This document shows, piece by piece, positions 1-64,000 of a stretch of DNA of 64,000 bases (position 1 is its first letter; the number at the start of each line of letters is the position of its first letter). This DNA comes from Selaginella tamariscina (lineage: Eukaryota; Streptophyta; Lycopodiopsida; Selaginellales; Selaginellaceae), in NCBI GenBank assembly GCA_003024785.1, contig PUQB01000198.1:167224-231223 (forward strand). The letters are read 5' to 3'. Under the pieces are notes generated by a model. It had not been told where the DNA came from and ran no database searches. It was given only the letters and a program-made list of their open reading frames with translations. The position numbers and the translations under genes were made by a program.

Positions 1-465
1 CACACATATATACTTGTATATATTCTATCAGAAAGCCATTTATTTAACTTGTTAAATAACATACGCATAGACATGCTTACATACGTGGCGAGTGAGTATG
101 TCCACACGTACAATTAAATAAGAAATCGTTTATTTAAATAGGGTTACACCATAATTTATATCTTGGTGATATATAAATAAATAAATAAAGAATTTTTGTT
201 CAGATATTGACCCATTATAACAACCTATTTTAATGTCGGTTCTTTCTTGGTGACAGAATTTATACTCAATAATAATTCAAATTTAAACTATAAAAATGTT
301 AAATTTAATTTTTACGTTTCAAATTATTTAAAAAAAAAAAAAAGGAATATACTGATGCATGTTGGACTTTTATTTTACACACTTAGAAACTATATATGTG
401 TCAAAATGTAGACATGTATATGTAGGGTTTGAGGGAAATGGGAAGAGCGGAGCTTCTGCGTGGTG
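1..465. other. AT-rich non-coding stretch
   Basis: No open frame or recognisable element is visible. The stretch is AT-rich, with a poly(A) run near 330 and short TA repeats. It should contain the promoter of the B3-like gene that follows, but I cannot point to a specific promoter element. Confidence 0.5.
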
Positions 466-1617
466 ATGCGGAGCGAGCTGCTTACGGATTGCTGTATGAT
501 CCTGGTAAGTAATATGTATTTCCATCACAATGTGCGTGCGTGCGTGTGTGTATGCGTGTGTATTTTGTGCGTGTGAACTGGGGTTATGTGCAGCCCGTCC
601 CCAGTAAGAGCTTCATAGAGAAGGGTACATTGACATTGGTAATGGGATCTACCGGGTACGAATGGGAGATCGAGTTCGAGCCCATTTCTGGCAACTGTAG
701 TATGATTCGTCTGGCAGCCGCTGGATGGCATGCTTTCTGCTCTTACAATCTGGTATGTCCCAATACACACACACATCAATGCATACTCATTAATATACAC
801 ATTTTGTATATGTGTGTGTGTGTGTGTATATATCGGAACGAGTGATAATTAATTAAAATTTGGTATTAAAATTTGGTTAATTGGCAAATATTAAATACCA
901 AGAAAAAAAACATGTATTTAAAGAAAGTTTATATATACCAAATCATGTATATAAATGGAATGCATTAACCTGAAGGTCTTTTTTAATTTACATCCTCTTA
1001 ATGGATATAAAATCATTAAAATAATTAACTTAATTAACTATGATTAAGAAAGGGGGCTGGATTGTGAAAACTAACCTAATACATCAATATATACATATAC
1101 AACATATAAGAGATGCTTACATGCTCATGTGTGTATCTCTCTCTCTTTCTGTGTGTGTGTGTGTGTGTGTGTCTGGATGTATACACATTCGTATAAACAA
1201 GATTCTTCTCTTCACTTCGTATAGATCCCCAGACAATACATATATTATGTGCTAATGTGTGTGTGTATGTCTATATATATATATAGGTATGTAGCTTGAC
1301 GAGAGAGAGAGAGAGAGAGAGAGACATTTGTACCCATAAACACATATACATATATAAGTGCGTGTAGATATATACACACACAGACGTGTGATATTATGTA
1401 ACTGCATGCACGCACGCACGCCTAACAGCGTGTGTGTATATTCCAGATTGTTCCTGGGGATTGCATTGTTTTCGAGCTGAAGTCGGGAAAGAGGTTCTCT
1501 GTATTGATATTTGGTGGGGATGGGATCGAGAAGGAGGTGAGTAAGAGAATTACATGGCCACACGACGAGCCCGTGTTCATCACAAGAATCCCCATCTGCC
1601 CATCAAGTAGTTTATGA
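466..1617 (+). CDS. B3 DNA-binding domain protein, short (REM-like)
   Basis: This is a small spliced gene. The likely exons are 466-504 (or a longer first exon; a second ATG lies at 438 in another phase), 594-752 and 1447-1617, with GTAAGT and GTATGT donors and CAG acceptors that join in phase 0. Exon 2 encodes PSKSFIEKGTLTLVMG followed by the hallmark GWHAFCSYN. Exon 3 starts IVPGDCIVFELKSGKRFSV and runs to a TGA. This matches the second half of a plant B3 domain, where a GW..F...N segment is followed by GD.C.FEL and F.V.IF. B3 proteins bind DNA in the nucleus and regulate transcription. Only one, N-terminally short domain is visible, so the gene may be truncated or may have a missed upstream exon. 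The 694-bp second intron is filled with CA/GA microsatellites. The B3 call is fairly firm; the start is uncertain. Confidence 0.6.
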
Positions 1618-3915
1618 ATGTAATATATTTTAAATATATACGGTTTCATTTATTAATGTATTTATATATAATATACATATATATATAGCATATATAAACA
1701 TGTACACGTATTTATGCATACTGTATTTACACGTATACATGCACATTATAGAGGAGCTTTCTCGCAGCTTGTATTATCTATACGTTTTTTCTGCTTTCAA
1801 TGTTTGTAAGTTTAGTTTATTAAATTCTTGAATTAATTTGTTTAATATAATAGAATATTTAAATAGGAACTTCCACATAAGTGAAATTCGAATAATTGAG
1901 TTAACTATTTATAATTTTATTAAAAAAAAAGCATAAGAAAACAAAAGAATAATAAAAAAGTATCACTCCAGAAGCCAAGTGAGCATTTGATGAATTATAA
2001 TATATATATGTATTTATTTTATTCCTTGTAAGTTTTATTAATAATAATCATAACATTTATATTAAAATAAATAATTAATGGTTGATTATCTTGTAAAGTA
2101 TATCTGTGTGTGCGTGTGTGTGTGTGCGCGCGCTTGTAGGAATAATTTGTTAGAATTATTTAATCTATATAAACCATACTAATATTTTATTTATTCACAG
2201 CTGCATATATACATTTATAAAATTTAAAATTTTATATTCATATTAACTTCGTTCCAATTGTTAGAATATATTCCCTAAAAATTGAAAAAAGCCGTGTAAA
2301 TTATTATTAGTATATTTATATGTTACAGTATATACAGTATATAACTTAAATTCACACACACCACACACACATATATACATACATACTTATATATATATAT
2401 TCATCACCTATTGACATAGTACATTATTCCTTGTAAATTACCCAAAACGAGAATAACACACCTTTACTAGATTTTGTTTGTTTCAGTATTAAATTTTATT
2501 AAGAATGATAACCTTTGAAAACTTGAAATATTAAATAGATATTAGTAACAAATGATGCCTTGGTACTTTAAGAAGAATGATTTATCTTCTTCAATTTAAG
2601 AACTATATTTTTCACACTTAGATTTTTTTTAAAAGTATTTATATGAATTTTTTAACTAGATTTTTTTGTTGTGAAACTTTTTTTTAAACTGTATTTTAAG
2701 ACAGGTATGGAGCAGCATCGAGCCACGATAACTAAATTTAAATTTAAATTGAAGTCTTAAAATGATTTGACTCTTAAAATTTCATTGGTTGGTCTAATAT
2801 GGAAATTAATTGTATAACATATGTTTCAATTGTATTTCATAGTAAAAACATTATACATTTATAACTATAATGAGTGCACATATAACATTCTTATTGCACA
2901 GCATATTATTGAATAACAGCCATTTATCCTCTTTTTGATTAATATGTATTAAAGATTAAATATAAGTAGCTTCACATAGTAATTATAACATATTAACATT
3001 GGTTAGTATTTACACACATTAACATACTTCAACAAATATTTAGAAACTCTACTTTTGCATTAATAATGTTCTTTTCTTTTGTAAACTATCATTTAAGTGA
3101 TTTCTTTCATATTAAATTTACTTAAAACTTATTGAAGTAAATTTATTGATTTATATTCACATTATTATTTACTTGAGTTAAGATAAAGAAATTACTTCAC
3201 ATTATTCCTCTTCTTTAATACACTTTCAAGATAAAAATCACTATAAGTTTGATTATTTTTTACATTTTATAAGAGTAGTTAAAAAACAGTTTAATATAAA
3301 ACATATAGTGATGATCATTTTAATGAATTTTTTAAAACATTTTAATTATTATGCTATTCTTAAATATACCTTCACATTGATAATAAATTATAGTTCACTA
3401 TATAATGTTAATGACGGTATTATTTTAATTGCTATCGGATTGTGTATATTGTATGTCCCTGATTGACCAATATTAACATTAAATGTCTATATAACATATA
3501 AATATATGCTACATATAATTATATTTTATATTTTTATATGTGGTTATATATAGTTCTCATTTGTAAATGTCAAAATAATAATATTTAACGTAGTCAAATT
3601 GTGGTACAAGGTTTAGATATATATATATAAAGACATAGCTACATACATTATATATAGAATACACTGACTTGAAATACATATATTATATACAAGTAAATTC
3701 ATTTAAAAGAACATGCATTTCTTATATACATACGTACACACACACACACACTATATATATATATGCAATGTATATTCATATGTATATATATAAGGCTTCT
3801 TTAATAAACGTAATCAGATGGTTTTGTTATATTTATTAATTTGTAGTTTTAAAAATGTATTTAATTAATAATTTAATATTATTTTAAAGTAAAACCTAGA
3901 TTGGGGTTTTGCAGA
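1618..3915. other. AT-rich intergenic region
   Basis: About 2.3 kb of very AT-rich sequence with short CA and TA microsatellites (near 2105, 2350 and 3735). I see no coding frame, RNA gene or transposon signature. Confidence 0.5.
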
Positions 3916-4538
3916 ATGGCGCTTGTAGCAAGCTGTAGTAGTTCATATATACACAATTTCAACACAGTTTTCACATTAAATCCATCACAATGTAGATACA
4001 GCATAGGAGATTCGGATATTCTTCCTCAATTGGGATTTCAAAACAGTGTGTATCATGGGGAAAATATAATAATAGGACACCAATTTGCACATATGCATTT
4101 CAGAATAGCAGTGCTTCTACTTCGGATTATTATCATTTTGGGTGTTGATAAATCTGCCACTAAACAGGAGATTAAGTCCGCTTACAGAAAACTTGCCAGA
4201 GAGGTATATTTATATGTGTATATACTGATTATATGACATACGTGTATATGTGGATGTGTATAAGTGGATACTCGTTAAAGTTGAAGAGTTAAGTGCATTT
4301 TCTAATTATATATATATATATATTGATGTACTGTCATGTAGTTTCACCCGGACGTGAACAAATCTCCAGATGCAGAGGAAAAGTTTAAGGAGATAAGTGC
4401 TGCTTACGAGGTACATAACAACAAGTAATATATAATCATGTTTGAATGCATATATTAGTTACTAGCGTTGGTATGGTGGCATGCGATCCTAACTGTTGAG
4501 ATATTTTACATGTGTATCGTTTGTGTGTGTGTGTCTAT

Positions 4539-4575
<37 letters not shown>

Positions 4576-4708
4576 TGTATATATTAGTTTGTCCCATAAC
4601 AGTAAGATGTTTTTCAGGTGTTGTCGGACGATGAAAAAAGAAGTATATACGATCAATATGGTGAAGCTGGTCTGAAAGGAGGGGGGCAAACTTATACAGT
4701 ACGTACGC

Positions 4709-4771
<63 letters not shown>

Positions 4772-6904
4772 TGCATCATACTCTGTTGCGTTTTATGCAC
4801 TCAACATCCGCTATATATACATCCGTCACATATACAAGTGTATACTGCCCCGTATATAGACGCATGTAATGCAGATGTCGCACTTACGTTTATACATGCA
4901 TATGTGTTTTATACATACACGTGTACGTGTATTTTTGCATGTATAGATAAATGTATATATGTACATGTAATCATATATACACGCGTGTGTCTATACTGTA
5001 TGCATTTTAATGCAGGACAATCCTTTTGATATATTTGAATCCTTCTTTGGTGGTGGAAGAAATGGGTTTGGAGGAAGAGGAGCAAGCCGAGGTGGTATGC
5101 AAGGAAACGACATAAGGTATATTCTCATCAACAGTTAACAATTATAATTAACTTGTGTGAAACTTGTCATGTGTTTAATATAAAACTACCAAGTTATTCC
5201 GATAAATCTTTAATGTCACTAAATTAATATTTGAGAATTAGCATTTAAGCCTTTTATATATCAAGATATAAGATAATTAAAATATTATTCAAAATACAAA
5301 TGCGCAAGTATGTAGATATAACCTGGGTAGGTTATGTAATAACTCATACATAAATAAGCATGGTATATAAAATTTTATCTAGAATATAATTATTCTTACT
5401 AAAATTTATTAATATTTTTCAATTTTACAGTGTTGACTTGAGCTTAGATTTTAAAGAAGCTGTATTTGGGGTTGAAAAACAGTTTGATATTTACCACATG
5501 GGAAGCTGTGAAGCATGTAGTGGAACAGGGTCCAAGAGTAAAGCTAGAAAGAAATGCAGAGTGTGTGGGGGTATGGGAGAGGTTATGCACACGCAAGAAA
5601 CTGCATTTGGCTTATTTTCCCAGGTTTGCATATCATTAAATGATTATATATGTATTATAATATTTATATATATATAATAAGCAGTAGAGTGACAGAAAGT
5701 GTTATTAAAACAATGCACGCACGCACCCATGCACGATACTGGAGAGAGAGAGAGAGAGAGAGAGAGAGTTAACAAATTAGTATCAGTCAAGTAGATAATT
5801 TATGTACATTATATTGTAAGTATTAAATCGTTATTTTATTATGTTAGTATATATATTAAAAACAGGTCTCGACGTGTACAAACTGTGGGGGTGAGGGTGA
5901 AGTAATAACAGATTACTGTCGCAAATGCGGGGGTAAAGGCGGTATACGTGTCAAGAAGACAATGAAAGTGGATATTCCCTGTGGTGTGGACAATGGGAGT
6001 ACACTTAGAGTCCCTGGCGCAGGAGATGCTGGTGATAGAGGGTTAGTTAATCACACTTATTTAATTCTAATCACACTTTATTAAATCATTATTATATTTG
6101 CTAATTCTGTTTATTAATCTGATCAATGAATACCTTATAAAACCAATTGTTAATTATACGTGACTATTACTATACAGTTTTAACTATTAACCATTATCAT
6201 AATTATTAAATTTTAATTATTTATTTTTATCTTTTACTCAGAGGTTCACCTGGCGATCTTTATGTTAATTTAAAGATTAGAGAGATGCCAGGCATCAAAC
6301 GAGAAGGGATAAATCTTATTCAGAGATTGCAGTAAGTTATACGGAGTGTATACTTGGAACCTCCAAAAGGTATATATACCTATATGCGCGTGTGTACTGC
6401 GTATATGCATATGTATACTGTCTATTATTGATAACAACTCTATCTTTCTTCTCTCTCTCTCTCTCACACACGCACACACACACACTGTACATATATAATA
6501 CACACACGAGGTGATGTAGATAGCTATGTTCTATAATTAACTGGAATATTATGTAAGATTTTATATGATATATAGCACATTACATATATATAAATATGAC
6601 TTCTTTATTTACAGGTGAAAACTATAGAAGGTTTTTCAGATTTACGTATACCTTCAGGGACTCAACCTGGTGATACACTAGTCCTAAATAAACTTGGCGT
6701 GCCAAAACTTAGAAAACCTACAGTTCGTGGTGACCATATATTCAATATCAAAGTTTTACTTCCAACACGACCCAGGTTAGTATAATTATAATGTATATTA
6801 ATATTGCTATAGTAGTTTAGTATATTAATATGTGAATTTATTTTGTTGTGTTACGTTTAAAAGATATATATACATATATATATAAGTAGTATGTAGCATC
6901 CAGC

Positions 6905-6950
<46 letters not shown>

Positions 6951-7141
6951 TACACCTGATATATATATATATATTATTATATATATTCATGTAACACACA
7001 CACGTGCACATACATATAAGTGTGTATGTATGCAGTGAAGCTGAGAAGGAACTTGTGGAAGAACTGGCTCGGTTAGAGAAGGATCCACAAAGAGCAGCTC
7101 ATCAAAAGCAAACCTCACAGAAAAAAACCTCTAAAACTTGA
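3916..7141 (+). CDS. Chloroplast-type DnaJ/Hsp40 co-chaperone (type A)
   Basis: Nine exons fit: 3916-4203, 4342-4410, 4618-4698, 5016-5116, 5431-5623, 5866-6041, 6242-6369, 6615-6775 and 7036-7141. The order is a Ser-rich N-terminal leader (a plausible transit peptide), a J domain ([18 protein letters not shown], then the HPD motif opening exon 2), a Gly/Phe-rich linker in exon 4, four CxxCxGxG zinc repeats (CEACSGTG and CRVCGGMG in exon 5; CTNCGGEG and CRKCGGKG in exon 6), and the C-terminal substrate-binding domain ([11 protein letters not shown], later [13 protein letters not shown]). Type A DnaJ proteins deliver unfolded clients to Hsp70. The leader and the resemblance to plant DnaJA-type proteins suggest the plastid. 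Two single-base breaks are visible. One falls at the DYY..LGVD segment near 4130, where the Asp-Tyr-Tyr codons are out of frame with LGVDKS. The other is near 6319, where one T appears to be missing before [14 protein letters not shown]. Since everything else is conserved, I favour sequence error over decay. Confidence 0.9.
4700..4770. repeat. (TA)n-(GA)n composite microsatellite in DnaJ intron 3
   Basis: A run of AT repeats passes directly into AG repeats just downstream of the exon 3 donor. The same (TA)n-(GA)n fusion recurs in other introns of this window. Confidence 0.85.
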
Positions 7142-7570
7142 TTATGTGTAATTAATGAAGTTTAGTTTCAAAGTAATATAAATATGTAACATTTAAGTTA
7201 ATAATAAACCGTAATAGCTAAAGCTTATACAGTTTCTTATAAAATTATATATTTTATTAATTATTACGTATATATAAGAATAATAATAATAATAATAAAA
7301 GATTTTTAATCAAATGACTAGGTGTAAATTATTCATCGTACTTATTACAAAGAATCTACGTTTCATGGTGAAATCGATATTTAAACCGCAATTCACTGGA
7401 TATTTCTTCTTATTGTAAATTTTGTATCGTTCTTTAAATATTTTAAATAAAATTTTATTAAAGACTTATACATTTTAAATAAAAATTAATTAAGAAAGCT
7501 GCATTTTTTTTAAAAGGTTTTTTTTAACGATAATAATTAAATAAATTTTTGGTATATATCACTTTAGAAA
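7142..7570. other. Short AT-rich intergenic spacer
   Basis: About 430 bp between the DnaJ stop and the CYP28-like start. AATAAA-like motifs near 7200-7210 could serve DnaJ polyadenylation. An (AAT)n tract lies at about 7278-7300. Nothing else is recognised. Confidence 0.5.
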
Positions 7571-8430
7571 ATGTTGAGTGTATCTGCTTCAATTGCATGC
7601 GACGGTTCCTTAATCGGCAGACGGGTAGCACTCGCCGGAGGAGCCTTACTCTCACAATCTTTGCCCTCGACCAATCAAATCCGCCAGATACCGGCATCAC
7701 AGGCAGAATATACCTCGACTTGGGGATCTGCAAGAGCAATGTCCGCCCGTCCTGCACCGACTCGGAGCCGCTAGGCCGCATCCTCATCGGTCTGTACGGA
7801 AGCCAGGCTCCGTACACCGCCGGTCTCTTCCGTACCGCCTGTGCCGCCGGGGTGTACCGCGGTACGGTGTTCCACAAGGTGATACCCGGGCGGTACATCC
7901 AGGCCGGTCATCAGGGCTCGCGGAGAAGGGAGAGGTTTCGATTCCGAGGAATATACCCCTCGACAGGAATCTAGATACCGCTGACCCGGGGGCGTTTGTG
8001 CTGAGGCATGACCGACCGGGCGTTGTCTCCTTGAGTTTGGGTGATAATGATGACGATGACGTCATCCGGATGAGCCCTAACTATCGTAATGTGGAGTTCA
8101 TGATCACAACAGGTAATACATGGCGTGTGTGGAGACTGAATCTATATAGAATAGTAATGTGCAGATGTATACAAACAAGTATATATACCACAAACACAGC
8201 TATGTTGTGTATATAGATGTATTTGTGATACAATGTTGACCGTAGTAAGCTACAGAAATTTTCACATACAAATGCAGATACACACACACATACATACATA
8301 TAGAGCTAGAGTAGCAAGAATACATCTATATACACGTATTTGTGGTATATATATGTGATACAATGTTCACCGTAGTAAACTACATTGAAATTTTCAATAC
8401 ACATGCAGACACACACACACAAATATATAT

Positions 8431-8484
<54 letters not shown>

Positions 8485-8752
8485 CAAACAAGAATACATC
8501 TATATACACACATAGCCGTATGTGATACAATGTTGACTGTAGTAAACTACATTGAAATTTTCACATACACATGCACACACATATACATACAACACATAGA
8601 GAGAGAGAGAGAGTAGTACAAACAAGAATACATCTATATACACACAGTTGTGTTTGTGGTATCTATATGTGATACAACGTTGACGGAGTGAACTACATTG
8701 AATTGTCACATACACATGCAGACTAACACACACACACACACACATATATATA

Positions 8753-8800
<48 letters not shown>

Positions 8801-8926
8801 TAGTATAACTCTTATTGTCAGGTCCTGGCCCAACCCCTGACCTAGATAACCGCAACATCGTCTTTGGAACAGTTTTACAAGGTCAGTTGTGTGTGTGTGA
8901 GAGAGAAAGAGACTAACACCGCACAC

Positions 8927-8965
<39 letters not shown>

Positions 8966-9215
8966 TATTATATATATTTATATATAAAGAGAGAGAGAGA
9001 GTAACAATAATAATACAAATTAAAAACACTGAATTTATACAGGTATGGATGTAGTGAGAACCATTGCAAGCATGCCAACGTTTAAACCGAGTGAGAGAGT
9101 GAGAGAGTTTAATGGGATTGCGGAGATATTAGGGGATGATCGAGCTGCTAATGCGAGGGGTTCTTGGTACCGTCCAGTCAGGCCAATTGTTATCGTTGAC
9201 TGTGGACAAGTATAA
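7571..9215 (+). CDS. Cyclophilin-type peptidyl-prolyl isomerase, CYP28-like (plastid)
   Basis: Three exons fit: 7571-8112, 8822-8881 and 9043-9215. The leader (MLSVSASIACDG...) is Ser/Ala-rich, as in plastid proteins. The domain begins GITGRIYLDLGICKSN and continues with CTDSEPLGRILIGLYG, GTVFHKVIPGRYIQAGHQG, RPGVVSLSLGDNDDDD, YRNVEFMITTG, NIVFGTVLQG, and ends IVIVDCGQV. The long DSEPLGR insertion, the acidic DNDDDD loop and the C-terminal KPSERVREFNG segment resemble plant chloroplast CYP28 rather than small cytosolic cyclophilins. The usual catalytic Arg of the FHR motif is Lys here (FHKV), so isomerase activity may be weak, as in other lumen or plastid cyclophilins. Two one-base frame changes are visible: one between the leader and the domain near 7680-7690, and one near 7930 before the segment that reads SIPRNI. 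I interpret both as likely assembly errors. Confidence 0.85.
8190..8810. repeat. Four-unit tandem repeat in the CYP28-like first intron
   Basis: Units of about 130-167 bp share a core that reads gatacaatgttgac then gtagtaaactacattgaaat, and each ends in a (CA)n-(TA)n-(GA)n microsatellite. The core starts at about 8227, 8357, 8524 and 8671. The units differ by scattered substitutions and by microsatellite length, so the array is not freshly amplified. Confidence 0.8.
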
Positions 9216-10165
9216 TACTTGTATATCTATAACAGGATTTTACAAATTTTGCAATACCTATATGAAAAGGTTTAATATAATTCGATGTTTTATTTAATAT
9301 ATGAAACCTCCACTTTCTTTTCTACTTTTCTTTTAATTAATTATTTTTAATAAAAATAAAATCATATTACAGTTGTTTCGCTTATAAATTTAATGAGTAC
9401 GTAATGACATTTTAAAATGTATGAGCGCTGTGTGTGTATGTGTATATGAGAGAGAAATATACATGTACATACATTGTCTCTGTTTATATATATTAAATTG
9501 ATTGCCATGTTTATTCATGTGTTCTTATTCACGTTTTATGTTTGTGGCTGTGTGAGCGTTATGTAAAAGATCTTAAAGTATTTTTTAAATTCAAAATTAA
9601 ATAATAATTAAAATAGTTTTGATTCTAATTAATCTTTTATGTCCTGCCGCTGATCAATAAAGTAAAAATTTATAATCTAAGTAAAATTTATAATGTAAGT
9701 AAAAATTTATAATATAAGTAAAATATGCCCATTTGCTGTTCGACATGTGACACACACGCACGCATGCATGCATGTACACATGCACATGCACACATACACA
9801 CGCACGTACATGGAGAGAGAGATAGAGTATTGACTTGTACTTATGTAGATAAAACTAGCATGTGTGTCAGCCCTGCAAATTGAAGGTTGCAAGCTCATGG
9901 GGCCGTTATATGTTAAAAATTATTTTGGGTTACATTAAAAAGTTTATTTGTTATTTAGGTTTTCTACTAAAATGCTAGAGTTAAATTTTAGTTCTAGTGG
10001 AAAACTTAAAAATGTAGGCATTTATGGATAGTATATTCCTCATATAAAAGAATATAATTAAATATTTTAATCCACATTATATGGTAATGTGGATTAATTC
10101 AAGTATATTCTTTTCATATTGAACAATCCTTCTACTAATCGTTCCTGACTTATTGCATTCAATAT
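9216..10165. other. AT-rich intergenic region
   Basis: No gene is seen. A small tandem repeat (about 20-bp units of the type aagtaaaatttataat) lies at about 9675-9725, and a CA/GA-rich patch at 9745-9830. Confidence 0.5.
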
Positions 10166-10169
10166 GATT

Positions 10170-11816
10170 TCATAACTTGTGAATCTTGTTTGGGGGTGTT
10201 GAAGATCTTGTGATGGTTAGGAGGCCCAAGAATGACAATAAATACAAAAGCTTGACAATTAAGAATGTAACAAATAAAAGAGAATCTATACAACAAGGGA
10301 AAGGTGTTTAAAGAGTTTGTTTGGAGATGAATATGAGCTGGAGTTTACTGATCAAAAGGATGAGATGATGGTATACTAGAGAATGCAGAAAATGCTAAAG
10401 CCTTTTCCAAGAAGAGGGCTAGAGCTAATTAGAGAGCTGCTCATAAGTGAGCATACCTAGTGATTGAGGTGAAAAAGCCAAAGAAGCCTAATGAGCTCCC
10501 AAGGAAGATCACTTTATGAAGTGCAAGTGGTGTGTTAATGCTAGACAAAAAACTTCTTTTGCCAAAGAGGGAAGTACCACAGTGCAACTAGGAGCTTTGA
10601 TCAAGCATGCTAGCTCAGTTGAGCATAAATAAGCTCAATGGAGATGGGAGCAAAAGGAGAAGAGTCTACATACCATTGCTAGAGTATGTGTTCACTTTTG
10701 ATGACAAAGAGAATCTTTCTTAACATTTGATTAACATGAGAGTTGCAAACATGCCCAGAAGCAAAGTGTACGGCACATATCTCAATAAGGCATCTTGTAA
10801 AGAGTTTTCTTTGGCATTAGATGTTTCTTTGGAATTCTTTGTGTCTTGAGATATTTAAAAGTTCATGTGTCTTGAGGTATCCAAGAGCCCTTAATTTTCA
10901 ATCATTTGTGATGATAACACTAATAGATCAATGGAGGGGCATTTAATCATTTATGTTTGTTTCTTGAGAGATGGTGGATATGGAGAATGTTAATTAAGAT
11001 AGATAATGGAATTGCAAAAACCAAGTTTAAAGTTATAACCCAACTTATTAAAAAAAATGGGTTTGTGCTTAAATAAACTTATGGTAGCTTGTACGGATGG
11101 GTGCTTCGTGATGGTTGACAATCGTAATGGGTTAACTATCAAGTTGAAGACCCTTATGTCGCATATGCTTTCCACTCATTGTCTTGCCCACATAGAGAAT
11201 CTTGCTGCCAATTAAGCTATCCCTGAGTTTGTTTACTTAGATAAGCTGTGTAGAACTATCTATTCATGACTTCATGCATCAAGGAAGAGGATGGAGCATC
11301 TATCTTTTGTGGAAAGTGCTCTTAAATTGCCAGAACTGAGAATGCTTCATATTCATTCAATTAGATGGCTCTCCAGAGGCAATGTTATGGAGAGAATGGT
11401 GATCATCATGCCAGCATTATTGACTGAGTTTAGATTTGAGAACATGATACTATATAACCAGCTCTCCAACTTTGGAATTCAATAGTGCATCCACTTGTTA
11501 ACTAAATAATGTATGTTCTGAGTTGAACAAGTGTTTCAAACAAAATGTTGTAGATATTGTCAGCATTTCCACTTTTGTTCAAGTCACAAAATCCAATCTC
11601 AAAAAGAAGTTTCTCAGGGATTCTACAGGTTGTGGCACTAAGTTTTTGCAGATGTTTATGTACAAATGTGGAAAGCAAGGGGAAATTCACTTTGATGATG
11701 TTGTTGGGGAGAAACATATTCACAAGCTAAACTTTCCCAATGGAAGGCAGTGAGAGAGGTTATACTCTAAAGGCCTTCATGCAGCTAGGTACAGATCTTG
11801 TGGCAGCAATTGTCAT
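10170..11816 (+). pseudogene. hAT-superfamily transposase remnant, 5' part
   Basis: Broken plus-strand frames match a hAT transposase of the type with a TTF-like zinc finger. At about 10513-10625 the reading CKWCVNA...F.KEGSTT...LIKHASSVEHK has the C..C...H...H spacing of such a finger. At about 11080-11220 it reads ACTDGCFVMVDNRNG then HMLSTHCLAHIENL, the usual region around the second catalytic Asp. At 11330-11400 HSIRWLSRG is the conserved RWLS motif. At about 11760-11810 LKAFMQLGTDLVAAI precedes the break. Stops and frame changes run throughout, so it is dead. The gene resumes at 19213 beyond the inserted LTR elements. Confidence 0.75.
11812..11816. repeat. Target-site duplication, left copy (gtcat)
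   Basis: gtcat at 11812-11816 matches gtcac at 19208-19212 with one mismatch. The two flank the interrupted LTR and mark its insertion into the hAT gene. Confidence 0.5.
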
Positions 11817-11921
11817 TATCAGAGTTTTAACCCGGAGGGTTAACACGTGGCAACAAGTGACCTTCCGACGTCAATTCCTTGTGTGAGCAACTCTAAGTTT
11901 TTCAAGATGACCCCAAGAGTC
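11817..11921. repeat. Lone LTR (family 'LTR2'), left fragment
   Basis: This is the first 105 bp of a repeat whose other copies lie at 33437-34958, 43090-44405 and 48329-49785. It begins tatcagagttttaacc where another copy, reverse-complemented, begins tgtcagagttttaacc. It is cut at 11921 by the chromodomain retrotransposon and resumes at 18035. Confidence 0.7.
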
Positions 11922-12488
11922 TGTCAAGCCACGATCCAGGAACCATGAAGAGAGTAGGATTCTAAGAATATGAAGGCTTGACTCAGAAACAAGACCGAGA
12001 GCAGGACAGGAACTAGGAATAAGATAGGAACAGGACGGATTCAGGAGCAGGACAGGATCAGGATAGGATCCGGGAGCAAGATAGGAAAGCGCAGGACAGG
12101 ATCCAGGAACAAGATAGGAACAGGATAGGATCCAGGAGCAAGACAAGAGCAGGAGGCAAGGAGCAAGACACGAACAAGAATGATCGTAGAAAGACTGGTG
12201 TTAATTGTAACTGATTGTACAACAATTAGGTCGAAGCTTTTATGCTCACAAACTCCAAGCTAATCTGTATGAGTCTAATCTAGTCATGAGTTAAGAATAG
12301 TGACTCTTATCCTCTAGGCATATCCTGTAGCATATCCTATAGGCATATCCTGTAGGTATATCCCGTAGGAAATCCTGCAGGCATATCCTGTAGGTATATC
12401 CTATAATCCGTATCCTGTATCCTGTATCATGAATCATGTATTTGAAATCCTGTATCCAGAATCCTGTATCCTGTATCAAGTTGTGACA
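11922..12488 (-). repeat. 3' LTR of the chromovirus
   Basis: Bounded by tgtcaagcc on the left and ttgtgaca on the right. Two internal low-complexity zones, aggacaggatc-type repeats (11990-12170) and cctgtaggcatatcc-type repeats (12310-12480), are shared with the other LTR. Confidence 0.85.
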
Positions 12489-15400
12489 GCACCTCCTCCC
12501 TAAGGACGAGTTCCACGAGTCTTAGGACCTGGTTTAGTAGGATAGTGCCGATGGAAAGCAACTTTGGAAGAAGCATGAGTAAGTTGGATGCAGGTTCCCA
12601 AGTGCGATCGGTAGGTAAATAACCTTTCCAATCTACCAAGTATTGAAGTTGGCGGCGAAGACGAGAATCAAGGATGGCTACAACTTCATACTCAGGTTCA
12701 CCGACAATGACCACAGGAGGGGGAGGAGAAGAAGCACGACCAGGAAGAGAAGAAGGATGATACGGCTCCAATAAGGAGGTGTGAAACACAAGATGAAGTT
12801 TCACCGTAAATGGTAACTCGAGTCGGAAAGCTACAGGATTACCTCCGCCACAATCATGTAAGGGCCCAATCGTTGAAAATCCAACTTAGAAGAAGGCATG
12901 TTGGTGCGAATGTGTCGATGAAGAAGTCACACGAGATCACCAATCTTGTATGCAGGTGCCGACTGACGGTGAGCATCAGCATGATGCTTGTATCATTCAT
13001 GTGCCTGCTGAAGATGAACCCGGAGATCATCCTGTACCTGACGAAGATGCTGGAGACAATCCTGTACTACAGGAGCGGAAGAAGGAGAAACAAGAGGAGC
13101 AAAGTCAAAACGTGGATGGTGGCCTGTAAGAGCAAAGAAGGTGTCTGGCATGTAGATGCGTGAACGGAGTTGTTGTAGGCAAACTCGCCATTGGAAGAAG
13201 GTCCAACCAGTTGTCCTGTTGGTAACTGATGAAGCAACGAAGATATTGTTCCAAGGTCTGAATTGTGCGTTCTACTGCCCATCAGTTTGCGGATGATATC
13301 CTGAAGAAAGATCCACTTTAACCTGTAGACTCCGAAGAAGCTCTCGCCAAAACTTGGACATGAATTGTGGACCTCATCGGAAACAATGCTTTCAGGAAGA
13401 CCATGATGTCGGAACACTTCACGGATCACCAACTTAGTAGTTGTCTGTCATGTAGCTATCTTGTTGCAGGGTAGGAAATGAGCCTGCTTGGTGAAATGGT
13501 CAACCACCACAAGAACTGCATCGAATCCACGAGAAGGAGGAAGATCTGTGAGGAAATCCATAAAAATGGATCTCCAAAGAGCAGAAGGAACAGGAAGAGG
13601 ACGAAGAAGATAGAGGGTGCATGATGAGGCATCTTCGATTGGTTACAAGTGTCACAGCTCCGTACAAACCTTTCCACAAAACCTCACAACCCAGGCCACC
13701 AATAGTTGCGAGTCACCAATCCACGGTCTTGGCCACCAAAATGTCATGTAGCCGGGGTATCATGACAATCCTGTACCACACGAGTCCTGGAAATACCAAC
13801 AGGAACGTACAGGAACCTTCCCGATACAAGAGTCCATCCTGTATGACGACAACTTGTAGTCGGAACGGGAACTGGAGGAAGAGGAACTTGCAATGTCAGG
13901 ATGAATGTGTGAGAACACATTCTTTTGCCAAGTCGTTTGTAGCCAAATGCGAATGGATTCCTGTAGGAGTGTTGAATTTGCTGGAGCCTGAATGAACCTG
14001 TAGTGCTGCAAGCCGGAGTCAATCAGGACTCAACAAAACTTGTCTTTGACAGTCATATGTAGGATCGCCGGACGGTGCAAGGTAAAGCGCCTAGACAATG
14101 GTCCGCCTTGCCATTCCAAAAACCGGGCCTGTAGACGATGACGAAATCAAAACGTGATAGGAACTCTGCCACCTAGCCTGTCGCTGACTGAGAACTCGAG
14201 CCGTTTGAAAATACTCCAGGTTCTTGTGATACCGTAAGAACTTGTACAGGATGCGCACCTTCCAGGAAATGCCGCCACTCCAACGAATCCACAATGGCCT
14301 TGAGTTCCTTGTCATGAATCTCGTAATTGATCTCCGCCGAAAGGAACTTACGAGAGTGAAAAGCTACAGGATGAAGCAACTTGTCTTCTCCAACTTGATA
14401 GGACGGATCCTACTGCAAAATCCGAGGCATCTGCTTCAACGAAGAAAGGACGAGAAGGATCAGGATGTGCTAAAATCGGAGCTGTCGTGAAGGTGTCCTT
14501 GAGTGTTGTGAATGCATGTTCCGCCTTGTCGGACCAAGAGAAAACCCTGTGCGCTTGGTGAGTTCCGTGAGTGGAAGTACACGCTTGGAGAAGTCCTGTA
14601 TGAACCGCCTGTAGAAGTTTGCAAAGCCAAGGAAACATTGTACATCTCGTACAGACTTGGGCCTCTCCCACTCCACGATGGTCTTCACCTTGTGCATGTC
14701 CATGGAAACGCCAGCAGGAGAGACGATGTAGCCCAAGAACTCCACAGAATCCCTATCGAAAAAACACTTCTCCAACTTCGCATACAGGCCATGCTCGAAG
14801 CCGCTGTAGAACCAATCGTACATGCTTGTCATGTGCCGCCTGGTCCTTGGAGAAAATCAAAATGTCGTCGAGGTAGATCACCACAAACTGGTCCAAGAAG
14901 TCACGAAAGATGTCGTTCACCATGTGTTGGAACACGGCTGGGGCATTGGTAAGGCCGAAAGGCATCACCGTGTACTCGAAGTGTCCATACCTTGTACGAA
15001 AGGCAGTCTTCCACTCATCGCCTGGACGAATCCGTACAAGGTTGTAGGCCCCTCGTAAGTCGATCTTCGTGAACACCTTTGCTCCTCGCAGCCGATCGAG
15101 AAGTTCCGGGATCAATGGCAACGGGTACCGATTCCGAATGGTGACTTGATTCAAACCCCTGTAGTCCACAACCAAACGTAACTCCCATCCTTCTTCTTGA
15201 CAAAAAGATAGGCGCTCCTGCAGGGGACTTTGAGTGACGAATGAAGCCGGATGCCAAGTTGTCCTCGATGTACTGACGAAGAACCTCCAACTCTGTGGGT
15301 GACAATGCATAAATCGGTCCGAACGGTGGAGTCTTTCCTTCTGCAAGATCAATAGGACAGTCGTAGGACCTGTGAACAGGAAGAACAGCCTTGTGCTTGT

Positions 15401-17357
15401 CAAAAACGTCCTTAAAGGAGTGATACTTGGATGGTAGGAAGAAGGAGGAGAAGGAAAAGGAGAAGGAGAAGAAGGAGATTGAAAAACAGGAGAGTCAGAC
15501 ACAGGAAAGGTAGAAGAGGACGTAGGAGTTACTTGAAAGGCAAAAAGGTGGAAAGGAGCAGGATCAGTGGTAAGTTCATGCATGGTAGTGGTAAGAACTC
15601 GGAGAGGAGAAGGAGGGAGCTGTGACTGAAAAAGAGGAAGGATCTTGGGGGTGGAACAGAAGCAGAGTAACAAAAGGAGGCAGGATTGGGAGAAACCTGT
15701 GTGGATGTTGACGAGTGTACAGGATTGGAAGAATCCTGTACAGAAGTCCGTGGTTGCACAGGAGTGAGGGAAGCCTGTGAGTGTGCTGACGAACCAACAG
15801 GAGGTGGATCCTGTTGAGGAGGAACCTTCGACACTGATACAGGATTGGAAGAACCCTGTACAGGAATCCGCAAACTTACAGGAGTGGAGAGAACCTGCGG
15901 ATGTGCTGAGGAGCTGACATGAGGTGAATCCTGTCGAGGAGGAGTCTTCAACACTGTACAGGAACAGGCACGGTCAATCCTGTAGCTTGTACTGCCTCAG
16001 ATTAAGGATGTATCCTGCACGCAGGAGGTACAGGATTGATCCTACTGTGGAGAGGAAAACGTGAGCGTCCTAGACCTCCAGTCGATCTGGATTTGCAACA
16101 ACGAACCATGGCATGCCCAAAATGATGGGAGTCGACCGAGTCTTGATCAAGTTGAAGGAAATTGAATAGTTGAATGTGTCATGACTGTAAGAGAAAGGTT
16201 CGGTAGCATGGGTAACTGCGCAGAAGCAATCAAACACCCATCGGCCACCTCTACAGGAACTGCACGCTTCAACTTCACCACTGAAATGCCATGTTGAGTT
16301 GCAAAAGTGTCATCCATGAAGCATGCATTTGCACCAGTGTCTAACAGGGTAAACTCCTTGAGCTCTCGATTATTAAATGAATGTGTACAGGAAACTTAAG
16401 TGATGGAATGGTATGAGCAGCACCAATGGAGCCTGCACCTACGTCCAACTTCGCGGCTCCTAGACGAAGTGGACATTGAAGTTTTCCGACTGAACTTCAG
16501 CTTCAACTTCACGCGTCTTGAACTTCCTGGCTTTAATAGGACATTCTGCCACCTTGTGTCCTGCTCACCACAATACAAGCATAGGTTCTCACTGCGGCAC
16601 GTTGCTTCTCAGCAGCGGAAAGAGAGCCACGCTTGGATTTCTCAACCTCCATAGGAACTACTCCAGAAGGTGGTGCAGGAACATGTACCACAGCTGCAGG
16701 ATTGGTTTGCAGGAACTGTTGACGGGATCTTTCCTGACGACGCTCGAACAAACGGTTGTCGCAACAAACAGCTTGTTGCATGATCTCGCTAATGTTTGGG
16801 CATCCGGTAACGTAAGGAGAAGGTCCTTCACGTCATCCCTCAACCCAAAACGGAAGTGTTGATCAATACAGTCTGTCCCATGGAATGTTCGTGCAAAGTT
16901 GCTAAAATTCGGATGCATAGACGGAAGCTGGTCGGGATCCTTGAGTGAGCTTCCATAACTTCCATCAATGGGTCGTCACGCTCCAGCAAGGGGGCAACCC
17001 AAGCCCGTGGAGATCCACTTAGTAAGGATGCCAAAGGCCAACCTTTTGTGCATCAGTCAAGTAACGGCGTGGTTGCATGCGGATCAAGAGCCGGATCTGA
17101 TTCAGGAAACCTTGGAAATCGGCACGATTGCCACTGAACTTTTTTGGCATGCTGATCTTTGGCTCTGAAGAAAAGTTTGATGAAGAGAGAACCACCGATG
17201 CCTGAGAGAGAGCCTGCGTAGCAGCCTTGGAGGATGCATCAGCAGCTGCATGCGCCGCATTGGTGGAACCTTGCAGATCGGTGACCACTTGGCGCAAAGT
17301 GGCCAGCTCATGCAACAACATTTGGTGCTCGCATTGAAAGCGCTCAAAATCAGCCAT
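12489..17357 (-). pseudogene. Chromovirus gag-pol polyprotein, frameshifted
   Basis: The gag start is at 17357 (MADFERFQCEHQMLLHELAT). A CCHC knuckle lies near 16575 (CLYCGEQ, with the rest one frame off). A protease-like segment lies at about 16360-16060. Reverse transcriptase at about 15250-14820 reads [41 protein letters not shown] and the catalytic YLDD. RNase H at about 14600-14200 reads [13 protein letters not shown] and [11 protein letters not shown]. Integrase at about 13680-13080 has the zinc-binding CDTCNQSK and the core HHGLPESIVSD. A chromodomain lies at about 12710-12570 (YEVVAILDSRLRR, YLVDWKGY, RTWEPASNL). A Pro/Ser-rich linker with repeated units lies at about 15690-16050. Several frame changes make this a non-functional copy. 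Chromodomains target insertion to chromatin with particular histone marks; that is family knowledge. Confidence 0.9.
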
Positions 17358-17454
17358 GATCTATGAAGGAAAAAGGAGGAAAACAAAGAAAAAGAATCAA
17401 GGAAAAAAAAAGTAGCTGGAAAACGGAGAGCTATGAAATCAGTTACAATCAAAC

Positions 17455-18034
17455 TATCAAGCCACGATCCAGGAACCAGGAAGAGAGTAGAATTCTAAGA
17501 ACATGAAGGCTTGACTCAGGAACAGGACCGAGAGCAGGATAGGAACTAAGAATAAGACAGGAATAGGACGGATTCAGGAGCAAGACAGGATCAGGATAGG
17601 ATCCGGGAGCAAGATAGGAAAGCGTAGGACAGGATCTAGGAACAAGATAGGAACAGGACAGGATCCAGGAGCAAGACAAGAGCAGGAGGCAAGGAGCAAG
17701 ACACGAACAAGACAAGAACAAGAATGATCGTAGAAAGACTGGTGTTGATTGTAACTAATTGTACAACAATTAAGTCGGAGCTTTTATGCTCACAACTCCA
17801 AGCTAATCTGGTCATGAGTCTAATCTAGTCATGAGCTAAGAATAATGACCCTTATCCTCTAGGCATATCCAGTAGCATATCCTATAGGCATATCATGTAG
17901 GTATATCCCGTAGAAATATCCTGCAGGCATATCCTATAGGTATATCCTATAATCCGTATCCTGTATCCTGTATTCTGAATCCTGTATCCGGAATCCTGTA
18001 TCCAGAATCCTGTATCCTGTATAGGGTTGTGACA
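17455..18034 (-). repeat. 5' LTR of the chromovirus
   Basis: Starts tatcaagcc (the TG end has become TA) and ends gttgtgaca. It is similar to 11922-12488 along its whole length. On the minus strand the polyprotein start is about 100 bp downstream. I could not find a convincing tRNA primer site. Confidence 0.8.
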
Positions 18035-19207
18035 AAGTCTAACTCAGATGCCTAATTAAACAAAAGACTTAGAGTCCTACCCTAAGTCCCCTAGAATGAC
18101 CATCCCCTAAACCCTAGAGAATATCCCAAGTAGACTTTAGGATCCTATCCCAGTAGACCTAAATAAGCTCATGCCCTAACCCCACAAAGGAGATGTGTCT
18201 CACACATACCCCCGTAAGAGAGCTAAGGCATCGTCACTTACCCCTTGAGGAATCACCCTCATCCGAGAGAACAACCCTTTTAGGGCGACAAGGGGTACCC
18301 TGAACCTGCACGACTAACCCTTAAGGGTTTGGGTGGCTAAGTCATACCCTAGACCTAGAGTTAATACTTAGTGAGGGCACGAGTGTGCACCGTAGCGAAC
18401 ACGAATGTTCTGCTAAGTAAACTCCTAAGGCTAGGTTTGGATAACCCTAAATAAATGTGAACCCGTCAAACAAGATCCCACGCCCACGGTTGGACAAGGA
18501 CATAAATGTGCCTTGCTTGGCCATGAGTGCTACACCTAGCTTGACATGGAGGAGGAGGCTGAGACAAGTCTCAACCTCTGCCTCTTGGAACGTACATTCC
18601 GACAAGACTTTCCAGGCATGGATTCACCAACGTTAAGGTAAGCTACCCCGAAGGTGGGAAGTACCCCTGTCATCTGGAAGTTAGGGCGGCACAACAGAGG
18701 GTTGTGCCTTAACGACACAAGCTAGAGCTTGCACCGGGAGAAAAGTAATGAGCTCAGTCATGAACCCAAGAACCCTCACTCCTATATACTACCTTATTTA
18801 TGTGATAGAGGCCCCCCTTTGTTTTCCTGTTTACTTAAGTGGGCTGGCACAGAATCTCATTCCCAGAGGGAATATACTTGGTGAGTTATCCATCGACCCC
18901 TAAATCGTAACCTATCAAACCTAGGGGTATTTCTAAACATATCTGACATGTTAAATTCATCGGAACTAACCATTAACCCAACTGGGACACAGAAAACCAG
19001 GGGTAAAAAATTTTTTAGAAAGGTAAGTTCTAGCTTCGCCTAGAGTTTCCTGCAAATACCTAATAACACCCGGCCGAACCATCATCAGATACCCAAGTGC
19101 ACTAAGCGGGCATGTTTCCTACTACATCTAGAGTTTATCAACATAGTACAATAAGTAATAACAATCAATGTCCAAAGTAAAGGGGAGTCATAATAAAAAC
19201 TATGACA
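18035..19207. repeat. Lone LTR (family 'LTR2'), right fragment
   Basis: Resumes the LTR2 copy after the chromovirus and ends ctatgaca at 19207, followed by the target duplication gtcac. It aligns in the same orientation with 43090-44405 and as reverse complement with 33437-34958 and 48329-49785. Shared landmarks include ctcatgccctaacccca at about 18169 and agtcataataaaaact near the end. No protein is encoded. Confidence 0.8.
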
Positions 19208-19212
19208 GTCAC

Positions 19213-19690
19213 AGTAGAGAATGACTGATTATGGTGCATTTTTTGATGCTTGCAAGCTTTTAGCCCCAAGCACTATCCCAAGCTTAAAGAGAATGAGTCT
19301 TTGAAATGGCTGGAGGTTTTTACTTCAACAACATGGTATGCTTATGGACATTGAGGTAATCAGAAGTGAATTAGACTTTTTCACTCTAATGATGGCCAAT
19401 GATTTTACAACTCATTCATTCAAGACTATTTGGGAGGTATGCAAGGATGATTCTGCCATAAGTGATTTTTTTCTACATCTGATGAAGCTCTAGGAAATCC
19501 TTGGTGTTATCCTTGTTGATATAGCTGTAGCATAAAGGGAATTTTCACATCAAAATCACATCAAGAACAAGTCAAGAACAAGTTAAGAACAAGCATGACA
19601 ATAGAGACATTGGAGAGATACTTGTTTAGTGATTTGAATGGCCTAGAAAACAAGTCTAAAGTAGAATAGGATGAAGTCTTAAGGAGTTAG
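19213..19690 (+). pseudogene. hAT transposase remnant, 3' part (dimerisation region)
   Basis: Reads FFDACKLLAPSTIPSLK at about 19236, then MLMDIEVIRSELDFFTLMMA, then a decayed C-terminal dimerisation segment near 19500-19640 (HQNHIKNKSRTS followed by a region resembling TLERYLFSDLNG in shifted frames). This continues the gene interrupted at 11816. Together the parts show an ancient hAT copy split by a later LTR insertion. Confidence 0.7.
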
Positions 19691-20672
19691 TGCAGGTAAA
19701 GAATGGTCATATCAATGTGCCAAGACCATGATTTATATTAAGTTTTAATATTGTTAATTAACTTTGTGTTATATTAATTTTTAATATAAAAGGTTAAATA
19801 TTATTCTAAGTTTGTAAGATAAAGCAAATTTACAAATCAAGGGAAGGCCTCATCAAAACTTAGGCCTTCAGTTTGCAAGGTTGTAATACGTATTACATAC
19901 GTATTACAGCTAGACACAACATATATATACGACAGTGAACACACATTATGTGGTCACTGTTGTATATATATCGTGTCTAGCTGTAATACGTATGTCATAC
20001 GTATAAATATACATGCTTCATCACGTGATATTCATATTCAACACGATTGGCTTTTTGTATGGGGGCTTCTAGAAGTGTGAATATAATATGTTATAATTGC
20101 CTTGTGTGAGAAGAATTCAATATGTGAATCCCTAACATGTACGTGTTCACGCAATATATATGTGTGTGTGTGTGTGTGTGTTATTTACCACATATATAAA
20201 TATAAAATGTGTGTGTAAGCTAAGATAGAATTAATGCGTGCTTCAAATACCTTTAATTTGAAGTGTGTGTGTGGCATACATATTTATATTGTAATATGCT
20301 TTCTAATACGAATATTATATTTTAATATCAGAGTCTATTACAATGAATTCACTTCTTTATTTGTTTTAATCCCAAAATAATTTTTATTTTTACTATGTAA
20401 ATAATGATATATATCTCTGAGAAATTGTTTTTGATGGAATGGACAATAAATAAATAAAATGGAAACTTTACAATTTAAAAACAATACAAAATAGTATATT
20501 ATGAATATATCTTTAGAAATCAAATATTAAATAAATGTGACATTAAAAAATCGTATTGTGCAAAGGTGATTTTATACAAAGGAGTGGATCCACTATACAC
20601 TGACTTACCTTGAGTAACAAAAAGATTATCTTCTGCACAAAAATTATATGTTTAAAATCTAAAAATTAATCT
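19691..20672. other. AT-rich spacer with a hairpin element
   Basis: No gene is seen. It contains the fold-back repeat listed separately and a TG microsatellite at 20161-20182. Confidence 0.5.
19896..19994. repeat. Fold-back repeat (MITE-like hairpin)
   Basis: The arm 19896-19938 (catacgtattacagctagac...) is nearly the reverse complement of 19952-19994 (...gtctagctgtaatacgtatg), with a loop of about 13 bp. Such a structure is typical of small non-autonomous fold-back elements, but I see no clear target duplication. Confidence 0.7.
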
Positions 20673-22613
20673 TCAGAAGATGGTCTCGTCACTCTCACAG
20701 TCTCCCACACTGAGCTCTAAAACCTTCTTATTACTTTGCAAAACCCTACAGCATTGCCGCGGAGCCTATTAATTATTAATTAAGTTTAATTATTAATTAA
20801 GTTTTTAATTAATAATTAATTCCATCATTTTTATATCATTATATACTTTTCACCGTTTCTATTTATTTGGTCACGTGAAACTCTCAACCTGATGTAAACT
20901 ATATATAAGAGGGGGGTGGATATACAAGAAAAGAATGTTTCAGACTGCTTTATAAATACCCACATATATATTAAGGATATAACATAACAAATCTCAAACA
21001 ACACACACACACACACACACGTATACGTACCAAATGCCAATTGTCATCAGCTTGATCCTTGATAACGCGAATTTGCTCAAGGGACATTGGAGAATGATGT
21101 TGCATTGGCTTTGGAGATTTACACTCCGCTTTCTGCCGAGGATCTTTCATATAGTTACTTAAAGTCTGTCCTGCTTCATCCCCGTACCCGACGTCCTTCA
21201 GGTAAAACACCTGTACACATAAACCATACGTATATATATATGTGTGTGCGTGCGTGTGCGTGCTTACCGCGGGTTGTTCACAGGGATTTTGGAGGGCTGG
21301 GCGTGTACTAAACGGAAACGCTTCACCGTCTTGTTTACGGTACCAGCTATGGAATGTTCGCATGGGAAGCTCCAATATACGCGGCTCAATAAGACCTCTA
21401 TACACCTGCACAGCGTACCCCCACGATATCGAAACGGACCACTTCCTCCACTTGTCATAGCAAATAGATTGTTGTAAAACACCTGAGGATCCGCACGCAT
21501 TGACTTCTTCAGTAGCTTGAGAGCCTCGATCTGTGTCTTGTTGGGGAAAACCGGGTCAATCAAGTCTAGATGGTGGATTGATACCAGAGGCGTTACGGGG
21601 TGCGCCGCAAGCAGACCGAACACGTCCCCATATACGTCAAACTGCATAAGTAAACACGTCGGTGTGTGCGTGCGTGTATATTCAATACATACCTGGTGAA
21701 AACCGGGCTCCTTTGTGAGGGGAACACCGAGCTCGGCAAGACAAGCCTGTATACGGTCGTCGCTTCCGTATAGATATGGGTATCTCTGTATGCACTTGTC
21801 GTGGATCTTCTCCAGAGCCTTTGCAAGGGAGTAGCTTATAGCAAAGCCGCCCCCACCGTAAGCCATATTGTATGAGAACCGGACGTTTTGTGTGTGGCTC
21901 TCCGAGTGAGAACCGATGTAGAAATACTTGTTGTGGTCGTACTTGGAGAGGACCTTCACCAGATTCTCGGGTACAAACACGGTGTCGTCGTCCCCCATCA
22001 CGATCCAGTGGACATCCGGCAGTCCGAGACGGACCGTCTCGGACACTATCCGAGATATCCGTATAGCCGACCTGCTGCCCCTCCTGTTCGTGTAGTTGAA
22101 CCGAGATGTCTCCTCGGACACCTTCTCGGGGGAAGAGACGTCGACCAGTTACCAACGTACCTATCTAACCACACGAATCCCCTCATCTCCGGGTCTCCAC
22201 CACACCTTGACATACTCCTTACGTTTCTCCCATAGCCTGGAGGAAGCAGCTACCCCAAACACTATGTTTCCCAGTCCAGTCCTGTCGCCGGATCCTCCGT
22301 TGTCGTCGCTGCGACGGTGTCGCAGCGACGACCGGTGGCCCTCCGGCTCCGGAGAGAGGACGTCCTCGTAGTCCAGGTATCTGATACTCTCCCGCTCTTC
22401 ATTGTCCCTCCGTTCGATCTCCCTGTCCATCTCGGCAGCCATTTCCTGGCTGGACCTCTCCCTGCAGAGGTACCCGAGACACCTGCCGTGTCCTCCCACC
22501 GAGAACACGACGTACACAAACGCAAATGCCAACATGAAGACACCCGCTACTCTCATACCGGCTACCGCGTGGCTGCTGCTGCCGCCCGCGACATCCCCAT
22601 TGCCTTCATACAT
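20673..22613 (-). CDS. DUF604 / Fringe-like glycosyltransferase, membrane-anchored
   Basis: Four minus-strand exons fit: 21693-22613, 21268-21641, 21031-21210 and 20673-20765. Near the N-terminus is a single membrane span (VFMLAFAFVYVVFSV), giving a type II Golgi-like topology, then a charged stem, then GNIVFGVAASSRLWEKR, SEETSRFNYTNRRGSRSAI, the nucleotide-sugar/metal DxD motif in MGDDDTVF, AYGGGGFAISY, YGSDDRIQACLAELGVP and PLVSIHHLD. Exon 2 also has YDKWRKWSVSISWGY and NPCEQP; the last exon has APRQCC. This is the plant DUF604 family, related to Fringe and beta-1,3-galactosyltransferases. The sugar and acceptor are unknown. Frame breaks lie near 22185 (before RGFVWLD) and near 21477 (one extra T in a T run); homopolymer error is likely. 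An upstream ATG at 22672 in another frame could be the real start. Confidence 0.88.
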
Positions 22614-22672
22614 TCCTCCTCCCCGTCGTCCAGCAGCGACCTGATCCTCTGCTTCTTCTTGTAGAAGAGCAT

Positions 22673-24090
22673 TGCTACTCTACTCTACAAAACTGTGTGG
22701 ATCCAGGCACTAAATATCTCACTACCTCATCAAATGGGTCGGCCGGCCAGATCTCCAGCCGCGTCTTTGAAACATTCCTGGATTTATTACAACCATAGGT
22801 ATTGTAGAAAATTAGTCAAACACGGCAACAGCAACAACAAACAAAAAAAAAGATTAATTTCTTGCCCTTTAATTAGCCCAACCAAAATAGCTTGTGTTCA
22901 GGAAAAATATAATTATCGAATCTAACGTTATAATAATATACTTGCCGGAACCACATGACGGAGCACGTCTTGAGGAGAATCGCATATATTTTCTGCTTTT
23001 TATTTTGTTTTTATTTTATTAATTTATTTTTTTAATATATATTTTTTATTTATGCTTTAAACGCACATTCTTGCTTTGTATAACTTATATGATTTGGTCC
23101 GTGAAAACGACTCCGGTGATATAACTAGAAGAGACATTTTTAACGTACTTCTCTGACTTTGTAAAATATTTGTTACTTTCACGCACACCTATATAGGTGT
23201 ATTAACAATATTGGGGACGGGTAGTTAAATTCAATTTGACGTTTTAAAATATTAAAATAATTGTTAATTAATTTATAATTTAATATATTATTTAATGAAC
23301 AGGTTTTAATTGCTTTTAATAGTGTTAATTAACAATGGAGGGATGGTTAAATTTAATTTTAAATATTTTGTAAGCAATAGGAAGTTTTCATTACAACTTT
23401 TTCATTACAAACGAAACTACATTAAATTATATCAATTTAATATATTTATTTCTCTTTGATATATTCGACGAACTCCCTTGAGAATTTCTTTGATGTATAT
23501 ATTAGTATATATGTATGTATGCACCGTATATTTTACAAATGTATAGTTTTGCAACCTTCATTAATCAATCTGAATAATATAATTGGATGGTTTTTTATTA
23601 TTTATTTAATTTATGAAAATATACCCAAACATGCATTTGACTTTTATCAAGGAACTGTGGGTTCGAATCTCAATAGAAGTGACTTGTGATATATATTTTT
23701 TTATCTCACAGAAGCACTAGCGGGTACGAAACCTTCATTACTACAATGGGATATAAGAATATATATCATTAATAAAATAAAAAAGGAAAAAACAATCACA
23801 TTATTCCATTCGTACTTTCCTAAACTATATATACACATACCATATAATGCATATACATACGGATACTCTAGTCTATATGTATTATCTAATTCTTCCTAAT
23901 ATGATATTACAAGAAAGTGCACGAACAATGAATCTCAACTCTGTATTTAACAAGCTAGTAAATCTACTTGTGTGTGCGAGCGTGCGTGTGACGCTTTGTC
24001 ATGCATTTATATATATAAATGTTCCAATAAATTATGACCCACACACGCAACTTAACAAGAATACATAAATACTAAGTCGTATAAATTACC
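22673..24090. other. Intergenic region
   Basis: AT-rich, without a recognisable gene. The first 150 bp beside the DUF604 gene are less AT-rich and may hold its promoter. Confidence 0.45.
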
Positions 24091-25832
24091 TTACGGATCA
24101 TGAAAGCGGTAAACACTGAACAAGAAGTCACTAAATGTGAAACTACTAACTTCCCTAGAGTTCCTCTTTGCACTCTCGCTTGCACATTGCTCCAGATGGG
24201 CCAGAAGCTTTTGACCCTGCAAAACAACACACACTAGGTAATATACACACACACGTGTACCATGTACCTCACACGTTGTATTATACAAACATTATATACA
24301 AATGTACATTGACATGTGTGTGTGTCTGTAGAGAGAGAGAGAGAGAGAGAGCATGCACTTTCAATTGCTGTTTTGGATTTATACATTTTCCGACATAAAT
24401 AAATCATCACTCGTATTACAGTCTCTATATACATACACACACACATGCATGCATGGTATACCTGAGGTAAGTCTGGGTCTATTCTTGCAATAACAAGGAG
24501 CCTTCGTAAATGAACTCCCAGAAGAGCCGGCCTGTATAGATACCCAGGTGCTATGGCTTGATATGCATGTTTCAGAGCCTCTATTTGCTCACAAGACAAG
24601 CTCCTGTTTCGCTCCACTTGCTGCCCAAAAGTATACAAGCATTCGTGTGTATTATATACACACACAGTAAAGAATAAACACACACAGGAGTAATGCACTA
24701 ACCTCTTAAAGATTTTAGCTGGATTATGATCGTGTTTGCATTTCCGGACTCTCGTAACCGGAACATAGTTTGTCTGAATGGATGCCTCAAATCTATTAAG
24801 AGGAGCTGCAAATAAAAGACCAACCAATTAGTTACTTAATTAGCTTGAATATACTTAAATATCTCATACTTATTCCATATCATTTATCTCATTACATAAA
24901 AAGATATGCAAACAAATAACTTATTTACCTCCAGCTTATCTTTTGGAACTCCTTGCTCTAATATCTCAAGTGTTGCAGGCGGGAACTCAAGCTGCCTCTT
25001 TTGCAAGAGTTCATACTCCTGTAAACAATATTTTAAACACATTTATATGTATGCATACGTGTTTATATGTATATGTGTGTGTGTGTGTGTGTACACACAC
25101 ATATTATGCCAACATGCCTGTGGTGTCATAGCCGAGTAGCAACCGGTAAAAGGGTTATTGCATGCAAATCCCCTTCAAACTTTCGACGTATCTTGGGCCA
25201 ATAAAATACACCCCAACCTTCACGTCCATCTTTACACCATCCTCCATCATACCAATTTCCATTTTGGTAATACTGTATTTAAAAATCAAAACGTTTTCAG
25301 TATAGAGATATAAAGTTTCACACATATATACGTAGATGCAAGCAATCCCCAACAGTATCACGTTACAATATTAACTAATTTTAGTGTGCATACATACGTA
25401 CATAAATACACAAGTGTGTATGTGTAGGCAAATGAAGAGGAATGTACAAGAGTGCCCTGACCATGCCTGCGGCCTTTAAACCATTCTCCGTCGTAAATAT
25501 TGCCATTGTTGTATCTTAAACAGCCCCAACCATTATGCTCTCCATCAATTAGCTCCCCTCTGTATTCCTGAACAAATGCAATGCAATATGTACAACAAAT
25601 GCAATGTGCTGTACACACACACACACACACATTAAATTGTGTGCGTTAGAGAGAGGGATTGAGGAGGGAGGGAAGGGAGAGGCACTTGTCCATTAGTGTA
25701 GTGAACAGATCCATAGCCCGTTTTTCTACCATACTCCCACTCGCCTTCGTACAGTAGATGCTCAGGATCCTTCTTTGAAAAGAACATTCTATGCTCTCCG
25801 TATCCATGGGGAGCTCCTCCCATGATTTCACC

Positions 25833-25868
<36 letters not shown>

Positions 25869-26527
25869 AGAGAGAGAGAGAGAGACTTGCCTGCATATTT
25901 TCCTCCAGCACTTCCAGTAATAAGCATTCTGCCTTCTTCATCATGAAATTCTGTACGTTCTTTTACATACTTTGCTTTGGGCCTCTTCAATCTTTCACCT
26001 AAGTACGTAGATAACGTTTTCTGTACTACGAGTAAAGAAGGTGGATCCACGTCTCTGTGACCTGCACATACAAAACGTAAATACAGAATTTCTGGTGTGT
26101 ACAAATTTATATATATAAATAGATATATCCATATACACAAAAGAAAGCACTACATCTGTGTATGCATATAATCATAATGAATGTAAACATTACTAGACGA
26201 ACTTCATCATTCTCACGTAGAGTGAACCTCAGCTTAATTACTTACATATAGATGTCTGTATATAAACATATGTCTTGTACACAAACGCACGGACCATACA
26301 AACACGCACGTACCTGCAGACGGTGGCCGAACAAATTTTTTCACTTTTGGAAGCGTGGGAAGCTGGCTAGGACGACGTTTGTAATCCGTCCGAGGTACAG
26401 GACTCCAGGAGGTGGTGAAGGACTTGGAGGCGGGTTTTGATGTAGAGTTGAAGACGCCATTGTTGCCCAAACGCTTCTTCACGCAGATCGTCGTATGCCT
26501 ATGTGTCTCTGTGTCTGTATGTAACAT
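24091..26527 (-). CDS. MORN-repeat protein (MORN1-like)
   Basis: Nine minus-strand exons are proposed: 26314-26527, 25891-26061, 25686-25831, 25448-25567, about 25150-25272, 24929-25018, 24703-24805, 24462-24620 and 24091-24216. MORN units are clear: LLYEGEWEYGRKTGYGSVHY, YRGELIDGEHNGWGCLRY, NIYDGEWFKGRRHGQGTL and NWYDGGWCKDGREGWGVFYW. MORN repeats (YxGxWxxGxxxGxG) mediate membrane or protein contact. After them comes a helical tail (EQIEALKHAYQAIAPGYLYR, LRRLLVIARIDPDLP, FTFSDFLFSVYRF) that resembles animal and protist MORN1-type proteins, often ciliary or basal-body linked. That suggests a role in flagellated sperm, which is inference. Intron 2 appears to use a GC donor (GCAG|GCAAGT). The end of the fifth exon is unresolved. 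Confidence 0.75.
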
Positions 26528-26934
26528 AATCTATGTACAATGCCCCAGAAGACGAAGAGTGATGGCTTTTGACAGTTGAGCCAGCTGAACCTTCCCGCCC
26601 GGAATGTCTTTTAATCTGAGCCGTTAATGACTAAAACAGATCTCTCTTCTCTCTCTTACCTTGATTACAACACGAGCTTCATACATCAACACTAAGAACT
26701 TCAATCACTGCAGCAATAGCCTCGCCACATGAAGCTGTTTTACACCATGCAATTTTCCCTTGCAACATGGCTCCGTCTTCCCTGTAAAAGAAATTAATGC
26801 TCAAAACTCCCGCACACATACACATAAACAATATAGAGACATATATTTTACCTGTGCGTACGTATGTTTACATGTATTGTGTGCGTGTCTCTCTCTCTCT
26901 AACACACATGCATGTAAATATATGTACCATATGT
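26528..26934. other. Spacer between the MORN and F-box/kelch genes
   Basis: About 400 bp that must hold the MORN gene promoter and the 3' end of the F-box/kelch gene. No further gene is seen; a CT/CA microsatellite lies at 26890-26905. Confidence 0.4.
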
Positions 26935-28349
26935 CTATAGCAGCCACAAGAAGCTCTGAGTAGCACCTAGTTTCTCCACAATATACAGCCTCCCGTCAGC
27001 AGCACAAGTAGAGGACACATGTCATCCTGGGAAGGTTGCAGCCTCCAAATATCCCTACTCCGATCATATGCAATAATCTTGTCAGTCAGACTTGTTGTAA
27101 ACAGGACTCCATTTAAAACTGCTGCCTTTCCCCGCCAACCCAAGTCTAGCACATGGGACACTCCTTCAAAAGTATCTATTACTGGATCATAGACCAATCC
27201 CCCTGCAGTTAATACACGTACATTAGTAGTCAGTGAGCGTGTATATATGTGTATGTAGGTGTATACACATACTTTTATCAGTTAATGCATAGATTTTGCC
27301 ATTCATAACAGCAGTAGCATACATCCATCGCTCTGGTCTTCCTTTAGATGCAATACTCCATTCATTGCTTATGAGGTCATAAGACTCTGCCCACGCTAAG
27401 CCTCCTGCACGCATTGCTGGGAGCAGCCCCCCATGACAATGATCTTGCCCCCATGCATATCTGTATACATATAAGTTCCAAACTATATGTGTGTGTGCAT
27501 ATATGCTCACATTCTGCCACTGCATATTCTCTTGCGACACGCATTTTAGCTCTTTCCAGCCATTTGTTTGAAGTTGGATCGTATCTCCACATGGACTTTG
27601 ATGCAACCCGCTTCGTGGATCCCCCAATGAAAAAGAGCTTAGACTGTGCAGATACTACAGCGCCACCCATTGCTTGCACAGGCATTCTAGCAATTGCCCG
27701 CCATGAATCGGATCGAAACACAAACCTGTAAATAGCATAAGATAGATAATATATTTTGCTAACACTGTACTTAAATAATTTAGCGACCTGTATAAGCTTA
27801 ATTATTGCGTGTTAACGATGTGAATCTATAAAAACTGTGTGTGTATTTGTCATACGAACAAACTTGTATAGAACTTGTACTTATGCACTTGGTTTTACTT
27901 ATACATATATATATATGTATATATTCATGCATAGATAGATACAACACATAAGTGGAATCATAAATCGGAGTGCTTAAGGTAACAGACAATATTAAGATAT
28001 ATAAGTCTAGCCTTATAAGAGATCTTCAGTGTCCGTGCATGAGAGTATGTGTTCGTGTGGGTGTATGCATGGGGTGACAGGATATAAACATACGAATTTT
28101 CAACTTAAATAGCACTTATAGACTTATGTATTTACTCCTTTTATATGTATTTGGATAATTGTGTGTGTGTATCTACGTTTGTATATAAAGCTCATATACA
28201 TAGAGATATATTCACTGCAAACCCTAAGTGTCCATCACAGGCATTCACAGGCATATAGACAATGGGGAATCAGGATCGTGAATCACTACTAGAAACTTAT
28301 ATATAGCACTTTCCAGAACAATAACTTGAATAGAACTAACCGTCCTGTT

Positions 28350-28402
<53 letters not shown>

Positions 28403-28798
28403 CACTATGTTAGTGAATAACGTGTATGTGCATGGTTCTGTATCTATCACATATTAAAGGCTTAAAAAACAATCGTCAAGGTAACACTTACATAAAATTT
28501 CTGTGTACCCATATAAATAAACGCACACACGCACGCACGCACTATACATATACCATTTGTAGCCTTCATAATCTGATCGAACCATGACATAAATGCTTCC
28601 TTGGTGTGCCAGACCCTGACATATCCTCTCAGATGCAATGTATGAATCCAAACCTGGCGAAGATGAAAAGATTGCATTCCATCTCTTGCACACACATCTG
28701 AAGATTGCATGTATATCTATTGGCAGACGCACCAAGCACCGTATTGCTAGATCATCCGACAGTCCTGGAATCAGGTCGACTTCCTCCATCTCCGCCAA
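26935..28798 (-). CDS. F-box/kelch-repeat protein
   Basis: Four minus-strand exons fit: 28554-28798, 27511-27725, 27273-27460 and 26935-27202. Exon 1 encodes an F-box (LIPGLSDDLAIRCLVRLP, then FRCVCKRWNAIF). Exons 2-4 hold kelch blades: MGGAVVSAQSKLFFIGGST, YDPTSNKWLERAKM, GGKIIVMGG, ESYDLISNEWS, MNGKIYALTD, LVYDPVIDTFEG and ADGRLYIVEKLG. Such proteins are substrate receptors of SCF ubiquitin ligases: the F-box binds Skp1 and the kelch propeller binds the target, which is unknown here. Two one-base frame breaks are seen, at the run of six C/G near 27429 and near 27020 before the last blade. Without the second shift the frame stops at 26967. The 828-bp first intron contains a long (CT)n-(CA)n tract at 28350-28400. 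Confidence 0.85.
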
Positions 28799-30040
28799 GA
28801 ACCCTAAAATGAGCCCTAAAACAGGGCCAAAGAATATTCTACTTTTTGAATGTTTGTAATATAAAGAAGCTCTAACTATGCTTTCATATTATTATTATTC
28901 TTGAATATAATTTATGCGTATACAACGCAAATATGATATAATAGTCAACTTTAATACATAGTTTAAATTATATGAAACCAATATATATATGTATATTTAT
29001 ATAAAATGATAAGAAATTCATGTGTGTGTGTGTGTGTGTGTGTTTATAAATCTATCTATTTATATATCATAATTTAAATCTAACATATTATTAGTATACT
29101 TTGATATACGTATTTAAAACACACAGGTATACTTATTAAAGTTTCAAATGATGAAGAATAACTTAGTACAATTGATATAAAATATTTATATTAGTAATAA
29201 TAATTGACATTTTATGTTTATTTCAGCACACTAAATCCAATTATTGTTTTAATTTCTTAATTTTAACATTATCCAATTTTTTAATTTTGAGGTTTAAGTC
29301 CTCATTGTTTAAGACTTATTTTCTCATTCCATTTATCCATTATTATTCAGTTTGAAGGCCAAAGGTTAATTTGTTAATCATAATGTTTAGTCTGAGATTA
29401 GAAAGTATTTAAATATTTAAAATGGACAAAAAAACTATTTATTTATTATAAGTGGTGTAAGGTTCCATTCACGTGGGAAATGGAGATTAATATTTGAAAA
29501 CATAAATATTTAAGAATATGCCCTAATCGAAAGCTTTACGGTAAGCTTAATAATTTTGATTAAATTTTAAAAAATATTAAAATTTTAATTTTAAATTTTT
29601 TTTATATATGTTCTTGACTTGGAATAACGTATAGAGTTTTTTTAAAATTTATAAGTGAATTAATTAATAATGCTTAAATTAAGTTTAAAACTTTGAACTG
29701 CATTCATTCCTTAATAACATATTAAAGCAGTAAAACATGTATGTGTGCTACCAATACACAAAAGTTATATGATAGTGTGTAATCAAAATCTAATAACCAA
29801 TTTTAATATTCACATAATAAAGATTTTTTTAATCTAATCAGTAAATAAGGAAAAAATATTAAATTTTGCAACTTATAACTTGACAGAATTTAAAATATCA
29901 TATGTGTGTACGTATATAAGTTATACATCTCTCTTTCTCTCTCACACGTACGTGACAATAATATTAAGATAAACATCAAACTAAAGTCATTAAAATTAAA
30001 AAATATATACGAATGTATTTTATAATTAGTAAAATCTAAA
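28799..30040. other. AT-rich intergenic region
   Basis: No gene or element is recognised. A TG microsatellite lies at 29021-29042. AT content is very high up to the abrupt start of the GC island. Confidence 0.5.
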
Positions 30041-30044
30041 CTAT

Positions 30045-30680
30045 GGAAAACTGAGGCCGGAGTGCAGATCCCCGCGCATGCCCGGGTCGCCCCCCCGGAA
30101 CTTTACCTACTAATGATGGTTTTGGCCTGGCCCCTGACGAGGATGAACTGCCCCAACCGGCGACGCGTTCGGTACAGCCGGTGGAAGGGTTGAAGCCTAA
30201 GACGGGGTGGGGGAACCTGCTCGGGTCGGAAACGGGGTCGAGCAGCCCGGGTCGAAAATACGGATCCACCCGCCGGGGAGGGTATGCACCGCACCGACCG
30301 GGAGTGGGGCAGGGGGGAATCGAATCGAGTTGCCGGTGAATCGGCTTCGGGGGATCGGGCAGGGCATCCAACGCATTCATTCCTTCCCCCGTTTCTCGTC
30401 CCCCGTCTTCTCGTCCCCGTCTTGCTCAAGCGCCCCCGGCCGGCGAACCTCGGCGCCCGGGAAGGGCCGGGCGGCTGGCTCCCCCACCATTCTTGCATTC
30501 CCCCGGCCGAAAGCCAACAAGCAGCACGCCGAAACAGCGCACTCCGGGGGACGAACCACCAGAAATGCAGGGCAGGCGGATCCGGCCGTATGCGGGAGGG
30601 GGACGTGTTTTGCACGGCCGCGGGAGAACGCAAAGCACCGAGCATCCATGGGAGCCGTTCCTGCCCCAGACGTACTTACA
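30045..30680. other. GC-rich island of unknown origin
   Basis: An abrupt 630-bp block, visibly far richer in G+C than its neighbours. Several overlapping frames are open on both strands simply because AT-rich stop codons are rare there. None resembles a family I know. It could be an organellar insertion (for example from a GC-rich mitochondrial genome), a CpG-rich repeat or a foreign fragment. The sharp edges argue for insertion rather than gradual drift. Confidence 0.6.
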
Positions 30681-30737
30681 CCTGTATAAATAAAGCGAGT
30701 TTAATTAAATATATAAATTATTATATTTTTATGTCAA

Positions 30738-30811
30738 GGTCTCGTAGCTCAGTTGGTCAGAGCGTTGTTCTTATAAGCCAAATGTCGAGGGTTCAAGCCC
30801 CTCCGGGACCA
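30738..30811 (+). tRNA. tRNA-Ile (anticodon UAU)
   Basis: A 74-nt cloverleaf. The acceptor GGTCTCG pairs with CGGGACC, the D stem is GCTC/GAGC with loop AGTTGGTCA, the anticodon loop is CTTATAA giving UAU, and the T arm GAGGG TTCAAGC CCCTC is well paired. Box A (TAGCTCAGTTGG) and box B (GGTTCAAGCCC) are intact, and TTTTT follows directly as a Pol III terminator. CCA is not encoded beyond the discriminator A, as expected for a nuclear gene. The anticodon stem has one T-C mismatch, so it may be a weak or pseudogenised copy. No intron is present. Confidence 0.85.
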
Positions 30812-30825
30812 TTTTTATCTTTATT

Positions 30826-31030
30826 AATCAGGTATATTCATAAAAGGAATATGAATTTAATCAGGTATATTCATAAAAGGTAAATGCAGGTGACTTTATT
30901 AAAAGGTAAATGGCAGGTGACTTTATTAGAAAGGTAAATGGCAGTCGAGGGTCAGGTGCGTCTAATAAAGTCTTTCTAGAAAGGTAAATGGCAGTCGAGG
31001 GTCAGGTGCGTTCTAATAAAGTCTTTCTAT
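30826..31030. repeat. Small tandem repeats downstream of the tRNA
   Basis: Three repeat types follow one another: two copies of tcaggtatattcataaaagg (near 30828 and 30859), two of aaaaggtaaatggcaggtga (near 30870-30925), and two of about 50 bp containing gcagtcgagggtcaggtgcg (30928-30977 and 30978-31029). The gtcgaggg part echoes the tRNA T arm. Confidence 0.75.
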
Positions 31031-31089
31031 TCATTGTACACCGTCTTGATATATACTTAACACACACGCCCATGCACAAATACATATAC

Positions 31090-31094
<5 letters not shown>

Positions 31095-31134
<40 letters not shown>

Positions 31135-31135
31135 T
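31095..31135. repeat. (TA)n microsatellite
   Basis: An uninterrupted TA run of about 18 units. Confidence 0.9.
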
Positions 31136-31741
31136 ATGTGTACATATGTATAAATGCCTTCATATATACACAATGCACAATTTTATATTTATACCTCTAA
31201 AATTCATATTTACAACCCTTATAAGTTTTATATATACATATATACTTTTCTAAAAGTTATAAATTTACATATAAACCCTTAAAAAATTTCAATCATAATA
31301 TTTTGACTTTTAAAATAATAATATTATTAACTAAAAATATATTTTCAATTCATAATATATTGCACATGAATAATTAAGTGTTAAATGTCAAAAAATTGTC
31401 ATAGTAAAAAATGAAATATTTTTAAAAATAATTATATTATATTATGATATATATTTAATAAGTTATTTTGGACATAAATATATAAAATATAAATTAATTC
31501 TAAATTTTTATTGATTTTTTAAATTTTTTTTAATTTTTAATTTTGAAATTTATGAAGTTTTAAATTAAAGTTTCAAGAGTATATATGTAAATATAAAACT
31601 TATAATGGTATATATATAAATATAATAAATTTTAGGGGTATAAATGCAATTTTTCCTATAATAAAAATCATAAAGAAGTTTTATCATAAAAAAAAAAGAC
31701 ATGAACACAAAATGGCACAAAATGGCACAAAATAACCGATA
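31136..31741. other. AT-rich spacer
   Basis: No gene is recognised; very AT-rich, up to the left edge of the first 6.9-kb duplicated block. Confidence 0.45.
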
Positions 31742-32269
31742 ACAATTTAAAATAACTAAATTCTTTATACTTCGGTTTTCAATGAGGTATTCTTTTAGGA
31801 TTGGCATATGTAGCAATCCATGCACACGGCACTATAAGTAACTCTTAAAGATGAAGTTCAAAATTCATGTTTTATAAAATTATAGTATTAGAGTTAATGA
31901 AGCTCACGAAACATAAGTGAAAACAATTCATTAACATGGAGAAGGGACAATTATAAAATTAGTGAAAGCAAACAATGTGGGACTCCAAGAGGCTAATAAG
32001 GGAAAGACATGATGATTGATTAAAAAAATTAAAGAAGTAGACACGTGTTCAATGTTAAAGATGGATGAGTTTAATTGAGAATTGGATGTAGAAAGCATTG
32101 GTTACATATTTACGAAAGGTGGAAAAGTTAGAGTGGTACTTAATCAATCTCAACCCATATTGAAAGCTCATACAAAAAGTGTACATTCACACCCTACCAC
32201 ATGTGAGAAAAAACTTGAAATGTTTAGAATGGGTTCACATTGGTTATTTATTAATTTTATTATTGAAGT

Positions 32270-32590
32270 AGGGAGATGGAGGGGCACAATCAATATGCAA
32301 GTTATGTAATAGACAAATAAAAGACAAATTCCACATTTTTATTAACTTCATTAAAATAGAGAGATGGAGGGGACACAATCAATATGTAAGTTATGTAACA
32401 GACAAGTAAAGATAAATTCCACACTTTTATTGACTTCATTAAAGTAGGAGATGGAGGGTACAATGAATATGTAAGTTTTGTAACAAATAGGTAAAAGACA
32501 AATTCCACATTTTATTAACTTCATTGAAGTAGGGAGATGGAAGGGGCACAATGAATATGCAAGTTATATAACAAACAAGTGAAGACAAAT
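32270..32590. repeat. Tandem array of about 85-bp units (copy 1)
   Basis: Four degenerate units share agggagatggaggggcaca, caagttatgtaac and gacaaattccacatttttat. The array is also present at about 47165-47480 in the second block. Confidence 0.85.
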
Positions 32591-33436
32591 TCCATGTAAT
32601 TTTTAATGCCAAGGCCACATTAGACACATGGGGTATATTTAATAGTCCTCGGAGATGCAAGGTTGACACATGTGGCTTAACTCATTGCTAAGTTGGAGAT
32701 GCTTATAATTATTGTTTAGGGATTGAAAACTCAAGGTGCTATCATAGGCTTGACTCAGTGGATCATGCTTAGAATATGTTTGACTTGTCATTTTATGCTA
32801 TGAATAACAACACATATGGATATATACATACAAGACGAGTATAATGAAAAATTATGTATTTTGATAAGTTGTATGAATGATATTAATTATAATATTGTTA
32901 TACACATAAAAATGACAGAGTTTAGGACTAGGCAATATTAATTAAATTTAAATATATTTTTAAATGTTCTCCTATAAGTAGTACATGGTTTTATGTATAT
33001 GTTTTAAGTTAAAATTCTAGCATGCATATGCTTGGGAACGGATGTATATGTATTTATATTAATTATATATTAAGGATATGTGTTACAGATTAAATTTGAT
33101 TGTAATTTTAAAATTATTTTAAAAAATTATAATTGTGAATATATTATTAATACTCTATGTTTAAATTAATAAGGTTTCAATTTAAATGATGTGATATATT
33201 TTAATTGAATAACTTAAGTGTTTTTCTTAGATTATTATAAGTATTTATTCATGTGTTTAATTCAAATTGTGGCTTCACATGAGAACAAATGCTCCCACCA
33301 TTTCAATTTTTTAATATAAATACATATATATGTGTGTGTGTGTACGTGCGCACGCACGATCATCCCCTTGAAAGTTTTGATGAGTCATTCCACAAACAAT
33401 ATATTTGAAAATGATAAGCACTTGTGAAAGTATGGT

Positions 33437-34958
33437 TGTATAGTTTTTATTATGACTCCTCTTTACTTTGAACATTACCTACTGAATTATGTGACAAAAT
33501 GAGAAACAGCCCTACATAGTGCACTTAGGTGTAAGTCTAGTCGACTATCACTAGATACCTTGAGAAACTGTAGGTAAAGGTAAAACTTACCTTTTAGAAA
33601 ACTCTACCCCAATTTTAAGGTTTTTTGGTTAGTGTAAATGAATTTGACATGTTAAATAGGGTTAAGAACATGACCTAACCATAGGGTTGCCCTAACCCAT
33701 AAAATCCCATCATGTAGGGTTTAGGAGTAAGAGTTAGGTTAGTTGAAAACTCATCTCATTAACTAAGGGGCTGACATCCAACCCACTTACACAATCAGGA
33801 AAAGAAGGGGGGCTTTATCACATAAATAAGGTAATGTATGTAGTAGTGAGGGTTTCTTGGTTCATGACTGAGCTCGTTACTCTTCTATTTGTGTAGGCTC
33901 TAGCTTGTGTCGTTAAAGCACAACCCTTTATTATGCTGCCTTAATTACCAGACAATAAGGGTATATCACATCTTTGGGTAGCCTACCTTAACGTTGGTGA
34001 ATCTATGCTTGGGAGGTCTTATCAGACTACATATTCAAAAAGTCAAAGGTTAGAACTTGTCTCCAGCCTCCTCCTCTAAATCAATTTAAAAGTAGCACTC
34101 ACAACTAAGTAAGGCACATTCGTGTCCTTGTCCAACTGTGAGTGTGGAATCTTAGTCGATGGGTTTTCCTTATCGAGTTCCTAAGGGATCACAGAGGGAG
34201 TTGGCATCTAAAAGTCACATTCATGGCACCTAATACAACTCTTGAATCTAAGGGGCTATGACATGATAACTCACATCTTGGGAAATAGAGTCATATGAAG
34301 ATATGACACTAGGCTGGACGACACATGGTACAACGCTTGAGGCACACCCTTTGGGGTTGTGTCATGGGTTTGTCACTAAGGGGTTGAATACTTTAGCAAA
34401 CATGCATGCTTATACTCGCACTAGGGTGATAAGCCTTGGGCATCAGCTCAATAGACATTAGGTCTTGTAACTAGGTGTGCTTTTGGCACACTTAGTTAGG
34501 CGTGAGGCACTCGCAAGGTCTTGTACTTAGGGTTATTCAAACTAACCTTAGGGAGTTTATTTAATAAAACACTTGTGTCCGCCTATGGCGCACACTCGTG
34601 TCCTCATTAAGTACCAGCCCTAGGTCTAAGGTATGATTTAGCCACTTAAACCATTATGGTTAGTTGTTGTTCAGGGTACTTCTTTACGAGGGTATGTGTG
34701 AGACATGTCTCCTTTGTGGGGTTAGGGCATGAGACTGTCTAGGTCTAATGGGATAAGATCCTAAAGTTTACTCGAGTTATCCTTTAAGGTTCAAGGGACA
34801 ATCATTCTATGGGACTTAGGGTAGGACTCTGAGTCTCTTGCTTAATTAGACATTTGAGACATACTCTTAGGGTTATCTTGAAAGACTTAAAGTTGCTCAT
34901 ATAGGGTGTTAACACCGGATGGCCACTTGGTAACGCCTTTTAGGTTAAAACTCTGACA
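33437..34958 (-). repeat. LTR2 copy in the first block
   Basis: About 1.5 kb bounded by tgtatag on the left and ctctgaca on the right, giving TG...CA ends. On the minus strand it reads tgtcagag... like the split copy at 11817. It lies just downstream, on the minus strand, of the integrase remnant, as a 3' LTR would. Confidence 0.75.
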
Positions 34959-35113
34959 ATGGCGTATCCCCAGCCGAGACGCCAAGACATAAAATGCTTC
35001 AACCATAAACACAGGACCATTGTTGAGAGAATTTGTTCCGGACAAGAATACTACCCGATTAAAGAGAAAATGGCCAACAATAAAATAGCACTAGCAAGAG
35101 CACCAACTTCCAC

Positions 35114-36344
35114 TTAATGAGTCAAGTAGTCAAAAACAATAATAACATACTCATTGCTAACAATCAACCATAAAAAAAGCTCCATCAAATTAAACACCAC
35201 CAACTCAAATAAACAAGAAATTATAATTGACTCCAACCGTTCTTTCAAAGTACAAGGGGGAGTATTGTGAGCTTGGCACCACACACACAAAGTCTTTGGA
35301 ATCCATGGCTCAACCTTTTTAATTTTATGAACCTTGTTCAAAAAAGGCAAATCCAACTTTGCATTTTGTTAACACTGAATGTTAAGCACAACAGCTACTG
35401 ATGACACCGAATCTTTGTCTAGAAAATCCATTGATGCTGGAACAATTGGCTCTCCAAGAAGAAAAGAAGAGAGAGAAGGTGAAAGAGAAGCTCAAGAAAG
35501 AGCATCAACATTAGCTATGGAACTCCTTGGGTAATAAACAATTTTGAAGTCATAAATTTGAAGTTTCAAGGCTCATTGAGTAGTACGGCTAACTAAGTTC
35601 TTTCGCTTCAATAATGAAGTGAATGCACCATGATTGCCTTCTAGCAACATCTGAGAATTATGCAAGTGGGCATGGAGCTTCTCAAAACCCCAAACTACTA
35701 CTAGACACTCCTTGGTCGTGGAGTAATTCACATCTTATGGCTACAACGTACAATCAATGTATACAATGGGATGGCGTTGACCAGGCTCATTCATACTCCC
35801 TTGCATTAACATGCCCTCGGGACCAATGTCAAAAGCATCTATATACAAGATGAAGGAACGAGTGTAATCAAGGTATGCCAAAATTAAAGGAGTCGTCAAT
35901 AACTCTTTAAGATATACAAATGCATACTCACAATTCTTAAACCATATAAAAGATGAAATTGATGACTTCAGCAACACCCACAATGCTTTTTGGATACCAT
36001 CTGACTTATATGAATTTTTATTAATGCCTTTTGATTTGAATAATGCTTTAATAACTTTTTAACGAATGGTTCTTTGTGATATGCTAGAAGTGACTACCAA
36101 CTTTATCGACAATGTTTTGATCTATTCAAAAGTTGCATCACGACAATCATTTAAGGGATCTAGAGAGAAATGAAAGAGCATGAACAAAAAGACAACAGGA
36201 TGTAAAAGAGATATAAAATTTAAAAAAATAAAAAAAAGATGAGGGAGAATCAAATAAGGGAAACTTTTCAAAGTCACACTTGACATGATTGTGAATTAAC
36301 CAATCCACACCAAGAATAATGTTAAAAGCTTGACTTGACACCAC
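35114..36344 (-). pseudogene. Ty3/gypsy polyprotein remnants with an inverted RT piece (copy 1)
   Basis: On the minus strand: a protease fragment at 36147-36344 (FNIILGVDWLIHNHVKCDF), an RNase H fragment at 35741-35983 (AFVYLKELLTTPLILAYLD, FILYIDAFDIG) and an integrase fragment at 35114-35356 (LKERLESIIIS, NEYVIIVFDYLT). Between protease and RNase H, at about 35990-36150, the reverse transcriptase motif is readable only on the plus strand (YEFLLMPFDLNNALITF, then NFIDNVLIYSK), so this piece is inverted. A short gag-like frame may lie at 36540-36812. All are non-functional. Confidence 0.7.
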
Positions 36345-38669
36345 CTATAAAGATTGAAGGTCAAGTTCATGACTTTCCACACAAACAACTATGGTAGTCT
36401 CATCTTGTGAATAAGCATACATTTGAAGATGATAAAAGAGTACTCCAATCCCCACGAATTTTGTGTTTAAACCATTATATCACTGCAATGCTATTCCTTA
36501 AAGACAAGTAGGAAACTCACGCAAACATTGAACATCGTCTTATGAATGATATGTTACAACCACTATAAAATGATTAAACCAAAGGTACACATAATCTTCA
36601 TGACTTTCACAGAAAAAATTCAATAAGACTCGAGGATTTGCAATAGGAACATGAGGAGTAACACTATGTATTTTGAATGCCATCGTTAATTGAGTTTGAT
36701 TATTTAATTGCATCTTTGTATCATTTAATAATTGTATAATAACTACTCCATAGACAAATGATTCATTTGTTACGCATCCATAGATAAAAAGAAGAGAGTA
36801 TAAACATAACATATCTAAACCATAAAAAGTTAAATTTAAAAAGACAAAAAAGATTTACACAAAAAACACAAATCTAATCACTATTATAGATGCCCCTCGT
36901 CTTTACTAATGTGAGATCTCAAAATACAAAAACGTGTATATCTATTGCATTATAATAATACAACTTGACCTTGCACTATCTTAATTAAAAATAATAAAGG
37001 GTTTCACATTTCATTATAAAAACTTATAATAGGTTTGGAGAAGAAGAAGTGCCTATGCAACCATTTTAGTAAACTTTAAGATTAAGCTACTATATAATCG
37101 AGTGTTACCCTATAGGGCAACCTTATGGACAAGATGGAAAATGTGCAATATGACAAAAGGTTGTGGATTTTTCAATATCCAAACAACAATGAATGTGTTC
37201 AAGTGCTATAAGAAACAAGTAGAAAGCGTTAAGAACCAAGGTAAATTAGCAGTTAACAATCAGGTTAAGGAGGTTAAAGTAGAAGTTAAAGAACGAAGTT
37301 AAGGAGATTAAGATAAAAATTAATAATGAATCAAGAAGTTAAGAATGAGGTTAGGCTCCTAAGAAGACAACGAATCGTTGCCACGTGTGCCGGAAGAAGC
37401 TGGGGCTTGTACAATAGACGGCTCCATGCCAATGTGGAGAGTACTTTTGTACGGCACACAAATTCTCCAGTAACCACAACTATGAGGCACGAGAAGCTAA
37501 CTATGGCTAATCCTGTTATAAAGGCAGAGAAGATTGAAAAGATATAACTGATGTAAATTTAATGTTTCTGCAGGGTTTTATTTAATTATATACGTCGCTA
37601 CATTCTTAATACTATATATATATATAGAGAGAGAGAGACACACACACACACGAATGGCATGAGGATGCAAGTGTGCGTATGTGTGTTATGTTTTAGCTAT
37701 AACAGTCGTGGGCCCAAGCGTACCAACTGTTAACTAGCTAATGATTTTGTTTGAACGAGTATAGAAACGCACCAACGTAGTTAAGGTTAACAATAAAAGT
37801 TATTATGTGATTAACATTTAAAGTTATATTTTATATTTGAATATATTTCTAATTATTTAGGGTTTCAGATCGTATACAACGTGGCAATTCTCAAGGCAAC
37901 ATGAGTGTACTACAAGGCATTTTGAGAATTACATGTGTATATACATTTATAAATACATTGCTATATACACCTCTCTCTCTCTATACACACTCGGTGGAAT
38001 TCCATATACACGGACCAACTTATAGTCTCTCTCTCACCTTATATATACAAACCACATGACTGTACCAAATACACACACACTCATGCTCTTACATTATGTA
38101 AACAAAAGTGTGTGTGTATAATGCTTGTATGTGTGTATATTATGTAATATACATAGAGATATACAAATAGAAGAAAACACACATGAATGTACCACAAGAA
38201 CATGCACATACACACACATTCTTGGTCAGTGGAGAAGCCAACGGATGCAGAAACAGTGACGAGCTGATTATGTACTTAAGAACAAGCAATGCAAATGTAA
38301 ACAAGATCGTCTCAAGATGTACTTTGGGTTTTTAATAAATGATAGAGAGATATAAAAGCCTGAGAGGAGTATGTACGCATATATGACCTCCTCAGACAAC
38401 CCTTCTTTAAAAAATTTAAAAGACTTCATTTGTAAGCTCAGTAGTATATATGTGTATAATAAACAAAGGTGTATGTGTGTGTGTGTGTGTGAGTGAGAGA
38501 GAGAGAGAGAGAGAGAGAGTACCACTAGATCTTTGTAGTTAAATTGATAAGCTCTACATATGAATATTTAAGATAACTAACATGTGTCTTGTGTATATGT
38601 ATGTAGCTTCGTACTAGGTTATCCACTGGAGTTCATATCAATGAATTTACACACATTTGCATATATCTA

Positions 38670-40117
38670 GTCTGTGTTAAAACCCAACACCGCGTATGTT
38701 TCAGGCACTCTCTCTTTTATATACAGATATACCTACAGAGATTGTTATATACGGGCTATACATACATGAAAGTGTTATATACATAGACTTCTATACGAGG
38801 AATTCTAACCTACATGAATTGCAATACACGGAAATCTTAATTAAGAGCGATATTTACTCTCTTGTGAATGTAGTTTGTCTTTGCTTTACTTTATATATTT
38901 ATATCGTTACATTTATTTATTTATCATGGGGATAAAATACCCTTAAGGTGTTAAGTTAGGATCTTAAATCATTTTGTATTAGTTAATGGGTAGGGAGTAC
39001 TTTGTGCAAACTTTTCAATAAGTGAAGTATAACATATATAAATTTATCATACAGATTATATTTTTTAAAGGTTGTTATATAGATGGCGCCCATACACATA
39101 CAGATGTTACATATGTGTTTGCATATATGTACGATACATATGAAAAGTATTTCATACAATATTATTAGTAACGGAACAAATATATATATAAAATACATAA
39201 AAAAACATAAAATTTAAACATAAGTAAAAAAATTTACTTATTTATAAGTAAAAAATAAAAATAAAGAAAGAAATTAACTAGCATAACACAGATTACTACA
39301 CGAGGACAAAAAAGACTTGACCAGCATGTGATTGTATGGTGACCTGAATTGACAGTGAGGACTTAACATTATGTGATTATATATAGGCGATGTCATGGAT
39401 ACATATTAAATTCTAACATGAGAAATAGCTGGCTGTGAGGCTAAGATTAGGAAAGTGTACTTTATAGTAGTTTTCATTCACATGTGAATGCTGTTAGGCC
39501 CACAGCAGGGATATGGACGGTCAGACAGGATAATGACTATGTGTTATACGGAAATGTTTAATAAATTAATATAATATCTTTTCTTTTCATATAGAACATG
39601 GTATGTTCTATATGTACGTATTTAACGTCTTGTTCCTATTAATGCTGAGGTTTCCACGACTTCACTATATACTTGGAATTTTAAAATTTTAACCACATCT
39701 ATAATGCTGTGCCAACAAGTACCATGTATGTATGTAGTTTGGATTCGACTTGGCATAAACAGCTTCTATTTTAAATAAGTGACACGGAACGCACTTTAAG
39801 TAGCTTTGTATAAGCTTAAGTTTATTCATTCGTTATTAATGAACTGACATTGCAATTCGACATGCTCGATGGAAGACGGATCTATGCACAAGAGTACTAA
39901 AGCTACATTAGCTTGCTAAGTGTGTTCCATGCCTCTTTTCTAAACTAAAATCTGTTTATGCCAAGTCTTGTTCAAACTATTCATAGTCTTGTTGCCTCAC
40001 AATTCTTATAGATGTTTGTACACACAACATCATTATTGTTCATAGGAAATAACATATATAAGAATAGTATATTAGTAGTGGGAAACAGTACATAGCCCAT
40101 TACATCCATGATTCTTC
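38670..40117. other. Intergenic region
   Basis: No gene is recognised. The sequence is less repetitive than the flanking block; the 3' end of the Cys-rich peptide gene adjoins it. Confidence 0.45.
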
Positions 40118-40373
40118 TAGCTCAAGTAGCAGCAACCTCCCTCGTACGCTGATTTTGCAGCTTTATTGATTTTGTAGCAATTATCACGGTATCCATATGT
40201 TTACCACCTTTGTTCTTGCAGTTGTGCGCACCAAGTTTTCCATAGATCTTCCCTTGGCAGGCCTTGTCGTCGGCATCGCAAGCTGCACCAAAAGCATGGT
40301 GGCAGCAGCCATGGATGACAAGAGCAACTATGAGAAGATAAACGAGCATTTTCATTGCCATGACGACTTGCAA
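40118..40373 (-). CDS. Small secreted cysteine-rich peptide
   Basis: A single-exon minus-strand frame starts with a hydrophobic signal peptide (MKMLVYLLIVALVIHGCC) that likely ends near HAFGA. The mature part has Cys residues at ACDADDKACQG and HNCKNKGGK; after a one-base shift in an A run near 40200, the other frame continues with YGYRDNCYKINKAAKSAYEG and ends in a Cys-Cys pair before a TAG at 40118. That gives six mature cysteines and about 55 residues, in keeping with a disulphide-stabilised apoplastic peptide. I do not recognise the family; plant peptides of this kind include antimicrobial and signalling types. If the frame is not corrected, the protein is 83 residues and ends at 40122 without the last three cysteines. 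Confidence 0.65.
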
Positions 40374-40694
40374 TTGACGTTTCTAATTACAACTAGACAG
40401 AAGATGCTTGAACTTTGATTGTGTTGTACAACTCAGGCTATTTTCACAATTTATAGTACAATTTATATAGAGTGTCAGTCAATCACGGGCACCACGGTAG
40501 TGTTCGAATTGATATTTTGCACTGGCGTATACTTTTCAAAAAGATAAGATATGTACAATTTATGTAGACTGATAGTCACTGTCAATCACGGGCACCACGG
40601 TAGAGTGTTCGAATTGAAATTTTGCACTGTGGAATACTTTTCAAAAAAGATAAGATATGTTTAAAAAGAATATTCGAAACAAACAACTGCAGAC
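40374..40694. repeat. Duplicated spacer segment
   Basis: Two similar units of about 110 bp carry gtcaatcacgggcaccacgg, ttcgaattgaaattttgcac and ttttcaaaaagataagatat (at about 40470-40560 and 40570-40655). This is a local tandem duplication between two divergent genes. It may hold both promoters. Confidence 0.75.
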
Positions 40695-41920
40695 ATGCGC
40701 TGTGGTGCATTCGAGCGCCTGCCAGAGGCCGCGCTTGTGCTCCACATCTTCACTTTCTTGGAGCTCCGAGATGTGTTCAAGCTGAGAGCCGTTTGTAAAT
40801 CGTGGTATGATGCTGTGTTATCCCCGTATTTCATTCAATGTACAAGCAGCCCTGGATCCATGGGCAGTCTTCCGGGTGCGAACAGAAGAACCAGTTGACA
40901 GGTATCGGATCTCTCTTTATTCATTGATGATTAAATCCAATAACAAGTCACTAGAGCTAATCCTCTCGGTAATTCTTCCCATCCAGGTATGAAGATCCTG
41001 GGCATACTGGGTAAATTACGCTTATTTCGACTACGAAATGAAGTTGGAAAGTCATGTTGAGCTCTGGCGTCCCTACGTAGCGAATCAGCGTAAGAAATGT
41101 GCATTGCCATTGGGCCCATTAGGCTCACAGTTTGTGGGCTTGTGTGCCTCCAATGGGCTTGTCTGCGGGAGGAGGATGGAACACAAGCACTCACTGACTT
41201 AGCTGTGGGGAATCCTATCACCAACAGATGGAAGACACTCCCTCCTGCTCCAGTCGACTCTAGGGATGTTCCTCGCCCTGCATATCTTTCCATCTACATG
41301 GAAACTGATCCGACCACGAGTTGCTATCAAGTTGCGGTGCTTTATCAGAGGGTGAATGCCGAAGACGATTTTCGATTTACGTGGTGCAGTATGAGTCGGA
41401 GGCAGGAGACTGGGAGAGGGCCAGCTTTCAGCCTTGGAATCTCTTCTGGATTACCGCTTCGAGGCTATGCATTCTTTGGGGAAGTTGATAACATTTTTCC
41501 AGTGTATGATCCCCAGTCCAGAAGCTGGTCACATATTGAAATAGCAAGGCCGGTATGTGACGAGGCGAGAGAGCAAGGGACCGAGTGGGAGAACTGGCTT
41601 CTTAATTACGTTGGTGCTTTCATGTACAAGGGTAAGTGTTTGTGGGCCTCGGTTCTATTTAAATGGTCAGAGGGTGAGGAAAGTGAAGAACTTGGGTTTG
41701 CAATTTGGGAGATGGACCAGGTGAAAGCGAGCTGGATTCTTGTGTCTAGGATACTGGGGAAAGACTTGTTGAGACCAAGTGGGATCCCATGGGACAAAGA
41801 CATAAAACTGCATGTGGTTGGGACACGGTAGTCATCTCAACCTTCTACAAGAAGGGGACATACGGGGAGTGCCCTCCCGTTGCTTATAATTGGCAACTTC
41901 CAAATGGTACTCTAGTGTGA
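40695..41920 (+). CDS. F-box protein (kelch-associated type), frameshifted
   Basis: An intronless plus-strand gene. The N-terminal F-box reads RLPEAALVLHIFTFLELRDV then LRAVCKSWYDAVLSPYF. The downstream region has LCASNGLVCG and LAVGNPITNRWKTLPPAP, a typical plant F-box-associated/kelch opening, then YDPQSRSWSHIEI, FMYKGKCLWASVLF, FAIWEMDQVKASWILVSRI and the end YNWQLPNGTLV at 41920. At least three frame changes are needed (near 40850, near 41160-41200 and near 41838). Conservation is otherwise high, so either sequencing error or a recent pseudogene explains this. The likely role is substrate recognition in an SCF ubiquitin ligase; the target is unknown. Confidence 0.75.
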
Positions 41921-42560
41921 GTAAGGAAGAGTCCTCTCCCCACGGTGATATTGAGTGCAGCTATGTTATCGTACCCAGCTTAACTGTCAGGCCTTGAAAA
42001 ATTGGTTTAAGAACATTTAAATATATTTACTTCCGATTACATTTACTCACACTTAACAATAAATTTCTTATACTTAAGTTAATGGAATGTGAGGACTTCC
42101 TACTCTTTTAAGGGCCGATTCCCACCAGGTTAATGAAAGTTAATTTAGTGAGAGTGTATTCCAAAAACTATTGAGTTTAATATTAATAGAAAAAGATAAT
42201 AAATTTTCATTCCCAACTTTTCTATTAAATTAAAATTTATTGGTTTCTAATAAATTTAATTATTTCTTTGTAAACTTGAATAATTTTTACAATTGATCTT
42301 TAATAACCATTAAATTAGTGTACAACTGTGAGTGTGTGAAATAATGAAATCAGGACATTATGTAACTCTATAAACCCGTAATTCATTCCTTAATCTTTAA
42401 TTTTTTTTTACAAAAGGTACATCTAAAGCTTCTATTTTTGTGAGTGCTAGTTATTATTACTGCTATTTTTGTTAGTGCTAGTCTTGTTCTAGTTATTATT
42501 GCTGTATAGTTGCCTGTTCTAATGCTGGTGTTATTAATTTTAATGTTAGTGCTTTGGTTT
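41921..42560. other. AT-rich spacer
   Basis: No gene is seen. A loose repeat of gtgctagttattattactgc-like sequence lies at 42440-42520. Confidence 0.4.
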
Positions 42561-42579
42561 TAACTCCCACAACAGATAA

Positions 42580-42785
42580 ATTGATTAAAGAGAGGAAGTC
42601 AAATTGGAATAATAAGAAGATGCTTAATTTAGTTGAAAATTGAGAAGGTAGAATACTTTGAAAGAGTGAGAGATAGCCGCTTGAAAATGGTGTTGGCTAA
42701 AGAGAAATGGTATTGGATCTTTGAGAATCTTGCTCCTCCTAACTGTGATGCTAAAGCTTGTAGAGAGAAGTGGGACAACTTACCT
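42580..42785 (+). pseudogene. Myb/trihelix-like domain fragment
   Basis: Broken plus-strand reading: WNNKKMLNLVEN, a stop, then in another frame VEYFERVRDSRLKMVLAK followed by EKWYWIFENLAPPNCD and AKACREKWDNL. The Trp-rich spacing and REKWDNL ending resemble SANT/trihelix-type DNA-binding domains, seen both in transcription factors and in the accessory proteins of plant transposons. Only the domain is left. Confidence 0.35.
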
Positions 42786-43089
42786 TGATGAGTTTAAATA
42801 GTCAATGTTATAGCTTAAGTTAGTGTATGTATGTGATAACATATTAAATGTCTTTTTAAGTTACTGTGTGTTCTTTCTTTTTATTTAAAATCATTATGTG
42901 TATGTGATTGGTCTCTATTTCTTTCACTATGTTAAGTAATTATGTTTATGTAATAAGGATAACAATAGGATTATAGGTCATTAAATTGTTAAATGTAAGA
43001 AATAAAGGGTCTAATTTAAAAATAAACTCACCAAGTTAAGAATAACAACTTAATTAAGAATCATTAAATAATTAAATGCATGCATGGAT

Positions 43090-44405
43090 AAACTCGGTTA
43101 AGTATCTACGGCACGAGACTTAAGGTTCTACCCTAAGTCCACCACCCAAATGTTAAAAGATAACCCAAGTAGACTTTAGGATTTTGCCTCAGAAGATCCA
43201 GACATGCTCATGCCCTAACCCCATAAAAGAGATGTGTCCCACACATATCCTTGCGATAGAGCTAAAGCATTGTTATTTATTCCTTAAAGAATCACCTTCA
43301 TTTGGGAGTACAACCCCTTTTGAGCAACAAGGGGAATCCTAAACCACTACTAACGCTTAAGTGTTAAGTGGCCAAATCATACCCTAGAACTAGAGTTAAT
43401 ATTTAGTTAGGACATGAGTACTCTACTAAGTAAACTAGGTTTGAATAACCTTAAATACATGACCTTGTGAGTGTTTAACGAATAGACTCTTGTTAACAAG
43501 CTTAGGTTGTTCAACCCTTGTATCCTAAGGAGAACACCTAGTGTGCCAATAGCACATCCAATTACGAAACCTAGCCTCCCTTAAGTGGATGTTCAAGGTT
43601 TAACACCCTAATGCAAACATAAGCATGCTTACTTATTAAAGTATTCAACCCCTCGGTGTTAAGCCCATGGGACAATCCCAAAGGGCGTGCCTCAAGTGTT
43701 GTATTATGTGCCATTTAGACTAGTGTCACATTGTCATATGACATTATTTTATAAAATGTGAGTCTCTCACTATAGCCCTTCAAACTCAAGAGTTACACTT
43801 GATGTCACAAATTTGGTTCACATATGCCACCTCTAAAACCCTTATGTGAACCCTTAGGAACTTAGTAAAGAGAACTTATCAATTAAGATCCCATGCTCAT
43901 AATTGAATAAGAACATGAATGTGTTTTGCTTAATTGTGAGTATTACAAAGACGAGGCTAAAGACATGCCTTAACCTCTCACCCTTAGAATATGTATTATA
44001 ATAAGACCTTTCATGTTTTGTAAAGTGGGATAGCACAAAATCTTATTCCCAATGGGAATATACTTGGTAAATTTAACTTAATAACCCATAAACCCTAAGT
44101 TATGCTGGGTTAGGGTAATTCTCAACCCTAGGGGTGTTTCTGCTCATATTCGATATGTTGAACTCACCCAAAATAACCAGTAACCCAATCGGGACATGAA
44201 AAAATAAGGATAAGAGTTTTTTAAATGGAAGTGTTAGTTTCACGTAGAGTTTGTAAATGCCTAACAGCACCTGATCGGACCATCATTAAATACCTAAGTG
44301 CACTAAGTAGCATGTTTTTCTACACTGAGGGCTTGTTAATACAGTTTAGTAAGTAATAATAATCAACCTTTAAAGTAAAGAGTGGTCATAATAAAAGCTA
44401 TGACA
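43090..44405 (+). repeat. LTR2 copy, 5'-truncated lone LTR
   Basis: Same orientation as the split copy at 11817-19207, with ctcatgccctaacccca at 43210 and the shared end tcataataaaagctatgaca at 44405. The first roughly 100 bp are missing and there is no adjoining internal region, so it is a degenerate lone LTR. Confidence 0.75.
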
Positions 44406-45410
44406 AAATGTGTATTAGTTTTATATAATAAGTTTATTGTGTATGTCTATGTGTATGTATGTCATGAATGCCCCATCAACAACCATTCTAAATCCTAAAT
44501 TCACATAGCACTATTGGGGTTGTTTACTCCATCAAAGGTTATTTTAAGTCCTAGACCCACTTGGCATTATCAAAGTCCTTGACCCCATCAACTGCCATCT
44601 TAAATTTTAAACCCATGTGGCACTATTAGAGCCATTAACTCCATCGATGGCTTAAATCCACGTGACACTATCAAGGTTGTTGACCTCATTAGTTGTCATC
44701 GGATAAATTCATTATAGGGAGCTGATATGTTCATGTAAGTTAAGGATAACAACATGGTTTAGAGTTTAAGGTTTAAGAAATAAACTCATTAGGTTAAAGA
44801 TAACAACATTAAATATGCATAGGTAAACTTAAGAACTTAATGATAAACTCATTAGATTAACAATAAGAACTAGATAGAGAGTCCAACTTAAAAACAAACT
44901 CATCAGATTAAAGATAACAATTGAATTAAAGATTTAATTTAATTCAATAGGTTAAATATAATAACTATATTACAAATCATTAAATAGCTACAACTAGGCA
45001 TGAATAAACCTAAGAACTTATAGATAAACTCATCAGATTAAGAATAACAATTGAGTTAAAAATTTAACTTAAAAATAATTAAGGATAACAATTGGATTAA
45101 TGATTCAATTTAGGGATAAAATCTCTAAATTAAAGATAATAAGGGTTTAGTTAGGGATAGTCCAATTGTCAATTCAATGAGTTTACCATGTCGAATTAAC
45201 TAACTAACCCTATAAGAAATAGGATTAGGTCTAGAGTCTTTTAACTAAGGGTTGGCATTATGTGCTTTAAATATTACACCACTTGAGATAAAAAGAATGA
45301 AATATATACTGAATAAAACATACATAAAAATAAATTTAAAATTTAAAATTATATACGTTATTACAAAATTCCATTTACATGTGTATATTCCATTTACAAG
45401 CACATAATTA
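44406..45410. repeat. Degenerate minisatellites
   Basis: Two loose repeat fields: about 60-bp units of the type cacatagcactattggggttg...ccatcaa (44470-44700), and 40-50-bp units of the type aaactcatcagattaaagataacaa (44700-45170). No coding frame. Confidence 0.7.
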
Positions 45411-45713
45411 TATTATATTTTGATATTGAAGTATACTTAGTTTACAATAAACTCTATTTAAATTGCATACACATGTGTAAATCAATGTGAAATGGAATAT
45501 TGCAAATGTAAATTCCATAAATACAAAATTCCATAAATACACAATATTGCATTCACATGTGTAAATCAATGTGAAAATACAATATTTAACTTGAGATGTT
45601 ACTGAAATATTTTAATTCTATTGTATATATGTTATATACTACTATTAATTTATACAATTAATTTAAATAGAGTTTATTGTAAACTAAGTATACTTCAATA
45701 TCAAAATATAATA
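45411..45713. repeat. Inverted-repeat element (MITE-like)
   Basis: A 54-bp arm at 45411-45464 is an exact reverse complement of 45660-45713. The 195-bp interior contains further short inverted pieces (catgtgtaaatcaatgtgaa occurs twice). No protein. This looks like a non-autonomous fold-back or MITE-type element of recent origin, since the arms are identical. Confidence 0.75.
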
Positions 45714-45718
45714 CATAG

Positions 45719-46024
45719 TATGCATAGGCTTGTCAATGGATGTACATGTATATTTATATTGAGTATATACTAAGGATATGTGTCACAGATGGTTTAAATT
45801 TATTTTAATCAAATTTATTTTTTAAAATTATAATTGGGAAAAGTTAAAATATATTATTAATATCTATGTTTAAATTTATTAGTTTTCAATACAAATGATG
45901 TGATATATCTTAATTGAATGGCTTAAGTTTTTTTTAGAATATTATAAATATTTATCCATGTGTTTAATCTAAATTGTGGCTTCACATGAGAACAAATGCT
46001 TCATCATTTGAATTTTTAATATAA
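45719..46024. repeat. Third, partial copy of part of the 6.9-kb block
   Basis: Diverged match to about 33020-33310 and 47920-48215 (for example ggatatgtgtcacagat, aatgatgtgatatat and ttgtggcttcacatgagaac). It shows that this part of the block is a dispersed repeat older than the block duplication. Confidence 0.8.
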
Positions 46025-48328
46025 ATGTTTTTAGAATATTCTCACAACCTTACAATATGTATAGTTTGAAGTAAAAATTGTGTGTGTTTTAGGTTCTCCT
46101 CTACTATTCCAAGCTTTACGTTTTATATGAGTAATAATTCTATTCAAAAAATAAATAATATAATATTACAATATACTAATAATTTTTTATTTAAAGTATA
46201 TAAATACCTATATAATATAAAGAGCTTGCTTTATATATATTTTTTTCACACATAATTTGAGCTTAAGAAAATAATTTATTACACCCTCTAGATGTATACA
46301 CATACAACCCACTTCCACCACCAATTAATTTATTAAGTTAAGAGTAAACTAAATTCTTATCCCACCAATTTAGTTAAGTTAGAATTTAATAAATTATGTT
46401 AATTCAAACTTTACAAGATTCCAATAAATAAGTATCTCTCCAACCAAACTCAAGTGAAATTAAATTTAAAAAAAAAACATTACAAAATTTAATAGCACAC
46501 ATTAAGTTACCAGATTAAGATTAGGGTTTAAATTGACTTTTAAATTAAGCTATAAAAACAGGAGAAGAATATTATTTACTCTAACTTTAAAAATTGATTA
46601 TTATTACTTATTAAATAGATGTTGCATAAAAATATATGATGTACAATTTAAAATAACTAAATTCTTTATACTTCGGTTTTCAGTGAGGTATTCTTCTAGG
46701 ATTAGCATATGGTAGCAATTCATGCACACGACACTATAAGTAACTCTTGAAGATGAAGTTCAAAATTCATGTTTTATAAAATTATAGTATTAGAGTTAAT
46801 GAAGCTCACGAAACATAAGTGAAAACAATTCATTAACATGGAGAAGGGACAATTATAAAATTAGTGAAAGCAAACAATGTGGGACTCCAAGAGGCTGATA
46901 AGAGAAAGACATGATGATTGGTTAAAAAAATTAAAAAAGTAGACATATGTTCAATGTTAAAGATGGATGAGTTTAATTGAAAATTGGATGCAGAAAGCAT
47001 TGGTTACATGTTTACAAAAGGTGGAAAAAGTTAGAGTGGTACTCAATCAATCTCAACTCATACTGAAAGCTCATATGAAAAGTGTACATTCACACCCTAC
47101 CACATGTGAGAAAAAAGTTGAAATGTTTAAGATGGGTTCACATTGGTTATTTATTAATTTTTATTATTGAAGTAGGGAGATGGAGGGGCACAATCAATAT
47201 GCAAGTTATGTAACAGACAAATAAAAGATAAATTCCACACTTTTATTAACTTCATTAAAATAGAGAGATGGAGGGGCATAATCAATATGTAAGTTATGTA
47301 GCAGACAAGTAAAAAACAAATTCCACACTTTTATTGAATTCATTAAAGTAGGAGATGGAGGGGTACAATGAATAATAAAAATAGGTAAAAGACAAATTCC
47401 ACATTTTGAGTGACTTCATTGAAGTAGGGAGATGGAGGGGCACAATGAATATGCAAGTTATGTAACAAACAAATGAAGACAAATTCTATGTAATTTTTAA
47501 TGCCAAGGCCACATTAGACACATGGGTATATTTAATAGTCCTCGGAGATGCAAGGTTGACACATGCGGCTTAACTCATTGCTAAGTTGGAGATGCTTATA
47601 ATTATTGTTATTAGGGATTGAAAACTCAAGGTGCTATCATAGGCTTGACTCAGTGGATCATGCCTAGAATATGTTTGACTTGTCATTTTATGCTATGAAT
47701 AACAGCACATACGGATATATACATGCAGGACGAGTATAATGAAAAATTATGTATTTTGATAAGTTGTATGAATGATATTAATATAATATTGTTATACACA
47801 TAAAAATGACAGAGTTTAGGACTAGGCAATATTAATTAAATTTAAATATATTTTTAAATGTTCTCCTATAAGTAGTACATGGTTTTATGTATATGCTTCA
47901 AGTTAAAATTCTAGCATGCATATGCTTGGGAACAGATGTATATGTATATTTATATTAATTATATATTAAGGATATGTGTTACAGATTAAATTTGATTGTA
48001 ATTTTAAAATTATTTTAAAAATTATAATTGTGAATATATTATTAATACTCTATGTTTAAATTAATAAGGTTTCAATTTAAATGATGTGATATATTTTTAA
48101 TTGAATAACTTAAGTGTTTTTCTTAGATTATTATAAGTATTTATTCATGTGTTTAATTTAAATTGTGGCTTCACATGAGAACAAATGCTCCCACCATTTC
48201 AATTTTTTAATATAAATACATATATATGTGTGTGTGTACGCGTCGCGCGATCATCCCCTTGAAAGTTTTGATGAGCCATTCCACCAAACAATATGTTTGA
48301 GAATGATAAGCACTTGTGAAAGTATGGC

Positions 48329-49785
48329 TGTAATAGTTTTTATTATGACTCCTCTTTACTTTGAACATTACCTACTGAATTATGTGACAAAATGTGAAAC
48401 AGCCCTACATAGTGCACTTAGGTGTTTAGGGTAGTCCAGTCGGCTATCACTAGATACCTTGAGAAACTGTAGGTGAAGGTAAAACTTACCTTTTAGAAAA
48501 CTCTACCCTAATTTTGACAGGTTTTTTGGTTAGTGTAAATGAATTTGACATGTTAAATAGGGTTAAGAACATGACCTAACCATAGGGTTGCCCTAACTCA
48601 CGCCCTAAAATCCCCAACCCCTCATGTAGGGTTTAGGAGTAAGAGTTAGGTTAGTTGAAAACTCATCTCATTAACTAAGGGGCTGACATCCAACCCACTT
48701 ACACAATTACTCGTTACTTTTCTATTTGTGTAGGCTCTAGCTTGTTCGTTAAAGCACAACCCTTTATTATACCGTCTTAATTACTAGACAATAAGGGTAT
48801 ATCACATCTTTGGGGTAGCCTACCCTTAACGTTGGTGAATCTATGCTTGGGAGGTCATATCAGACTACATATTCAAAGGTCAAAGGTTAGAACTTGTCTC
48901 CAGCCTCCTCCTCTAAATCAATTTAAAAGTAGCACTCACAACTAAGTAAGGCACATTCGTGTCCTTGTCCAACTGTGAGTGTGGAATCTTAGTCACGGGT
49001 TTTCCTTATCGAGTTCCTAAGGGATCACAGAGGGTTCTAGAGTTGGCATCTAAAAGCCACATTCATGGCACCTAGTACAACTCTTGAATCTAAGGGGCTA
49101 TGACATGGATAACTCACATCTGGAAATAGAGTCATATGAAGATGTGACACTAGGCTGGACGACACATGGTACAATGCTCAAGGCACGCCCTTTGGGGTTG
49201 TGTCATGGGTTTGTCACTAAGGGGTTGAATACTTTAGCAAACATGCATGCTGTACTCGCACTAGGGTGATAAGTCTTGGGCATCAGTTCAATAGACGTTA
49301 GGTCTTGTAACTAGGTGTGTTTTTGGCACACTTAGTTAGGCGTGAGGCACTCGCAAGGTCTTGTACTTAGGGTTATTCAAACCTAACCTTAGGGAGTTTA
49401 TTTAGTAAAACACTTGTGTCCGCCTATGGCGCACACTCGTGTCCTTATTAAGTTCTAAGGTATGATTTAGCCACTTAAACCATTATGTGTTAGTTGTTGT
49501 TCAGGGTACCCATTTACGAGGGTATGTGTGAGACATGTCTCCTTTGTGGGGTTAGGACATGAGACTGTCTAGGTCTAATGGATAAGATCCTAAAGTTTAC
49601 TCGGGTTATCCTCTAAGGTTCAAGGGACAATCATTCTAGGGGACTTAGGGTAGGACTCTGAGTCTCTTGCTTAATTAGACATCTGAGACATACTCTTGGG
49701 TTATCTTGAAAGACTTAAAGTTGCTCATATAGGGTGTTAACACTGGATGGCCACTTGGTAACACCTTTTAGGTTAAACTCTGACA
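48329..49785 (-). repeat. LTR2 copy in the second block
   Basis: Counterpart of 33437-34958, bounded by tgtaatag and ctctgaca. Confidence 0.75.
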
Positions 49786-49999
49786 ATGGCGTATCCCCAG
49801 CCGAGATGCCAAGACATAAAATGCTTCAACCATAAACACAGGACCATTGTTTGAGAGAATCTGTTCCGAACAAGAATACTACCCGATTAAAGAGAAAATG
49901 GCCAACAACAAAAGTAGCACTAGCAAGAGCACCAACTTCCACTTAATGAGTCAAGTAGTCAAAAACAATAATAACATACTCATTGCTAGCAATCAACCA

Positions 50000-51160
50000 T
50001 AAAAAAAAGCTCCATCAAATTAAACACCACAACTCAAATAAACAAGAAATTATAATTACTCAATAAATACAATTGACTCCAACCGTCTTTTCAAAGTACA
50101 AGGGGGAGTATTGTGAGCTTGGCACACACACATGAAGCCTTTGGAATCCATGGCTCAACCTTTTTAATTTTATGAACCTTGTTCAAAAAAGCAAATCCAA
50201 CTTTGCATTTTGTTAACACTGAATGTTAAGCACAACAGCTACTGATGGCACCGAATCTTTGTCTAGAAAATTCATTGATGCTGGAACAATTGGCTCTCAA
50301 CATTAGCTATGGAACTCCTTGGGTAATAACAATTTTGAAGTATAAATTTGAAGCTTCAAGGCTCATTGATAGTACGGCTAACTAAGTTCTTTCGCTTCAA
50401 CAATGAAGTGAATGCAGCATGATTGCCTTTCTACAACATCTGAGAATTATGCAATGGGCATGGAGCTTCTCAAAACCCCAAACTACTACTAGACACTCTT
50501 TGGTCGTGGAGTAATTCACATCTTATGGTTACAACGTACAATCAATGTATACAATGGGATGGCGTTGACCAGGCACATTCATACTCCCTTGCATCAACAT
50601 TGCCCTCGGGACCAATGTCAAAAACATCCATATACAAGATGAAGGAACGAGTGTAATCAAGGTACACCAAAATTAAAGGAGTCGTTAATAACTCTTTAAG
50701 ATATACAAATGCATACTCATAATCTTAGACCATATAAGAGATGACATTGATGACTTCAGCAACACCCACAATGCTTTTTGGATACCATTGACTTATAAAT
50801 TCTTATTAATGCCTTTTGATTTGAATAAGCTTTAATAACTTTTCAACGAATGGTTCTTTGTGATATGCTAGAAGTGACTACCAACTTTATCGACAATGTT
50901 TTGATATATTCAAAAGTTGCATCACGACAATCATATAAGGGATCCAGAGAGAAATGAAAGAGCATGAACAAAAAGACAGCAGGAAGTAAAAGAGAGATAA
51001 AATTAAGAAAAATAAAAGAAAGATGAGGAAGAGTCAAATAAGGGGAAACTTTTCAAAGTCACACTTGACATGATTGTGAATTAACCAATTCACATCAAGA
51101 ATAATGTTAAAAACTTGACTTGACACCACCTATAAAGATTGAAGCTCAAGTTCATAACTT
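50000..51160 (-). pseudogene. Ty3/gypsy polyprotein remnants with an inverted RT piece (copy 2)
   Basis: Counterpart of 35114-36344 with the same integrase, RNase H and protease fragments on the minus strand and the same inverted reverse transcriptase fragment on the plus strand (about 50800-50960). The shared inversion shows it predates the duplication. Confidence 0.65.
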
Positions 51161-52396
51161 TCCAACAAATAACTATGGTAGTCTCATCTTGTGAATAAGC
51201 ATACATTTGAAGATGATAAAAGAGTACTCCAATCCCCACGAATTTTGTGTCTAAACCATTATATCACTGCAATGCTATTCCTTAAAGACAAGTAGGAAAC
51301 TCACGCAAACATTAAACATCGTCTTATGAATGATATGTTGCAACCATTATAAAATGATCAAACCAAAGGTACACATAATCTTCATAACTTTCACATAAAA
51401 AATTCAACAAGACTCGAGGATTTGCAATAAGAACATGAGGAGTAGCACCATGTATTGTGAATGCCATCGTTAATTGAGTTTGATTATTCAATTGCACCCT
51501 CGTATCATTGAATAATTGTATAAGTAATTACTCCATAGACAAAGGATTCATTTGTTACGCATCCATAATAAAAGAAGAGATATAAATTTATAAGAACATA
51601 ACATATCTAAACCACAAAAAAATTAAATTTAAAAAGACAGAAAAGATTTACACAAAAAACACAAATCTAATGACTATTATAGATGCCCCTAGTCTTTACT
51701 AACGTGAGATCTCAAAATACAAAAACGTGTATATCTATTGCATTATAATAATACAACTTGACCTTGCACTATCTTAATTAAAAATAATAAAGGGTTTCAC
51801 ATTTCATTATAAAAACTTATAATAGGTTTGGAGAAGAAGAAGTGCCTATGCAACCATTTTAGTAAACTTTAAGATTAAGCTAGTATAAATCGAGTGTTAC
51901 CCTATAGGGCAACCTTATGGACAAGATGGAAAATGTGCAATATGACAAAAGGTTGTGGATTTTTCAATATCCAAACAACAATGAATGTGTTCAAGTGCTA
52001 TAAGAAACAAGTAGAAAGCGTTAAGAACCAAGGTAAGTTAGCAGTTAACAATTAGGTTAAGGAGGTTAAAGTAGAAGTTAAAGAACGAAGTTAAGGAGAT
52101 TAAGATAAAAAATAATAATGAATCAAGAAGTTAAGAATGAGGTTAGGCTCCTAAGAAGACAACGAATCGTTGCCACGTGTGCCGGAAGAAGCTGGGGCTT
52201 GTACAATAGACGGCTCCATGCCAATGTGAAGAGTACTTTTTGTACGGCACACAAATTCTCCAGTAAACAACTATGAGGCACGAGAAGATAACTATGGCTA
52301 ATCCTGTTATAAAGGCAGAGAAATTGAAAAGATATAACTGATGTAAATTTAATGTTTCTGCAGGGTTTTATTTAATTATATTAGTCGCTACATTCT

Positions 52397-52399
<3 letters not shown>

Positions 52400-52490
<91 letters not shown>

Positions 52491-52500
52491 CACACACACA
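52400..52500. repeat. (CT)n-(TA)n-(CA)n composite microsatellite
   Basis: Long pure runs of three dinucleotides in succession. The copy-1 counterpart at 37615-37650 is much shorter, so this tract expanded after duplication. Confidence 0.9.
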
Positions 52501-53350
52501 CGAATGGCATGAGGATGCAAGTGTGCGTATGTGTGTTATGTTTAGCTATAACAGTCGTGGGCCCAAGTGTACCAACTGTTAACTAGCTAATGATTTTGTT
52601 TGAACCAGTATCGAAACGAAAGTTAACAATAAAAGTTATTATGTGATTAACATTTAAAGTTTATTTTTATATTTGAATATATTTCTAATTATTTAGGGTT
52701 TCAGATCGTATACAACGTGGCAATTCTCAAGGCAACATGAGTGTACTACAAGGCATTTTGAGAATTACATGTATATATACATTTATAAATACATTGCTAT
52801 ATACCTCTCTCTCTATATATACACACTCGGTGGAATTCCATATACACGGACCACAGCTTATAGTCTCTCTCTCACCTTATATATATACAAACAGAAGAAA
52901 ACACACGTGACTGTACCACAAGAATACACACACACACTCACGCTCTTACATTATGTAAACAAAACAAAGTGTGTGTCTGTATAATGCTTGCATGTGTGTA
53001 TATGTAATGTATACATAGAGATATACAAATAGAAGAAAACACACATGAATGTACCACAAGAACATGCACATACACACACATTCTTGGTCAGTGGAGAAGC
53101 CAACGGATGCAGAAACAGTGACGGGCTGATTATGTACTTAAGAACAAGCAATGCAAATATAAACAAGATCATCTCAAGATGTACTTTGGGCTTTTAGTAA
53201 ATGATAGAGAGATATAAAAGCCTGAGAGGAGTATGTACGCATATCTGACCTCCTCAGACAACCCTTCTTTAAAAAATTTAAAAGACTTCATTTGTAAGCT
53301 TAGTAGTATATATGTGTATAATAAACAAAGGTGTGTGTGTGTGTTGTGTG

Positions 53351-53383
<33 letters not shown>

Positions 53384-53541
53384 TATCACTAGATCTTTGT
53401 AGTTAAATTGATAAGCTCTACATATGAATATTTAAGATAACTAACATGTGTCTTGTGTATACGTATGTAGCTTCGTACTAATGTTTTAGGTTATCCACTG
53501 GAGTTCATATCAATGAATTTACACACATTTGCATATATCTA

Positions 53542-53912
53542 CGCACGTTGTAACTAAAGTGGGCATGATACGTGAAAATGGGAATATAAAATAAATTACT
53601 AATTAATACTTAAGTTTTAATTATTAATTAATTCATTTAATTAATATGTAATTAAGCCTTAAATATTAATTAATTAATTAATTAATCCTTCAATAACCTT
53701 ACTTAGTAAGGAATATTCCTAAAATATCTTAGAATATTCATATTATTCTAAAAATAGTTTACAATAATGAAGAAATACTATCAAACATAATTACAAATGA
53801 AATCATTTCTTATCAACATGTTAATTTTTATAAATACTTTCTTCCTAATCATAAGAGAAATCTTCTCATTTTGTCTAAATCATCACTCTCCGGATTAATC
53901 AAATCATTTTGG
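53542..53912. other. AT-rich spacer
   Basis: Repeats of taattaattaatta near 53660-53690; no gene is seen. Confidence 0.45.
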
Positions 53913-55071
53913 TCAATATCTTGATGTTGTTGCCACCACCTTAACACTCTCACGAATGCAATTGGGAGTTGCCATCCTTGTTAATACATAAGATGTAATA
54001 AGACCAGGTCTGCATAAAGGCTCATCTAAAAAATGACGTTCCTTAAGAATAATATTATAAAGCGCCCGGTTGCTATCCTTCATTTTATAAAATTCAAAAT
54101 CACGAGAAAGAAAAGCTTCAGGAAATGTATGATACGGTGGATACTGCTCACAAAAATTTTCGAGATTCTTCTTTCTGAGGCACGTATCCAAGTAGTTCAC
54201 TAGCTCATCCATGATATCGGTATCAGAATATGGATCGAAAGTGATTGGATGAATACAAGCAATGTTTTGGTTGAGCATAGCCTTCTGAGGAGAGTCGTCT
54301 ACTACTAAGATATGTGCATTCTTCGTCATTATCCTTAAGCGACTGATCTCCCCATGAGTCCCAATTATTCTTTCATTCTTGAAGAAGTATGGCTTGCTTT
54401 CCTTTCTTATATTGTGAAATTCGAGAGGTTTATAACACATTCGCTGGTCAAAAATCCAATCTTTACGAATCACCTCTTCTGCAACACTACAATGTTTCTT
54501 AAGCAAATTCAACAGCGGTGTTAAGTTATGAATCTGCATGCATGACCAAATCCCCACAAGCGCACCCATCTCCTTAAGCTTTTGAAAGAGACGATCCAAC
54601 CCTGGACGAAAAATAATATCATATCGAAATTTACCATGACAAGGAATGAAATCTCCTTGTTTGATTTCTTTTTTCTATCCTCGGGCCTTTGTCGATGAAG
54701 CAGAACACCATTGACATCCAACAACACAATATGGCCATGAGTAACATGAGATAGCGTTGCCTCTTGAATACTTTGCAAATCACTTGTTTGCTCCCTTTCA
54801 CATTTATCCGTTGCCACTATCTCGTTGCCATCCCTTCATCATTTAATTGTACATCATCCTTACAAGATTCAGATATTGCATGCGCTGAAGAAATTGATTT
54901 CGGAACTGAAGCCAATAAAAATGATGATGAAAACTGAAGTGGCCCCCATGGTAACGATGTTTTGAGCTGCATTATTATCCATTTCCTGCATGAACTCTGT
55001 CATTCTGACATGTGGCACAAGAAATTGTCGCCAAACCCCTCTCTTACCTCATGCCAATGCTGAAAATCCAT
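53913..55071 (-). CDS. FCP1/HAD-type phosphatase-like protein
   Basis: The minus-strand reading begins MDFQHWHE (exon 55048-55071, GTAAGA donor). A region of uncertain structure and frame follows, then HIVLLDVNGVLLHRQRPED, where DVNGV is HAD motif I. Next come RYDIIFRPGLDRLFQKLKEM and GALVGIWSCMQIHNL (motif II Ser), then KNAHILVVDDSPQKAMLNQN (the VDDSP motif) and FDPYSDTDIMDELVNYLD, with a stop at 53913. This is the FCP1-homology (SCP/NIF) fold, which dephosphorylates Ser/Thr, for example on the RNA polymerase II tail. Motif I is DxNGV rather than DLDET, so the general acid position is Asn and activity is doubtful. One-base breaks lie near 54640 and near 54825. It lies 200 bp downstream of, and on the same strand as, the methyltransferase-like gene, so it may belong to the same module or be a host gene. 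Confidence 0.7.
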
Positions 55072-55271
55072 GTTCTCAATTGTTTCATTACATCTGCAAA
55101 ATGATAATTAGCTGACCTTAAAATTATCAAGGTATATTATTTACCTTGTTAATGTGTGACCCATGTTTGAACTAAAAGCTTCATTAATCCTTGAGAATTT
55201 ATTTTCTGTACAAAATAAAAGAAATATACAAAAATGCCTTATGTTACACTCATTTACAACTATTCGTCACT

Positions 55272-57204
55272 CTAACAATTCATTAACAATTCTTCTTCGC
55301 TATTACCTTCTGAGTGAGGCGAAGAAGGTCTAAGCCGCTTGTGAGATGGTTCAAGATCTTCTTCATCTTCTATTGATGTTTCCATGGGTAATGGAGTGTG
55401 CAAATGTTCTGTACTCCTCGAGATAACTTCCGGTCTAATATCTGATTGAAGTTCGTCCTCAGACTCCGACATTGAACCAGATTTCTTCAGAGCTATCGCA
55501 CTTATCTGGAGGGAACTTTCTCAAATACTCCTTTATGGATTCGTTGGGGTAGTCAGTTGAGAACCTATCTATCCACTTGTTCAGGTCCTCAACCATGGTC
55601 TTATCCTTTTCAACGGCAAAACACATGTATGCCGAAGGTAACACTCCTTCAAGACGGACCCCCTAGTGCAGTAGTCAAAAACCCACGCATCACTGTGAGG
55701 ACCCCTGATCAAGTTGACGATGCTCCGTGCCGCTTGACTTGTGATGTTTGGATAACGTACATTGCCGAATACGTCACTCTCACCTATCGGTGTATCGGAT
55801 GGAGGTTCAGGGCCGTTGGAGTGCAAACAGATGCCTGGCCAGTCATTTGGAAGTTTGAAACTGTTTGGCGCATTCCTAACAACCAAGTGAACAACCGAAT
55901 CAATGCACTTCGGATCAGCATCATTCATATAAAATCCTGTCCAACGATGTTTATTCTCTTGGCAAAGGAGAAGGCAAAGGTATCGGTGACATGAGCAAGA
56001 ATCAAGAAATAAATACCTGAAAACGTAGATATCAGTCAAGAGTGCAAGTATGAATTCAATAATAAATACCTTCTTTGTACATGCTTGCACGGCTAAGTTT
56101 CTCCACCAATCCTCTAGTGTCCTGTCTGTCGAAGGATTTTTTGACACCCCGATCCATCACGAACAATTGAAACGGTTTCCTACAAGCAGTGATGGTACCC
56201 CATAAAGTCTCCGAATCCAACAACAAACATCTGTAGGGCTTGTCGTGATTCGTAGCATCCTCCTTTATAAGGTTCAACTCGGTTCTCCGCTGCTGAAGGA
56301 CTGCCATAAGAGAAGGCGTCATCGCAATGTTCTCCTTCTTGGCGTTGGCGTGCAATAGATTCTTGCCCAGATCTTCCGATTGATTCACCCATTCGACAAG
56401 CATATCATCGTTGTCACATGCAAATATTTGTTGACCTCTTCGTATGTTGAAGCCGAAATCCAACCCAGTTTGTGGCAGTGTATTCCCAACCACTCCTTGA
56501 AGTGCCTGACCGTCTTCAACTCCATTGCCTTCAGATGAAAGGAGAGGTGGGGCTGCTGTTGTTAATCTGTAATTTGCCATCAATCACCAAATCAGCCAAG
56601 ACTTCCATCTCCTCCATCGTTGTTCCATTTAAAGGCTTCAACCATGTGAGCTTGAAATCGTTGTCTACATCCTTTATAGATTGAACAGACTTAGCCTTCG
56701 GCGTCTTACTGGGTTTCTTTGCAGACTTCTCTGAGGGCTCCACTTCACTTGTCTGCTTTCTTCAGTGTTCCTTTTGCAAAGGATTCCATAATCCCCAACC
56801 ATTTGCAAAGATCCTATCCTCGGGACAAGAAATCAACATCATCAAAAGGATGTTTCCTTCCCGCCCACCTGGGCAAAATCAACTGCTACAATTTCTTCAA
56901 CTCTCTGAGGAAAAAGACAGATTAATATACCGGCGAGATAAATCCCGCCCAAACAATTTGCTTACCCGGTATCCGCAGATTGTGTATTCCCTGCGGTAGC
57001 TCTTTGTGGTCGCTGAAGAGATTCCCACACGGCTCGCGTGTGTTTGAACTTCTCCCATATTTTGCTGTTGTAGTGGTTGGTGTCTGCAGCGTCCCATTCC
57101 GCCGATAAATTATGGTACTGCTCGATTGTGAGATTCGACTTTGCTAAAAACGCCGATCTTTTCGTCAGCTTCTCACGAGTATGCTCGGAAAGTTCTGTTG
57201 CCAT
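55272..57204 (-). CDS. Beta-class DNA methyltransferase-like protein, degenerate
   Basis: Minus-strand pieces, in order: 56966-57204 (MATELSEHTREKLTKRSAFL, a GTAAGC donor); 56920 downwards (KKPSKTPKAK basic stretch, then EVLADLVIDGKLQI); 56056-56540 (FNIRRGQQIFACDNDD, PYRCLLLDSETLWGTI, FVMDRGVKKSFD); an intron; 55600-55960 (HRWTGFYMNDADPK, FGNVRYPNITSQAARSIVNL, WVFDYCTRGSVLKECYLRH); then, one frame over, CFAVEKDKTMVEDLNKWI; finally an acidic tail (SESEDELQSD, SIEDEEDLEP) with a stop at 55272. The layout resembles beta-class N4C/N6A DNA methyltransferases: a motif IV region first, then K/Y-P..., a leucine-rich helix, motif I (hhDhxxGxGS) and hEKD. The catalytic DPPY is not seen (DSETLWG sits where it might be) and motif I reads DYCTRGS. 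It may be inactive, or the resemblance may be partial. About four frame breaks are present. Confidence 0.4.
56931..56950. repeat. Isolated diverged palindrome unit in intron 1
   Basis: cggcgagataaatcccgccc is a diverged copy of the GGCGGGATTAATCCCGCC unit, placed in or beside the first intron of the leftward gene, outside the main array. Confidence 0.7.
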
Positions 57205-57254
57205 CGTTCCTTTGTTGTGTTCGTCGAGAAGTCGTTGGGCTGCCAGGCCAATGG

Positions 57255-57750
57255 CGGCGGGATAAATCCCGCCCGATTCCGCGCAAGGCATGCGTACGCG
57301 GCGGGATTAATCCGCCGCTTAGGCCCTTCACTCTGGCCTTAGTCGGCGGGATTAATCCCGCCGGACGCCAATTCCCTGTGTAGAATTCGGTGGGATTAAT
57401 CCCGCCGCCTAAGCCCTTCAGGCAGGCCAATGGCGGCGGGATAAATCCTGCCCAATTCCGCGCAGGGCATGCGTACGCGGCGGGATTAATATTCCGCTCA
57501 TGAGAGTAACGAATGAGCGGCGGGATTAATCCCGCCAGACGCCAATGCCTTGTGCAGAATCCGGCGGGATTAATCCCGCCGCCTAGGCCCTTCAGGCAGG
57601 CCAATGGCGGCGGGATAAATCCCGCCCGATTCTGCGCAAGGCATGCGTACGCGGCGGGATTAATCCCGCCGCTTATGAGGGTAACGAATGAGCGGCGGGA
57701 TTAATCCCGGCGCCGAGTGGCTAATTATATAGCGACGGGATTAATCCCGC
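57255..57750. repeat. Palindrome array 1 (12 units of GGCGGGATTAATCCCGCC)
   Basis: Units start at about 57255, 57299, 57344, 57388, 57435, 57478, 57518, 57562, 57607, 57653, 57692 and 57733, 39-47 bp apart. The central TTAA is ATAAAT in every fourth unit or so. Spacers themselves repeat with a period of 172-181 bp (ggccaatggcggcgggataa at about 57246, 57427 and 57599). The array begins some 50 bp upstream of the leftward gene's start, so it occupies its promoter or 5' leader. Confidence 0.95.
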
Positions 57751-57829
57751 CGCTACACACACACACACACACATATATATACAGATTATACAGATATTGG
57801 TATACATAATATATGTATGTATACATAGG

Positions 57830-57878
<49 letters not shown>

Positions 57879-57955
57879 TGGTGTATCGTGTGTATGCGTG
57901 TGTGAAACAAATAAAATCATACAGATAAACAAACACACACACACACATATATATA
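57751..57955. repeat. CA/TA/TG microsatellite field
   Basis: Runs of CA, TA, TG and again CA immediately follow array 1; no gene. Confidence 0.85.
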
Positions 57956-57959
57956 ATAA

Positions 57960-58255
57960 ATAAATAGAATATATATATATATATATATATATATTATCTG
58001 TGTGTGTGTGTATATGTATACGAGTGTGCGTGTGTGTGAGAGATAGAGATCTATAGAGAAGAGAGAGAGAGAAGGAGATATATATATATATATATATATT
58101 ATCTGTGTGTGTATATGTATACGAGTGTGCGTGTGTGTGCGAGAGATAGAGATCTATAGAGAAGAGAGAGAGAAGGATATATATATATATATATTATATA
58201 TCTGTGTGTGTATATGTATACGAGTGTGCGTGTGTGTGCAGAGATAGAGATCTAT
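57960..58255. repeat. Three-unit repeat of about 100 bp with microsatellite ends
   Basis: Each unit has (TA)n, then tatctgtgtgtgtatatgta, then cgagtgtgcgtgtgtgtg, then agagatctatagagaagaga. The third unit ends at about 58255. Confidence 0.85.
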
Positions 58256-58382
58256 TATATTATTAAGATACATACACATATAAATATATATGTGAATAAA
58301 AATAAATAAATATCACAATAAACGCAGAGGAGTGTGCGTGTGAGAGAGAGAGAGATCTCACCTGTGTGAGAGAGAGAAGGAG

Positions 58383-58530
58383 ATTTCGCTGCCGCCGCCG
58401 CCGCCTTACAAACCCTAGGAATATACCAAAACCCTAAAAGGAATAGAATATATATTAACCCTAATCGAATATTCCTTTTAAGAATATACTTAAACCCTAA
58501 AAAGAATAAACTATAGATTCGCCCTAAACG
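58383..58530. promoter_or_regulatory. Telo-box-like AAACCCTA cluster
   Basis: A (GCC)n run is followed by acaaaccctagg, aaaaccctaaaagg, taaccctaatcg and taaaccctaaaaag. Repeated AAACCCTA (telo-box) is common in promoters or leaders of plant growth genes. It lies between the divergent genes, so it may be a promoter element, but no adjacent exon is certain. Confidence 0.35.
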
Positions 58531-58727
58531 AATATTCTTTCATTATAATCAGCGTGTGCGTGGTGGGTGTATCACATACACCCCAAGAATAAATATCATG
58601 CAAGGGTTTAACACGTGTGTGTCCATGAGAGTGTTAAAGTTTCACATGCAGCGATACATATATACACACATAGTATTATACACATACATACATACATATT
58701 AGTACATATTAATATTAGAGAGACAGA

Positions 58728-59215
58728 GTACAGGATCATGTATGGTGTGTATGTATGAGAGAAGAGTGACAATACATATTATGGATCATGCATGGTGTGT
58801 ATGTTTGAGAGAAGAGAGACAGTACATATTTACATGGATCATGCATGGTGTGTATGTATGAGAGAAGAGTGAGAGTGTTAACAAATTAAATTCATACACA
58901 TTGGATATATTAGTACACACGTGTATACACACAGACATACATACATATTACATGTGTAAATTCAATGTAGGGTTTAGGGTTTAGGGTTAGGATGGATCAT
59001 GCATGGTGTTTATGTATGAGAGGAGTGAGTGTTATACACAGATATACATTATACATATTACATAATATTGTAACATCAGTACATATTATGGATCATGCAT
59101 GGTGTGTATGTATGAGAGAAGAGACAGGCTACATATTATGGATCATGATCATGCATGGTGTGTATGTATGAGAGAAGGGATTATGCATGGTGACACTGTG
59201 TATGTATGAGAGAAG
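58728..59215. repeat. Minisatellite, unit ggatcatgcatggtgtgtat
   Basis: Seven or more units of 50-120 bp share ggatcatgcatggtgtgtat followed by gtatgagagaagag, interrupted by acatacacacgtgtatac-like sequence. Confidence 0.85.
58968..58990. repeat. Short interstitial TTTAGGG tract
   Basis: Three near-perfect plant telomere units (gggtttagggtttagggtta). Too short to imply a chromosome end. Confidence 0.7.
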
Positions 59216-60340
59216 AGATAGAGTGTTAACAAATGAAAATCGTACACATTGCATATATTATATTAGTACACATATATACATACACACGTGTATACACACA
59301 GACATACATATATATTACATGTGTAAATTCAATGTGTTACATACACACACTGAGTACATATAGATCATACATGCGTTGAACATGATGTTTTTCAATAAAG
59401 AAGCAACATATAATTTCTCAAGTTTGGTTTAGGGCAATGTGCATGTGTGTGCATATGTGTCTCTGTAAGTGCTTCTAATGCGTGTGCACATGTATATATA
59501 AATTTATGATTGTGTTTATATATAATATGTGCAAAACAAACATCGAATAATTAAGAAAATAATATTAATATACACACTATGAACATATTTTAAATTATAC
59601 ATAATAATATATGATTTTATCTAATATATAGCCATATATAGTTTTAATATATATATTAATTTAATATTGATAATAAGGTTTAACACTAGAATATTCTTGA
59701 AATAATAACAAATTAATTGAGAAAATCCCATTAATATATACAAATATATTACTGAGATAATTAAGAATAAGACTAATTTAATTATGATAATGTTTAATAT
59801 TGGAATATTCTTTGAATATTAAGAAAATAATAAAGAATATCCCATTAATAGTAGGAAATGTAAATTAATTACTCGAGTAATTAAGAAAATAATAATAATA
59901 AACAGACTATGAATATATTTTAAATGATACATAATAATATATCAATTTATTTATTGTATTAGTGTATATATATATATAATATAAACTTAATAATATATAC
60001 TTGAATATTAAGAATGTAGAATAATTACAAAAATTTCGTAATATTAAACAGCTTGAAGCACTTGAATGACATTAAATGCAATTTTAAAACACTCATTGGA
60101 ATTGGAGAGTATATATGTCAGACTGTCGGTTATTTGTTTCAACTCATCTTAAATTTTCTTTTCTGTTATTTCAAAAATTTTGAATTTCTGACATAAGTAT
60201 TATCAGTCTGACATGTAAATTTGAAAATACATTTAATTTCCCACTCAAATTCAGATCTGGTTCTTTCTCCGGCAAGGGTTTCTTCATTTTCACTCTTCAG
60301 ATTTTCTTTTTTCTTCTTAGTGATCAGCTCAGGAGCGACA
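59216..60340. other. AT-rich spacer of the divergent locus
   Basis: Very AT-rich, no frame recognised. Two loosely similar segments (about 59560-59700 and 59880-60000) share aataataatattaatatacac and ttttaaatgatacataataa. Confidence 0.5.
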
Positions 60341-60398
60341 TTAAATTGGGTGCGCTATTGTTTATAGGAAAGCACGGCGCCTTCAGTGCTGTTTACAA
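60341..60398 (+). other. Candidate 5' leader exon of the rightward gene
   Basis: A less AT-rich patch ends at the strong donor gtaagtatt (60399). The coding exon starts after a good acceptor (tatgtgcag, ending 61457). If they are joined, the whole second palindrome array lies in the first intron. The start of this exon is unknown. Confidence 0.35.
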
Positions 60399-60567
60399 GT
60401 AAGTATTATAAACAAATTTAGATATATTTATAAAGATTCACTCTCTTACATTCTCTCTTAAATTTTAGAATTTAGGGATTTAGGAATGCATTAGGATTAC
60501 AATATATTCTGTTAGGGATTTATCCCGTTTAAATATACTTTTAACTTAGTATTCTCGGTTAGCCGGG

Positions 60568-61311
60568 GGCGGGATTAATCCGGCCATTTTTTTTCGCCTC
60601 TTTGAAGAGGTGGCGGGATTAATCCCGCCACCATCTCTTTCATAGCTATGGCAGAATTAGTTCGGGCAATGCTTCTCCGCCTTTAAAAAGAGCGGCGAGA
60701 TTAATCCCGCCGATAACTCTCTCAACTGATAATGATTTACTTGAATTTATTAGAAAGAGTTGTCGGCGGGATTAATCTCGCCAACCATTTTAGGAGGCAG
60801 AGAAGGGGTGGCGGGATTAATCTCGCCACTACTTCCCTGTTTTAAATATTTGTGGGCAGAATTCATCCCGAATCTCTTTGAAATCATAGTTTCGGAGAGA
60901 GTTGTGGGCGGGATTAATCCCGCCGCTTATTCCCCGTCGTCAGAGTTGTGGGCGGGATTAATCCCGCCGCTATTCTCCGTCGTCAGTGTTGTGGGCGGGA
61001 TTAATCCCGCCCCCTCTTCCTCGTCGGAGGAATTTGCGGCGGGATTAATCCCGCCGACTCTCACAGAGGGAAGATCCGGCGGGATTAATCCCGCCGGTAC
61101 TTCCTCGTCGGAGGGAGCCCGCGGCGGGATTAATCCCGCCGTACTTCCTCGTCGAGGGAGCCCGGCGGGATTAATCCCGCCGCTCTCTCCAGGGGTAGAG
61201 CGGCGGCGGATTAATCCCGCCGACTCTCTCCGATGGGGTAGAGTCGGCGGCGGGATTAATCCCGCCGACTCACTCTGAAGGGGTAGAGTCTGCGGCGGGA
61301 TTAATCCCGCC
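60568..61311. repeat. Palindrome array 2 (about 16 units of GGCGGGATTAATCCCGCC)
   Basis: Units start at about 60568, 60612, 60694, 60765, 60810, 60853 (diverged), 60907, 60951, 60994, 61037, 61078, 61123, 61164, 61205, 61249 and 61294. From 60907 on the step is 41-45 bp. Spacers are mostly variants of ctcttcctcgtcggagggag and differ from those in array 1. The left units are more diverged and the right ones nearly perfect, as if the array grew rightward towards the gene. Confidence 0.95.
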
Positions 61312-61463
61312 CATCAGTTATATTAATAAAGCATGAGATATTATTTTATATATAATTATGTATTATTGCACATGCATATTATTAAGCAACTGCAGTTATG
61401 ATTTCTTAAAATATTGCATAAACAGATATCATAAATAACACAATTATTTATGTGCAGGACAAT

Positions 61464-64000
61464 ATGTATAATACTGGAGATAAAGTATGTCTTCTTCGGA
61501 ACAACGAGATAGTTGGCACTGGAACTGTGGAAGTTCGAGATGATAATGCATCATGTCACAATATTGCCCAAGGATCTTGTGTGTACGTATGGGTGAACAC
61601 CATTTTCAAGCATGTTGAGGTTCCTGGAATGGAATTTGAGGAGGGTTCTCCTGTATTGTGGAATTTGGATGAAGTCAAGGCTGACACAGAATATACAGAG
61701 TCACAAACAAACAGTAGCACGAGTTTTCCAGATGATGGCTTGCCTGCTGTGATGGATGAGGTGATTCTCTTTCTTCATGAGATTGAGGTTGGGAGAGGCA
61801 TCATCACAGCTATAAATCCAATGGAAGCAGTGTCAGAAGAGAAACTAGGGTCCGACTTCGTGGGTGTAGTTGTGACAGAGGTTTCACCTAATGGCACTTT
61901 GCATCCTGGATCCCTCGTGAGGTGGCGAACATCTGAATTAAGACGGCAAGATGGTTCAACATATTCTGGGTTGGATTTCAATAATAACAACCCGGAAGAA
62001 CAACTCATATTTGAAGAGGTTCCTTGCATTGGTCCTATTGTAAGAAAAAGGCGATTCATGGGTTGCAGATCTTCCCCTACATGTTTCAGCAAGAGGATGA
62101 AGATGGATCCTACATCTTCCGAAAGTGTTACGAGCATTTCCACGATTGACTGCTGCAAGAAGAAGTGTTGTCAGATGGCAGACCGGAATGAAATTACCCA
62201 ATGTAGACATGTCTTTCGTACGCTCACCCAAAAGCAAAGGCATGAGTTTGTATATGCTGCACTAACTGGGTGTATTGATGGAATGGCTTCGGACACAGGT
62301 TATCAGAGTACATCCATGGTATTTAATAAGGTGGCCATCTGCTTCAAAGCTTGGTACAGTATATATGGGATCCCAAAGACCACGTTCTACCGTCGGAGGG
62401 ATGAGTGGTTAGATGGAGCGCGAACCTCAGTACATGGGAACACTGGCTTGGTCAAAACCCGCTCTCACATTATGGCAGCCATAGAGATACTCAAGGCTTT
62501 TGTGGAAGCAAATGCAGACAGGATGCCTCACAAATGCCGAACCACAAATGCAGGGGTCAGGGAAAATCTCAAGGTTTTGCCTTCGATCTACACTCAATTG
62601 AAGCTGTGTGAACATGTGAACAAGTGCCTCAGCTTGATGGGGCTGCAAGCAATCTGCACTGGTACCTTCAACAACATATGGAATACTCATTTTAAGGATG
62701 TGGAGATTGCAAAACACTCTAGCTTTTCCAAGTGTGACACTTGTACATCATTGAAGGCTGCAGAGGCTTGTGCAAAAACCTTGGTGGAGATCACTGCCAT
62801 TCAAAAGAAGATGGAGGCCCACATGATTGCACAACAAACTTGCCGGTCTCAGTACTATGCACACCGCATGCTTTCTGTGTCACGCCCATCAGAGTACCTG
62901 TGCTTGATCCATGACAAGATGGATCATTCAAAGACCAGCATTCCAAAGCTCGTTGCAACACCAAAGTGCCTTGGAAATGTCATGAAACTTCCGATTTCAT
63001 TGACAGGTGTGCTAACACATGGACACGGTTGTGAATCATATGGACACTTTTCACTTCCACATTGGTCTAGCGACTCCAATTTCACTATTGGGTCGTTGGC
63101 CATGTGTTTCAGAAACCTTGAAGCCCACTCACAGACAAGTCCTATCGGTGATCTCAAAGTGAAGAAACAACACCTTCAACCTTTACATAATGCTCTCATG
63201 AACACGTCTGCACTTGAGGCTACTTGGGAATATGAGAGGCATTGTCAGCAACCTGCACAAAAAACAGATGGCCCTGTTGAGAGTTCAGGTTCAGTGGAGG
63301 GATCTAGCTCAAATAGTGTACATGTGTCCTCAACATCAAATAAGCTTCCTCGTCATTTGCTTTTACAGATGGATAATTGTGCAGGCGAGAACAAAAATAG
63401 GTAAATCATTTTACTTAAGGGTTTCTCAAGCTCATACTTACTTTTATTTTCTAGATATGTGCTAGCATACTTGTCAATGCTTGTTGCCAAAGGTGTGTTT
63501 GAAACAATCACGCTCAGTTTTCTTATGGTTGGTCACACTCATGAAGATATTGATGCGTTCTTCAGCAAGGTCTCCAATCTACAAAAAAGGACAAGTGCAC
63601 TTACCTTACCGCATATGATGAATCTTTTTGAAAATTGCATCTCCAAAAAAAGTTGTGCTTTGCTTGTGACTGAGGTGCCAGACTTCAAAAAATTTCTCAA
63701 GGAGTATATAAAAGAGGGGAGTGATTCTTTAGTTGGTCACCTTGTGCCGCTACAATTCTTTTTCTCCATACGAGATGGTATACCTATTATGCAGTACAAG
63801 TTACGGCCATCAGAGCAGGAGTGGTTACCGAAAGAGGGTTAATGCTCTTCAAAAGTGGAGAGAATGGAAAGCCACTTCTCCCAGAAGGACAACCAGACCC
63901 TATTCCATTGAGTGCCCAGCTCAAGGAACAAGAGGTTATTATTGATGGCATCAAAAAATATGTGGCATGGGTTCAAAAATCGATGCCAAAGAATTCTGAT
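61464..64000 (+). CDS. DDE/RNase H-fold transposase-like protein (DNCAGENKN/GHTHEDID family), partial
   Basis: The first coding exon is 61464-63400, then a 54-bp intron 63401-63454 (GT...CTAG), then 63455 onward past the window end. The start ATG follows the acceptor at 61457. Residues 5-60 and about 100-160 form two related beta-rich units (GDKVCLLRNNEIVGTGTV; DEVILFLHEIEVGRGIITAI), like the small accessory domain found in plant transposon proteins. A C..C pair (FSKCDTCTSLKAA) follows near 420. Three acidic motifs then appear in order: LIHDKMDH, LLLQMDNCAGENKNR (split from YVLAYLSMLV by the intron) and LMVGHTHEDIDAFFSKV. I know this motif set from uncharacterised proteins of plants, oomycetes and cnidarians (labelled DUF7869, if memory serves); a DDE catalytic triad is my inference. 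A one-base break near 63838 moves the C-terminus to another frame (LMLFKSGENGKPLLPEGQPD...), open to 64000. Confidence 0.75.

Follow-up and report, generated by a model that had tools for sequence, protein, structure and literature searches.

Eukaryotic DNA transposons of the Sola type duplicate 4 bp of their target, and VANDAL elements, which carry a Mutator-type transposase, duplicate about 9 bp. VANDAL21 and VANDAL6 are Mutator-like transposons of Arabidopsis in which a short motif forms tandem arrays, mainly in non-coding sequence (introns and upstream regions) and with repeat numbers that vary between copies, according to the parts of PMC5735166 and PMC10398659 drawn on here. For VANDAL21, the motif arrays occupy introns in two genes, VANC21 and VANB21, and the upstream region of a third, VANA21, and their density is important (portions of PMC5735166). 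CACTA elements (En/Spm, Tgm) have CACTA termini and a 3-bp target duplication (portions of PMC2613891). In phages, fusions of ParB with a methyltransferase are frequent, as stated in a section of PMC12704722.

The DNA transposon family of Selaginella tamariscina described here resembles VANDAL elements in being a multi-gene plant DNA transposon with short-motif arrays in the non-coding parts of its own genes; the resemblance is one of working, not of descent. It differs from them in having a DUF7869 protein and a 4-bp target duplication in place of the Mutator-type transposase and the duplication of about 9 bp, and in its near-perfect 18-bp palindrome, the VANDAL motif being directional and 9 bases long. 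No VANC-like protein was recognised in it by the profile and homologue searches. It is like the CACTA elements with TNPA and TNP1, which are also large (Tgmt* measures 20.5 kb), in combining repeated motifs with a protein of the element, and a homologue of its protein B matches TNP1/EN/SPM below threshold; its termini, however, read ATGCA[C/A]G, not CACTA/CACTG, its target duplication is 4 bp, not 3, and its arrays are internal where CACTA repeats are subterminal, a comparison that concerns the palindrome alone. With Sola it has the 4-bp target duplication in common. Neither the palindrome sequence nor the term DUF7869 occurs in the papers searched, and among the papers listed on palindromic repeat arrays in DNA transposons none was fitting. 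The statement in an earlier note on this DNA that no described element has such an arrangement was too strong, given the intron and upstream arrays of VANDAL21 (portions of PMC5735166).

Results

The window, the whole stretch of 64,000 nucleotides that was analysed, contains 27 sites within three mismatches of the palindrome GGCGGGATTAATCCCGCC, 14 of them exact, against none in 100 dinucleotide shuffles. The two clusters described in the earlier note, with about 28 copies between 57255 and 61311, are real, but 26 sites lie there; the 27th is found outside, at 56932–56949.

Both arrays are components of one family of cut-and-paste DNA transposons with two outward-facing coding sides, gene B reading rightward and genes A and C leftward. 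The window copy is damaged and 11.5 kb long, spanning 53541–64000 (plus strand) and about 1,089 bases beyond the window end (L010:1-1089), as delimited by BLAST against other regions of contig C1 and by terminal alignments. Its flanks, ATCT and ATTT, agree in three of four bases. The left terminal inverted repeat (53541–53567, plus strand) begins with AC instead of AT and pairs with the right end at about L010:1063-1089. Family members carry an inverted repeat of about 27 bp at both ends, ATGCA[C/A]GTTGTAACTAAA[G/A]TGGGCATG, as seen in terminal alignments. A 4-bp target site duplication accompanies 18 of 35 end pairs (33 right ends, two of them each paired with two left ends), against a mean of 1.0 and a maximum of 5 in 500 shuffles. 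Such repeats of 4 bp number 0–1 when other offsets are taken, and a 3-bp duplication at the same boundary occurs in 4 of the 35 pairs. The median length estimated from paired ends is 14.6 kb, with 29 of 35 paired copies at 13.6–15.1 kb in a survey of sizes of at least 3 kb.

In the genome of 300.7 Mb there are 1,452 right ends (within one mismatch) and 27,128 exact palindromes; with an average of 14.3 exact palindromes in 14 sampled copies, the family could, by order of magnitude, account for most of the palindromes. Among the first 100 of the 27,128 places, all on contig C1, 11 of 11 clusters fall in copies or relics of the family. In these 100 places the arrays accompany the element, and the case that the earlier note named as refuting its view, arrays without association to the two genes or a general satellite, does not apply: the palindrome is abundant, but as a component of the element. 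Four of the seven top-scoring places were examined for other DUF7869 families with different motifs, and all four belonged to the same family.

On the left side, gene C (53913–55010, minus strand, limits approximate) encodes a NIF (CTD-phosphatase-like) protein that matches PF03031 with E=7.9e-9 for the window reading frame and 3.1e-12 for the majority-rule protein. The 3' part of gene A, delimited by reading frames at 55272–57244 (minus strand), encodes an orphan protein; the 5' part is deleted in the window copy and present in others. The site at 56932–56949, with two mismatches, lies on the minus strand, in what is predicted to be a short gene A intron. The left array, at 57256–57751, has 11 units within three mismatches and is truncated on its gene-A side. 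It was said to abut the start of the leftward gene, and it does adjoin an ATG, but this ATG is internal to gene A and is not the predicted start. In seven other copies (E1, E3, E4, E5, E6, E8 and E9) that ATG and the array are about 1.5 kb apart, the interval being for the most part 5' coding sequence of gene A, and the predicted start lies about 0.35 kb from the nearest palindrome unit. The window copy is without this stretch; a deletion joined its internal ATG to the left array. A donor site predicted from the sequence at 58361–58362 (CACACAG/GTGAGA, minus strand) would open a leader intron of gene A that includes the left array, its acceptor being visible in full-length copies.

The non-coding region between the two sides (58362–60398) carries simple repeats and AAACCCTA motifs and is presumed to contain a two-way promoter and leader exons. 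The earlier note had placed the right cluster before the rightward gene or in its leader intron, and the latter appears correct: the array, with 15 units within three mismatches and further decayed units (60568–61311), is inside the predicted leader intron of gene B (60399–61457, plus strand; ACAA/GTAAGT ... TGTGCAG/GACAATATG). Exon 1 of gene B (61464–63400, plus strand) encodes the start of DUF7869 (PF25273, E=2.4e-12), and exon 2 (63455–64000, plus strand), which continues to about L010:580 and has frame breaks in the window copy, encodes the remainder (E=7.7e-27).

Protein B is a probable transposase. Its homologues number five, the two longest (1,055 and 1,060 aa) being 34 and 33% identical to it over 98 and 99% of the query. 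In the search for an RNase H-like DDE/D transposase core, DUF7869 was the sole profile match in B, and the model of the homologue P0001 had a mean pLDDT of 48; its SH3/Tudor/PWWP-like matches in the PDB were weak, none at E≤0.001, and were set aside. The N-terminal TNP1/EN/SPM match of P0001 (E=6.6e-4, 19.9 bits against a cut-off of 21) occurs in two of seven members.

To the eye, protein A presents a ParB/Srx-like stretch followed by a degenerate N6/N4 (amino-)methyltransferase-like stretch in its C-terminal half. The description of the leftward gene as methyltransferase-like holds to that extent and finds no counterpart in profiles: pieces of the protein compared with Pfam and NCBIfam (hmmscan, E up to 10) matched neither ParB_N (PF02195) nor a methyltransferase. 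Protein A thereby differs from the phage ParB-methyltransferase fusions, and its similarity to them and to bacterial ParB-parS is visual only. PF02195 had no match anywhere in the genome; of the 14 control genomes searched with it, 11 were positive. No homologues of protein A were found at E≤1, nor phage homologues of a 185-aa piece at E≤10; no DNA-binding domain was recognised, and no profile or homologue backs any function. Matches to an NCBIfam proline-tRNA ligase (E=0.0027, 16.7 bits against a cut-off of 558) and to a PHROG of unknown function (E=0.23) were set aside, as were the meaningless fold matches of the ParB-like stretch, whose single-sequence model had a mean pLDDT of 39. A relationship between the N-terminal pieces of proteins A and B was not significant (E=0.045, probability 1%).

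The copies compared here are related to each other and come mostly from one contig. Counting variants present in at least two of nine copies, the nonsynonymous to synonymous ratio is 22/26 for A (3' part) and 24/31 for B, where about 3:1 is expected; judged from these alignments, gene B and the part of gene A that was tested show purifying selection. With singletons included the ratios are 37/43 for A and 108/54 for B, so that for B the case for purifying selection depends on variants common to several copies. Within exon 3 of A, one part gives 7/2, and gene C, at 14/5 for shared variants, displays no evident selection among copies. A stronger effect on A than on B (p=0.003 for all variants) was dropped as a claim because it disappears (p=0.85) without singletons, which are likely to include assembly errors. 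Old copies decay, to judge by their substitutions, through C-to-T changes: in the gene A part of relic E7, C>T/G>A changes affect 23 of 67 CG, 17 of 78 CHG and 42 of 264 CHH sites, and the palindromes of an aged copy on C151 decay in the same way.

Within arrays the palindromes are 0.90–0.97 identical, a value biased upward by the choice of units by similarity, and the spacers 0.52–0.59 (shuffled 0.44–0.47), in a comparison of units with at most four mismatches that recovered 91 of 116 expected units. This bears out the claim that the palindrome is held while spacers drift. Spacers differ between the clusters as well, left and right being 0.48–0.49 alike (shuffled about 0.46), and look unrelated. 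Neighbouring units are 41–46 bp apart in 173 of the 212 pairs closer than 60 bp. Substitutions fall mostly in the GGCGG part and least often in GAT/ATC, a contrast between conserved core and variable outside that cytosine deamination can account for.

Discussion

The symmetry of the palindrome fits the earlier suggestion of a site for a dimeric protein. Our analysis favours, with about even confidence, arrays that serve as binding rows for an element-encoded dimer which controls or un-silences the element's own genes, in the manner of the anti-silencing protein VANC in VANDAL elements. Each array would offer binding places at intervals of about 44 bp to a DNA-binding protein that acts as a homodimer, most likely protein A or, alternatively, protein B. 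By densely occupying both leader introns, the protein would identify copies of its own element and prevent DNA methylation from closing the two-way promoter in the centre, or would set the element's expression in some other way. The mechanism would be like that of VANC on VANDAL motif arrays, arrived at independently in an unrelated element. Site density would count for more than any individual site, which would explain a variable copy number with a constant motif; recombination or template switching at the palindromes may let arrays grow, shrink and flip, and in a dead copy the sites would become methylated and then decay. A more specific version, in which a ParB/degenerate-methyltransferase-like protein of a new, independently evolved self-recognition system loads on both leader-intron arrays, spreads or clamps in the way ParB does at parS and so protects about 1,450 copies from silencing, seems improbable to us.

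The arrays might instead serve transposition itself: the transposase or a helper would bind them and build a transposition complex there, much as TNPA uses the subterminal repeats of CACTA elements. Binding of repeated motifs by CACTA proteins for transposition is established (portions of PMC2613891), and six right-array units survive in a deletion copy of 7.1 kb on C172 that has a 4-bp target duplication. Yet the arrays are central and beside gene starts, and the subterminal role proposed in the earlier note is unsupported, as eight copies have no site with three mismatches or fewer in the outermost 3.3 kb on the left or 3.7 kb on the right; a recombined relic on C633, its left end joined to right-side sequence, is without an array, though it may have formed in place. 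We regard a transposition role as unlikely. A minisatellite that propagates itself by slippage or recombination, its palindrome kept as a copying or template-switch point (fold-back DNA) with no protein involved, would account for the different array lengths among copies, the higher-order repeats and the spacers in both orientations (64 of 290 left and 39 of 339 right pairs are inverted, counting those that are alike in one orientation but not in the other). It sits poorly with one palindrome common to two arrays with unrelated spacers, at 0.92–0.97 identity, with a lone intron palindrome identical in 8 of 8 copies examined, and with relic E7, which still has the same palindrome although, in its gene A part, 160 of the 895 bases aligned are different; this origin, too, is rather improbable.

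We likewise doubt that the sites belong to a host factor. The palindrome can be read as two inverted copies of GGCGGGA/TCCCGCC, which we take to be an E2F-like half-site, by which the element would borrow a cell-cycle factor for expression in dividing cells, and the central region contains AAACCCTA motifs, which are frequent in plant promoters. However, E2F sites are not known to be usually arranged with strict inverted symmetry about TTAA or in arrays; the sites are inside predicted introns, and the substitutions concentrate on GGCGG and spare GAT/ATC, although deamination may be the cause. Least probable is an RNA hairpin in leader-intron transcripts. Both arrays are within introns predicted to be transcribed, a 7-bp stem with a UUAA loop is conceivable, and two units of E7 share a complementary double change. 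Nonetheless, the changed base pairs in 78 distinct variants (the exact form included, E7 left out) comprise 141 one-sided and 4 two-sided changes, three of these complementary, and this nearly always one-sided pattern leaves the hairpin unsupported; transitions that preserve a G-U pair show no excess (41 versus 36), and Rfam at the gathering threshold matched a single tRNA in the whole window.

If control or un-silencing by an element-encoded dimer is true, the family would represent a second motif-array self-recognition design, this time in a plant-like transposon that does not belong to the VANDAL group, and the design would be linked to DUF7869 proteins as well as to an orphan protein on which purifying selection acts. 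The palindrome is exact, symmetric and repeated, which makes binding tests easy. With 1,452 right ends in 300.7 Mb and 29 of 35 paired copies at 13.6–15.1 kb, the family raises the testable question of whether dense anti-silencing docking arrays may lead to a high copy number of large autonomous elements.

The palindromic arrays are part of a transposon family
The window contains 27 sites within three mismatches of the 18-bp palindrome GGCGGGATTAATCCCGCC, against none in 100 shuffles: 11 in the left array (57256-57751), 15 in the right array (60568-61311) and a lone site at 56932-56949. Exact copies number 27,128 in the genome (300.7 Mb, 1,391 contigs), where far fewer than one would be expected at the base composition of the window, and the backwards-read control pattern does not occur in the same 300.7-Mb genome. 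BLAST places both arrays mid-way in a long repeat, with coding arms mostly 94-98% alike among the matches listed. The first 100 of the 27,128 places, all within the part of contig C1 from about 8.6 kb to 2.08 Mb, form 11 clusters, and the sequence of every cluster was compared. The association of such arrays with homologues of the neighbouring genes, raised in the earlier note, is borne out among these: a family gene or terminal sequence is present in 10 of the 11 clusters listed, and the remaining one (near C1:2071485) consists of a piece of array with main blocks 81-93% like the array of E7, a diverged relic of the family. The arrays belong to a transposon. The exact palindromes average 14.3 per copy (range 2-28) in 14 sampled copies, some of them partial, and right ends with at most one mismatch occur 1,452 times genome-wide; since the product is about 21,000 of the 27,128 palindromes, the family plausibly holds most of them.

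The terminal inverted repeat of the element reads ATGCA[C/A]GTTGTAACTAAA[G/A]TGGGCATG. For the pairing of ends, about 100 of the 851 right ends and about 100 of the 875 left ends were listed, and 36 right and 35 left ends among them were entered, picked by eye for a possible partner 3-20 kb away; two right ends were each used in two pairs. An exact 4-bp direct repeat lies just outside the ends in 18 of 35 pairs, compared with a mean of 1.0 and a maximum of 5 for shuffled partners; at other offsets, repeats of this length number 0-1. The other 17 pairs lack an exact repeat, possibly through single-base errors or recombination. Paired copies have a median length of 14.6 kb (range 7.1-18.1 kb) in a survey covering copies of 3 kb upward; the copies compared in sequence come mostly from one contig. 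Membership in CACTA was considered and fails on termini, target duplication and repeat position, CACTA features being those described in PMC2613891.

Gene content and state of the copies
The two arrays flank the central non-coding region and are predicted, from splice sites read in the sequence, to lie in the leader introns of the divergent genes A (leftward) and B (rightward). The predicted gene B intron spans 60399-61457; the predicted gene A donor is at 58361, with the acceptor seen in fuller copies. In eight copies, no palindromes with up to three mismatches occur less than 3.3 kb from the left end or less than 3.7 kb from the right end. A lone unit inside a short predicted gene A intron carries the same two differences in 8 of 8 copies.

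The window copy is 11.5 kb long and damaged: about 2 kb is missing from the stretch that separates gene A from the left array, a loss that takes in the opening few hundred gene A codons. The left array had been described as abutting the start of the leftward gene. The closeness stands, the predicted start in fuller copies lying about 0.35 kb from the nearest palindrome unit, with the array inside the predicted leader intron, but the abutted ATG is internal to gene A. Single-base indels interrupt the reading frames at places that differ from copy to copy, a pattern suggestive of assembly error no less than of decay.

Gene B has two predicted exons encoding about 1,020 amino acids with a DUF7869 domain, which has matches in this genome and no match in any of the 14 control genomes. 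In copy L033, stretches within gene B read N. Five homologues were found, the longest two (1,055 and 1,060 aa) covering 98 and 99% of the query at 34 and 33% identity. Because of its position and length, we read gene B as the probable transposase. The gene A protein, in fuller copies, starts with MESSSNSG after the predicted leader intron and comes to about 976 aa as read. Searches turned up no Pfam match for it at E<=10 and no homologue at E<=1; nothing in the PDB scored better than E=0.34, and weak PHROG and NCBIfam matches were set aside. A ParB/Srx-like stretch (NPNFNYRPLNQERVAELMEKM ... YYIISGQHTITAAQRLL) and, further along, two landmarks of an amino-methyltransferase whose catalytic motif is replaced (LLLDSETLWG; VFDYCTRGSVLKECYLRHTCVFAVEKD) may be seen by eye, judged by the signatures of these families; they are leads, not results. 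A ParB_N profile search of the genome gave no matches. The leftward gene C (53913-55010) carries a NIF domain and is phosphatase-like; its first motif reads DVNGV in place of the usual DxDx(T/V).

Elsewhere in the window, a minus-strand reverse-transcriptase ORF (RVT_1, 14756-15973) is flanked by similar direct-repeat clusters (11990-12477 and 17554-18022), and 11990-18022 looks like a decayed LTR retrotransposon. A minus-strand exon of a host-type DUF604/Fringe-like glycosyltransferase gene (21267-22148) and a tRNA-Ile with anticodon TAT (30738-30811) were also identified. The introns, the DUF604 protein and AAACCCTA motifs suggest that the host is a plant. A near-identical 88-bp unit forms tandem arrays at 32262-32594 and 47166-47486, about 15 kb apart.

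Selection and silencing
Variants common to at least two of nine copies give nonsynonymous/synonymous counts of 22/26 in the 3' part of A, 24/31 in B and 14/5 in C, where about 3:1 is expected without constraint. The counts for A and B argue that both are conserved proteins; no clear conservation is seen for gene C (p=0.057 for A versus C). When singletons, which likely include assembly errors, are counted too, the figures become 37/43, 108/54 and 44/17, and one stretch of gene A exon 3 gives 7/2.

In the gene A part of E7, 160 of 895 aligned bases depart from the main family, with C>T/G>A changes at 23/67 CG, 17/78 CHG and 42/264 CHH positions, a pattern that reads as the mark of cytosine methylation; such decay suggests that old copies become methylated by the host. 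In the right-end piece of E7, only 29 of 561 bases differ, and none of four CG sites is changed, these being too few to weigh. The gene A part of this relic (C1:2050001-2070000) is more diverged than its right end, possibly by mosaicism or uneven decay.

Constraint on the palindrome and evolution of the arrays
Across six arrays of three copies, palindromes within an array are 0.90-0.97 alike, a likeness inflated by the choice of units by similarity, and spacers 0.52-0.59 (shuffled, 0.44-0.47). Between left and right arrays, palindromes remain 0.92-0.97 alike and spacers fall to 0.48-0.49, near the shuffled 0.46-0.47, in agreement with the earlier observation that the palindrome is held while spacers differ between clusters. 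When units were sought by spacing, 91 of 116 expected were found within four mismatches in five arrays; among the 212 neighbouring pairs less than 60 bp apart, 173 have a spacing of 41-46 bp.

The 460 units with up to three mismatches include 210 exact ones and 78 distinct forms. In favour of an RNA hairpin, two units of E7 carry a complementary double change. Against this, changed base pairs across the 460 units, counted with E7 and the outer cluster of copy E8 left aside, are one-sided in 141 cases and two-sided in four (three complementary), and transitions keeping a G-U pair are about as frequent as those losing it (41 versus 36); forms common to related copies make these counts non-independent. 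Since changes are one-sided and G-U-keeping transitions are not favoured, the pattern points to a double-stranded DNA site rather than an RNA hairpin. Changes are fewest at positions 6-8 of each half (GAT). Mutation bias may explain this core, because in an aged copy on contig C151 (L032, C151:30000-37200; BLAST blocks 80-87% alike) the outer GC part of the palindromes decays mainly by transitions, C>T and G>A.

Unit number varies from copy to copy. Where two spacers are alike in just one relative orientation, that orientation is the inverted one for 64 of 290 pairs in left arrays and for 39 of 339 in right arrays; as the palindrome reads the same on both strands, a flip of the spacer between two units leaves the sites intact. 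Recombination or template switching probably takes place at the palindromes. The occurrence of spacers in both orientations suggests palindromes as switch points.

Proposed function of the arrays
The element, a transposon, encodes two conserved proteins and carries, within predicted introns, two arrays of a single conserved palindrome. VANC proteins offer a natural model for binding of such arrays by an element protein. According to PMC5735166, VANC21 binds YAGTATTAY, densely arrayed in non-coding regions, and repeats are gained and lost in VANC21 and VANB21 introns as well as upstream of VANA21; PMC10398659 describes VANC proteins as binding non-coding regions and causing loss of silent marks, and cites Spm TnpA and MURA as parallels. 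The present element differs from VANDAL in transposase family, target duplication and its palindromic site, and its candidate binder, unlike VANC, is without known relative. A dimer of an element protein, more likely A than B, would bind the arrays, and the bound dimer may control or un-silence the central promoter.
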